The notes below the pieces were generated by a model that saw only the letters and a program-made list of their open reading frames with translations, made no database searches and was not told the origin of the DNA. A DNA stretch of 64,000 nt from Polytrichum commune (taxonomy: Eukaryota > Streptophyta > Polytrichopsida > Polytrichales > Polytrichaceae). Below, one piece after another: positions 1 through 64,000 of this stretch. Numbering within the stretch: the stretch's first letter is position 1; every line of letters begins with the position of its first letter. The DNA is taken from NCBI GenBank assembly GCA_950295325.1, contig OX485804.1, positions 55,168,429 to 55,232,428 of the forward strand. The letters run 5' to 3'. Position numbers and translations under genes: made by a program.

Positions 1-2160
1 ACTTAAAGTACCGGCATTTGGCATGAAAGTATCAGCATTTGGCACTATTCATTGACATGCATGTGGCACGCACTAATCAAAAGCATGCACTAATTTTCTT
101 GAAATCAATGGTAATTGAGCATAGAATTTACTGTAGTCATGAATTTAGTGTCACTCTGTAGCAACTTTAACCCTCGGTAACTTTTGGATTTGGCTAGATT
201 GTGCATGTGACTTGAATTAGTACCATCCTCACTAATTGGTAAATTTAGTGTAGCTACTTCCATCTTTTCAAATTTGGGCCCACCTACTAATCTCCTCCTC
301 CTGGTTACCAAGGATGGAGTTCTAAACCAACATTGGTTCTCTTCAGTCTTTAAGCGATCTTCATCCTTCAGTGATTGGCACTTGTAAGTTAAAGATTCTT
401 TAGAGGGTGCACGAAAATCTAGTGGCCCATCTCCACAACCCTCCATATTTTAGCGGACCACCAAAATGTGGTTAGATGATAGCCTGTACTTAACTACATG
501 TGAACACCTCCGACCCATTATTATCTAGAATTTAGTGGGTGAGAGGTCTACATGGAAACTCACTCTAAGTGGGTCGTGCAAGACCACCAAAGTTAAGTTA
601 ACATACAAGGCCTAAGTACTACCTAGTGCTTCCCTTGGGGGGGGGGGGGATTTGTGTTAGTGGAATGCATTTTAAAGGTGATTCTGGAAGGGACCTTTGA
701 TGAGACTATTGCCTAATTGAATGAACTCCATCTTGTAAACACCAATTGGAGCGAGACAATCAGAACCACTCATATTGGCTTGCTCGATTTTAGGCAATGC
801 AAGATAACCAACACTATATAGCACATGCTTTTGTTATTGATGTTCAGGTTTAAGGGAAGAATACGAAGCCCAACCCCAAGCATGAGCAAGAAATGTACGG
901 ATTGGGATTTTATGACAATTCTTCCTAAATGGGTGTTGGAGTATTGTTGGAGTACAATGTTGGGGAGCTTAGTTTTGGACCTTAGTGTTGGAGATGTTGA
1001 ATGTAAGGCAATTTTTTTATGTGTGTCATTTAATGTCACTTACAAAGAATGTACATATAGCGTCTTCCCGCATTAAGGGCATTCATCTGATTAATACGTA
1101 AAGTGTGTTATTTGTTGTTACACAAGTGGTGTACAATGAAATCTCTCACGACTTTAAACCATACATCAACAAAACCCATAACCATGTTACGTAACTGGCA
1201 TGAACGTTGTCCATTATCCTTAGGATTTTGGGTTCAAGTCCATTCTTTTTTAGACACATGCCAAAACACCAAAAGTGTAGGCAACATATTATACCACCTA
1301 GCCCAGAGATATGCATAGTAACCAAGATTGCTCCAAGTAAGAGCATAGCTAGTCTTTTGGTGTTTGTAGATGAAAAATTACAACCCCCCCCCCCCCTCCA
1401 CACACACACACACACACAATGTACTCAGGTGTGGATATTTGTTTGTCACACCTCCAACCTTTTTTCCGGGCGGGCAACCCAAGAAAATATGAAATCCTTG
1501 TGTCACCTTCATTTTTTTGTGGGCATGTTTACATGTAGGCCCTTTGTCCCATAGAAATAATCCCCTACTCGTGCTCATGCTCGTGTCCTTGCTTCACGAG
1601 TGTCATTTTGAACACTTCGTGTTAGATTGGCGTTCCCAGTTCCCACAATCATCCGTGAAGGTAGGAGCCAGGGAAGCTAGCTCTAGGCGACCTGCACAGG
1701 CACCTTGCCAGAACTTCTGTTCCAAAATCTAGGAGTGCAATAGATCTACGCCTTGCATTAGTGGTAGATCTACTCATCTCCTAGATCCTAGAAAGATAGT
1801 ATGAGCTCAGGGCCCTTGCCGCTTACGCATCAGTCGAAGTAGGATGGATGGTGGGGCTTTGTGAGTTGGTGGAGATCACTTACGTGGAGCGTCTCCTGCT
1901 GGATTCTTGGGTAGTGGTAGTGGTCCCAGATTTTGAAATCGAGCCTGCCAGGGCTCGGTGGAGAGATGGTGTATGGGCCGGACTCGTCAGGAGCAGCTAA
2001 CTAGGTACACAGAGGTCCATTGTATCGGTGATCGTGCTGGAACATAGTTGTTGTGGCTAGTGTGTTGACGGTTGGTTCGAGACAGAATTTCTGAAGCTGG
2101 ACGAGCGTAATTTGAAGGTGGTATGAGTTGGGTTGTAGCGATTTCTTTTTCCGGTCTAGA
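1..2160. other. Intergenic, no gene recognised
   Basis: No open frame here resembles a known protein. Visible low-complexity tracts are a run of 13 G at about 637-649, and a run of 13 C at about 1384-1396 followed by a short CA microsatellite to about 1418. A GGTTCAAGTCC segment near 1229 looks like a pol III B box but has no convincing tRNA fold or A box around it. Confidence 0.5.
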
Positions 2161-2164
2161 GTTC

Positions 2165-2822
2165 TATCTACCGCATGAACGACCGCTTTATGAGCTGCTG
2201 GAGTAGGGGTTGAGTTGAAACCCAACACCAGGAAGGTGGAGTTGATCTATATGTATCTCCTCACCTCACCTCTTCTATAGCTCTCCCCATACCATATCTC
2301 TATCTTGAGAGTGGGGATTAACTCTTATTTTCACACACCTCTATTTGCTTTCTTACATGGAGTTCTAGCACTGAACGTCAATTAAGCTCGTCCCACCCCT
2401 CCAACAGTTGGAGAGATTGGGCTGATACTCATCAGCACCAAGTAGAAGAAGGTGGAGTTGATCTGTATCATGCTTCTCACCTCTACTCTTCTGCAGCTCG
2501 CTCTCCCTATGCCTTATCTTGCGAGTGGGAGTTAACTCTTAGTTCCACACACCTCTATATAGTTCAATTCATGAACTTTTAGAGAACGTCAACTAAATGA
2601 ACCTCGTGTTGCATGAACCGCCCCTGCATGAGTTGGTGGAGAGGTTGAGTTGAATCTCAACTCTAAGAACTCAAGAAGAAAGTGGAGTTGATCTATGTCG
2701 TGCTCCTCGCCCTCTCCTCTTGTACAGCTTAGCCCATGCCTTATGTTGAAAGTGAGAGTTTCACATGCCTTTTCTTTAGTTCGAATCCCGACATGGAGTG
2801 CGACTAGTGAACGTTCCATAAT
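2165..2822. repeat. Degenerate three-unit tandem repeat, about 216-230 bp per unit
   Basis: The sequence GTTGATCT recurs at 2241, 2457 and 2687, in each case preceded by GTGGA. Each copy continues into a similar CT-rich stretch, a GAGTGGG/GAGAGTG segment, an ACACACCTCTAT-like segment in the first two, and a CATGGAGT or GAACGT segment. Unit boundaries are approximate: 2165-2395, 2396-2600 and 2601-2822. The copies are clearly diverged from each other. No coding capacity is apparent. Confidence 0.6.
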
Positions 2823-4034
2823 TTAGTTAGCCCCATTTACATGGAACCTTACATGCTCCACGGGAGGTCTTTGAGATTGAATTTTCTACTCGGTCGTGCA
2901 CGGTTGTAAAGAACTAGAAATTGAGCACTTGTTTACTAATTGATCCAAAAATTGACACATTATTCAAAGAGAAACTCATGGAGCAATTTTACTCATGCAT
3001 TTGGTATGTGTATGTGCAGAAAGTGAGCAGGCTCATGCCAATACCGTTGCTCATAATTTTACTGAGCCATCTGCTGATGAGGAATAAGCAGCTGGGTCTT
3101 GAACGGTATCTGGTACCTGTCACGAGCTACTAGAAACAGATTGTGATTTTTAGCACCAACTGAGCACCGTCAAGTTTACTATAATACGTGCCGATGTGCC
3201 TTGGTAATCACTGATTGATCGAGCACTACTTAACTTCTGTCTCAAGATTACAGCTCAGGCCCAGCATATCCCTCAACAACGTGATCCGGTATATCCTTGT
3301 CTTAATAATTGGCTAAGTAAATTCTCTCTCCACCTGTTCATGGTTTAGTTGCCCTGATATATAGGTTTCTGCCTTTCCTGGAGATGCAGATTATCACGTG
3401 TTTCTAGTTCCTGCTTGTAGAGTTTCACTTCATTTGTTGAATAAATGAGAGGTCAATATTGAAACGTTGGACTACCGATAGATCGGAGTCTTCTTAGTTT
3501 TGGAGATTTTATTACATGTGTTTGGGACATGACTGTTAGTACTCGTGAACTTCGTTACAGTGCATGTTCATGCATATTAATGGCGAGTGCAGCTCTCATG
3601 CAGATTGTCTCCTCAAGATTAGTACTTAATTGCTAGTTCTGTATAATCTTGGGAAGGCAGTCGTTGAAACTATTGGTCAGTCCAGTCCTAGAAGCGTATC
3701 ATCATGAGAAGCTTCTATCGGAAGTTTGGGCACTTTTACCACATATTTCCCTCGGTGGTAATTTGCCAAAAGGTCCAGCTTGAGCTTAGTGTGGGATGCA
3801 CGCCAATAGCACTGATAAAGGATGTTTCCGGTCTTTCAAACAATGAGATCAAGTAACGGCGAAGGATTTCTTTGCTTAAACACGAGGCCTTGTAGACGGA
3901 AACTTTTTCCACATTCGGATCCACCTAACCTCACCAAGCATTAATCTATTTCTGTGTCTTCGCAAGTCTTCAGTGTGAGGCGGTCATTGGTGAGCTTAAT
4001 AGACTGGGCCTAAAATGTTCATCTACTGGGACCT
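2823..4034. other. Upstream region of the LRR gene
   Basis: No gene or repeat was recognised. It precedes the LRR receptor-like gene and should hold its promoter and 5' UTR, but I could not place a TATA box or transcription start with confidence. Confidence 0.3.
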
Positions 4035-7000
4035 GTGCGGACAAAGCAGATGATGAGGACGCTCACGGCAGTACCGCTGGCTCTAGTTTTATTACTTGTC
4101 TTGGTGGGGCTTTCCAAGTTCGGAACTGCTGAGGAAATTGAGCTGAGACACCGAAGTTCACCACCTGCAGCTGGTTCCAAGGAACTCACAAAGGTCAGTT
4201 CATACTTCAATTTGCGAGCTCTCTCTTCAAGATCAGCGCGGATTCAGAGACTCATCAAGAATACTGATAATTGTTTTCGTATTATGAGTATAGTATTGAC
4301 TTCACAAGGGTCCCTGAAGATTCATCACCCCTGTCCAATATCTAAGGAAGAGCTAGATCACACCACTGGTGAAAGTGATACCACCATCCTAGAGATTGGG
4401 AAACAGGCGATGAACAGTTACTTCAAGCCCTTGTGTGTAAAGTTTATTTTTGTCACGGTCATGATTCGGGCCATCACATTATTCAGCTGTGTAGTTGTCC
4501 TTTTCCTAAGAGTGTCTCCACTCATGGAGCCACGACCGGGCCTCTACCATCAATGGGTTCCTAGACCTTTAAAGACAAACTTGGCATGATGGTATGTCCC
4601 ACTTATGAACCCATTCATGAACCCACTTACGAACTTATATATATATATATATATATATGCCATTTTCCACCAATTATATTATAGAGGCTCTCTCTTGGCT
4701 CATCAAGCATGTTGCATCGAAGTTTTTTTTGAGAGAAGGGTCTTTATGACATAATCAGTGGAAAATTTCAATTTTGGTGATTTATATATTTATATATGTA
4801 TGGACTTTGGAGATAGGACTTAGCATGTGGTTTTGCTATAAAAGGAAAGAAAACAAAAAAGATGGTCTAAATGGTTTTGGCCCGTTTGTAGCTCCATGAG
4901 TTTTCTCAACAATTAAAGTTTAGTTTCTTGATTTTGAATAAATGAATACCTCCACTTCCATGACACCCAGCCCTGCACATTTAAGATTACCCTAGGTGAC
5001 AAATATTTATAGCATCCACATGTATTAGTGTCTTGAGACTCACTTGTTTTGGAATTTTGTTAGATATTTTCAAGAAGCATTATTTTGGAGTTGCTTTTGT
5101 ATTATATGATTTTTGACTAGTCTCTAAACTTGTTTCATATATTTATGAATGAGTAGAAATATAATTTAAGGGTCTGGATGGCCATAGTGATCCCTAATTT
5201 AGGAAAAACATTCCCGGTTTGTCTTTTGAAAGGACATATAAAAGACTTTTCTAATTCAAAGACAAATGGTGTCAATCGATGGATTCCTCTCAGTGCCCTC
5301 TTTCCAGGGATGTTGCTCCTCTGTGAAATACCGAAATCATTCATCATAAGCATTAGAAAATTATTTAGAAGCAACAGTTCTAAAGGGGATTGAACTCAGT
5401 TGAATGCCACCCAGGATATTTAATTAATACCCTCTTGGGATACTCACATGTGTTGGCTACTGCTTCTTGCCCATGTAACCAGGTGATCGAAGAAAATCTC
5501 CAGGACCAAGTTGATAATGTTGTGGGAGCCACAATATTCTCCGGGTGCGGTAAGGACAACAGCTTGGAAGCATGTCATAAAGAAGATAATGACGACATTG
5601 AGGTGCCCTTGAAGGCGAGAAGAAATTTAGTCCAGAACAACCCTACTGACCAAAACGGGCTATTGTCTTTCAAGCAAGCTGTTACAAAGGATCCAAATGG
5701 AACACTCCGGGGCTGGAATGCAAGTGTGAATTCAGATTACTGCCTGTGGAAGGGAGTGATTTGCAACACTCGCACAAAACGAGTCATAGCAATCAATATC
5801 ACAGGTACTAGACATTTCTTATAACACAAATAAAAGAATCATCGAATCCACGGACACATAGTAGGATGGTGTTTTTGCAAATCAAGGCCTGGCCCAGTCT
5901 CAAAATGAATATTCGGAAGAACCAACGAGAACAGTTCACACTCTAATATGAAAGGAACTTACTTTTGAAAGGTCTAGGCTTAAGCAAGATTTTTTAAAAA
6001 CAAAACAAAAAGTAATTAATGGGGGCAATTGAGTGGACTCAGGAAGATACAGTCTCCTATTGGTAGGCAATCCATGTGAACCATAGGGAGTGACGCCACT
6101 TGTGTGTGAACTTGAACCAACATGTGAATAGTCGCCCATAACATGTAGGAGAATGACTTCCAAGTAGGCTAGTCATCACAACACTTAGATGCTTGAGAAA
6201 AGGAAGGTAGAAAGCAACATGGTCATCAAAAAGGTCTTCTTCTTTTGTACCAGTGCAATCACAAGTTTACACTAGATCCATGTGGTTGGGAATGCTCTAC
6301 TTTTGTCATGACGTTGATCTATTCTTTTTATTTTTTTCCTTTCACTTAACCAAATTGACATGGGAGAGGGGTATTACACTGATTATTCCAATTAGTGGGT
6401 GTTATTAATCAAAGTTACGCAGTGAATAATGTGTTACTCAAGAATTCAATATTTACTAATGAAAGATCAATAGGTAGTTCAGACATTCTATAAAACATAA
6501 ATGACTTTCCTTGGTGAAATATTACATTCACATTAAATGGTTATAGCACTTGCGTAACCCCCAATAGGAACACGCACTTCTTGGGATAATCTGTGTAGCG
6601 CAAATGTATTGAGCTTTGATAGGAGACCCTAGCACAGGGGGGACATGAATTAAGTTCATTCTTGTTTATGAAGCACGTGGGGAACGATGTGTTTTATTTT
6701 GTTTGATATTTTTAGAGACCCCGTTCACGTCGCTCACAACAGTACTGGCACCGACTGTTGCAGGTGGAGATGGCACAAAACTACGCGGAACCATCAGCCC
6801 AAATCTCGGATTGCTCACCGCCCTCCAGAATCTCACACTATCAAACAATAGTTTCACCGGCCGGATACCACTGGAGCTCGGGAAACTTACCTCACTACAA
6901 CTGCTTCAGCTGCACGACAATAACCTCACGGGTCCGATCCCGACGGCCCTTGCGAATTGCACCAGTCTTAGAATAATTGACGTGGGATCTAACAACCTCA

Positions 7001-9549
7001 CAGGAGGACTCCCAGTTGCGCTTACCAACTGCAGCAGCCTACAGGAAATACGTGTGACTTCCAACATTCTTCAAGGTCCCATCAACCCAAAATTCAGTAC
7101 AATGCCAAACCTGAAGGTTTTTGATATCCGGTATAATGCGTTCACTGGCAGCATCCCTCGCGAGTTTGGGAACTGCTCGACACTGACGAAGTTCTCGGTG
7201 ACATGGAACAATTTCACGGGAAATATACCAGCGGAATTTGGGAAACTCACCTCCCTACAAAGCCTAGAACTGCACGACAACTACCTCACGGGTTCGATCC
7301 CGACGGCTTTGGGGTCTTGCACAAATCTTCAGCATCTTGATATTGGTGCCAACAACCTCACAGGAGTGCTTCCAGTAGAACTCGTCAACTGTAGCCATCT
7401 GGAATTTATAGATGCGTCGTCAAACATGTTACACGGCACTATCGATCCTCGATTTGGGACGCTGAAGAACCTATCCCAGTTTTTGGTCATGTTTAATAAC
7501 CTCACTGGCAACATCCCTTCAAGCTTCGGGAACTGCTCAAAGCTGCAAAGCTTTTCAGTGAATAACAATCGTCTCACCGGGACGGTACCCGCTTCCTTCG
7601 CAAATTGCCCAGAGCTGCAAGGGTTTCTCATTGGATACAACCAAATATCCGGAATCCTTCCGCCGGAATTTGGGAGGTTGCAGAAGTTAACAGTCTTCTT
7701 TTTCCAGTATAATAACCTTTCGGGGCCTATTGACTGGCTCCAAAATTGTAGCACAATGTGGCTTGTTCATGGCGAGTACAACAACATTAGCGGACCGCTT
7801 CCTCCTCGGTTTGGTGCGAATTGCTCAACGATCGAACAATTTTACGTGAAGGGCAATAGTTTGTCCGGCCCGATTCCACCGTCCCTTGGAGATTGTCCGC
7901 TGATGACTAACATTGGATTCAGCAACAACCTCCTGAATGGCACCATACCCTCGTCACTTGGGAACCTCAAAAACATGATGTCATTCCAAGTGGACAACAA
8001 TTACCTCACAGGCACCATACCTGCGTCCCTCGGCAATTTCACGCAGGTTCAGTATATGTACTTCCACAACAATAACCTGGAGGGGACGATTCCAAAATCC
8101 CTTGCAAACTGCACGAATCTCATACAACTTCACGTGCACAATAACTCACTTCTTACTGGAACCATTCCGCCGGAGCTCGGCCGGTTGCAATTTCTGCAGA
8201 ACCTTGTGGGCTACAACACAAAGATGTATGGGGAAATTCCAGAGTCTCTTGGCAATTGCTCGTCGCTCGTGAATTTGATCTTCAACAACAACTCGCACAA
8301 CGGGAGCTTGCCCGCGAGTCTCGGCCGCTTGTACAACCTCCAGAAGCTGATTCTTTCACAGAACCAGCTGGAAGGATCGATCCCAACCACTCTCGGCCAA
8401 TGCTCGGCTCTCTTAACGATCGATTTGGCGACCAACAGACTGAGTGGCACGATCCCGCCAACTTTGTCGAACTGCACTGACCTGACGCAACTGTTGCTCG
8501 GGAGCAACAATTTGGTAGGCGAGTTCACCGTGGACCTCAGCAAAATGAAGAATTTGCAAAGCGTGTCGCTCACCAACAACTCCCTCACGGGTAACATCTC
8601 CAGCGTCTTCAGCCTCAGCTCCCAAAACGCCAACCCTAACATCTCCGTGATCGACATCAGCCGAAACAACTTCAGTGGCTCACTTCCCGTGAGCTTTAAT
8701 ACCTCGGTGCTTATGAACCTCGTGGTTCTATTGCTCGGGCATAACAGACTCAGCGGAGAGCTTCCGTCGTGGGTTCTTCAGGACCTACCCGCGATGCGAG
8801 TGCTCGACCTGTCGAACAACAACTTCACGGGCCCGCTTTCGGGCGACTTCGGGAACCTCACGGGGTTCATCAACGCGGACAACCAAACAAACTCCTCGAG
8901 CAGCCTGTCCGCCGAGACGCTCTACAACCAAAATATTGTCATCAATGTCAAGGACCAGCAGTTAACCTTCACGACTATTTTGGTGACCAGCACGTCCATG
9001 GACCTCTCAGTGAACCTCCTTAACGGAGACATCCCGACGAACATCGGGGATCTCGTCAGCATGCGCTACTTCAACTTATCGTCGAATTCGTTGAATGGCA
9101 GCATTCCCTCGAACATTGGCTCGATGTCCAGCCTACTATCTTTGGACTTATCGAGCAACCTCTTAGGCGGGGAGATTCCACAGTCGTTCAATAACCTGAC
9201 CCAGTTGTCTGTTCTCCGGCTCGCCAACAACAACCTCACGGGAAGGATTCCGAGTGGCACTCAAATACAGACGCAAAACACCAGCGCCTTTTTACCCGGA
9301 AACCCAGGACTTTGTGGTACACCGCTCAACAGGACATGTGTGAGTTCTGGAAATGTGACAACAATCCCGACTTCATCCAATGACTCCGAGTCATTCACAG
9401 ATATCTTCTCCATCCCAGGGTTTGTTCTAGGCACTGCCGTAGGCTTCATCTCCGTCTCCTCAGTCTTTCTTATTTGGCAACCTGCTCGCAACTTTCTCCA
9501 CATCAACCACCTAGAAACGCCCACTGGAGCATGGCAGCCACGCAAATAA
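4035..9549 (+). CDS. Leucine-rich-repeat receptor-like protein (no kinase), three exons
   Basis: Predicted 1088-residue cell-surface LRR protein of the plant RLP class. Exons by splice consensus and frame: 4035-4193 (phase 0), 5483-5804 (phase 1), 6764-9549. Exon 1 encodes a signal peptide (hydrophobic LALVLLLVLVGL core). Exon 2 encodes the N-terminal LRR cap, with the LLSFK..V..DP..L..W and C.W.GV.C pattern. Exon 3 encodes about 32 LRRs of the 24-residue L.G.IP..L...L..L.L..N plant type, interrupted after about repeat 29 by a non-LRR island (around YNQNIVINVKDQQLTFTT). A short C-terminal cap with NPGLCG..L follows, then one membrane helix (FVLGTAVGFISVSSVFLIW) and a short cytoplasmic tail ending WQPRK. 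Many N-x-S/T sites fit an extracellular protein. RLPs act in immune or developmental signalling with kinase co-receptors; the ligand is unknown. Intron 1 holds an AT microsatellite at about 4634-4658. An alternative in-frame acceptor at 6714-6715 would add 16 residues. Confidence 0.88.
6145..6370. repeat. Dispersed repeat copy in intron 2 of the LRR gene
   Basis: This intronic stretch shares blocks with 37965-38170 and especially 38515-38700: GACTTCCAAGTA, a CTTAGATGCTTG block, CTTCTTC..., GTGCAATCACAAGTTT, GATCCATGT/GAGCCATGT and CATGA followed by GATC. The order is conserved, so these are diverged copies of one repeat family rather than chance matches. No ends or target duplication could be defined. 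Confidence 0.45.
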
Positions 9550-11714
9550 TTAGAAGTTTGTGCAACTGAAATTATCGTAGAATGCCTACTTAACTTAATT
9601 ACATAGGCCAATTTTGTTGAGCTGACCAAATCATTCACTCGAGCTTTGTAACGTTAATTAAGACAACCCTCAGGCCCAGTGATTGCAAATAGGCCTACAT
9701 ACTTCTGACAGCGCCTCTAGTTTTCCAGCTCTTGGTAGGTAAGATTACTCTTCACTGCTTCTGGGCTTGCAAGAGTGTAAAGTTTGTATGTAAATTACAG
9801 TAGTTACATGGTCTCCAGTTGTAACATTATGATCAACATCCCAACGCATTTTAAATCGTGCTTCCAAGACTTTCCAATCTTCCAGAATTTGGAGAATCAT
9901 GTATAGGCATATAAGTATACAGCCAGTGTTTAGGTCCAATTCCACAAGCTGCAAAGCTACAGTTATTATGATTGGCCAGCCAATGCACATAACAACACAC
10001 TTCTTTATGTATGAAAATATGTTGTCAAAAGTGTGAAGGAACTTCTAGTCATATATATCTTTGGCTCTCGAATATGTCACAGTTGTATCGATTGTACTTG
10101 CTATTCTAGAATGTGAGCAATTGGTCTAAGGTCTATGGGCTTTATATGTGGACACTCTTCTTAATTAGACACCTACATTTTGAGTGGTACATGACAAGGG
10201 TTGTAGGTCATATGAAACATATACCAAAAATACTTGTGTCAGATAGTCTAGTGACCCCATAATCTAAAACTTTGAAAGACAATCTTTGGTATTTCCAAGG
10301 GCTATGTTCGGAGTAGTCAATTCCCAATTCAACCCAATAGTCAATTTGTCTATAAAGATGGAAATGCCCACAATTGGGCAACATATCTCAATGGCAATCC
10401 CTAACCTCCCCCACAAAATTATGGGGGAGGGATCTCTGCTGTGATTGGGGGCAAGGGCAGGGCCCGCGACCCACGACCCTCAAGCAATCTCCATAAATAC
10501 ATTTGAGGACCGCCTGAAATTTTTTACTTGTCCTACCCGACTTCGAAAAAAAGTTGCCCTTGCATTCTTGAAGGCCATCTTATCCACAAAACCCATAGTG
10601 AATGCTCGGTGCACCTCACCTTCAAGATCCAAAATCCAATTTATATGTTCACTTCCACTTAGTAAATGAGCAATTGATTGGGATTTCATTCCCGAGGTGA
10701 AACCGTCAATAAAGCATGTAAATAACTTGGAGGCTTATAATATTAAAAAATCCTTATTAGCATTAAACATTGAATTACTCTCAATCACTTTAAGCTACAT
10801 TTAATTAGTTTGATTGTGTATGAATATACTTGTGAATGGATGTTGGAAGAAGGTTGCAATATTTGTGCTCAATGAAAATTCTAAACAATATCTATTCTAA
10901 ACATTCAAACTAAATTTTTTTAAATGCTTAATTATGTTCAATCACACTTAATTAGTTTGAGTATTGTATGTGTATCTATTTGTGAAAGGAGTGGACTTTA
11001 ATTAAAATACTATAAAACAAATAAGCTAACATTCGCTCATTGTTTTTAGTACATTTTTAAAATGACAAAGTCCCTTTTAATGTAATGAAATTTTAGAGTC
11101 CATAAAGTCAAAAAGCTTATGGGACTAAAAATATACCAAACCGACTAATTCCCTAGAGTCTATAATCCCCCAAAGAATTTACAAGGAATGACAAATAATA
11201 TTGGCTTAACATGTAGCGAGGTGACACTATACCACGGTTTACAATTAGTATTAAGCAAGAGAATTAGATTGGTGACACTAAATTTATCATATTTAGTGTA
11301 CCACTTGTGGCTTCCACTTCCAAAAGTAGGTGTGCTCTTCGTATGACACCTGCACCCGTGCTTTCACGAACGGTGTATATGTTTGTTCTTGAAGCATGGT
11401 CGATGAAATCGCCATAGCTACGACTGCTGTTGCATTGCTCTGTTGCAATGCAACTAGACTTCGTTGCAGAGTGCTGATGCCTTTGTTAACTATGTTCATA
11501 ACTCTCCATCATCGAGGGTGAAATTCTGCACATGTCAATTGCTCTGAAAAGAATCATGCATAATCTGTTATTAGTATTCAAGACATTTGCTGCGAAGTGG
11601 TCAGAAGTCAGTGAAGCTTGGTCCGAGTGATATTGTTATTGTAATAGCTTGTCTAAGTCGACGTTCCTTTTGTAACTCTGCAAAAAGCCAAAAAGTAGAG
11701 TCCTCCCTCTGAGG
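9550..11714. other. Intergenic, AT-rich
   Basis: No supported gene. A short local duplication is visible: a TCAATCAC...TTAATTAGTTTGA block near 10777-10840 recurs near 10937-10993. The region separates the LRR gene from the ubiquitin-like/RING gene and presumably holds the terminator of one and the promoter of the other. Confidence 0.4.
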
Positions 11715-12757
11715 ATGCGTCGACCATCTCTGCAAGTCATCAACCTTCCACGGAGAAGATATCATAGCATTTTGGAGGTGAAGAACGAGGATTGCAGCAC
11801 AGTAAGCGACCTCAAGAAATCCATAGCCACCCAGCAAAACCTCTCCGTCACAGCCTTGCTCAATCGAGGCGTGATCCCTTTGAACGACTCTCGCCTACTG
11901 GAGAAACTCCTTCCTGACCTCCGCATCGGCCCTCCCCGCTTCGCAATCCACACCTGAGTTCGTCCCCGCACAGTACAGGGCGGGGTGAGCGTGATTGTCG
12001 TAATTATTACAACCGGGAAGAGATTCCAGGTGATGCTTCCCAGCCTCGACAGCACTCTACTGGAGCTCAAAGAAGTGATCCACACCTACGAGGGCATTTT
12101 TTTCGACCACTGGGAAGGGAGTGTACTAAAAGACGGCGGGAGGAATCTCCACGATGATTCCTCCACATTGCGGCAGTACGCACTAGAACCGGGATGCGAG
12201 GTGCACCTCTGCTCGCGGTTGTCGGGTGGAGGTCCGGGTACAGCTCCCGATTTACCAGGACCGGTAGGGTTTGTGGATATGGGGAACACCTCACTCTTGC
12301 GTAAAAGTCGCCTGGATCCGAAAGGTGCACCTCCCTGGAGAGTTTCCGAAGAAGGCTTGAGCCTGCAAGGGAAGTGCCGGGAATAAAAAAAAAGTGCGAA
12401 GCGTACCGTCAAATGGTGATTTGTAACCTCCGCTTCACATCGTTCAATTTGCAGGAGGAGGATGTCCATTGTCCGCTCTGTAAGATTGCCATCCAAGCCC
12501 TAACATGTGGGTTCAGGAAGTGTTTGCGGATGTTTGAGGGGCGGAAGACGGGATTCGGTAATGTTGATGTGGCCAGTGAGTGGATGGTGGCTGGGAGAAA
12601 CTACGAAAGGTTCGATGAACATGCAGAACGGGCCACTGCAGGATGGAGCAGTTTGATCATCACTGCCAAGAAACTACCAAGCAATCGAAACATGAAAGCT
12701 TTTCATGGCAATGGAGAGTGTCCGATTTGTTTTGAAGATTTCACAGCCTCTTCCTCG

Positions 12758-12762
12758 GAATG
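12758..12762. repeat. Target-site duplication GAATG (left)
   Basis: GAATG immediately precedes the 5' LTR and is repeated at 17997-18001 immediately after the 3' LTR. Five base pairs is the usual duplication length for Ty1/copia integrases. Only one copy would exist in the uninterrupted RING exon. Confidence 0.9.
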
Positions 12763-13043
12763 TATTGTTACGATTTAGCGTAGTTAGGGTTTGCATTGCC
12801 CAGAACGTAGAAGCTGGTAGAAGCAGGTAGAAGGAGGAATCTTCTAGGAGCTTCGTTGGTAGGTTACTAGTTAGTTGTTGAAGTAGTTACCATTTCTGTG
12901 TGCATAGGTATCAATCCTCTTCGTAGTTAGTGGTATTGTAACAATGACCATCTGAGACATGTAAGGTGTAAAGTGAAGTAAAGAAGAGTTGATACACTGC
13001 TTGTGTGAACTATGGTGATTTGTCTGGTTCCACTGTTACAATA
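12763..13043 (+). repeat. 5' LTR (281 bp)
   Basis: Begins TATTGTTACG and ends GTTACAATA, giving a short imperfect terminal inverted repeat (TATTGT/ACAATA). It matches 17716-17996 at every position I compared. It should contain the promoter of the element. Confidence 0.95.
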
Positions 13044-13053
13044 GGTTATGGGC
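13044..13053 (+). promoter_or_regulatory. Primer-binding site, half-tRNA-iMet type
   Basis: GGTTATGGGC abuts the 5' LTR with no gap. It is the reverse complement of GCCCATAACC, the anticodon-loop region of eukaryotic initiator tRNA-Met. It is not complementary to the tRNA 3' end that most plant copia elements use (TGGTATCAGAGC). Priming from an internally cleaved initiator tRNA is established for Drosophila copia and yeast Ty5; its use here is inferred from the match. Confidence 0.7.
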
Positions 13054-13192
13054 GTCAGTTACGATCTGTTGTGCACAGTGTGGATAAAGTAAGTCCAGAA
13101 AATTGTTCCTTAGTTTAGAGGCAATTCTTGAATTATCAGAGGTCTTTGAGTTTTGTTTTTCGATAAGATCTAGAGGATAATCGTTACTTTCA

Positions 13193-16108
13193 ATGGCGGA
13201 CACTAGTGCCATGTCAGACATCAGGGAGTCTAGCTCAGTCGATAGGTACAATGGCAGCAACTTTCACTTGTGGAAGATGCATTTGAGTTTCATCTTTCAA
13301 TCCCGTGATCTTTTTCCCATCGTCAATGGAACTTTCAAGAAAGCTGCTCTTAGTTCTGCTTCTGACAAACAGATATGGGAGAAAAAAGATAAGCAAGCCA
13401 TTGTGGCTATTCTGGCCACCCTGGATTCGCATCACCGGGCGGAGGTCATCAACTGCACCACTTCGCATGAAATGTGGACGCAGCTTCAAGCGTATCACGA
13501 CCAGCACTCCGATGAGTGCATCATTGCTCTCCAGGAGAAGTACTACGGGAGTAAGCTCGGTGCTAATGAATCTATCGCCGCTTTCGTTAGTTCGTTGAAG
13601 AAATTGGCGAAGCAGTTGACCGATCTTGGCCAACCAATTTCTGATCAGCAATTAATCAGTAAAATCAAGTGCGGTCTGCCCTCGGCATATGATCCACTTC
13701 TTCTCGCTTGGGACAGTGTTCCTGTTGCCGAGCAGACTCTTCTCTCCTTTCAAGCACGCCTCGTCAAGTTTCAACATAAACTTCGTGATCGAGCGGTGTT
13801 ACCTGAATCTCCGTTAGAGCAGGTATTTTTCGCTCAAGGTTCCTTACCGGCAGTATCGAAACCTTCTTCCACTCAAACTGTTGAGCAAAAGCACGAGCGT
13901 GCAGAGCGATTAGCCCGACAGAAGCGGCGCTCTCGGTGTTACAAGTGTGGCCGGCGTGGCCATTTCGGCAAGGAGTGTTCACAAGACAGTGATTCCTCCA
14001 CATCTGTCGATTCACCAAAGCGAAACAAGGCACATAAGGGGGATTCTCACCGTTCTTTTCGGAAATTCACCTCCAAGGGGAAGCGTAGTCACGCTCATGT
14101 TACTGCCAGTGCTGTGTCTACGTATTCAGATTCCTGTGAATATGTCTCCAGTGAGGCATATTGTGTACAATCACGTACACCAGCTTCTTCCAGTGGCGAT
14201 GATTTTTCCTGGATAGCTGATTCTGGCGCCACTGAACATATGTCTGACAAGCGGCAATGGTTCACTAATTTTCATCCGGTTCATGACAAGTGTTGGAGTG
14301 TCTCTATTGCCGATAATCATCTTCTATACGTGCGCGGTGTTGGTGATATTATTGTGCATGCTACTATCAACGGAGTAGTCAGGCCTTTCAAACTTCAGAA
14401 TGTGTTGTATGTGCCTCATCTTCGACGCAATCTGATCTCTGTCAGTCGGCTTACCGAAAAGCACGTTGCCATAATCCATATCCGCAATGAGTGCAAGATG
14501 CTAACTAACGACGGTGCTGGTCGACTACTCATGAGTGGCTCCAAGGCTGATGGCCTCTGGAAGCTTGATATCGTTGCGGTCACTCCCTCCAGCACAGCTA
14601 ATCTTGTTTCTTCGGAAAATTCTTCTCCGGGACAGTCTTCTCGATCTACACTCAGTCTGCATCGGTGGCACACTCGCCTTGGCCATGCGAGTTTCCGGAC
14701 GATACGAGATATGAGTAGCCGGGAAACTGTTTTTGGCCTTCCCTCTTTCAGTAAGGCAACTTCTCTTGTTTGTCCTGGTTGCGTTCACGGCAAGATTCAT
14801 CGTCGTCCTTTCCCTGTCAATCCTGAGCGGAAGCGTGTTGCTCTTCCAGGTCTTTTCTTCCACACGGATCTAGTTGGTCCGCTTCAAGTCCCTTCCCTCG
14901 GAGGTCATTCCTATTTTATGACTTTTAAAGACGATCACAGTAGCTTTCGGTTTGTCTTTCTCCTGCCAGATCGTAAAGGTGTTCTATCTGTCTTCAAGAG
15001 TCTCTATAAACTCTCCAAGAAAGAAACAGGTCGCTCTATGGTCAAACTTCGCACAGATAACGCGAAGGAATTTCTCTCCGGAGAATTTCAGGATTTCATT
15101 AAGCAGAAGGGCATTCGTCATGAACTCACGGCTCCTTACTCTCCAGAGCAGAATTTTGTGGTCGAAAGAGATAATCGAACAGTAGTCGAGTGTGTCAGGA
15201 GCATGATTTATCACAAATCTCTTCCTCTTGAATTCTGGGGGGAAGCTGTTAACACAGCCGTCTATGTTCTTAACCGCGTGGCTAGTCGTACTCTTAAGGG
15301 TGAAACTCCATTCACTAAGTGGTATGGCTACAAGCCAGATGTGAGTCATTTCAAAGAGTTTGGCAGTATTTGCTATGCTCATGTACCAAAGCAGGTTAGA
15401 GCAAAGCTTGACAGTAAAGCTCAGGAATGTCTATTCCTTGGTTACTGCTTGACTTCCAAGGCTTATCGCTTATGGTCGATTTCTAAACGAAAAATTCTGC
15501 ACTCTCGCGATGTAATTTTTGATGAGGACACCTCTCCTACTTCTTCGTCTTCTCCCATCATGACAACTTCTCCTCCTGATTATTCTCTTCTCTTTCCTGA
15601 TGACTCTCATGACTCACTGTCTTCTGTCTCTCCTGATTCATCTCGCAATATTCGCAGTGAATCTGTTTCAAGTGTTCGCAGTGAACCTGATTCAGTGGGA
15701 GTTGCCTCCCCTGATGTTCCTGTGTTGAAGCTGACTCCAGTTCGTTATCTGGCCGGCAATCAGTGGGAGTGTCTCCGCCAATCAATCGTGCTCTGTCTTT
15801 CTCCAGTAATCCTTCTCCGAGGTCTTCTGATACTACTCTCAATTCATCGTGTCTTCCTGATTCTTTTTCCCAGGGAGCTTCTGACTCTCCTCTTAGGTCA
15901 TCATCAGTGGCCATGTCTCCCTTTGAGTCAAGTGATCTTCTCAATCCAACTACTCGTACACGGCCTCTTTCTGAGTTTTATCTGGACAGCACAGCTGATT
16001 CTAGTCCTGCTGTTGCTTCAAAGTCCTTTGTGGCTGCAGCTAAAGAGAAGCCACCCCAACGTGTGTCTGTACTACCACCTGAGCCTCAAACATTCAATCA
16101 AGCTTTGA
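13193..16108 (+). CDS. Copia Gag-protease-integrase frame
   Basis: A 971-residue open frame starting at ATG 13193, about 150 bp after the LTR. The N-terminal part matches copia Gag (YNGSNFHLWKMHLSF region). It is followed by a CCHC zinc knuckle (CYKCGRRGHFGKEC), an aspartic protease site (WIADSGATEHM) and an integrase with an HHCC zinc motif (H..H...C..C before GKIHRRPF). The acidic triad lies in FFHTDLVGP, RTDNAKEF and VVERDNR. The frame then enters a Ser/Pro-rich linker. From roughly 15.72-15.87 kb the translation turns hydrophobic and unlike copia proteins, while the expected continuation lies in the overlapping frame of the next feature. Function in life is Gag capsid formation, polyprotein cleavage and integration. 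Confidence 0.9.
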   Translation: MADTSAMSDIRESSSVDRYNGSNFHLWKMHLSFIFQSRDLFPIVNGTFKKAALSSASDKQIWEKKDKQAIVAILATLDSHHRAEVINCTTSHEMWTQLQAYHDQHSDECIIALQEKYYGSKLGANESIAAFVSSLKKLAKQLTDLGQPISDQQLISKIKCGLPSAYDPLLLAWDSVPVAEQTLLSFQARLVKFQHKLRDRAVLPESPLEQVFFAQGSLPAVSKPSSTQTVEQKHERAERLARQKRRSRCYKCGRRGHFGKECSQDSDSSTSVDSPKRNKAHKGDSHRSFRKFTSKGKRSHAHVTASAVSTYSDSCEYVSSEAYCVQSRTPASSSGDDFSWIADSGATEHMSDKRQWFTNFHPVHDKCWSVSIADNHLLYVRGVGDIIVHATINGVVRPFKLQNVLYVPHLRRNLISVSRLTEKHVAIIHIRNECKMLTNDGAGRLLMSGSKADGLWKLDIVAVTPSSTANLVSSENSSPGQSSRSTLSLHRWHTRLGHASFRTIRDMSSRETVFGLPSFSKATSLVCPGCVHGKIHRRPFPVNPERKRVALPGLFFHTDLVGPLQVPSLGGHSYFMTFKDDHSSFRFVFLLPDRKGVLSVFKSLYKLSKKETGRSMVKLRTDNAKEFLSGEFQDFIKQKGIRHELTAPYSPEQNFVVERDNRTVVECVRSMIYHKSLPLEFWGEAVNTAVYVLNRVASRTLKGETPFTKWYGYKPDVSHFKEFGSICYAHVPKQVRAKLDSKAQECLFLGYCLTSKAYRLWSISKRKILHSRDVIFDEDTSPTSSSSPIMTTSPPDYSLLFPDDSHDSLSSVSPDSSRNIRSESVSSVRSEPDSVGVASPDVPVLKLTPVRYLAGNQWECLRQSIVLCLSPVILLRGLLILLSIHRVFLILFPRELLTLLLGHHQWPCLPLSQVIFSIQLLVHGLFLSFIWTAQLILVLLLLQSPLWLQLKRSHPNVCLYYHLSLKHSIKL

Positions 16109-17682
16109 AGTCCGAGTATAAAGCAGAGTGGGAGAAAGCTATGTTGGAGGAAATTAATTCGTTGCTCAAGAACGAAACATGGTCTCTGGAGACTCTACCA
16201 CCTGGGAGAACTACTGTCAAGAACAAGTGGGTTTTTCGCATTAAGGTCAAATCAAACGGCACTATTGAGCGTTTCAAAGCTCGTTTAGTTGCTAAAGGAT
16301 TTACTCAATCTCCTGGGGTTGATTACACCGAAACTTTTGCTCCCACCGCCCGAGCTGAGAGTATCAGAATTCTTTTGTCCATTGCGGGTGCTAATGGATT
16401 GATTCTTGTGCAGTTTGATATCAAAACTGCTTACCTCAATTCTACCATTCGTGAAGTCATTTTCATGGATTTACCTTTTGGTTTTGAAGAGTGGTTTCAC
16501 AAACATTTTCCTGCAAGTCGAGGCAAGGTGTGTCGAATTCTTAAAGGTCTATATGGGTTAAAGCAGTCTGCTCGCAGTTGGAATTCCACTTTTTCTGCTT
16601 TTCTAAAAGCATACGATCTTCTTCAGAGTGCCGCAGATCCTTGTGTCTTTTTCTCTACGACTACTCCTCGGCTTATTCTTGCTTTGTGGGTCGATGATGG
16701 TTTGGCAATGTGCCAAGATAAGGCTCTTCTATCCAAAATGATTGCTCATCTTCAAACTGCGTTTGAAGTTACTGTTGGCGATGCGGATGTGTATGTGGGG
16801 ATTCATATTACACGGGATATTCCTGCTCAGCGGATTTACATTGATCAACAACGATTCACAGAGACTATTCTTGCCAAATATGGATTTCAGGATGCTCATA
16901 CTGTGTCGACTCCCTGTGATCCTCATGTTTCTTTGAGTCATTCACCTGCAGGGGACACTGATACTCCTGTTCCTCAATTTCCATACCAAGAAATTGTTGG
17001 ATCCCTGCTCTATTTGGCTACTCATTCGCGGCCAGATATTGCTCATGCAGTCTCTGTGGTTGCGCAGTATGCTAGCAATTTTCGGGAAATTCATTGTACT
17101 GCCGTCAAGAGGATCCTCAAGTATTTGCGGGGTACTACCGATTTTGCTCTCTGCTACTCGCGGGATTCTACCGATCCTCATCTGCTTACAGCTTTCACGG
17201 ACGCTGATTATGCTGGTGACATTAATGACCGCAAGAGTAGGAGTGGCAGTCTTCTTTTTCTCAACAATGGGCCTGTCATTTGGCTCAGTCGCAAGCAACC
17301 GTGTACTGCTTCCTCCACGACAGAGTCGGAGTATGTCGCTGCTTCTCTCACAAGCAAGGAAGTTGTGTGGGCTAGGCGTCTTCTTGGCGACATTGGTTTT
17401 TCTCAACCCCAGCCTACTCCACTCTACTCTGACAACCAATCTGCTATACGGCTTGTTCAAAATCCCGAGTTTCACAAGAGGACCAAACACATTGATGTGG
17501 TATTCCATCTTATTCGTGAATTTCAAACTCGTGGTGACATCTCTGTCTCCTATGTTCCTACCCGCCTTCAGTTGGCAGATATACTTACCAAAGCTCTTAC
17601 TCCAGATGTTTTTCATAAGCTGCGCTCCGCACTCAATCTTACCAAGAAAGATTTTCATCAAGTGGGAGAATTTGGCTGTTAG
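15763..17682 (+). CDS. Copia reverse transcriptase-RNase H frame
   Basis: Open frame in the -1 register relative to the Gag-integrase frame and open back to about 15715, just after a TGA. No ATG is needed if it is read through by frameshifting; the listed start is a GTG. It encodes the copia RT (NKWVFRIKVKSNG, RLVAKGF, FDIKTAYLNS, LKGLYGLKQ and the catalytic WVDD in place of the usual YVDD). The RNase H follows, with acidic residues in DADYAGD, TESEYVA and YSDNQSA, and ends near LADILTKAL. The catalytic residues look intact. A polyprotein would need a -1 shift between integrase and RT, or the shift reflects a recent mutation or sequence error. Confidence 0.9.
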   Translation: MGVSPPINRALSFSSNPSPRSSDTTLNSSCLPDSFSQGASDSPLRSSSVAMSPFESSDLLNPTTRTRPLSEFYLDSTADSSPAVASKSFVAAAKEKPPQRVSVLPPEPQTFNQALKSEYKAEWEKAMLEEINSLLKNETWSLETLPPGRTTVKNKWVFRIKVKSNGTIERFKARLVAKGFTQSPGVDYTETFAPTARAESIRILLSIAGANGLILVQFDIKTAYLNSTIREVIFMDLPFGFEEWFHKHFPASRGKVCRILKGLYGLKQSARSWNSTFSAFLKAYDLLQSAADPCVFFSTTTPRLILALWVDDGLAMCQDKALLSKMIAHLQTAFEVTVGDADVYVGIHITRDIPAQRIYIDQQRFTETILAKYGFQDAHTVSTPCDPHVSLSHSPAGDTDTPVPQFPYQEIVGSLLYLATHSRPDIAHAVSVVAQYASNFREIHCTAVKRILKYLRGTTDFALCYSRDSTDPHLLTAFTDADYAGDINDRKSRSGSLLFLNNGPVIWLSRKQPCTASSTTESEYVAASLTSKEVVWARRLLGDIGFSQPQPTPLYSDNQSAIRLVQNPEFHKRTKHIDVVFHLIREFQTRGDISVSYVPTRLQLADILTKALTPDVFHKLRSALNLTKKDFHQVGEFGC

Positions 17683-17703
17683 TGCTTCAATTCGTTCTTG
17701 GAC

Positions 17704-17715
17704 AATGAGTGGGAG
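17704..17715 (+). promoter_or_regulatory. Polypurine tract
   Basis: AATGAGTGGGAG directly precedes the 3' LTR. This is the expected place and composition for the plus-strand primer of an LTR retrotransposon, and it fixes the LTR start at 17716. Confidence 0.75.
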
Positions 17716-17996
17716 TATTGTTACGATTTAGCGTAGTTAGGGTTTGCATTGCCCAGAACGTAGAAGCTGGTAGAAGCAGGTAGAAGGAGGAATCTTCTAG
17801 GAGCTTCGTTGGTAGGTTACTAGTTAGTTGTTGAAGTAGTTACCATTTCTGTGTGCATAGGTATCAATCCTCTTCGTAGTTAGTGGTATTGTAACAATGA
17901 CCATCTGAGACATGTAAGGTGTAAAGTGAAGTAAAGAAGAGTTGATACACTGCTTGTGTGAACTATGGTGATTTGTCTGGTTCCACTGTTACAATA
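17716..17996 (+). repeat. 3' LTR (281 bp)
   Basis: Same length as the 5' LTR and identical to it as far as I can read. It is followed at 17997-18001 by the second GAATG target duplication and then the remainder of the RING exon. Confidence 0.95.
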
Positions 17997-18239
17997 GAAT
18001 GCACTCTCAAATGCCAACATGCTTTCCACCGTGAGTGTGTTATGGAGTGGGGGTGGCAGGGCAACACAGCATGTCCGATGTGCAGGGATTTGTTAGAATG
18101 AACTGAATTGAGAGGAATATTACGAAAGACACCATTACGGAACGGCACGTGCCAGAGATGATGGTTGTACACGGTCATATCACTTCTGTTTCGTTCTGTG
18201 CAGCAAGTCTGTTTGAAGGAGCGGTTATCTCCAATTTTG

Positions 18240-18392
18240 CATTGGAATCTCCTTGGACGCCTTCCACCAAGAGGTTGGCATGGAATGGCGGATGAAGAGA
18301 AACACGGCCTGTCCGATGTGCAGATATTTCTTAGAATGATCTTATACGAGAGAACTAATATGAAAGACACCATCATGCGCCAGAGATGACGT
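18240..18392 (+). pseudogene. Degenerate second copy of the RING gene 3' end
   Basis: About 240 bp downstream of the genuine RING terminus, the segment CTTCCACCAAGAGG...AACACGGCCTGTCCGATGTGCAG...TTCTTAGAATGA repeats the real end (CTTTCCACCGTGAG...AACACAGCATGTCCGATGTGCAG...TTGTTAGAATGA). It continues past the stop into shared 3' sequence (GAAAGACACCAT, GCCAGAGATGA). It has lost the zinc-ligand spacing and is not an intact exon. It looks like an old tandem duplication of the terminal exon plus 3' UTR. Confidence 0.6.
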
Positions 18393-19230
18393 TCGAATCC
18401 AGTTTGTTTAGTGATGTGCAACGTAGTGTTTACTACATCAAATTTACACCGAAATCACTTTGGATTGTAATGTACTGTGTTCTCGCTTATATTGTATGTT
18501 CTAGCTGGATGATATAAGAATTAGGTGTTCCCACTCCTATCTGACCCTCCCAACCTATCTGGAACCATACCAGCACCCCATCCGGTATGAAGACAAAAAC
18601 TTGGTTAAATGTGAAGTGTGTCCCATCATAACCCTCTATCTCTGAGTTAATTAGTGTCCAGTGTTGAGCGACACACCATTTAACAAGAGCAAAACTACAA
18701 GTAATAGACAAGGTTTTATTACACATGTGTAAAACCTTTCCAGAAGAACTTTGAAGTTACCCTTGCAAAGTTTCTGAAACAGAACAAAGTGCCTGTTGAG
18801 ACACGCAATTAGCAGAACTTCACTCATTGGTGCTCCCTCCCTACTTAGGATGAAACTATTTTAACCTGCAGAAAATACAAAAAAATAATCACCCTTGGCG
18901 ACTGTATACCATTCACTTCCCAAAATTGTCCTCACTTGCTTAACATGCCAAAACAACTATCACCAGCATTACCAAACATATGATAACCGCCAATTCCTTC
19001 CCAGGGAACTGTGTTTTTTGATTGCTTCCCCTCCAAGTGCAACATCACCAAAGTAGTAACCTAAAAGCCATTCCTGAACAATGGAGACACCTAAAGAATT
19101 TCAAGATTGAAGAGGTCAGTTTTATGCAAAATGGAAATTAATAATGAATTTATATGCAGAATCATGTACAAGTGTGAGGGCATAAATCCTGTGTCCCCCT
19201 TTGGTGCACCCAGCCAACTATACACCCTTG
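18393..19230. other. Intergenic between converging RING and F-box genes
   Basis: No gene recognised. The RING gene (+) and the F-box gene (-) converge here, so this interval should contain both 3' UTRs and polyadenylation regions. I could not fix the sites. Confidence 0.4.
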
Positions 19231-20490
19231 TCAGGAATAGTTAAATTCAATTTCCACATGCGAAAATTTGCGCATGAGATTAACAATGCTCGTGGTGAAC
19301 TTTCCGATCATTTGAATATCCTCTTGTTGTTTGACGTCTGGGAGGTTCCCATGTATGACCAGCCGTCTCAAACTGGGGCATCTCTCAAGAACCACCCCAA
19401 TCCACTGTGCATAGAGAATGTCAATTGAAGAAGACCCCAGTTCCAATGAGACAACATTCTCAAGGAGCGACGCACCCTGTAAGGCCTGGGATATCAAGCC
19501 TTCAGCAAGGTCATAATTCAGAGCAAGCCGATTCAACCTCGGGAATGTGACAGCAATTGTTTCAAGACCCATGCCTTCTTCAGATCCTTCAAACCTCAGA
19601 CACCATAGACGTAGCTTCTGTAGCTTAGAGGCCCCTGAAATCATCTGGAAGAACCGAGGCCAGGGCATTTCAAATTCCCTCACATCCAGAACCTCCAGTA
19701 AATCTGTGGCTTCTCCAATATCCATATGGGTTATGCTTATACTGTCAATTTTCAGCACATGCAAACTGTTTTTGCTCTTGAGAGAAAATCGCTCTATTGA
19801 AGAATCTTTCAGAAAGAGGCTCTCCAGGTGGTCTGCTTTGAGTGTGAAATTTTCTAGGCTCACGTCCTCCATGGAGAATGCCAGCAAACTGGAGCTTGTC
19901 AGTGACACTGTCATTTCAGACCCTGATGGATTAATCTCTGGCTCCATTAGAGAAAATGTTTCTAGCTTCGGACAAGCTGACAGGAGTGCATTGAGGTCTG
20001 AGGATGAGACAATTACTTGTGAAAGGGTAAGCGATAAAAGGGCAGGAAACCTTTGAACAGATGGATCTATCGTGGGTATACATGTATACCCCAAAACAAG
20101 ACGTTCCAGTTTACTCCTCCCACACCTCTCAAGAACATTCACACAGGGCTTTGTTTGCATCATGTACGTCAAGAATCGAAGAGACTCCCTCGTGTACATG
20201 AGCCATGCAATCACTGGAGCAGCTGAGAACTCTTTTTGGTTCCCTAGACAGATGGACAAATGTTGGAGACATGAGGTCTGAAGGATTGTTTGTGTGATAA
20301 GAACCTCGAGGTCTTCAGTTGGAAGCTGATTGTAGTTTTGCCAATCATCTATGTTGAAGGAGAGTGTGTGGAGGTGGTAGCGAGCTGCTACTCTCCATTT
20401 CCGACAAGTAGCAGAGGCTATCACAACATCACGAGCAGCACCAAGGTGGGACAAGATGTTGCCAATCACTTCAACAGGAAGCAACTCCAT
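19231..20490 (-). CDS. F-box/LRR-repeat protein, At1g67190-like
   Basis: Intact 419-residue single-exon coding frame. Residues about 3-40 form an F-box (LPVEVIGNILSHLGAARDVV, then ASATCRKW), which binds SKP1/ASK in SCF E3 ubiquitin ligases. The rest is a chain of irregular leucine-rich repeats (for example LERLVLGYT, LLSLTLSQV, LETFSLM, LHVLKIDS, LEVLDVREF, LQKLRLWCL, LNRLALNYDL, VVSLELGS, LRRLVIHG) that would recognise the substrate. From memory, the N-terminal stretch, the VIAWLMYTR segment and the C-terminal LMRK..HVE..F closely resemble Arabidopsis At1g67190; the substrate of that protein is not known to me. The ATG lies just after a possible acceptor, so the 5' UTR is probably split by an intron. 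No defects are seen. Confidence 0.9.
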   Translation of the reverse strand: MELLPVEVIGNILSHLGAARDVVIASATCRKWRVAARYHLHTLSFNIDDWQNYNQLPTEDLEVLITQTILQTSCLQHLSICLGNQKEFSAAPVIAWLMYTRESLRFLTYMMQTKPCVNVLERCGRSKLERLVLGYTCIPTIDPSVQRFPALLSLTLSQVIVSSSDLNALLSACPKLETFSLMEPEINPSGSEMTVSLTSSSLLAFSMEDVSLENFTLKADHLESLFLKDSSIERFSLKSKNSLHVLKIDSISITHMDIGEATDLLEVLDVREFEMPWPRFFQMISGASKLQKLRLWCLRFEGSEEGMGLETIAVTFPRLNRLALNYDLAEGLISQALQGASLLENVVSLELGSSSIDILYAQWIGVVLERCPSLRRLVIHGNLPDVKQQEDIQMIGKFTTSIVNLMRKFSHVEIEFNYS

Positions 20491-20520
20491 GTTTTCCTCA
20501 AGGGGCCACAGTACAGCTAA

Positions 20521-23300
20521 TCACCAAGGAATCTCCCACAAGGTATTGGTTAAACATTTACAGCAGCACCCTTGATAATGTTAATGGCTTCCATTGCTTG
20601 AAGGTGCATGGTTGAAGCAGACAAGCAGATTTCCCGACTGGCTAGTCCAATAGAAGCGCTGTACACAAACCAGCCACAATGAACTGGATGAGGATATTAG
20701 CTAGCAACTATTTAAGCTGTGATTAGCACTGACATGATCTATATGCATGGAGCTCCTCACATACTGATCTCTCTAGTTAAATATGATTACCTCTTTTTAT
20801 GTGCTTGATAAGAGTAGATTTCCAGAGAACTTGATGGTTCTCCCGATCACAAAAACAGAAAGATTTGATTGACTTGTAACCCTCTTTAGAGAAGAGGCCA
20901 AGACAAACACGAAACATGTACAAGATTGATATATCAGTAATTCATTTTGGCCAGTATTACACCTCAATATGGAGTCAAAGCACTCGTCCGACTTCCATTG
21001 CCAGAGCCATCCCACCAAGGGTCACACTTTGAAGCTCTTAAAATTAATATGACCTAATCTCCTTACTTCTTCTTTGACTGTATCTCCTGAAGCCTTTATC
21101 TGCACCAATACAAAGCATATCCATGTTAGAGGTTGATGCACCTAGCAAGTGCATTCAGAGTTTCTAAGCAACTCGGTGAAGAGTAACTAGGATCCAAGAA
21201 CATTAACGGCTTAGGATGAGGAAAACAAACAAACAGAGATGTGATTGATCGTACTCACAGAAGAAAAACAACTAGAAGCCAAAAGATACATGTGTGATTT
21301 TACCATCAACTTTGGGAAAAGACACAAAGCTGAAACTACACTGGTAAACTAAGAACACCTTAACACCCCTGATAATTTTAACACGGTTCTTGCGCTGGTG
21401 GCTAGTCCATTTACATATCGCCATTATAACTATACTCTAAGCTACTTGGGAAAAGTTTGAAACTAACTGTAGATTGTCATTACCGACTCAGAAACGTTAG
21501 TCATCATTGACACAATGCCGTCAAGTGCAAGCTGCATGACTTCCTGGATAAAACCTAGGCGATATAAGCATGATAGTCAAGGTTGGGGTGTGAACGGAAA
21601 TGATTGAAATATTGGACAATGAAGCGCCTCGCTACATCATCTGAAAAGTGCACACGAAGTAACCTAGTCTTGTTATTCATCAGATTATTCGATTGTGAAC
21701 AAAAAAGGAAAGAACCAACAATTAAACATGCTCAACTGATCAGGAGCAAAATAGTATGAGCAGAGTTCTGAAATGCCAAAATGAGCATTCAAACCCGTAG
21801 AATCCTTAAAGCAAGGAGGCAGGGCGAAGTACACTACATCAACCTCCCTTTTCCCACAAACAGACCAGTGCGGAGGAAGACAAGGAACAATTTGTAGGAG
21901 CAATTTTCTGAAAATAATTATACATAACTCCAACAGATTTTAAACAAACCCTAACATCCACAATTTCCACCCTGAGATCCAGATTGACTCCCTTAGCCAC
22001 CAAACTAACTTATAACAGCTTGCATAAACCTCAGCATGACGGTGATGACGCGATTAGTACTTTTATTCTCCCTTAATCGGTCTTGTGCAATAGAATGTGA
22101 TAGGTTCCCCCAACGAAAATAAGTGTCCTAGCAGGCATCAAGATGATTGAGGAATACCCATTTCATTATTCTTATCGTATGTCCAGCAACAGAGCTACGC
22201 AGCATCTTAGATGGCATACTCTACCTCCGTAAGATTAACACTCCGATTATCCCCCATATCATAGAGTAGTACAGAATCGCGTATTACCTACTGAACACTA
22301 TTAATATCTCAATAGCAGGATCCGGACCCAATCAGATGAAAAAGGTTTAAAAGCCCTCGATTGTGGCAGCTCCTTCTCTTTCTTATGAGAATTTCAAGGA
22401 GCATTGACACAAGAGGAGACTTGTCATGGTGACTTGAAATTGGGACCCTTCTAGATATGTAGGAGGACTGAAATGTCGATACACATTCAGTCGAGAAGAG
22501 GTTTTTTAAGTAGAAAATTGTGCTACTGACTCCAGAAATTCAGAACCTAACACTCGATCAAAATCGGCAAATCAACCTACCAATGAGGCTCCCACATACA
22601 CACACAGAAGCACATACATCGGGAAAGTACAGATCCTACAGAGCTTGCAGAGTAAATCGATGCAGTAGCTGCAACATTCTGCAGCCATCCAATCTCACCT
22701 AGATTAAAGACCTCATTCGGAAGAGCTCCCAAACACCACTTAAACAGTAGTGAATTTATAGAAACTACGCTCTATGTAGAACAACTTTCGGGAACATGTG
22801 CAATGTTGAGAGGAAGAGATTAAGAAGCACCACAAACTCGTGAGCAGCTTACCTAGTTGCAAAAGTGACTTACAGTCACTCCAGTACCGACAGAGCACGA
22901 ACCCTGTCTGCCACAACAACTAGTACAGACAACGGCCAATAGACCTTCTCCCGAGTTCACGCACCACTACTACATGAGTGAGCCTATCTAGTAAGTTGAG
23001 CATCTGGCTCCATACACGACCGGACATCAGACCTAGCTTATTAACCTAGCTTGACAGACGACGACCCGGTCCTAAACCCTCGCAGACGAAACCCGAGGAA
23101 TCCTCGGGCCCCGGTACCTTTGCTGCAAATGCATAACTTATTATAAGCTAACGTACGCATGGACAGACATCGGAGCCATTCGCAGCAAGCACATCGATCC
23201 AGCCTTGTCTGTACAACAAAAATCATATTTGTTTGGCAAACAAATAAGTTGAGGAAATTGGAGTTAATTAACATGTGAAACATGGTGATCTGAGCTTACA
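20521..23300 (-). other. Putative long 5' UTR intron / upstream region of the F-box gene
   Basis: No coding frame is supported. On the - strand a possible acceptor (GATTAG before CTGTACTG) lies about 20-30 bases upstream of the F-box ATG. A strong donor (CAT then GTAAGC) lies near 23300 after a CT-rich, GC-richer stretch. Together they would define a 2.8-kb 5' UTR intron. This is inference from splice consensus only. Confidence 0.3.
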
Positions 23301-23490
23301 TGACACACCACGTGGAACGGCGGGCGTGGCCGGAAGACGATGACCCCAAAGGCGATGGAAGGGAGACGATGAGGGTTTTGGGGGTTTGGGGTTTAGGGGA
23401 AAGCAAGGGAAAACGCTCCGAGAAAGTCAGAGACAACTGCGGAGCAAGGCGACAGTATAGAGAATCGTGAGGCGGGTCCTCCGACAGACC
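23301..23490 (-). promoter_or_regulatory. Candidate 5' UTR exon and transcription start of the F-box gene
   Basis: On the - strand this is a pyrimidine-rich, locally GC-rich stretch typical of plant 5' UTRs. It contains repeated CCCCAAA / CCCAAAACCC motifs and ends at a GTAAGC donor. Upstream on the - strand (about 23505-23525) is an AT-rich ATAAATGA segment that could serve as a TATA element. If correct, the F-box gene is transcribed from here across the 2.8-kb intron. Confidence 0.3.
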
Positions 23491-23525
23491 CCTTCTTCAT
23501 CCATTTATTTGTTTCATTTATTCAT

Positions 23526-26142
23526 CCGCGCACCAAGCGCTCCCAATGTAAGATGAGGTTTTTTAATTGGGGGTTGTGGAGTCAATTTTCTTTAATTTTT
23601 GCCTCAATTAGGAATAACCAGTGTAAAAAGAGGCCAATTAAAACACGACATTCAATTAGCACGTGATAAATCAGGCCATAGACTAGGAGATATGAAGAAA
23701 AAGAGATTGTAAAAGGCTATGGTTTGATAAGAGTATTCACCATCATGTAAAATCAGCACATGTTTTGTTATGCTATATATTGGTAATGGATTTCTCAAGA
23801 AAGTGTCTTAGACCATAATTTTATCTAAATCAAACCTATGATAGAATGGTAATCGACTTGTACAAGCAAATAATTGTCATATATATTAGGATCAAAGATG
23901 GATCCTTTGTGAATGAAATGCACCCTAGTTTGTGAAGGCTAACAGTTTTGTTGGATAGAGAATAATTCTCCAATCCATTGTCTAGTTACTTTTATGTTTG
24001 ATTAAAGAACTTTAATTTAGTAAGGAGTCTTGATGAATTTATGTGATAGTTTCTATGTACAAGTCAGCGGTTTTATATACGTTATGAGTGAGTCTGATTT
24101 ATACACATAGAGGTTGGATCAATTGTTTATTGAATAAATAATGTAAAGACAACAAGTAAGGTTGTGTTTGTTAGCCAATTGTCTTTCCTTACACCGTAAG
24201 CGAGTCATTCTGATTAATATACACTTTGTATTGGGAATAATCCAAAGACAATGGTTTGCGGTGCATTTGAAATTGTATGCAGCTACCGGGTGAAATAAGA
24301 TTTTAGTTACCAAGCTTTAACCTACTAGTTGATAGTTTGGTAGAATGTTACACCCGAGTATATGACATGGAGGCAATTTACTCTAGGGACTTATAAAGGA
24401 TGGAATTATTTTAGGTGACTACCTTTTGACGTCGCTACGGTTTTGTATCTAAGAGGTAATTGTCTGATTGTGTGATATAATTATACATCATGTAGTGGGA
24501 CAGTAGGGAGAGAGCAAAGATAAATTCCTCTTTGTTATGAGAATCCCGGATAATTACACGAGGAGGTCACTCCATTGTAAACTTGAACAACCACATGCAA
24601 ACAATTTACATGTAAAAAATCCTATTTTTTACATAAAGCATCACCAAAATGGGTCAAATTTTTATCAAATTTTTTTCATGAATAGATATACACGATACCT
24701 ATTATGGAAGGGTGACGGCATTGCCTTTTTAAATTCAAAAGATTTAATTAACACAAGATTATTGACAACACCAAAGTGCCCTTGGCCTCAGTTAAAAGAC
24801 AAAAATGGGAGCTATCTGCAAGACTATTGACTATGCTTGTGCCTATGATTGTACACCGCACTTGATCTAATTAAAATGAATTCACAACCAGACTATTGCT
24901 TAGATAAATAGTGTGAGTTGACTGACAACCACAATTGCATGAATGTTGCGACAATTTGTAAGACTTTACCCTATAAATCATCATCCAATTTTTAGTATAA
25001 AACTAAAATAACTTGAAATATTTATCTGATTGTCCTAATAAAACTTATATGTGACACCTAGATGATATAAAAAATCACCTTTTAAGTCTTTCATGAGTGT
25101 GTCCCTTATTTATTGTTTTATCCAAAATCCTAACTATAGGGGAACTATATTATGTTGTTGTCTTTTGTGTGGGCTTTAATCATCCAAAATTTTATCATTA
25201 AATTAGTTGGATTGGTTTGATGTGGTGCACACTATGGTAAAACACCAAATTTTTCTATGAATGGGGGAATTTAGTGTAGTGTATAATAAAATAGAAATAA
25301 CATCGATGCTTTTTATTTGCATTGACATGAATGGGAGCCCGTTCTTCCTTACCCTGGTACCATTTTACCAAGTGACAAGGTAGGTGTACTTCCTACCTTC
25401 CAAGAGGTGGGCTCATCTAAATAATAGTTTCAAGTGGGTGTGTCATTTGTTAGTTTTTGATGAATTAGGTGTGGGTGTTTGGGTTCATGGGGGCATGTTG
25501 ACTAGGGCTTGGTTATTGTCGAGTTTTTGTTAATCGAGAAGAAGTCTATGGGCGATGAAAGCAACTTCTGGCTTCTGGTGAGGCCACGTTGCTTGTGCTT
25601 TTTCTACCGTCGGATTTGACCGATGTAACCCTCCTCCCCTGATCTCCTCCGTTCCTGCCACCACTCATCATGCGTGTGCAAACAGACAGACACTCACTCT
25701 CTTCACCTTCCCGATTACAATTTCTTTGCCGATTCTCTTCGCCAGAGGTCATCCGATTACGCATTCTCTGTTCGGATTAACTCGGTGTCAGTAGGGTTTC
25801 AAAGTTGGGGTCTAGATTTGTTTTAGGACAAAGTATGGGAGGTGTTTTATGGCTATTCAATGTATGTGTTTCATGAGTTTTTTTGACTCCTTGAGGAGGT
25901 TTTGAGTTTTTCTAGGGCTTTGAGTGATTGTTTGTGTACTCTTTCCCTTGCTAGGACGGTAATAAGGGGGTTAACATTTCATCCTGCAAATTTTTAATGT
26001 CTAAATGAGGGGGTCATATTTGTTTGTTTTTTTTCTTCCTATGGCAACATTTGGGAATCTATCATAGCAGTATGTGATTTCTATGAATTATATGGTGTTT
26101 GATGGGTTTGGGGGATGTGTGTATGGCTATCTATGAAGGGCC
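23526..26142. other. Intergenic, AT-rich
   Basis: No gene recognised on either strand. Open frames are short and of low-complexity composition. It probably includes the promoter of the F-box gene at its left edge and old unrecognised repeats further right. Confidence 0.4.
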
Positions 26143-26968
26143 CTAGTATACACAATAATAAAGTCTTATCCAGGCAATGCATGTGCATTGTAGTAAAAAA
26201 ATTGGGATTGTGATATCTTGGGATGCTTGTGTTGGTTGTCGACATCTACTAGGGTATAGCATCTTGAGTGTTTCTTCAATTGGAGTGTGTGGGCTATTTG
26301 GTGTATTGCTTGGTTGTGTCAGGCTATGCGAAGGCCTATTATGTGTGGATGGGTGCAAGTGGATAATAGGTGTGGCCATGTGTCAATTTCATGGGTTGGG
26401 CAAAGTGTGCGCTTGGGGTCGGGATATGTTAGTGGCCAAAAGATGTTCTTTTAGTGGTTTCTCATGTATTGGTCAAAATTTTAAGGTTTGTGTAATTTGT
26501 GCATAAGATATGCATGAGACTTTCTAGAAATGGTTTGAGAGTTTTTGATTGATTTGCTCGTTAGATACCCATTTGTCGACGTATGTGCATTTGGATTTTG
26601 CAATTCATAATTATTGTATGCAATGGTATTTGTTTATATATGTTTGGAGGTTGCAAATTTCTTTGTGACGTTCACTTGTTGGGATTTCATTGAGCAAATA
26701 AGGCATGGTGTGTGGGGGTTGGTTTGTTGCGGATTGTTCTTTCTTTTGCTAGTTGGTCTACGATTTTGTTGCCCGAGATTCTGGTATGTGCTCTAACTTT
26801 TGTAAAAGGTAGAGCATTAGATTGCTCATAGTCAATAAGAATGTAATGGATGAGACATGAGAAACAATGAAGTTTGAATAAGGCCACAACGCTAGTCCAA
26901 AGAGGGATAAAAGTTATTCCATATTTATTTGTATGAATCAAGATAAAAAACAATAAAATGCAAAGCAA
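26143..26968 (-). mobile_element. LINE remnant, RNase H and C-terminal zinc-knuckle part
   Basis: On the - strand an open frame carries an RNase H-like end (PLWTSVVALFK, then FTKVRAHTRISGNKIVDQL), typical of plant non-LTR retrotransposon ORF2. Downstream on the same strand, in another frame, is CPLCPTHEIDTWPHLLSTC followed by HPHI..LRIAWHN. This is the C-terminal CCHC-like signature of those LINEs. Stops and frame changes show it is dead. The reverse transcriptase that should precede it is missing. Confidence 0.6.
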
Positions 26969-27456
26969 GGAAAGTATGAGATTATCTCACTCCAAACATT
27001 GCTCAGATGCCTTTGTGTATGTGTTATTGCTTGTGCATTCTCATCTCTAGTCCCACTAACTTCCAATAGGCTATGGGCCTTTCATGCAAGTGATGAGCCT
27101 AGAAATTTGATTGCTTAGAGGTTGCAGAGTGAATCTTCGAGGGTTGCCGCTTTGAAGCTTTGGGGCGTTGGAGGTGTCCGATGGCGAATTTGGTTATTAT
27201 AAATGTTTATTTGTCTTTTGTTTTTGCTTGAATGTATGTTTGATGCAAGAGCATTTGAATTGAGTGTTTTAACTGTTAAGAGGCTCATTTGAGAGGTTTG
27301 GAGGTGTTTAGATTTTAAAAAAAAACATATGACTTGAGTGTTTTAAGCGTCTAAAAATTTATTTAAGAGCTTTGAAGGTGTTTAGACTCCAAGAGCATAT
27401 GACTTGAGAGGCTTGGGTGCTAAAGAGTTTATTTGAGAGGTTTGGAAGTGTCCATA

Positions 27457-27815
27457 CAGTAACCTCCCGCTTAAGTACGCACCCGTTTAAGTACGCATTT
27501 TTTTGCAAAAAAATTAGGGTTCAAGATTTATTAGTTGAACATATCGTGAATCGTCATTTGGCATAAGTTTTGAAGTTATTTGCGTTTGGCTTTGAGGTCA
27601 ACCGCTCGGATCTTGCTCTGAAATGATACAAACGATTTCTTAAGGCCATCAAATGTTTCCTCTGCTTCTGATTGAACTTCAAGGCAGAGCAGCTAATCCT
27701 CGATGTCAAGAACCTGCTCATAAAGAGAGTCAAAACCCTAGAATATAACTCCATTTTCTAAACCGACATTCAGTTCCTGAGTGTTAACATCGCCTTCACT
27801 AACGATGTACTCTCG
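27457..27815 (-). mobile_element. Unidentified degenerate coding remnant, possibly a pogo/Tigger-like DNA element
   Basis: A CAGTAACCTCCCGCTTAAG terminus at 27457, preceded by TA and containing a repeated TTAAGTACGCA block, resembles pogo-type ends. On the - strand, a once-coding segment reads EQVLDIED, stop, LLCLEVQSEAEETFDGLKK and so on to MTIHDMF, interrupted by stop codons. It separates two parts of a LINE remnant. No matching second terminus was found, so family assignment is weak. Confidence 0.3.
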
Positions 27816-28360
27816 GGCTAGAGCCCTTTTACAATTTATGGTTGTATGTTTAGAGGTGATTTTGCGGGCTTCTATCTTGGCAGTCTGCCCTATGGTAGCA
27901 AGTTCACCAAACCATTATTGTATTGTTATGTTATCTTGTGGGGTAGGTGGCAACATGATATTTGTGAGGGTTTGTAGTTGTTGTATGTTTGGGTGGGTAA
28001 TATGAGTGGGGTAGAGTTGGGTGTTCATTATGCGTATGGCTTTCCTTATGAGATGGTTTGTGTTTAGATGTTGCTATTATTTTTTTGTGTTTGCGGGGAA
28101 GGAAACCTCTTTGTTGGCAAGTGCAGTGTGGCATGAAGAGGGGGTTTGTTTGTTTATACATGTTTCATCAATGCATGTACTGAGTGTGTTTATGATGTCT
28201 TGGAATTCATCTTGGACAAATCCCCATTCAGTAGGGTCATTGATGGGTTTTGTAGAGATGTAGTTAGTAATTGTGATCCTAGATTGGTGGTTTGTTGGAA
28301 CATAATGAGGAAGTGTATTATACAACATCTTATATATCATAATTTAACTTTGACTTGAAC
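27816..28360 (-). mobile_element. LINE remnant, segment upstream of the reverse transcriptase
   Basis: On the - strand the reading NDPTEWGFVQDEFQDII, CIDETCINKQTP, then (another frame) PQDNITIQWFGELATIGQ and ARKITSKHTTINCKRALA resembles the stretch before the RT domain of plant LINE ORF2, as I remember that family. It is interrupted by stops and frame changes. The RT domain proper is absent between this piece and 26968, which implies an internal deletion and an insertion. Confidence 0.5.
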
Positions 28361-28744
28361 TTATTGTATGTGGACTCGAACACTTGTTCACTTTGAGTAT
28401 AGTGACAAAACGGTGCAAGTAGCCTCAAGGTCTTTGTAAAGCAAGAGTTACTTCTACGCATATTGTTCACTTTGATAGTGATAACATAAGCCCATACATG
28501 CTAAAGTCATGTAATTTGTAGCAAAACACTTTTTAATAAACAACCTTTATTCACACATAAGAACAATAATTAAAAAATACACCATGATTTTATGCCACTC
28601 TGTGTACACACTCACAACTAGAGAGAGAGAAAAGTTGTAGGATTAGAGAAGGAAAAAAAACACAAATTTTATTGGTGGTTCGTTCATTGAACCATGTGGA
28701 TTACACAAAGAAAGTTTCACTTGTGGATGAATTTAAAAAGCGAC

Positions 28745-28791
28745 GCTATTTTGCGAGCAGTGAGCAGTAAGCGGTGAGCGGTGAGCGATAA
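28745..28791 (+). repeat. Left terminal inverted repeat with five 7-bp repeats
   Basis: Starts GCTATTTTGC and continues as five tandem heptads of consensus GAGCRGT (one starts with A instead of G, the last ends in AT), then AA. It is the inverted match of 37875-37921, with four differences over 47 positions by my count. Such arrays are candidate transposase-binding sites. Confidence 0.85.
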
Positions 28792-29447
28792 GTTTTTCTT
28801 TTTTTAAGTTAAAATAATAGTTTAATGTGCAGGGTATATTAAAAAAATCATTGTTTTGCAAATATATTTCCAATTATAGTAAATTTGGGGACCTATGCCC
28901 GTGGAAAATTCCTCCACAGTGATCGTTGCAAAGTTGTTTTTGGGATGTTTTTAGGGTTTAGGGAGTCGAAATCAATATTGACAAACATTGTGGAGTATTT
29001 CTATGCAGCAAAATTAAATTACATTGGCATCTTTTGAGATCCGTGAGATTGAAGATGAATTCAAGAAAAGTGGAGATATCAGACACCTAAGGTTTCTAGA
29101 CTATCAGAAAGAAAATTAAATGAAGCTTCGAGGTCAACAAAAACGTTGATACATCAAATACCTCGAAGTGGCCCTTTTAATCTCACTAGTTCATGATTAA
29201 AACAGAGGCTGCATACATACGTTTCTCTGAGAAGACAATGAACTCAACATCTCTATACAAGATTTTGTATAATGAAGGAAACAATAATTGATGAGTATTA
29301 AAACTAAACCATTCAAATTCAATACTGTAGCGCCTTTAAAGAGTGACGGTATAAAAATACTGCACTTGGTAGTGGCCCTTTCCGTCTCACTACCTCAATT
29401 TCATTGATGTGATTGAAATGAAATTACAAGAGTATTTCATCCAAAGC

Positions 29448-32435
29448 CTAAGAGGTTGTCTGGGTCAACAATCCACTCTGAAGGATTTGCTTGACCTCAT
29501 TAAAGCTAAAACTAGCACCATGAATAAAAGTATCAGAATCAGGATCAAGTCCACAAATTATCGTAAACACATAGTATAGGTGCTTACAATTGGCCCACTG
29601 ACCGCACTTTCCAAGAGCCTTGGTTGCCATTTCCTTGAAATTGTGACAAGTGCACGCCGGAAGTTGAGAAATAGTTAAGTGGTACTGGTGGATATTGGGA
29701 GGAGAACCAGAATCCAAGGTAACAATACAGCCAAGAACTGGGGCATGCACCATGCTAATGTTGCGAATGCAAGCTTTTAACGTGAGAGCAGAGGCGCAGT
29801 TGTTGGCGTGACGTGTGGAAGGGGCCTTACTCATGCGACGGATATTCTTCCCGGACCTGCGCTTGGGGAACTCATCCGGAGATGCCGGAGTAACATACGA
29901 AGTCAAGTCCACGTGGGAGAGGTTGTCTTGGAACAATCGTCTTGGAGAGATTTCTTGTCGTTGAGGAAGGCGAAATCCAGCAGTCTCCAATTTGAGAATC
30001 TCCTTGCGGGTAAGGTTTGTCCCCATCTTGACAGGCCAAGTCTCAGGGACTTCAGGCCTTGATATAACCCACTTCCTGCGAGTTCCTTTAACACACCTTT
30101 CAATATCATCGTTACAAAAGAAGAATTGCAAGAGTTCTTGCTTATTCTTTCGGTAATTGGTCATCATCCCGGTGTACGTTGGCGCAGTGGTACTCTTCCC
30201 GTCTTGAACAATACGGGCCACACACTTCTTCTTTGTCATCACTTGTATAGCAAAGCAAGCCTTTGCAGACGTCTTAGGAAGACGTGCGATGTGCCACTTA
30301 CTTTCGTCACAAGCTGATTCTTGAACTGCTGTAACATGCTGCAAAGGAGCAAGTGGGGTGACATCACTTACTCGAGTCTTGCCATTCGATTGTTGCGGCG
30401 CAATTGGAGTTGCAAACGTTTTAGGAGATTCTGAATCAACGGTTGGTGAGGCCGTTTGAGAGTTTTTGATGGAAGACCGCGTTTGCACTCGGGGACGAGA
30501 GATGGAGATCTTGTCAGGTCGGTGAGAGTCAAGTTCCGAACCTGGAGGAAGGTCAGCCTTCCGTTTCAACGATAGGAAGACTTCTTCACCTTCTAAGTGT
30601 GGCGTGCTGATGCAAAACTCTTGTGCTCCGGGCATTCTAGTCATTGCTTTGTGAAGGGACTCGGTGTTGCCGGTAATCTCCGAAGAATGTTGTGCGGCAT
30701 GTAACTTCAGCTCTTCCTTGGACGGGCCAGTACCAGCACGATCTCCTTTTAAGTACTGGTAGTACGAGACACATTGCATAAATGCGCGCACGTAGTCATC
30801 AACTGTTGCAACGTATGGATCCTTACCACGGTGGTCGGATTGTTGGAGCCACTTATTGTGCACGGTCTCGGCCAAATTGCAAGAAGACATTTCAGCCAAC
30901 TCAACTTCGTTCAAGTCCTATGGAGAAGGAGTTTAGAAAGAATCGATTAGGAAACATGTAGGAAACATGTAGGAGACGATTGACGATTGCTTTATCAATG
31001 GATGGGTAGACGTTTAATGAGCGAATAACTTACCAATTGCATGAAGCCACCCCATTGGCAGTAGCGGAAATGCCAAAAAGCAAGCCAGAGGTCGAGTCGG
31101 GATATGACATCCTCAGATGCGGTACCGGACGAAAGCCACCACGCGCGAATGGCAAGGTAGCGCATTTCAGCTTCAGAAATGGTCTTGGCGTTTTTGTATT
31201 GCTTGCAAAGCAATCGGTGCTGATCTTGAAGGTCGAGTCTAATGTAGGTCTTTGTGTGCTTCTCGAGGGACTGAGTCTAGTGAAAGAGGCACGTTCTCTC
31301 CTTGTTTTCCATGGGCATAGATGCATCTCTGTTTCCGTAGACAATACGGATAGCATTCCAATTAGCTTGAGCGCTATCTGCCATAAACCCTTTGAAGTTT
31401 GGTTGAGAAACGTTGTGGCGAGCCATAATAGCGTTGAGGTTTTTCTAAACCACAATTTGAGCAGCGGTATCCTCGGACTGCATGTCGCAGACGGCAATAG
31501 TCATTACTCGACAAAATGTGGCATCATAAACATGGCACGCCATTGTAGTCCAACTTTGCACACGCTTAACATGGTCAAACATGAGCCAAGCGTTTTCGAG
31601 GTCTCCACCGGCTTGCATCCGTTTCACGAGGTCGACTCCACTACCTGGTCCTACCTCAGACATTTGGAACACAAAGACCTTGTCAGTTTCCGCTCCTTGG
31701 CCTAGAAACTTGTTCTCCTGGACATGAGGCCAGTTGCTTGACCCACGAAGTTTGGTGATGCTATCCATAACCCCAAATCTACGGATGTATTTGAAACCCG
31801 ATACAGTATTATGGATGCTAGGCGAAGTAAGGTGCTTACAACGATCAAACAAAGGCAGGAGGTCATCTATAGAGAGGAATTTTTTGTTGTGAACCCTCAG
31901 GCGCTAGGAGCATGTCTCCAACTAAGTCTTTGCTAGCTTCCAAAACTAAAGCGGAGTTGGTAGCTATAGGAGTGCTTTGAATTTGTTCACTCGGGAAGCT
32001 GGTAGTATGCTCAATGGAGTCGTGATAATCACCAGTTTTGACCGGATGGGCATGGATTCCGAAGTGAATACAAGCCCGAGTCATAGATTCTGATCCAACT
32101 ACATAATAAATCCTAGCCGGACACAAGGCAACACAATTCGGCGAAACCTTACAAATGGAACAAACGATGGTTGAATCCTTGGGAGGCACGGTACCACACT
32201 CAAAGGGCAAAGATGAGTTGCCCTCCCACTCCGTTTCATTAATAGGTGTGGTGCGGTGTACTCGAGTAAGGAACTCACAGTCAACATTATCGCACCGTAA
32301 ATGACCTAAACAGGAAGAGGTACGAAAAGTGAGACCAAAATCGTTAGAGATGTTGGACGTGATAGTTCGGGTCCAGGCGTGGCCATCGATAGTAGGGCGG
32401 GCAGGTGCTAGTGAGAGGGTTAGGCAAGCGGTAAC
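29448..32435 (-). pseudogene. Mutator-like DDE transposase with SWIM zinc finger
   Basis: Two exons are recognisable on the - strand: about 32435-31034 and 30917-29448. The intron 31033-30918 has a GTAAGT donor and CCATAG acceptor. Order: an N-terminal Cys-rich region (SSCLGHLRCDNVDCEFL, then CSICKVSPNCVALC), TRACIHFGIHAHPVKTGD, FDRCKHLTSPSI, and the catalytic core with acidic residues in MACHVYDATF and FKGFMADSAQANW, followed by KERTCLFH and AEMSSCNLAETVHNKW. The C-terminal SWIM finger reads CTC...CKH (29577-29654). Layout and motifs fit Mutator-superfamily transposases, which cut and paste DNA through an RNase H-like DDE core. Defects: a 1-nt frameshift in a T6/A6 run at 31880-31885, and TAG stops at 31445-31447 and 31277-31279, both where Trp is expected. 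The start codon was not found; an upstream exon is possible. Confidence 0.75.
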
Positions 32436-32689
32436 CCTAGAACATATCTAGCAGCACCCTAAACATTTCCAAGCTTTTGAGAGGGTGCGCAAGCTGTGGC
32501 AGATGAAGCCTGCGCCGACAGCCATGGACACCAGGGAGGTCACAGTGGGCAATCAAAGAGGTAGTACATCGAGACAGCTTGGAGAGTCGTCGTCGACGGA
32601 GGTGCGCAACCTCGAGGGCGACATCGCAGGTGAGCCTTGAATCCTGAAACCCTAATAAAACTTTGCGGGTTTCTTCATGCTTCTAACCT

Positions 32690-34166
32690 TTAGAAAACTT
32701 GTGCTTGTGCCTGTGGGTTGCAATCAGATTGCTTGTGGGTTGCTCTCTGTGGGTTGCTCTCTGTGGGTTGCAATCAAATTGCTTTTGGGTCGCTCTTAAT
32801 GTGCTTTCAGGTCGCTTTTATTGTGCTCTCAGGTTGCTTAGATCTCTCTTAAGGTGCTCTCATGTTGCTTAGATTTCTCTTAATGTGCTATCAGGCTGCT
32901 CTTCATGTGCTCTCAGGTCGCTTAGATTTAAAAGTTGGAATTTTCATTGGGTGCCTGAGGCACCCCGCCGGTGCCGGCTAGGGGCTCTGGGCTGGACCTT
33001 GAGGGATCTTGGTTGCTCCCAGGTGGCTCTTAAGGTGCTCTCAGGTGGCTTAGATTTCTCTTAGGGTGCTCCTAGGTATCTCTTAATGTGCTCTCAGGTT
33101 GCTTAGATTTCTCTTAAGGTGCTCTCAGGTTGCTTAGATTTAAAAGTTGGAATTTTCATTGGGTGCCTGAGGCACCCCGCCGGTGCCGGCTAGGGGCTTT
33201 TGGCTGGACCCTGAGGGATCCTGGTTGCTCCTAGGTGGCTCTTAAGGTGCTCTTAGGTTGCTTAGATTTCTCTTAAGGTGCTCTTAGGTTGCTTAGATTT
33301 AAAAGTTGGAATTTTCATTGGGTGCCTGAGGCACCCCGCCAGTGCCGGCTAGGGGCTCTTGGCTGGACCCTGAGGGATCCTGGTTGCTCCCAGGTGGCTC
33401 TTAAGGTGCTCTCAAGTGGCTTAGATTTCTCTTAAGGTGCTCTGAGGTCGCTCTTATTGTGCTCTCAGGTTGCTTAGATTTCTCTTAATGTGCTCTCAGG
33501 TTGCTCTTAATGTGCTCTCAGGTTGCTCTTAATGTGCTCTCAGGTCGCTTAGATTTAAAAGTTGGAATTTTCATTGGGTGCCTGAGGCACCCCGCCGGTG
33601 CCGGCTAGGGGCTATTGGCTGGACCCTGAGGGATCCCGGTTGCTCCCAGGTGGCTCTTAAGGTGCTCTCAGGTGGCTTAGATTTCTCTTAAGGTGCTCTC
33701 ATGTATCTCTTAATGTGCTCTCAGGTGGCTTAGATTTCTCTTAAGGTGCTCTCAGGTATCTCTTAATGTGCTCTCAGGTTGCTTAGATTTCTCTTGATGT
33801 GCTCTCAGGTTGCTTAGATTTCTCTTAATGTGCTCTCAGGTCGTTCTTAATGTGCTCTTAGGTTGCTTAGATTTCTCTTAATGTGCTCTCAGGTCGCTCT
33901 TAATGTGCTTTAAGGTTGCTTAGATTTCTCTTAATGTGCTCTCAGGTCGCTCTTCATGTGCTCTCAGGTTGCTTAGATTTCTCTTAATGTGCTCTCAGGT
34001 CGCTCTTAAGGTGCTCTCAGGTTGCTTAGTGCTAAAAGGTGGAATTTTCATTGGATTGCTCTAAGGTTGCTCATGTTGCTCTCTTGTTTCTCTCAGGTTG
34101 CTCGGTTGTTGCTCTCAAGTTGCTTGTAGCTTTCAGGTGCTGAGGGCTGAGGGCTGAGGGCTGTGG
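32690..34166. repeat. Complex minisatellite with embedded double-hairpin blocks
   Basis: Dense array of units of roughly 18-31 bp built from GTGCTCTCAGGTTGCTTAG and ATTTCTCTTAA variants. Interspersed are four copies of a longer block starting AAAAGTTGGAATTTTCATT (about 32930, 33142, 33300 and 33558). Each contains GGGTGCC-TGA-GGCACCC, a perfect 7-bp-stem hairpin, and next to it GCCGG-TG-CCGGC, a second hairpin; the third copy has one change (GCCAG). The right edge has a GAGGGCT repeat at about 34140-34162. It occupies the intergenic region between the divergent transposase and accessory genes of the transposon. Confidence 0.85.
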
Positions 34167-34859
34167 GTTGCTCTCAGCTATCATGCGAGACCGTATTCTT
34201 GAAATTCTCGAGAAACAGGTCAGCCAATTTCTTAATAAATGTTTACATTCTTCTCACATGAGCTGAAGGTGGCATTATGTTGAATGTGTTTCAGTTGAAG
34301 CGAGTATTATGAGTCCAGGAGATGGTGGAGATGGTGGGGAAGGTGCATTCCACATTGCTTTCAGATTTGGGGCTTATTTATTCATTCCAATTTCATGTGG
34401 TTTGGTGTTGCATTCCAATTTCGTGAATGAACCTTGTCGATTATGAGGTGCGTAAATTGTTAGGGGTCATTCACCATGTAATCAAATGCCTCTCTTCTTC
34501 TGATATTTTAGAAATCGAGTTAATTTTGTTTGCACACAATTCTATTATGACTTCCAGTGACTGATATGACATTGTGCGCTTCCTCAGCTTCTTCGGGTGA
34601 GCCTGCCGGTACGTTCTGTGTCGGTCACCAGTCCAAACCTGGCTGTCCTCTGTTCATTTTGCAGTTTGCTATTAACTCATTAGTGGAATTTTCAAAATGA
34701 ACATTCACTCACGTTTTTGGCTCACGTATTGCTTTCTTAACTGCTGATATACATGTCACATTGTAATCAATCAGTAAATGATTTATTGAACGATTATCTT
34801 GAGGTAGAATTCTCATGCAATATCTCATGCAATATCTGCTGAATTTGCCTTCATTTTCA

Positions 34860-37666
34860 GACAATCCAAGAGATGCTCGCTCGAAGCTCCATACCATGGT
34901 CTCTAATGAGATTCCCAGCACCAAATCTAGGATTGAGGGACTTAGATTTCAACCGAGGAACAAGTCCAAGATCTTCATTCCTCTTTGTCGAATGGTTTGT
35001 CTTCCCGTGGTCCGTCCCTTCCTTAAGAATGATGTCCGAAAGTTGGCTTCGCATTTCCAGAAGAACGGTTACATGGAAGGTAATGGTGTTTTTTATATTG
35101 CCCTGGATGACAATGAAGGCAAAACTTTAGACGTTTCCGAAGAGATCATTTCCACTTGGAGTCAACATTGGGTGACAGTGAACAACGAATTTGAGGCCAT
35201 GCTAGCTGCCGATCCAGTTCTCCAAGTCTTTTGTGGGAAGATGTTCCATGTTTGGGATGGCAACCACTGCATCCAAGTTTGGATGCCAATTATCAACAAT
35301 GACCACCTGGATGACATTTCTTGACATTATACGGTCGAGAGTATTATTCTCGTTGTGAATGGGAATGTTGTATCCATGCTCACTGCCTTACACGAGGTCA
35401 ACTGGTATGTTCTTATTGCAATCACAGGCTCTCTTGATTCCATCTCATTTTTTTCATGGTACCTCATCTCTAATTCCATCTTGATTTTCTGCCACCTAGG
35501 AGAAATGAAAATTCACATGTGGTTGCAAACCTTGTGCATCGGCTCTACCGCACTCAGAGTCTTGCCAAACAACCAGTGGAGTTCTTCAAGTCCTTGGTGT
35601 CTCAAGATGAAGTTCGAGTTGCGGAGACAAAACAAAAGAATCCTAAAACCAAGACTTGGTTCACCCTTACAACTGCATCGCTCACCTCCATACTCTACCA
35701 GGTTCAATTATTTTGATAGTCTTCCTATGGTTTCATTCCCACTTTTCTCTTCCTCCATATTTATATGTTATACGCATTACTAATATCCTTATTCCTTGCT
35801 TTTCAAATGTGTCAGCAAGAAATTGGAGTGGTTGCAGCATCTGCAGAGCGGAAATTTTATGACCAATATCCAAACCCTAAGGACTGGACATCTCAACGCG
35901 TTGATGACATCGTTGGCAAGGCGGTTACACGTGCCAAGGTGCATTTCAAAAGTGAGTTGAAGAAGATATTACCAATTGATGATCCTCAGAACACTCCTGC
36001 TTTTCTTGCCGAAGTAAAGACTCATTATGAGTGTCGTGATGACGATGTTGAGATGAAGTTAGAGAAGTTGTGGATGTTGGCTGTGTCTGTCATGGATCCT
36101 TCCATGAAGGTACTTTGGCTTGAGCGCTGGAATCAGCCTACAAGCCTTCGGGTGCAACTGAAATTCCCCAAGCAAGGTTTCAACGATGACATCTTTTACA
36201 CTTGGCTGAATAAGGCAACATGGTGGGCTCAAATATGTGATTCTCCACCTGCCCTCTTTGTTGAGTTATCAAAAATTGTTGTTGAACTTTCATCTTCATT
36301 GCTAGTCCATTGTAAATTTGTTGTTTTCTGTGTTCATAACTTCTCTGTCTTGCTATGCAGTTGGCAGTGGAAGCACAAAAACTTCTCGATGGTGTCCTGC
36401 GTGAACAAAAGGCCACCATCAACTACCAACCTGATGGCCGGGATCCAATTCCCACCATTTTTTATTATATTGAGCAAATTCGCATTTCATTATGGGACAC
36501 GACATTCTTCCGCGAATTCGCAGTGGAGAAAGGAGTGAACAAGAACAACACTATCGACAAGCAGTATTTGTTCAAGCCAACATTACACCGTGTCCTGTAC
36601 CGGTACTTCAAATATGTCCTCTTCCCCTCCAAGGCTATCTCTAGATCCCCTCCCTTTGTTGTTAATTTCTTGGAGATAGATAGTGAGGATTTCATGCTCA
36701 CTGAGGGGATCATGAAATCATGGGATTTTGTGCACTGGGAGCGATGTGGTTGGTATCTTGACTGCCCAGCTTCGAAAGCTCCTTCGTTTGACATCGCTCT
36801 TCGGGATTCTATCCAACCACCTTCCCTTCGAACTAGGACTCCCTCGGATACCGTCGACACTCCGCTTGAGGTGCTTGCCAGTCAACGGCCGGCCTCAAAA
36901 TCCAAGAGGCAACCGAGGCATAAGAAGGCTCCCGTTTCTTATCAGGTTCAGAGGGCCACTTCCCCGGTTGTGGCGCCGCCCCTCTTCTCTGCACCAGATG
37001 CTGCACATGCTTCAAGTGCATCTAGACTTCCTGCATCACCACCGAGTCCTTCAGTACTTCCAGCAGAGCCAATTACGAAGCGCCAGAAAGTTGATGTCCC
37101 GGAGTCCAGTACGGCCACCACGTTCTTGTCTCCCCCTAAGCGTCATCCCATGAAGATGAAGATTGTTGCATTGTCAAGCGCATATACTTCTCAGCAACTT
37201 CTTGTGAATGATTCTTTTGTTCGAATTGTGGAGGAGAAGTTCCACCTCCAAATGCTTTGACTTTCTCTACTCCGGGCGACCTGATTGATGATGACGAGTC
37301 CATTCCAGATGCCCCTTTGCACGATATATGTGAATAAGTCCACGCCTTCGTTGGTTGACATTGTTTTCTATTTATCTCTTAATTGTAATCCATCCTTTGT
37401 CCATCTCTAAATCTTGCTCTGAACATGACAGTTTGACAAATCCAAGGAGACCGCTACGAACTCCACCTTCAACTTGGTACTTTCCGTCGCCGCCCCCAAG
37501 TTCTCGTGGCTTACATGTATATGCTGAAGCCATGGCCTTGGCGTATGCCCATGGTAGCTCTGGGAATTCGACATCCTTCTTCACTCCTAAGAATCATGTT
37601 GACCCTCGAGTTCTACGCTACTTTGATTTAGAAGCAGTGTCGAGCTCTCTATGTAGTAGTGATTGA
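34860..37666 (+). pseudogene. Transposon accessory gene with VWDGNH (ParB/sulfiredoxin-like?) motif
   Basis: Multi-exon frame divergent from the transposase. Supported exons: from about 34861 (after TTTTCAG) to 35404, 35500-35701, from 35816 to near 36250-36290, from 36361 (after TATGCAG) onward, and probably a last exon of about 37433-37666. Joins 35404/35500 (phase 2) and 35701/35816 (phase 0) keep the frame. The first part holds FHVWDGNHCIQVWMP (35250-35285). This is reminiscent of the DGNHR/DGQHR-type active-site turn of ParB/Srx-fold proteins, with Cys where Arg would be expected. The later part is rich in Pro and Ser, with basic clusters (KSKRQPRHKK and ITKRQKV) that look like nuclear localisation signals. 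Defects: TGA at 35322-35324 where Trp is expected, and a probable frameshift near 37235. Upstream exons (perhaps from ATG 34185) are unresolved. I do not recognise the family. Confidence 0.55.
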
Positions 37667-37874
37667 AGTAATGACGACCTTCTTGATCATACAAAGTATC
37701 TTGAGCTCCCAGAAATTGTCACGGATATAGGCCCCTTTAATAAAAATTGTGTTCTACAACTTTCAAGTTTTCAGTGAAAACCGTGGTCATAGAGCTCAAA
37801 AGTTTTCAAATTCTTGCTTTATTCCTGATTATAGGGCTTTATTTTCAATAAAAAATATCTAAAAACTGTAGAAA

Positions 37875-37921
37875 TTATCGCTCACCGCTCAACGCTCACT
37901 GCTCACTGCTCACAGAATAGC
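37875..37921 (-). repeat. Right terminal inverted repeat with five 7-bp repeats
   Basis: Read on the - strand it begins GCTATTCTGT and continues as five heptads of consensus GAGCRGT (the third is GAGCGTT), then AATT. It pairs with 28745-28791. The outer seven to nine bases (AAGCGAC left, AAGAGGAAT right) also agree loosely, which puts the element ends beside the AATTTAAA direct repeats. Confidence 0.85.
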
Positions 37922-37938
37922 ATTCCTCTTAATTTAAA

Positions 37939-40619
37939 CCAACATGTAGATAATTTCATGCATGAGAATTGACTTCCAAGTAAGTAGGTTGCTCATTGAA
38001 GCAATTAGTAGGTGAATGGAAGGCAACCATTGTGTAGCCATTGCAATAGTTGGATGTTTGGTGAATAGAAGACAATCGAGGTGTACACACATATAAGAGA
38101 GCAAACTTCTTCAAAATGTTTTATCCTATGCATTGCCAATAATGCAATCATGATTAGGTTCACACTTTGTTTTTGACATGATGTACAAAATATTAAATCA
38201 TTTCAAACAAAAAGTATGGTACCAACTTGCAAATAGGGACCCTAATTGTTGGTGGGGTACATAATCCTATGTTGGGTCACAAGTCCTAGAACAAAAAATG
38301 CATAATGTCAAATTCCTATGAAATGTGTTATGACTTCTTTCATGATAACAATTGTAAGAACAAAAGCAACTTGCAAGTGTTGAGAAAACCCAACGACCAT
38401 TGATTCAAACTTGATTTGAAGATGTTGGGATGCACACACCTAGTTTTGGCATGGAATTTGGGCATTAGTGCTAATGAATCAAGTTTGATTAGGGGTTGAG
38501 TTTAGAGATCAAATGACAACGTAGTGCTTAGATGCTTGGAAAATGATAGGGAGATGTATGCACACATGTAAAAGAGCAACCTTCTTCAAGAGGAATTATC
38601 CTTAATCCAAGTGCAATCACAAGTTTGACTTGAGCCATGTTTGCAAATGAAAACTTAATTATTTTCATGACATGGATCAATCAATAACTTTTTCCTAGTG
38701 CTAATGAAATGAGTTGTGATAGGTTACCCACCAAACAACAGTGGGTCGTTCATCCAAATGGATAAACTTCCAAAAATATCCTTGTAAACATGCAACTTGT
38801 GCATCTTGCAACCATGCAAAGAGTATTGCCATCACAACCTTCAGTTTTTGTCAAAGAAAAAAAATCATTATACTCCATGAAGAACTTGAATAGTTGGATG
38901 TCAAATTTGCAATTGTAGTTCATCATCCAACCTTCTCACGTCAATGTTTGAAAGCCCTTTGATTATGATGATGTTCATTTTGAGTTTGCAGTAGAAGAAG
39001 AAGAACTCAGGTCTCCGAAGGAGGCTAAAGTGAACAGAGTGTATGTTCGTAAAACAGGTTTGGCCACCCCCTAAGGACAATGACATTAGATGTCAAACTA
39101 CTTCACCCTATGGGTTTGCATGTAGAATTAGACCTATGGCATTCCAACTTCAGAATAAAATGGCATTATATTTCAAGCCAATACATAACATCATTCAACC
39201 TTTTAGCATGCACCATTGCTAATATGAGAGATATAATTTAAACGATAAACAACGCATGATAGGATCCGGCCATAGAAACAAAATATGGGCCCAACTGTTG
39301 CAAATGAAGTTGTGAACAATATGCACTTAACACCTAACTTCCCAAACAACCCATTTATGGTTGATGAATGCTTTTTTCCCCACATTAACTCCACCTAACT
39401 CATTAATCCACAATCAAATGAACTCCAAATACCAAGCCAACATGGATATTTACCCATAAACTCAAGACCCATGCAACTTGGAGATGATTATAATGTGTAA
39501 AAAAAATGGTCCAAGTGGGCAGTGGTCATGTTTTTGTTGTGTTGGGAGCTCATGTGAAGGTGTTGACTCCAATCAATGATTGCCACTTCAATGCAAACTT
39601 TGCATGAACATCAAAGTTGTTTATGTCAATAAAAGTAAAATAAATTTTTATGTTCATGTAAAAATGGCCTTTGTTTCACATTGATTGTTCAGTTTAACAT
39701 TTGGACACTCTTTGTTTACAAAAATTATTGGCATACACCTGGCCAAAATATATGGTACACAATACATATTGCAAATGCAAGGTGGCTAACCCGTTATGAT
39801 TTGCACATTTGGGCAAAAAAATTGGTGGAGGTGCTCAACTATCGAGTTGTTCGCATCTAGTGAACCACACAAGCATTTTGCTCGTTTTCTAAGTGAATTT
39901 GATGTCAAAGGTTTTTTTTTAAGGGGGTAAAACATGGCAGTTTCTTGTGCATAACTCCCTTCATTTGCTATAACCTAAAATCTCAAAGGTTCACTCATAC
40001 CCATTTTTTCCTTCGAAATAGCTCATCTCCCATGTTTCAAGATCTCACATGATAAATCTCATTTTGACCTCAATACTTGTCCAAGGAAATCCCACAACCA
40101 ACATTGAGTGAAGTGCACTTAGTACAACCCTTTCATAGACTTGGGAAGTTAGGGGTTAGGGATCCTATGAAGTTGGTAACTAAACCCCACCCCATAGCCG
40201 CCTCCCATAAAATTTTGTTCATGTTATGCTACAATGCTCGGGTTGAGTGCATTTAAAAGAATGGTTGGCCCAAAAATAAGGGAGTACGATTTTGATGGGT
40301 GAATCGTACTCATGACTATCTCATGCAACTAACAATTCCAATCAAGCAACTCGTCAATTCAAATTTTACAGTCAAAGTTGAGATGCAAAAATAATAGGAA
40401 GTCACTACAAAGTGAAGATTTTCATTCTCTTTAAGTGATCACATAGTCACTACTATCAAACTTACAATGCTTAATGAATTGTGAGCATATAGTTCAATAT
40501 TACTACAACACGTGTTTTGCCATATACCAAGCAAATTCAGGTGTATGATGAAGGAGAGTGACTTCCACCAATGATGGCATGCAAAAGCCAAGCTTGCAAT
40601 GATGGCCCCAAAAGCCTTT
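37939..40619. other. Intergenic, AT-rich, old repeats
   Basis: No gene supported. Two diverged copies of the repeat also found in the LRR gene intron lie at about 37965-38170 and 38515-38700 (shared GAGCAAMCTTCTTCAA and TGCAATCA blocks). The rest shows no structure I can name. Confidence 0.4.
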
Positions 40620-41430
40620 CCACCCGCTCCCTACTTAAAAACCAAAAAACAATTATATTTGTTTGACCGTATAACCCTCCGATTAGAACCACACATGCAA
40701 GTTTCCTTGCAATGTGTCTCGTTCATGATAACCTCTTCATGTCTACATTATATACACTCTCGTGTTATAATCTTATGATTTTGGACACGTGGACATGTTG
40801 AATTTTGTCTAAACAATCTTAACTTTACAAAAATGCCATCCATATGGTCATATCCACCATAATAGATACGTAAGTTTTTTTCTTTTCTCATAAGTTGTTT
40901 AATTGGACTGAATTATTTTAGACAATTTTGCATAAGTTTTGCTTTGGTCTTTAGGGGTTAATCCACCCTAGAAACCCCTCCATTGACCATTTCCATAGGG
41001 TTATCACCTTTCCACCTACCCACTACTTCAAAGCCAAGATTTTTTTTCTTCCTACATGGGCAATCATCTTTGTTCAACCCTACAACCCCCCCAATCAAAA
41101 CCACACATGCAAGTTTCCTTGCAATGTGGCCCACCCACGATAACCTCTTCAGGTCTACAGAACATACAATATCTTGTTACAATCTTATAATGTTGGACAG
41201 GTGACCAAGTTGAATTTTGTCTAAACATTCTTAGCTTTACAAAAATGTCATCCATATGGTCATATCCACCATATTAGATACATTGCTTTTCTTTTTTCTT
41301 TTTCTTCTCCACAAGTTGTTTAAATGGACTGAACTATTTTAGACAATTTTGCATAAGTTTTTCTCCTGTCTTTTAGGGGTTGATCCACCCTAGAAACCCC
41401 TCCATTGACCATTCCCATAGGGTTATGGGG
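40620..41430. repeat. Tandem duplication, two units of about 412-421 bp
   Basis: ACCACACATGCAAGTTTCC occurs at 40688 and 41100. The 180 bp that follow agree closely (for example TTGAATTTTGTCTAAACA and CCATATGGTCATATCCACCA). So do the unit ends, GACAATTTTGCATAAG at 40921 and 41342 and GGGTT.ATCCACCCTAGAAACCCCTCC thereafter. Divergence is moderate. Not coding. Confidence 0.8.
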
Positions 41431-42503
41431 GAAGCAATGGCACTAAGGTTGGCGATGCTCTAAAACCCACAGACATTCAAATTTCGTTCATGTTGTTATG
41501 ATGAAAAACATAACTACCGCAAAGGGCTCTCTATTCCGACAATAAACATTTCCCCCGTGTTTTGCCATGTGTCAATCCGACATAAGTTGAGACCTTTGGA
41601 TCCCACATGGAAACTACATTCTGGCACTACTAAAGATGAAATAAGCTTAGGGCGCCCTCTACAGTATTATAATGTCAGCCAAGAACTGATAATGAATGTT
41701 GACTCCCAGGCATATTTGTCAATCAGCAAGAAGGGTTTAGGTCTTTTTATTCTCTATAATGCACTTTGTTGCAACTTTTGGCACTTATTGCGATGGGCCA
41801 ATGAATTTTCTTGGTAGGACCATGCTTTTAAACCAAGTTCAATGAAGACCGACTATCAGCCAAGCAAACCTGGATTCCAGGATGACTAGAAACACTTTCA
41901 CAAACGTAGACCGATTTCACATATACATCACATAATTTAGGGCCACTTCAAACACGAGTAGTGTTGCATTTTTTATTCTAGAGGTCGGAGGTGGCATTAT
42001 ATTTGTATATTTTTTTAAATGTTTATTTTTTAAATATATAAATCATCGAAGACATCAATCCGTGAGGTTCTTTATGGCAAATCATTGTCAAAAACATTCT
42101 CCTCTTCTAAGATCAATTCTTCGAGCTCTTCTCCGCTCAAGTATTGATCCAAGATTGAAGACATTGCGAATGAAAACCACCATTCACGACTTATCCGGTG
42201 TGCAATGTGGTGCGTTATGTATTCTAGTATTTGTCAGTTCGTGTGGCAACACTCAAGGCTCAGACACTGCCGTTGAGTTTGAATGTACTAATGCTATATG
42301 GTAATATGAAACAAATGGGGAAGTTGAGCATGTTTATATTTGGCCTACTGGCCTAGACTGACTGTAGTCGTGAATTTATAATAAAAAAACAAAAAAAACC
42401 TCAAAATTTATTGAGTATTTTAAAATGTGTATTTTTAAATAAGTTAGAAAGAAATGCACCACTACACACGAACCTAGGGCCGTCATCATGTACTTGTGAG
42501 AGT
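41431..42503. other. Intergenic
   Basis: No gene or defined repeat recognised between the tandem duplication and the MITE; short open frames have no recognisable motifs. Confidence 0.4.
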
Positions 42504-42513
42504 CCCGACTCTC

Positions 42514-42790
42514 GGGTGGGTCTAAATACCCCCATCGAGCGTGGCTCGGAGGCAAGGTTCGGTGGGGTTCATTTTCCTGGCCCTCCCCGTTTTGGCCCCT
42601 TGGGGACTTTTTTTGGTTTTTTTTGCTAAATTTGGGTCCTACGGCCCCAAATTACTCTAGGAAGCCCCCTATGAGATCAAGTAAGGCCCCACCCAATTAA
42701 AAAAATAGGGGGCATGTTTTATCCCAACCCTGCCACCCCCTCCCGAACTTGGCCTCCGAGCCACGCTCGATGGGGGTTTTTAGGCAGATC
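42514..42790. mobile_element. Mutator-type MITE with long terminal inverted repeats
   Basis: About 277 bp with terminal inverted repeats of roughly 50-60 bp. The block CCCCCATCGAGCGTGGCTC at the left is perfectly inverted at the right (GAGCCACGCTCGATGGGGG) and continues imperfectly into GGAGGC.AAGTTCGG. A 10-bp direct repeat CCCGACTCTC flanks it (42504-42513 and 42791-42800). Long TIRs, a 9-10-bp duplication and no coding capacity fit a non-autonomous Mutator-like element. Its ends do not match the heptad TIRs of the 9.2-kb transposon. Confidence 0.8.
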
Positions 42791-42800
42791 CCCGACTCTC

Positions 42801-45688
42801 GTTCAAAGGTTGTACTAGATGTCTAAGGCCATTGACTTTGACATGGTTTGTTAGAATTTTTGTCATGCCTGCTTCTTGGAGGTGGGGTTGGTGCAAATTC
42901 CATAAGACTCTGTAACATTATCCATAATTTGTCATGTAAAATCCATGTAGACTTTTCATATGTAGTAATTGTTTTGGGCCCGCAGACCTTTAAGCTTACC
43001 TTCTAGTGTGAAGTTGTAACTTGGACCACCTTCGACTAATGAGAGATCTTAGAATGCAATGCTCACGGGCCTTGAGTCTCGTGTGTGAGTGGCCCTTAAC
43101 CACACGCACCAACACCCTCCATGTAGAATTTCTAGGAAGGCATCTCGCTTGACATCTTCCTAAAGGTATAATAAATTAGGTCAACATCACGTGTGCCCCT
43201 AAGGTTCAAGCCACAAGGAAGGGACCGGGCACCTAGCTATGATGCGAACATGATGTTGTGGTGTTTTCTAGTGAAATTTCCTTCCCTTGGAAGGTTCTCC
43301 TTTCCCACACATTGTCAACACCAAAGCCCCTTTTTTACATTAAAGCTCACGTTGAGAGCTCGCACTTGCACATTTTGGGTTGGTTGGGAAGTGTCACCAT
43401 CCTACTTGGGCACTTTCAAATTTAAGTTTTGAGTATTTGATCTATTCCTCAAAAATGTATTTTGACAAAATTGCAAATCAACATTTTTTTGAAAATTTTC
43501 ATGTTAATTTTTACTTGTTTAAAAAAGTCTCATAAAATTTGGGATTTTATATGGTAGTATTATTGAAGCCACATGGGTAGGACGGTACTAGGACTTGACA
43601 AACATTCATCCAAAGCTCAAACTATTGAGAATTTGACCAATTTTCAAGCTCACTCAATAGCTTAACCCCTAACTTCTCACACCCAACTTTCCTCAAACCT
43701 ATCTAGAAAATGTGACTTCAATTTGACTGACCATAGCTGAAGATCTAAGTTTTTATTGACAAATCCAACCATATAGTTGTTTGCAGCTTAGGGGCTACTA
43801 CTCGCAGTCCAATTTTTAAATGTTAAAGTTTTGCTATGTAGGAGATTATAATCGGAATTGAGGGGCAACAATTTAGAAATTAAATTGGGGTTGGTTTTCT
43901 AATCGTACCTCCACTCAAATCATCTTCAAATGACAAAATGTCACCCTCATTCAAGAGAGGGGCAAAACACCTACTTAAAACAACTCACACATCTTAAACA
44001 TTATTTTGTGATTTTTTGGGAAGCTTTGCAATTTGAGGCAGTGGTGTCACAATTGCGCACCTTTCACATGGATTTACACCCATCAACACATGTTCGATTA
44101 ACACATTCCAATGGTAGATGTTTAGGATATGTTGGGTTTGAGTGTCATACAAATTTTCAGATCAATTGGGAATCATTTGCACATTGGGATCAACAAAAAA
44201 ACCATGTTTAGGATATGTTGCCCCTAAACCACAAAGGTGACAAATGTCAAGTAGGCATTCGTGGACCACTTCCACTATTAACCAGCTGAGAGCACACTCT
44301 CCTATTTGAATTAATACAAAAAAACCTAACTCTGTTGAATCAAAATTATCCATGTGGCAATACATAGTACACACAAACATGAACAAGAGAAGAAATTGAA
44401 ACAATCCATAAACCATCCAAACTAGTCTCAAAGGGGTCACAACAAATTGTTCATAACCAAATTATGGTCGCATAGGACATTAGGAGTTAAGTAACTATAA
44501 AATGACATGCTCAAAGTAAGATACAAGGGATGAATTTCATTAAACACACTAAAAATATATTTGACACCAAATTAGCTTGGGACTTATGAAACATGTTTCT
44601 AAACAAGCTCCATATGCTAATCTAAAACATCGATTGAATATAGTTTGTCATAGACGATTCACATGGAAGCCATCAAGGTGCCATCTAAGCATTGTAACCA
44701 TGATAAGAATATTCAAGCTTTCAAGTTGAGAGCTCAACAATGAAAGCCTTCAAAAGCAAATTATGTCGACTTAACTTTCACCACATGATAACCACCTTCA
44801 CCATATCCTCTTGATATGAAATTATTGTAATTTCAACTGCTCTCATAGTAGCATGTTGTCCCTAGAGATTAACGGACTCCTCAAATGGCTACCCACCACA
44901 AATGATCAAACATCGTACAATATAACAAACATAACAAGTACCATGTTCTTATATTGTTCTTGTCCGGGGTTAAGCGTATACATGTCAATGCAGTGAGAGT
45001 TGTTGTCATGGTCTACTTGATCCATACTATAATACTATATATATATATCCCTTATATATCATGTGTATATGGCCTTCTTGTACAAACCCTTGGAAAATTG
45101 GGATGGAAAGTTGACCCCCTCATCACCATTACTGCATGTGTAGGAAGGGCAATTCGCAAACCCTCAATCTAAGAATTGGAATACCTCAAATGCCTCCAAA
45201 CTAGATCAAAAGGTCAATGAAATATATACACCGAAACATCCATCAAATAACTCGCATACTTGGTCCTAAACAAGCAAAAATTAAACAACAAATAAGTTTC
45301 TATGGACCTCCCATAGTACTTACCCTCTCCCCCCTCTTCTTTTAGGTTGTTTCTCCTCCCCCAAAGGGCTCCACCTTCTCAAAGGAAAGACAACATTCCT
45401 ACTTTGAAGCTTAATAAAACATGATCAAAATAAGAAAAAAATGGCTTTCAATCCGTCAATACAACAAACACCAATGTTTGTTTTGTTTTTTTTCTTCCCC
45501 TTTTCAAATATTCCACTACAAAGATATGATCATTGAAAGGAACATGAGATCACACATTGCCAGTTTGTGCAACAACATTGGGGTGGGACGAACTGTCATA
45601 ATCATAAGTTCAAATATACTCACCTAGGTGAATTACATCACAAGAAGTTGCGTCCAACTACATTACATTACTCCGTTGTAGGATGTGT
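42801..45688. other. Intergenic
   Basis: No supported gene. Open frames are short and lack motifs. AT-rich, with no clear tandem structure. Confidence 0.4.
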
Positions 45689-45691
45689 TTA

Positions 45692-45979
45692 CACTAGTAG
45701 AAAATTATGCCAACCTAATTTGCAATCGTTGAACGACTACAAATTTTTCTTTTTCATTTTGCGACTATAATTAAAATTTTTTGGGGCATGTAATATACCA
45801 TTGGAAAAGGTATTTTCAAGACCTTCCCAATGGTATATTACACACCCCCAAATTACAAAAATTAGGCGCTAAACCAAAAAAACAACTATGCAGTTGTTTA
45901 GCAACTATAAATCAGGCTGATCAATAGAACCGCAACCGATTTTGGCTGCGATTCTTTTTGGCATAGTTTTCTACTAGTG
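45692..45979. mobile_element. CACTA-type MITE
   Basis: 288 bp beginning CACTAGTAGAAAATTATGCC and ending with the inverted counterpart (GGCATAGTTTTCTACTAGTG), flanked by TTA on both sides (45689-45691 and 45980-45982). CACTA ends with a 3-bp duplication define the CACTA/EnSpm superfamily. The interior is itself a foldback: TGTAATATACCATTGG near 45789 is inverted as CCAATGGTATATTACA near 45828. No coding capacity. Confidence 0.9.
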
Positions 45980-45982
45980 TTA

Positions 45983-48300
45983 GAGAGGGAGCATAAGTAA
46001 GAGGTCGAATAATTGTTGTGAGACAATTTGCCTTTTGACCAATTAAAAAGAGTGCACCATGCCGACATATCACAACCCTTGAGCTCATATGCTTTGCAAA
46101 GCATGCATAAAAGGTTGGTAAAACAACCACCTTGATTCTAGTTCAAGATCGAACTCATGTATGTGACACCTTGGCCACATGTTTTCCTTTTCCTTCATGG
46201 TGTTCTCTCTCCCTTGGTGGTGATAACATCATTGATAAGTTAGTATCATTGTGATAATCCACTAATATACATAATTAAATATTTTGACTACGGAAATCTA
46301 TATAAACTATGTATTTGAATGATTCTATTGAAAAAGTAAAATCCACCACATTGGAAGGGGGAAAGTTGTGAAGGGAAATAAATGCCTAAAAAAAACCTTG
46401 ACTACTGAATAATGGGTAATAAACTAAAACTAGAAGAATCAATTTGCATACTTGCCAAGAACCAAAAGCTTCCTAACAAGTCGACTAGCGCACAAATGAA
46501 AAGAGTAGAGATAAGACTAAGGTTACCCAATTAAAGCATGTTTCCATGTTTCAACAACACACCCCTTCATCTTGAGGCAACTTCAACATCCACATGATTT
46601 GCTCACCACTTTGGGTGCAATGTAACTTTGGGGTTGCCCATGCTTTATCAAAGCATTGTGGGTACCAAACTACACCTAGGTTAAACCTTGTGATTGTGGA
46701 GGGTTTTGTTCCACACAACGCAACCATATTGATGTAGTTGCACCCATGTGCAAAGTTCCAAAAGTGTGTTGTGCAATACTTGCATCAAAGCTCTTACTAA
46801 ATGACATGTGGTCAAAGCTAGATAATTTAAAAGATTTTAATTAAGTCCACCATACACATAGCAATATTCAATATAATATCCAAACTATGATGGTTGTTCT
46901 ATTTTATAAATTTAGAAAACTCAAATAGCTCCCTCTCTTCCATCCATTTCTAGTTCAAGCTAAAAGTGGAATCGGTATTTGACATCTTACACAATGTGCA
47001 TCCATTTACTTAAGATTGTTCCCAAGGAAAGAGTACGTGTTCTTCCCACCTAATGATGTCTTTGCATACAAAAATGCTTCAAGAACATATTTCAATTCAC
47101 CATGCGTTCCCAAAACACAAAATACAAAACCAACAAATAAATCCTAATTCAAATAAATATTGAGAAGATAATTCATACATTGGATCATACACACCGATAT
47201 GTGCAATTACATTGCCTTCATGAATAAGTTGCCTCTTTACTCATGCAAGTTACTTTAAATCAAGACAAGATCTCAAATTCGTGCAACTTTGTCTATCAAT
47301 CCATATAACATACATGATTTTAAAAAATGTATTTTGTGAACTGTGATAGTAAATTTTCAAAATAGTGTGGAACGTCGATACATTAGCGTGGGGCGACCTA
47401 TTTGCATATAAGCAGCGCAGATGTGTTCAATTTTGGTGGTGCAGGGAATCAATGTTCACATGATCGGCATGTAAGCAATACAATTGTTAAGGAATATGTT
47501 TCAACAATCTACTGAAACAATGTCAAAGAATTCATGGTGATAAGTATGTGTACGATTCCAAGGAGGGTGGAATATTGGGATCTGGACCCATAATAAAGTG
47601 CAATTCCAAGCTGTCGGCAGTATTTTAACACAAAATTGTGTATTTTTGATGATTCAAGTTATTTTGTACCAATTATTACATTATTTGCAAAGCTTCAAAT
47701 AAGAACATAGTACATCGATCAATGAACTGGGGAGAACTGGCCGCTAGTTACAGATGAACTGGTTGAGTTTATGAAATAACTGTTTGAAGTTCAAGACTCC
47801 AGGAAAATTACCCATCAGTTTAGAAGAATCTATAAGAATATACCTCAAATTGATGAAGAAAAAAAACCGAAAGATCACAAACATGTAACCGGTTGGACTC
47901 GAAAACACTCAGATTTTGACTGATCATGCTAAAAAATCTCCCCAGGCACTGCAGTGCATACTGTAGTGTTAACTTAGACATTCTGTTTTTGAGATTTTGA
48001 GATTTGCAAAACTTTGCCACATTTAACATACACGGATGAGGAGTTGGATGCAGCCACAACAGGGCCACCGCATATTCTACCTAAACTTAGCGTGGTACCC
48101 ATTTGACTGATTAAAAAGTCCCCAGATTCTAGTCAAGCCTTGGCTAAGAAATCCCAGTGTTCTGGAAGCACCATCAGGCTTCCTGCTCATTCATTCACTC
48201 CCCTGTGGTGGGGTAAAAAGATTCTCGGTAAAGAAGAGGCCCTGACTTAATTTACTTATTACTTTTCCGGAAGGGTAAATCCGAGGAGAGCGTGAAGTTA
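45983..48300. other. Intergenic upstream of the ABC1K gene
   Basis: No gene recognised. The right end should contain the promoter of the ABC1K/beta-lactamase gene; I cannot place its elements with confidence. Confidence 0.35.
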
Positions 48301-49234
48301 CCGAGGGAGACTAGGCGGGTGAAAACCTTTGCAACACAAGAGTGTTGGAGAGCTATGGCGGATCCACGACGCCCAGCCTTCTTCCTTCTTCCTGCTTGCT
48401 TCGTTGCGGCACCACTGACGAACCCCACATAACTTCCGTGCCTCTCTTCTGTGTCTCTTTTCTCTTCGTCACATCATATACTTCTGCTCTCCAAACGACG
48501 ACTGATTACTACATCCAACTCTTCAATCGCCTCCCAAACTTACCATCATCATCATCACAATAACAATTATTATTGGCCTGCTACATCAGGAGGCTCTGCC
48601 ACTTCACACGAATTCCTCGCCGGTGTCGTGGAATTGGCGTGTCTGTGAGCTCTGGATCCTCGCAATTTGCGACTCGTAGGCGTAGTTTCTGAGGTGAGGC
48701 CCGATTTTGAGGTGGCTGTGGTGTTTTGAGTGGAGATTGAAGGATTTGGGTTGGGTGTGTGTTTTGTGGGGTGGGGGGCTATGGTGGTGGAGGTTTTTGG
48801 ATGTAGATCTGTGTTGTTTTGGTGGAGTTTGAATGAGCTCTGGGGTTTTGGGGTCCACATTAGTCGAGTCGGACGACGATTGAGGGGGCTTTGTGAGTGA
48901 TTTTTTTTTTTTTTTTTTTTTTTTGTTCTGTTTAGATTTGGTACTGGGTGGACCCATAGGAAGGAAGGTAGCTGAATTTCGAACCGTAAGTCAATTCTCT
49001 TCTGAAGTGAAGTGCAGTTTGGAAGAGACGACTTTTTTTCCCCTTCCTATCTTCATTTTTTCTTTTTTTCTTTTTCCATTGACCTGAATTCCAACATTTT
49101 TTAATTCATTTTTCTTTTCCGAATCTGAATTGCGGGTGGTTTCAAATTTGCAGAATCTCTTCCTTGGGTTGATGGTTCGTCCGCAGAGCAATCGGTAATT
49201 TTGTGCTGAATACAGGCGCTGGATTGAAGACCTA
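48301..49234 (+). promoter_or_regulatory. Putative 5' UTR with intron of the ABC1K/beta-lactamase gene
   Basis: CT-rich sequence typical of a plant leader precedes a CTGAG/GTGAGG donor near 48692. A TGAATACAG acceptor lies near 49214, about 20 bases before the ATG at 49235. The putative UTR intron contains a run of about 24 T at 48901-48924. Transcription start and intron are inferred, not proven. Confidence 0.35.
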
Positions 49235-52200
49235 ATGGGGTGGGGCAGGCAGATAAGGGTGTTTTTTGTTGCGTTGACGATCTTTATCGAGTATCGTGTA
49301 AGTATTTCTGCTCCAAATAACATGCAGTTACAAAAATGCCCTGTTTTCCTTCACTCGTAATGCACTCAATATTATGTTCTCTGCCACCTCATTGATTGTC
49401 TTCCAACTAATCTTAATTTGCTCTCAAGAGTTTACTCCAAGAACACTCTGGTGAATTAATTTGAGGATGTTCCTCCTTGTTTTTGTTGCTCGGATGACCT
49501 AAAACTCAGTTATAATTGAGCTGTTCCCGGTGTCGTAGAGGATTGCTTCTTTTGGGGTTAAATGGGCAACGTGTCATTTGCTTTGGTTCTGTCTCTCTGG
49601 AGATTAAATTTACTAGGGTGCCAAATGTTGAGACGTCTGTGCTTTCACAATTCAGAAAGCTTAAATAGTCTGGAGGTCTATTCGCTGCACTACATGACGT
49701 GCAGTTTTAGAACTGCCCTGTTTTTCCTTCATTCATAAGCACTCAATAGTTGTTTTCAGTCACCTCATATATGTCTTCCACCTAGTCTTAATTTGCTATC
49801 AAGACCTCAAGCGAAGATCACTCCGGTTAATTAGTTTCATGCCAAGTGATGGCTACATTTCAAAGGCTCGAGGATAAGAGCTTTTGCCTTCTTGTGTTTT
49901 GTTGCTCGGATAACCTAAAAATCAGCTACAATTGAGCTGTTCCCTGTGTTGTAGAGGGTTGCTTCTTTAATTTACTGTGGTGCAAGGTGTTGAGATGATT
50001 GTGCTTTCACAGTTCAAAAGCTCTAAGGTTGCAGATCTGTTCTAGCATTTGTATAGGATTTTACTGTTTTACTAAAGCAGAACTTCTCTTTTTCTACACA
50101 GTGGTATTGTCACTGTAAAGAGAGGAGTATTGAGATATTGTTAGAGTCTATTCACATGTACTTCTTACACGTTTAAGGGATGAATTCTAGTGTATAAGAT
50201 TGCTAGATGAGTGATGGGGGTTATTGCTATTGTTGCATAAGTGCATGAGTTACACATTATGGGATAAGAGGTTTTTAAGCGATGAGCTTAGTTCCATATT
50301 AAGGACATAACCATGCAACATAAACATCATCTCAGTTTGGCTAATTGTAGCATCCGTTTGTGATTGACTATACTGTTTTGAACTTTATCATTTATGTGGC
50401 TTAAGTTGCCCCCCCATTCTGCATTGGATAATGAAGGTGTATCTGGGAGCTCTGTTTGAATTTAAATCCTTCAATCATTTGCATATCTATTAGTATTGTA
50501 AATCTATACGACATTTTCTCCAGGAAAAACGGTTTAGGGCTTTAGTACGTGTGAAGTGTGAATGTTGATTCTCATCATGATGACTTTGCTAATGGTATTT
50601 TGTACTAGTTTCAAAGTCAGTGCTTATTTGATTCTCTGATCTCATTGATCTTATTGGATTTTGGGATCATGTGCAGTTGGTACAAAAAAGAGAGAAATGG
50701 AAAAAGAGTCAAGCAGAGAAGAACAAGATTTGGGAAAAGACACATCAACGAAATGCAAAACGTGTTTTGAAAGCTATAACCAGTCTTGAAGGATTGTGGG
50801 TGAAGGCGGGTCAGTACTTGTCTACCAGGGCAGATGTTTTACCAGACCCATACATTCAGTGCCTTCGTCAGCTCCAAGATTCACTTCCCCCGCGTCCTGT
50901 TTCAGAGGTACTTAAATTGTCAATTTTCCTCTCTGTACAAGGATACATTAGAGTTATTTTCAATTCAATAGGACTTTCGTTGGGAATTGGTCTGCTACGA
51001 TTTTCCATCAGTTGTTTTGCATACAATATTAATTAATTCTTCCCACTTGTAGTGCACGCATGAAAGGGAGTGTTGGAACGAAGAGCAACCTATTTAAGTT
51101 CATTGAGAGCTAAACTCATTTTAGCACCTCTTGGCATGCCAAAATGAATTTCATCCTCAATGAACCAACATACAATATTCTTTGTCCAAACTACCACACA
51201 ACATCCAAACATGCACCAAAAACTTGCCGAACATGGAGGGTGTTGTGTGCAAAACAATCAACTTCTGACCAAAAGTTATGTTGAATTAGAGGATAACCTT
51301 ATTCACACAAAATAAAAGAAAGAAGCAGATAGTTTTTGTCATCTACCTTCTGCTGAGGGCAGTTAGGACTCATTCTCGAGGTCATTGATAACGAGCTGCA
51401 AGTGTTGTAATGATGTATATGCTGGAACACATTCATCTGCTTAACTGTTTTGCTAATGGCACTTATGGTGACAGTGGGGAGTTTTAGCAGCTTATAAATG
51501 CTACACATGATAAGGTGGTTCAAAATTTGAATAATCGTTAACATGAATCAATGGCAAAGCCCAAGATGTAAATTCAACTGCCAATACAAAATAATTTTCA
51601 TATTATTTATTGTCTTTTTGAATGTGGAGATTGTCTCTGCAAGCACATAAATGGATTTCCTGGCATACATGTTGATTGACTTCGAAACCGATAATTGGAT
51701 GGATGCATGTGCATTGTGTTCAATTTTTTTATGCTTCTCAGTTGTTAGGTTGTATCAATTCACTCAAGTCTTACAGTAGAGAAGATTCAGGCATACATTA
51801 CAGTAGCAGAGTAATGCTTTTTCAGGTTAATAGAACTATAAAGATGGAGCTTGGGAAGGATCCTTCGGAGCTTTTTTCTACTTTTGATACTACTGCGCTC
51901 GCCACAGCTTCGGTTAGTCTTCGTTGTTCTAAGCCCTTAAGATTATGGCAGGACATTATACCAATCATATTTTTTGTGTCTATTTTTTGTATTGCTACTT
52001 GGTTTCTGTGAAATTTTGGCTTCTCCTTGGTTGAGTGGTATTTTTGAGGACTAAATGTTTTTTTGAGAGATTGCAATAGTGAGAGTTACTTGCTTTGGAT
52101 TTTACAGATAGCTCAAGTCCATCGAGCATGCACCAAAGAAGGGGTGGATGTGGTGGTCAAGGTGCAACACAAGGGTATTAAGCATGTGATATTGCAGGTG

Positions 52201-55200
52201 AGACAATTCCTTTTACCACTTAAGTTTCTTATCATACTTTGCATCATGTGCGCATTCATGCTGACATTTGTGAGTCTGTGGTCTCACCAACTTTTAGGTG
52301 CACAATTTGCACCCTGCTGTAAATTATGATGCAGCTGATTGGCTGTTAAACTACTGTCAATCATGTCATTTGGGTGAGTTGCGAACTGGTATTTCATTTT
52401 ACCTCTTTTTTATCTTCTCTGAAGTAGGTGTATGATCATCTAATTTGGGGTTGGTGCTGCAGGACTTAAAAAATGCAAGGACTATTGTTCAGTGGGTTGC
52501 ATGGGCTGAACCTGATTATGACTTTGGGCCTGTCATGGATGAGTGGTGCAATGAAGTTCCAAAAGAGCTCAATTTCAATTTAGAAGCTGGTATAAAGCCC
52601 CATCACTTTCATCCAATTTGGAAGAGTGTATAGAGAGTTGTGGTAGTAATATATATATTGTTTCCAAGTATGTGGTGGCCCTAGTCCAATTATCTTTGTG
52701 CAAGTTTACAAAACCCTTCCTGTACTCAAGATATCTACCTTTTTCAGAACATTTGGATCGATCCTTGTTTTTCTAGTAGTGTCAACATGGTTAACAATTC
52801 AGGCGATGTAGTGATAAGAGTCTGCTTATTATGTATTAGAAGAGTAACACAAATCAGGGTTGTAGGCAGATTTGTATCAACAATATATGTGAGCTTTAGG
52901 AGAAGTTGGTGTTTTAGCTTTGTTGTGTTGTGTCTTACATGTACACAGACTCTAGTAGAATTCTAGCAAGGAAATTTATCGAACAAATGAAGCACTAGGT
53001 AGGTTAAATATGGTGTTATCTGTTCCTCACCTTTCCAACTATTTTATCGTTCAGACCACATTCTTATCTCTGTTACGCGTTACTCCTGTAGAAAATACAC
53101 GCAAAGTTGCCAAGAATTTAGACTACGGCAACAAACAAGCATCAGCTGAACTTCTGAAGAGCCATGTTGATGTGTTGGTGCCAGAAGTTATACAGGTACA
53201 ATTTTCCAACAAGGTTGAGGTGGAATAGGAGTGGAAACTAGCATGACTTCTTACATGATAGCTTGTTACTCCTCATAGAATTTCTTGTTTCTCGCTGTTT
53301 TCCCGCAAATTCAGGTCTGAAATATTCATATAAGTTTGTGTAACCACTGGCACTGTATGTACCTATCAATAGTGCTTCATTTATGTCTTCAAAACATATC
53401 ATTGATTGCGTTGCTTGTTACCACTTTCTTATTTGACCATGAATTTCATGTCCTGGGCTTTTACTGCAATTACTTGGGAGAGCTCTTGGACTACGACAGA
53501 TGGTTTGAGATGTAAGTGAAATTGGTTGTCATGTGCAGTCAACAGAGAAAGTGCTCGTTTTGGAGTACATGGATGGGGTGCGATTAAATGATGTTGAGAA
53601 ACTGAAAGCTCTTGGGGTGGACATGCAACAATTAGTGGAATCAATCACACGATCATATGCGCACCAAATTTATGTAGATGGTTTCTTCAATGCAGATCCT
53701 CACCCAGGCAAGTAAATAAAGTTGAAGTAGCTAGACCTTAGTTTCTCTTGATCTCTCCTCTAGAATCTAACTGAAATAATGAGGACATTAATATTATTCC
53801 AGGAAGACAAATGCTGATGTGATTAGTAAATTCACGAATAGTTTTGGGAAAGATGTCCTTGAGGTGGCGGCTCTTTCAAATTGTCGGAGACTTGGGTTCA
53901 ATCATCTCCCTACTTTAAAACTTGCCCAAGAGTTTGCACTTATAGATGAGTATTAAAATTTTGTTGCACCAATCTATACAGCAAGTTCTGCAAGCACCAT
54001 CTGAAATGTAGGTCAAATTCTGCTGTGACTTAATCATTATGATATGAATTGAACTTGGATCACTGTTTCTCTAAATACCAACTATTTCCTCTTACCTCAG
54101 GAAATTTCCTTGTTAGCAAGGTCCCTCCGTTCAAGCCCATTCTTCTGGATTTTGGCCTCACCAAGACTTTGACATTCAGCAAGAAGCAAGCACTTGCTAA
54201 GATGCTTCTTGCTTGTGCTGAGGTTAGTCTCTCAACTTAATTTCTTTTTGGCAGTTATCATCTTAGTTTCTCTTATCGTGCTGCAGGTCAAGCTTTAAAT
54301 AAGGAAAAGCTTTGGTGGACATTATTGAAATTTTGTGTCATGGTTCTTGTCTGTTTATTCAAAAGGCTTTTGCTAGAACCTGATCTTTGCTATTCTTGTA
54401 TATCCATCATTTTTGTTAGATTTACTTGTGCTGCATTTTCTGAATCTGAAGATGGATGAATGGATTATATGTTTGGGGTTTGCTTGATGTTCAGGGTGAC
54501 TATGCTGCCTTGTTGTCTGCATTCACGGAAATTGGTTTGAAGCTTCGTATGGACATGCCAGAAGATGCCATGCAAGTGACGAATTTTTTCTTTCGGCGGT
54601 CCATTCCAGGGAAAGAGTCACCAGTATGATCCTCAACCATTTTTAATTCTCTGTAAATTGAACCCTTTTCTGCTTAGTAGACGAAGCCTTCACCTGGAAG
54701 AATTATTTTTTTCTGGAGTTGCTAATCTCATTAAATCATTAGATAAATCTGAGATTTTGCTTGATTAACACCTTGTTGGCATCTCAATTGCCTAATATAT
54801 TTTGGCTGGCCATTTCTCCTAGTACTTCAAATTTTACCTTGGCCATACTTAAAAGTCAGCAGATAATACAGGGGAATGTAGCAAATGAAGCACACCATTT
54901 TTTTTGGGATCTGGGAATGGGAATGTAGTGTTTCTGGTTTTGAATTTGCTTGGTGTTTAGGAAGGGAGATTCTATCTGTATTAGTCATCTATGCTTTGAG
55001 TTGTTTTGACAACTTTGTTTCAAACTACTTTGGAGTTTAGATAGCCTTTTTTTTTAAGGAGGCCTGTCACATGATGCATTTGTCATTTGTCATATGTTAT
55101 TTGTCTTAACCAAGTTGTCTGAGTGCAGGAAGATATAAAGCAGTGGACAAAGGAGAATGAGGAAAGAAAGAAGAGGTTTGAAGAGAAGCAAAAGCAGGAA

Positions 55201-58200
55201 GAAGAAAAGGGCACTAGTCTCCACCGCAATCCTGTATGACTGTTAATTTCTGATCTTCAATACTAACTTCAAAGCATAATTAAGAGAATCAAAGTGTGTT
55301 TCTTTACTTGCTGGCCCTGTTTGAAATTCAGTAAGAGCAAGTTGATCCCTGAATTCATAAATAGTATTTTCTGCAATGGTTGATTTAGCTGCATTTAGTT
55401 TTGTGAATTCCCCTGCATTCTACAATGAGGATTTATTTTGATTGATATATGAAACAACAAATTAAAATCATTCCTATCCAGGGTTTACTCAGTGATTTAC
55501 TCAATTGAGTTCCATCAGTCTATGGAGCATGAGAGAAAATCTATACTCTTGTACAGAAAGTTGATGTCACTTTGCTTTGTTTCTGCAGGTGGATGCCTTT
55601 CCTGGTGACATTGTGTTCTTCATGCGAGTATTAAATCTTCTACGCGGTTAGTGCTCCTCTTCCTTGCAATCATTGCAATTTTTTTGATAAAAGACGTTGC
55701 TTTGTCCCCATTTCTCAAATTTTGTTTTTATAGATAGGCGTTTATAGAATAGTTTATACAAGATTTGGACCTCATAATTTCACAAAATTGATTTAAACTA
55801 TTTCACGTTCATAATTCATAAGAAATGCATATGATCAGTCATTGGAACATATTATAAGTTGTCGATGTGTTCTGCAGGACTGTCATCAATGCTTGGCGCA
55901 CGGGTAGTTTATCTTGAGATCATGCGGCCTTTTGCAGAGACAGCCTTGTACAGGTGGGTCAAACTCTGCATACTACTGTTTCCAGACATTAGTAGTAATC
56001 ATCTCCAAATGGGATTGCATTTAAATTTAACCCTCAAGGTCCAAGAGGCCTATACCAGGCTTCAAGGCGTCCTATGGAGGAATTTAAGATTACTTCTCGA
56101 TTTGTTTAGCTGAAAGTGTCAATAGTGACCCCATCTAAAAGTCTCCCACTTATCATATGTCTTATGTCAATCGGAGTATAGATGTATGTAAGTTGAATTC
56201 TAGGGACATTGGAGCTTGTATAAATGACTTAGACTAAAATACACATCATGTATATGTAATCAATGATATCACATATGACTTTATTTTCACTTCTTCTTGT
56301 AAAGGTTGTGCTAAATATGGGTTCAATGTCATAGACTAAATAAAATATTGATTCAAGAGTTGGCACACAGGTTTGTGCAAATCATCATGAATCACATATA
56401 AACACACCCCCGGTTCTTTTAGGGTTAATGAACCCTGTTGAACATTGGGTTGGTCTTGCACAGCTTGTTTCCTGAAGTCATGTTTCCAGACAGGACTTGG
56501 ATTAAATGCTTTGGCCACACATACAGTACGTATGAAGTTTTCATTCTCCTCACAAGTATAGAAGTTGGCTTACACTGCTCTACCTACCTACTTAAGGGTT
56601 TATGTATTTATTTGCTTTCAACATCTGTGGTGGTGATTAGTGGGAATGTCTTAACAAGCGGTCGTATGCTGGAAAGTGAGAGCTGGATTCACAAATCTCC
56701 GTCTCTATCGACAGTGGAGACAAAACTGCGAGAACTTTTGCTGGAGCTGGGGCGGGAAGAACAGATTATGGGTGTTCAGGTTTGTCTTAGGTCCCAAATA
56801 GGCTTTATTCAATTTCTGTGACCTGCATGGCTACATGTGAGCCAAGAGTGGTGTTCTTGAATGCTAGCAAATATATGGGCTACTTCATGCTTCTGCTTTT
56901 AAGATTCTCATTAGGTTGGGTTTTCTGGTCTTTCATTGACTGGGTATCATAGTTATGCACATTGTGAGATATGACCAGTAAAGTTGCATGCATGATGGAC
57001 TTTGGTACACTCCTTATGTAGTTAAATAACTGGCGCAATGTTGTATCCGATAATCCAACTAAGTGAAGACAAGTTTTACTATATTTCTCAAAATCCTAGT
57101 ACCTAGAGTTGGATCATCCATGTTTGCATATTTTGTTCTATCACACGAATATTTGACACCTTGAACCAATATTTCTTCAGATTTAAGGCATAGCCCATGA
57201 AGTATGAACCACATTGACTTGTATGACCTTGGTCGTTTCAGGTTTGTGCATACAAGGATGGGAAAGTTGTTATTGACACTGCTGGCGGGGTGCTTGGTAA
57301 ATTTGACCCAAGGCCAGTTCAGCCTGACAGTTTGTTCTCTTGCTTCTCGGTGACTAAGGGGATCACAGCTGGCCTTGTACATTGGCTAGCTGACCAAGGG
57401 TACACTTTTTTTCAACCACTCATACATTGTGGGGGTGATCTATTGCAGTAATTAATCCTTTATTCCTGTTAGTGACTATCCAATTTTATGTAGACTGTTT
57501 TAGGACACCTACACTAAATTGGAATACTCTTTGAGTATTAGTCATAGGATGTTGGGTGAACCCTATATCATTAATTGGCTGTAGGATCTTCAGAATGTTT
57601 CAGAGTTCACTTGGAATAGCTAAAGAGTTGCCTGAGTTTTTTTTGAAGACAGTTAATAGTCTATTCCCGATCTCTGACAAAATTAGAACGACAGCTTTGG
57701 TCAGGACTATTGAAGGTGATTTTACTGTGGATGCTTAGAGTAGGGGTAAATTAGCATTTCAACTCTTGTGCTGATGGAGCCTTTATCTGTGATCTATCGA
57801 GGATATTGTGAGCTAAACCTGCCATGTAGAAAGCATCAAATGCAGACAAATATAGATATGACCTAACCACCAAAGTGTGCTGCTATCCACTTGCAGGAAG
57901 TTGAGCTTGAGTGAGAAGGTGTCTACATATTGGCCAGAGTTTGCAGTGAATGGGAAAGAAAATATAACGGTATGTTTGGATTTGAGTTCAAGTTGGACTT
58001 CTTGGCACTTACATTTATTTTTGTAGAACTTTATGGGTGTTTTGCCACTGACAAACATCAGCAACATGAAGCAACTTTTGTATCAACTACAACAAGCTGG
58101 ATATCAAATATATAGCAGCCTTTTTCTAAAACGAATTATTTTTTTATCATTACTTATATAAAATCCTTTTTTGGCCACTTTGTCATATGAGAGCAAGTTA

Positions 58201-61171
58201 CTTTGTCATTTGTTTTGGTCCTGTCCTTCAATAAACTCGCCCAATAAGGTCCCTGGAATCCTTTGTTTTGTTCACTTGCATAGCTCATGTACTTATTTTT
58301 GTTGCCAGATGCCCGTATAGGTGGACATGTGGTAATAATCCCATAAAGCCCCTAAAAATAAAAAGATTGAAGATTAAACACACCCTTTGAAACTATAGGT
58401 GATAATCTGCATTGTAAAATTATCCTTTTTGGTACTTATCAGGTGCAGATTCTCATTTGCAGGTGGCTCATGTTTTGAATCACACAGCTGGCCTTCAGAA
58501 TGCCTTGTCTGGTGATTTCAAGTCAGACCCTCTTCTCATGTGCAACTGGGATGATACTTTGAAGAAGCTGGCTGCAGCAACACCCGAATCGGAACCAGGT
58601 GTTAAGCAAGTGTATCATGCATTTACTTTTGGTTGGTTATGTGGAGGCATAATTGAGGTATACATTATCCACTTAAAAAATTGATGACCTTGTATTTAAT
58701 AGAGTTATCCTTTAATTCAATGGGACTTTTTGTTGGGAGTTGGTCCCCTCTGATTTTCCATTGGTTGTTTGCATACAATGTAAATAGTTGCTTTCCACTT
58801 GTGGTGCATGGCTGGAGGTAGTATTTGAATTTGAATGAGGAGCTACCTTTTTCGATTCATTGAGGGCCAAACTCATTTTAGCACCTCTTAGCATGGCAAA
58901 TTGAGTTTGACCCTCAATGAGCCAATGCAGAATGAGCCGATATAGAATGTTCTTCATTCGAATCTCTCCACTGCCTCCAAGCATGCACTAAAACCTACCA
59001 AACATGGAAGGTGTTGTATGCAAACCAACCAAGTCCCAACCAAAAGTCATGTTGAGCTAGAGGATAACCTTAATATGGGTGCAGCATGTTGAGATCCTTT
59101 GTTGTTGTGATGAATATTGTTTTCATAGAGTTAGTGCAAGTGTCCCCATCAAATACTGCTTTGTTTGTTTTGCTGTTTACTGGTGTCAATATTAGGATGT
59201 CAATTGGTATTTGTAAGGCAGTAAATTGGCCATTTTTGTGATCTGAAAGAGGAACATTGCCTGCAACTTCAGAAATCTTCAGGTAGAAAATATCAAGAAT
59301 TGTTGGAGGAGGTTTTTGTGCAACCACTTCATTTAGGAGGAGAATTCTATGTCGGAATTCCAGCTGGTATGTAACTGGGTCCTCTCAAACTTTCTTCCAT
59401 GGCCTCCATTGTCCAGTGTGCATTTCTTGTATGTGGTCTGAAGACTTGGTAGTGTTCTACATTGTCTCTGGACTTTTCTTGACTCTAGTAGCTTCACAAA
59501 AGATTTGGTAGCATGCACAGGCCAGTTTTTTTATCCTTGGGTTGTGTAGCTTGTGGTGAACACGATGAGTGTGTGGGGACTGCAAGAAAGTATGAAGATG
59601 TCCTAAGGTAAGTGGGCCTATTCGGTCATTTATCTTAATTGGACATATATATAAGAGTGGTGTGTGGTTAGGTGTGGATCTAAGAATGGACATCTAAAAG
59701 GCATCATGTATTCAAGAAAGACTGGACTACATCCTCAATATATGTTAACTTTCATTTTAGGCTCAATAGTCAACATAATTGGGGGTTGCAGATATGATCA
59801 TTTAATAAGAAAGATTTTCTCCATTTTGACAATGAATAAGATGTTCATATGAGCTCCAAAATTATGAGGAAAATGGCTATGGCCGTGACTTGGATTTGCT
59901 ACTCATCTCGCACTAGTCGCGTGTTTTGTATCCCAGGAGAAGTAGGTGCAGAGGTAAAAGTGTCTGTTTAAGGCGCACTTACCTTAACCCCTAAATGATT
60001 GTGAAACCACTTTCAACGATTTGTTTATGTTTATGGACCCCTTACCACCTCCTATTCAAATGTTGAAATCTCCAATTTTTGGACACCTGGATGGCTCATT
60101 TGTTGAGAAAACATAGGAATAATGGCTTTTCAAACATGCGTATGGTTGGATTCCATATGTCTATCATGGACTGACCGTTATAGGGAGCCGAACAATATGT
60201 TTTGTTTTCAAGCAATTTTCTGTGAGGGATGGGTCAATGATATAGGGGTTTATTAATCCTTTTTTGTGTTTGCAGGAGTGGAAGATCGCTTGGCATCATT
60301 AACTTTAGATTTAGGTGAAGTGAAGACAATGAAGGAGGCGATGGAAAAGCAGAAGGTGGCGATTCTGCAATCTTCTGCCCCCACCCCAATCGAGCGCATA
60401 GTCGAGCCTTCGATAACGGCAATGAAGCAAGCTACGACACCGCAGGAGGCACTAGGTGGAGGAGACGCAATGTCGACCATCACTGCCCTTCCTGTCTTAT
60501 TCAACACTTTGTTTGTCCGACGTGCAATTATACCTGCAGCAAATGGGCACTTTTCCGCACGGGCATTGGCTCGCTACTATGCCGCACTTGCGACTGGTGG
60601 AGTTGTCCCTCCAGAGCCATTGTTGGGTGAGCCACGATTGGGTAGTCACCCTCATAAGCCCTTTGATAAGAAATTTGATCCACTTGCTAAGAAAAGTAAG
60701 AAAGGAAGTAAGAAAGGTAGTGCTGGAGAAACTAAGGTTGAGACTGACATAGAAGCCCCTGAGATTGGTGTTGCACCCACATCAACATCCACATCTTCAA
60801 AACTTTTCTTAAATCCTACGATACATGATGCTTTCTTGGGTGCAGGTGAGTATAGTACACTTGCATATACAGATGAAAAGTTTGGTCTAGGGTTTCGGAG
60901 GATCACTACAAATACAGCTAACCAGTTGAGTTCTTTAGAAGAGACAATTGGATTTGGTCACTCGGGAGTAGGGGGATCGACAGGATTTTGCTTTCCAGCT
61001 CACAATTTTTCAATTGGGATAACCTTGAATAAGTTATCACAAGGGGCTGTGACAGCTCAAATCGTGCGATTGGTAACCACTGAGATGGGTTTACCATGTC
61101 CTACAATGTATGCTAGTGTCAATGCTGATAGAGGCCCAGATATGACCGGTGGAGCCATTTTAAGAGACTAG
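49235..61171 (+). CDS. ABC1-family kinase fused to a class C-like beta-lactamase (At5g24810-like), 18 exons
   Basis: Exons: 49235-49297, 50677-50907, 51826-51912, 52108-52197, 52463-52589, 53092-53195, 53539-53707, 54101-54222, 54495-54623, 55129-55233, 55589-55646, 55878-55953, 56641-56779, 57242-57399, 57897-57969, 58463-58657, 59273-59366, 60276-61171. Phases agree at every join and give 971 residues. The kinase-like half has ABC1 hallmarks: KxGQ (K64-Q67), Ala-rich loop ATASIAQVHRA (124-134), VVVK145, LNFNLEAEN, DPHPGN (287-292) and DFG (307-309). The C-terminal half has a serine beta-lactamase-type SxxK (S536-K539), HTAGL, a Tyr in YHAFTFGW (628) and HSG (902-904). ABC1/UbiB kinases act in quinone and lipid metabolism in organelles and beta-lactamase-like domains hydrolyse amide or ester bonds; the substrate of this plant fusion is not known to me. 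A short hydrophobic N-terminus (IRVFFVALTIFIEY) may be an anchor. All exons look intact. Confidence 0.9.
49322..50045. repeat. Tandem duplication in intron 1 of the ABC1K gene
   Basis: Two diverged units, about 49322-49685 and 49686-50045. They share CTGCCCTGTTTT/ATGCCCTGTTTT, CTTAATTTGCT.TCAAGA, TTGTTGCTCGGAT.ACCTAAAA, AATTGAGCTGTTCCC.GTGT, GTAGAGG.TTGCTTCTTT and TGTGCTTTCACA.TTCA in the same order. Period is about 370 bp. Non-coding. Confidence 0.75.
50951..51298. mobile_element. MITE copy 1, in intron 2 of the ABC1K gene
   Basis: 348-bp element with ends GAGTTATTTTCAATTCAA and TTGAATTAGAGGATAACC, which are inverted repeats of each other, and TTA on both sides (50948-50950 and 51299-51301). 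It shares its sequence with 58702-59069, including a central foldback (CTAAACTCATTTTAGCACC). The TTA duplication suggests a Tourist (PIF/Harbinger) type, tentatively. Confidence 0.75.
53708..54100 (+). other. GC-AG intron of the ABC1K gene
   Basis: The exon ends CACCCAG and the intron begins GCAAGT, the canonical GC donor variant, and ends CCTCAG. Only this junction rebuilds the invariant DPHPGN of ABC1 kinases across exons 7 and 8 in the correct phase. A GT donor in frame is not available nearby. Confidence 0.8.
58702..59069. mobile_element. MITE copy 2, in intron 16 of the ABC1K gene
   Basis: 368-bp relative of the element at 50951-51298, starting GAGTTATCCTTTAATTCAA and ending GAGCTAGAGGATAACC. 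It shares TTTGCATACAAT, CACTTGTGGTGCA, CAAACTCATTTTAGCACCTCTT and GTTGTATGCAAACCAAC-type blocks. It is followed by TTA; the left flank is ATA. Two copies in the same gene, in the same orientation. Confidence 0.75.
59735..59970. repeat. Repeat copy in intron 17, duplicated at 62637-62855
   Basis: ATATGTTAAC, AATAGTCAACAT.ATTGGG, AATGAATAAGAT.TTCATATGAGCTC, ATGGCTAT and a TTGCTA...CACTA.T.GCGTGT block occur in the same order in 59735-59970 (intron 17 of the ABC1K gene) and 62637-62855 (downstream). These are diverged copies of one non-coding repeat. Confidence 0.6.
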
Positions 61172-62636
61172 GATACAGCCAAACTTCATACATTTGATCC
61201 TGAACCATGGATCTCATTTATTTTTTTACCCTCTTGGGCTATTGAGCCTTTACCCTTAATATTTGATACCCCCCACCTTTAGTACGACTAATTGCCATTC
61301 ATTTTGCTGATCCTAAGTTCCTTCACACTCTCTCCCTCGATATTTGGTATTTCCTTAGGCCTGTGTGTCAATATTCATTTGCCTTTCACAACTGTTAGAT
61401 AAAACCTGATCTGGAGCTATTTCTCTGGCCCTTGAAGCTTGGTACTAGAGAAGTGCTCCCATTTTTGTCACTCTGGTGTTGCTTGAAACTGGAGTATGTG
61501 CAGTTCCTTGAACTTCTTGACAAACCCGTGCCACCTGGAGAATGGTGTTTTGGACACCCTCTAACAGTTCTATCTTCATCTTATTCTGAAAGTCAAGGAT
61601 GCACAGAGAAGATGCGTTGTAACTTACATTAGTGGCCACATACAGTTTCAAGTGTTTTGGCCTGTTTAGCACTCTATCAGGTGTGAGAAGAGTTTCTTTT
61701 ACTCTTTCTGCATTCAAGTACTACTGGGGGTTTAGAGATAGTCTTGTATAATGAAATACTTCTATTTACCAAGGCTTTTCTTTCTTGTAGAAATTGTCTG
61801 TTGGAATTGACACAACAAAGGTGTCAACAACATTTACTAATTTCGTCCATGAGCTGCATCAATATGGTTGTATACAAGTGATATGAAACACTGTATCAAC
61901 TTTTTCAACCTTTAAACTCAAGGATGTGTTGTTGAAGCTGATGTATTGTATTCATCTTGCAAAGGTGTAAATACTTGGTCCTTTTTTTTTGTTGGTCATC
62001 AAGTATCAAATCTTCCAAATCATAATCAACAGTAGAAGCTACTTGTGTTGGACAGGACCGGGATGGTGTCTGCTTATTACACTTTAGCACAATGTTCATA
62101 CAGCATGAGGTAGCTTATCAGGATCAGGAGAAGGCCCAATGTTTAGGGCTTCTCAATACTGTTTAAATTATGTAATTATTATTTGAACGCAGTAAACCTA
62201 AACAATTCATAAAACCTAAACCTTGATTGTATCATTCTTTTTCAAATTTGTTATGTGTATTACTGACTTGAAGATTATGTGATTTTTTTTTGTGCTCAAC
62301 TAAACGACAAGTGTTCAATTCCATCAACAAATTGTTCACACTCCATGCATATGATCAGATTTCTTTACGCATCTTAAAATATGTCATAAGTATCTCTACA
62401 AAACATCCATGCAATTTCCATCTATGAAGTTACCTTTTAATTTTTTGCTTTGAATATGTTTACATAAAGCTCATAACCTTGTATAGAAGGTCCAATTGTG
62501 TGGATGTGGTCTTTAACTTTGTGTCATCGATTTTGTTTCATGAGTGTAATCTAGCATCCAAATGTTACTTTACAATCAATCTTGAAAATACAAAAAAACC
62601 TCAGCTTGAAGGATTAATCATTGAATCACTACATAC
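61172..62636. other. 3' flank of the ABC1K gene and intergenic DNA
   Basis: Contains the 3' UTR of the ABC1K gene; the polyadenylation site was not determined. No other gene supported; open frames are short and motif-free. Confidence 0.4.
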
Positions 62637-62855
62637 TCAAGATATGTTAACCATTCTAGTCTTAATAGTCAACATTATTGGGAGGATTTTTGGGCATGGA
62701 ATTTTTACGTTGATAATGAATAAGATTTTCATATGAGCTCGGAAAATTGCGAGGAACATGGCTATAGGGATGAATTGTATTTGCTAATTACCCAACACTA
62801 ATTGCGTGTGTCATATATTCCAAGTAGTGGGTGGAGAGAGAAAAAATATCTACAC
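62637..62855. repeat. Second copy of the 59.7-kb repeat
   Basis: Same ordered blocks as 59735-59970, about 2.9 kb downstream in direct orientation. Ends are not defined and no target duplication is seen. Confidence 0.6.
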
Positions 62856-63339
62856 AACACACGTCTACATTTGCAACGACTCATAGTTTGAATCAAGCTT
62901 TAGACTGCTCCTAGCTTTGGAGATGCTCTTTTGCATAGCATTTGCACAATTGTCTACTATCCATAAATGATGAATTGACAAATTGGTCAGAAATCTTAAT
63001 CACTGTAAATGTGGAGATCGGTTCATGGAAAATATCTATTCCTTTGAGAGACTTTTTGAAGACTTTTTTCATCTTGAGGATGTAATTCAAAAAAATTGAC
63101 CCTACAACATACATCTATTGTCATTTTTAATTTTTTAATTTTTTGTCTCTAACCTTTAAGATCCTCTTTTGTACATTATCTTTACATTGAAATTCTCAAC
63201 AACCTTTTTATTTGTACACATTAGAGTAAATGAGCAGTGAGGGATGAAGCCTATATTCATGGTATTTTAGCATATATCTTTACATTCTAATAACCCCCAA
63301 CAAAATCCAAAAATTGCGAAAGTAGTTGATGGATGTTGC
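62856..63339. other. Intergenic, AT-rich
   Basis: No gene or repeat recognised. Confidence 0.4.
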
Positions 63340-63475
63340 CATTTAGACTCAATTAAGGGATAGCAATTTCCTAAGGGGATCTCACAAGGTTTTGAACCAG
63401 GACCTTCACAAACATTACATCACAACACTTGCCAACCAATGTACTTAGCCCCAAGGTGACCAAATCCACATGACT
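63340..63475 (-). mobile_element. SINE-like, tRNA-derived segment
   Basis: On the - strand the order GGGGCTAAGTACATTGGTTG, then AAGGTCCTGGTTCAAAACC, resembles a tRNA-derived SINE head. The first part fits a loose A box (TTGGTTGGCAAGTG) and GGTTCAAAACC (63388-63398) fits a pol III B box. Spacing between boxes is about 40 bp, as in tRNA genes. The downstream body, tail and target duplication were not resolved, and it does not fold as a functional tRNA. Confidence 0.35.
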
Positions 63476-64000
63476 ATAATGATGTAAATGGGGAATTTCA
63501 ACAAATTGCAATTATCCAAGTGAATGCCTAACTATACTCTAAAATTCAACAATAGGAAGGTGCCACGAGGGTTTGTAATAAAGTTTTTGAAATGATGTAG
63601 AGTCAACATAAGAATATGATCACATGCCAAGTATTGAGAATATTGTACACAAAATGTCCCCAATGTTAATGAATAAAGGGATTTTGCTCACACAAATCCA
63701 AGTCCAAAAAATGGGGCAATTTAAAAAGAAGATTGCAATTCAAGTAAATAAATTTGCACTTCAAATACTTACTTATCTTGACAACTAGTGTCATGTGGAT
63801 AATTACCGGACGTGACACTACTAGACCTCTAGGCGGCTAGTTTAGGCTCTTTGCAAATAGTGTATGTGCAAGTAGAGGCGCCATAACTGATCACTTAAGA
63901 GATTTTGCGCCAATATGGAGAAGGATAAGGCAATGCAATTTTTTCCATCTAAAAAGATAGAAATTAGGAGGATTGCATTTTTAATTTTTTAATTTTTTGG
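63476..64000. other. Intergenic to window end
   Basis: No gene recognised; AT-rich sequence running off the window. Confidence 0.35.

What the first reader, a model, noticed from the sequence alone, without database searches (positions are those of the whole stretch)
28738..37930. A 9.2-kb DNA transposon with two divergent genes, heptad-array ends and a central minisatellite
Inverted ends built from 7-bp repeats enclose a Mutator-like transposase with SWIM finger on one strand and an unfamiliar multi-exon protein on the other. Their shared intergenic region is a hairpin-bearing minisatellite. Mutator elements with a second gene are known (for example MuDR and VANDAL elements), but I know of none with this accessory protein or these ends. 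This is the best candidate in the window for an undescribed system.
Basis: partly seen in the sequence, partly recalled or inferred. Interest (0 to 1): 0.85.

Follow-up and report, generated by a model that had tools for sequence, protein, structure and literature searches.

The report
Jumping gene carrying a methyltransferase-like partner
This is a real, repeatedly mobilised transposon that carries, next to its transposase, a bacterial-style DNA-methyltransferase-like protein which seems to have lost its catalytic residue and may instead bind the element's own repeated palindromes, perhaps to escape silencing.

Summary
Confirmed, with corrections. The window copy (28738-37928) is one of about 25 copies of a DNA transposon in the host genome. 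Ends and 10-bp target duplications are defined: 18 of 19 copies match at 9 or 10 of 10 bases. It is a defective deletion derivative; 13 of those 18 copies span 12-18 kb, one 63 kb, and both genes are longer in full copies. The 'unfamiliar' second protein carries a prokaryote-type N6A/N4C DNA-methyltransferase domain (PDB DpnA E 3.9e-7; hhalign to eight phage/plasmid enzymes 98.8%). In 15 of 15 sequences read, from about eight families, the catalytic aromatic residue of motif IV is replaced by an acidic one. Outside this family, transposase and accessory gene lie divergently in 23 of 27 neighbouring pairs (about 2.5 pairs of any kind expected by chance). The central minisatellite differs between subfamilies but keeps one palindromic core, rare elsewhere in 408 Mb; other families have other palindromes. 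My reading is a self-recognising DNA-binding (probably anti-silencing) partner, VANC-like in logic but unrelated in origin. Prior art: ParB-methyltransferase accessory genes are reported in algal transposons. ParB homology was tested here and not supported.

The parts
28728..28737 (.). left target-site duplication TGAATTTAAA (9/10 match to the right one)
   Evidence: 18 of 19 copies have 9-10 of 10 matching flanks at these boundaries
28738..28758 (+). left terminal inverted repeat
28760..28787 (+). four heptads GTGAGCA/GTAAGCG/GTGAGCG/GTGAGCG
29448..30917 (-). transposase C-terminal exon, 489-codon open frame, with SWIM-like CxC...CxH motif (by eye)
   Evidence: Pfam SWIM subthreshold in a nested relative only
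30995..32389 (-). remainder of transposase catalytic exon; carries TAG codons and a frame change
   Evidence: aligned to an 890-codon open frame in copy E11
32389..32390 (.). junction where the window copy lacks about 2.2 kb present in other copies
   Evidence: 13 of 20 fetched copies break here, 2 run through as the window does, 5 are interrupted before it
32734..34167 (.). central intergenic minisatellite
32949..32978 (.). hairpin GGGTGCCTGAGGCACCC plus core GCCGGTGCCGGC (copy 1)
33161..33190 (.). hairpin plus core (copy 2)
33320..33349 (.). hairpin plus core with one mismatch (copy 3)
33576..33605 (.). hairpin plus core (copy 4)
34861..35405 (+). accessory gene, exon with the GNHR domain (one in-frame TGA); boundaries inferred by eye
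35500..35701 (+). accessory gene, next exon (boundaries inferred by eye)
35816..36235 (+). accessory gene, middle exon (approximate 3' end)
36361..37238 (+). accessory gene, large exon up to the deletion junction (approximate)
37238..37240 (.). junction where about 1 kb with the methyltransferase-like exons is missing
37879..37913 (-). five right-end heptads
37908..37928 (-). right terminal inverted repeat
37929..37938 (.). right target-site duplication TTAATTTAAA

Best explanation
The feature is an internally deleted, probably non-autonomous copy of a two-gene cut-and-paste transposon, probably Mutator-like. SHOWN: shared ends, 10-bp target duplications, many dispersed copies, divergent gene order kept across families, a methyltransferase fold in the accessory protein, replacement of its catalytic aromatic residue in every sequence read, an excess of silent over replacement changes between diverged relatives, and palindromes that differ by family in non-coding arrays. 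INFERRED: the accessory protein no longer methylates DNA but uses its fold, with the N-terminal GNHR domain, to bind the palindromic cores in its own family's array; the occupied array keeps the shared promoter region between the two genes free of host silencing. Deleted copies such as this one keep ends and array and are moved and protected in trans. Arrays and binding protein co-diverge by family, as in Arabidopsis VANDAL/VANC.
For: Ends and duplications. Deletions relative to other copies. Methyltransferase fold: PDB profile hits DpnA 3.9e-7, CcrM 4.1e-5; PF01555 in 7 of 8 members, best 2.8e-9 (for E11 itself only 0.029, below the cut-off); NCBIfam CcrM in 3 of 8 members, best 1.1e-6; hhalign 98.8%. 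Catalytic Tyr replaced by D or E in 15 of 15 family sequences (8, 7); 8 of 8 aligned phage/plasmid enzymes have D[PIL]PY. dN/dS 0.11-0.12 for two accessory exons of F55 against F56. Divergent pairing 23 of 27. Longer core pattern 35 hits, all in element loci; 12-base core 139 against 8 for the control. Palindromes in other families' arrays; 1903 sites of one of them, control 0. VANC precedent.
Against: No binding, expression or methylation data. Shuffles do not make the core of subfamily B's 117-bp unit unusual (113 of 200 reach it) and are weak for the window's own unit (10 of 200) and B's 116-bp unit (17 of 200). The arrays tested were chosen after seeing them. Not all arrays lie between the genes: two are in introns and one listed palindrome site lies on the 3' side of an accessory hit. 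The palindrome could be a transcription-factor, origin or recombination signal. Within family E, dN/dS is 0.22-0.81 on few differences, and the only methyltransferase-exon comparison between families has saturated dS. A ParB domain, which would suit array binding, was not supported.
Confidence: 0.5

Rival explanations
1. The accessory protein is an active DNA amino-methyltransferase that marks its own element with 6mA or 4mC, and the acidic motif IV is a modified but working active site.
For: SAM motifs I and II are recognisable. The Ectocarpus authors predict 4mC or 6mA activity and self-modification for the Sola1-1_Ec32 protein. Replacement changes are fewer than silent ones between diverged relatives.
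Against: The aromatic residue that stacks on the flipped base (recalled from the enzymology of this class) is replaced in 15 of 15 family sequences and present in 8 of 8 aligned phage/plasmid enzymes. The HPTxKP-type motif is also changed, to RGPxxK.
Confidence: 0.2
2. The accessory protein is a transposition helper (MURB-like in role) that acts at the ends; the minisatellite is a by-product of replication slippage or recombination.
For: An antisense second ORF is listed for several MULE groups (table in PMC6446971, passages). The heptad arrays at both ends are plausible binding sites.
Against: Arrays of several families have a strong palindrome of their own, and in subfamilies A and B the same core sits in different repeat units, which slippage alone does not predict.
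Confidence: 0.22
3. The transposase belongs to another superfamily, and 'Mutator-like' is a misnomer.
For: No Pfam MULE hit for three transposase pieces of the window copy, for the two E11 pieces or for the nested relative.
Against: 10-bp duplications fit MULEs (8-11 bp in the table passages of PMC6446971). SWIM-like finger at the expected place in a nested relative (E 0.076). CxxH motif after the second D-like block, read by eye.
Confidence: 0.15

Closest known systems
Sola1-1_Ec32 of Ectocarpus (PMC12477816; passages read), with green and red algal relatives cited there (not read)
   Same: A large DNA transposon with an accessory gene on the strand opposite the transposase, encoding an N4C/N6A-type DNA-methyltransferase domain.
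   Different: Sola1 in a brown alga; described as ParB-like plus methyltransferase, predicted to make 4mC or 6mA. Here: 10-bp duplications, SWIM-like transposase, acidic motif IV, ParB not confirmed, over a thousand first-look candidates in the genome for each of two exons (150 scored each), palindromic arrays. The proteins were not compared.
VANDAL elements with VANC (PMC5735166 passages, PMC10398659 abstract)
   Same: Elements whose accessory protein binds short motifs arranged as rapidly evolving tandem repeats in their own non-coding DNA.
   Different: VANC homology was not tested. The motifs here are palindromes, the protein is a methyltransferase relative, and binding and anti-silencing are inferred only.
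MuDR and other two-gene MULEs (PMC6446971 table passages)
   Same: Transposase with SWIM finger, in several groups an antisense second ORF, 9-10 bp duplications.
   Different: The word methyltransferase occurs 0 times in that paper's main text; the table does list SET domains (histone methyltransferase, recalled) in one oomycete group. No DNA methyltransferase is listed in the passages seen.
Retroelements with DNA methyltransferases (PMC5890265 passages)
   Same: Transposable elements that captured a DNA methyltransferase.
   Different: LINE, DIRS and Gypsy retroelements; C5-cytosine enzymes, or Dam-type adenine enzymes in DIRS.

Membership tests
Mutator-like elements | target duplication of about 8-11 bp | tested here: met
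   10 bp; 13 of 19 copies identical, 5 at 9/10, 1 without match
Mutator-like elements | terminal inverted repeats | tested here: met
   21-bp imperfect repeats shared by copies
Mutator-like elements | MULE DDE transposase domain | tested here: inconclusive
   no Pfam hit; AlphaFold2 model of the window stretch uninformative, pLDDT 36
Mutator-like elements | SWIM zinc finger | tested here: inconclusive
   PF04434 E 0.076 below cut-off in the nested relative; none in E11 or the window exon; residues present by eye
beta-class DNA amino-methyltransferases (PF01555) | domain homology over motifs IV to II | tested here: met
beta-class DNA amino-methyltransferases (PF01555) | catalytic motif IV with aromatic last residue | tested here: not met
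   D or E there in 15 of 15 sequences; whole motif [DE][YIL]P[DE] in 11 of 15, four variants
ParB_N (PF02195) | profile or fold match of the N-terminal domain | tested here: not met
   no Pfam or PDB ParB match; hhalign against 3 plasmid proteins 0.05%; fold model too poor to use. The profile had 7 sequences and one misread row
algal ParB-methyltransferase transposon accessory class | divergent gene with methyltransferase domain in a DNA transposon | tested here: met
   the algal sequences themselves were not compared
VANDAL/VANC | VANC protein homology | not tested
   no VANC sequence was compared
VANDAL/VANC | protein binds arrayed motifs and causes hypomethylation | not testable with these tools
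   needs ChIP, EMSA, methylome

The most novel reading that the evidence does not exclude
A large clade of transposons in this genome has turned a captured prokaryotic DNA methyltransferase into a catalytically dead, sequence-specific reader of palindromes. Each family has its own reader and its own array of palindromic sites in its non-coding DNA, a parS- or VANC-like self-recognition system that arose independently and protects only its own kind from silencing.
Probability: 0.35. Interest if true: 0.85.

Novelty: new variant of a known kind. Interest (0 to 1): 0.7.

Why it matters
If true, it is a second, unrelated route to sequence-specific anti-silencing by transposons, outside the VANDAL family, and it would show how a bacterial DNA-modifying enzyme becomes a pure DNA-binding module. 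With several families in one genome, each with its own protein and palindrome, the co-evolution of reader and site can be tested directly by swapping pairs. It also gives a testable function for the methyltransferase-type accessory genes that are now being noticed in algal transposons.

Tried and rejected
ParB: I read the N-terminal GNHR..AW domain as ParB-like by eye. Pfam, PDB profile and hhalign searches and a single-sequence AlphaFold2 model gave no support, so I do not claim it, although the Ectocarpus paper assigns ParB to its protein. Other weak, unfollowed hits: UPF0179 0.086, Dicty_REP 0.058, MSL3 chromo-like 0.011 in one member, several PHROGs at 0.046 or worse. Fold of the window's transposase stretch: uninformative. 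One related family (transposase at C1:14000126) showed no accessory gene in the 13.5 kb read, about 12.5 kb of it upstream; a retroelement and long arrays lie there and more array sites lie beyond, so absence is not shown. The genome search for the palindrome of the family nested in copy E05 did not complete. An empty-site test was not possible: no second haplotype is held. Early idea that some copies carry unrelated central DNA: withdrawn, because those stretches read N.

A typing error: in E11 the accessory exon has an in-frame stop just before MVCLP. The conserved motifs lie elsewhere, and one search used a query without it; other copies have longer open frames there (323-326 aa).

Paper searches for a published methyltransferase-bearing MULE; only PMC12477816 was to the point. 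The papers listed there that I do not cite by passages or abstract were seen as listings only. Refs 50 and 51 of the Ectocarpus paper were not read.
Full report
WHAT IS THERE. The window lies at C2:55168429-55232428 of an unnamed 408-Mb genome with seven large contigs. Open frames in the window look plant-type, but this is by eye and was not tested. The first 563 bases of the element match 23 places nearly full length at 95-100% identity including the window, one partial copy at 99% and one 51-base end. Only 40 of 186 candidates were scored, so this is a lower bound. The last 626 bases match 23 places over at least 592 bases at 94-100%, with 40 of 138 candidates scored. I number copies E01 (window) to E25.

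ENDS. In 19 copies with both ends read, 13 have identical 10-base flanks, 5 have 9 of 10 (the window among them), and E05 has no match, so its two ends may come from different insertions. Among the 18 matched copies the distance between ends is 12-18 kb in 13, and otherwise 9.2 (window), 10.6 (E03), 22.8 (E04), 24.0 (E08) and 62.7 kb (E12). The last has a perfect duplication. E04 and E12 carry pieces of related elements inside. Heptads sit inside the terminal repeats and vary from 2 to 5 on the left and 1 to 7 on the right.

THE WINDOW COPY IS A DELETION DERIVATIVE. Of 20 other copies fetched from the left end, 13 align to window base 32389 and then break off or continue in other sequence, 2 (E02, E03) run through as the window does, and 5 are interrupted earlier. 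In E11 (14.0 kb) the transposase exon is a single 890-codon frame across that point. On the right, E11, E07 and E13 hold about 1 kb of extra exons that the window and E03 lack. Six copies (E01-E04, E24, E25) have the first long accessory exon in the list but no hit for the later exon in the list; each list holds the 150 scored hits. E11 is not a perfect copy either: its accessory exon has an in-frame stop. In several copies part of the centre is withheld and reads N, so their central anatomy is unknown.

THE ACCESSORY PROTEIN. Seven diverged relatives (F50-F56; F55 and F56 are close to each other) keep the exon order at 41-65% identity to E11 in the N-terminal exon; not all exons were found in each, partly because the stretches read end too soon. 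The C-terminal part is a prokaryote-type DNA amino-methyltransferase. Single members hit PF01555 in 7 of 8 cases, best E 2.8e-9, E11 only 0.029. The profile hits DpnA (3.9e-7), CcrM (4.1e-5, aligned from motif IV) and RsrI (0.005) in the PDB, and it aligns to eight phage and plasmid enzymes with hhalign probability 98.8%. Single-sequence searches with E11 were weak or empty. In the aligned enzymes motif IV reads D[PIL]PY in 8 of 8. In the 8 sequences of alignment A1 and 7 further ones the aromatic residue is D or E in 15 of 15; the whole motif is [DE][YIL]P[DE] in 11, with four variants, one of them the broken copy L075. These 15 fall in about eight families by my grouping. The SAM motifs are recognisable but altered. 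F55 against F56 gives dN/dS 0.12 and 0.11 for two exons; E11 against F54 gives 0.095 in a methyltransferase exon with saturated dS; within family E it is 0.22-0.81 on few changes. The N-terminal domain has an invariant KMFxxW[DE]GNHRxxAW motif in 7 of 7. I took it for ParB-like, but the tests did not support that.

TWO GENES, ONE SYSTEM. The transposase region has 150 scored hits of 1747 candidates at 72-100% identity. The accessory methyltransferase exon has 150 of 1080, and the N-terminal exon 150 of 1141. Outside family E (131 accessory and 130 transposase hits), 27 accessory hits have a transposase hit within 30 kb: 23 divergent, 1 tandem, 3 convergent. Random placement gives 2.5 in all, at most 7 in 200 trials. 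The lists are capped, so the 104 unpaired accessory hits are not evidence of single genes, nor of pairs.

THE MINISATELLITE. Subfamily A (window, E02, E03, E13) and subfamily B (E11 and others) have different repeat units between the genes, yet the units share a core around GCCGGTGCCGGC. Pattern CACCCCNGCCGGTGCCGGC, which covers only the form with a spacer base, occurs 35 times in 408 Mb, reversed control 0. All 35 fall in loci of this family, on the element's strand (assignment by my reading of the coordinates). GCCGGTGCCGGC occurs 139 times, control 8; of the 100 listed, 90 are in element loci and 10 elsewhere (by my reading). Of the 20 fetched copies, 11 contain CCGGTGCCGG in the stretch read and 9 show none, some because of withheld or interrupted centres. 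Arrays in nested or related families hold other palindromes: GTGTCTCGGGACCGAGACAC, GGTGCCGTTAACGGCACC, GAGGCCTCGGATCCGAGGCCTC and one built on TTTGGGTCGAACGACCCAAA (0 or 1 of 200 shuffles as good). Two of these arrays lie in introns of a transposase and an accessory gene. Seven other arrays in the same loci show nothing unusual (33 or more of 200). The window's own unit reaches 10 of 200, E03's 2, and B's two main units 113 and 17. The palindrome GAGGCCTCGGATCCGAGGCCTC has 1903 exact sites, control 0. Of the 50 sites listed, all on C1, 29 form a run starting 3.2 kb upstream of a transposase at C1:2249073, 18 lie on the upstream side of the one at C1:14000126, one lies 1.7 kb from an accessory hit at C1:13841187 but on its 3' side, and two have no listed neighbour.

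HOW IT PROBABLY WORKS. The transposase cuts at the terminal repeats and heptads (inferred). The accessory protein, a methyltransferase relative that has lost the base-stacking residue but seems to be kept by selection, most likely binds DNA. The best candidate site is the palindrome repeated in the non-coding array, in family E between the two genes, where binding could keep both promoters open. Arabidopsis VANC proteins give the precedent: they bind short motifs in rapidly changing tandem repeats of their own elements, introns included, and remove silencing marks (PMC5735166 passages; PMC10398659 abstract). Every binding and silencing step here is inferred.

KNOWN OR NEW. A gene opposite the transposase with ParB-like and N4C/N6A methyltransferase domains is described in the brown-algal element Sola1-1_Ec32, with relatives said to exist in green and red algae, and is proposed to modify its own element (PMC12477816 passages). 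DNA methyltransferases in retroelements are known (PMC5890265 passages). What I did not find in print (searches, in an open-access library only) is such a gene in a Mutator-like element, the loss of the catalytic residue, or the family-specific palindromic arrays. I therefore call it a new variant of a known kind.

Noticed in passing
window 13181-17682 (+): Copia-type retrotransposon: gag, integrase and reverse transcriptase motifs in two overlapping long open frames (by eye).
   Followed up: no
window 6649-9549 (+): 966-codon open frame of leucine-rich repeats with a C-terminal hydrophobic stretch, like a plant receptor-like protein (by eye).
   Followed up: no
window 60257-61171 (+): Open frame resembling plant beta-lactamase-like proteins (by eye).
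   Followed up: no
L011 about 5756-9694 in element orientation (inside copy E04): A second, diverged transposase gene (42-47% identical), nested, whose intron holds a minisatellite with inverted repeat TTTGGGTCGAACGACCCAAA.
   Followed up: partly
G000 C1:2249073, C1:14000126, C1:34534009 and others: A related transposase family with 766-aa open frames and the same score at 10 places, which suggests a very recent expansion.
   Followed up: partly
L020 1782-3586 (copy E13): A 1.8-kb insertion in the transposase flanked by an 8-bp overlap of the alignment, perhaps another transposon.
   Followed up: no
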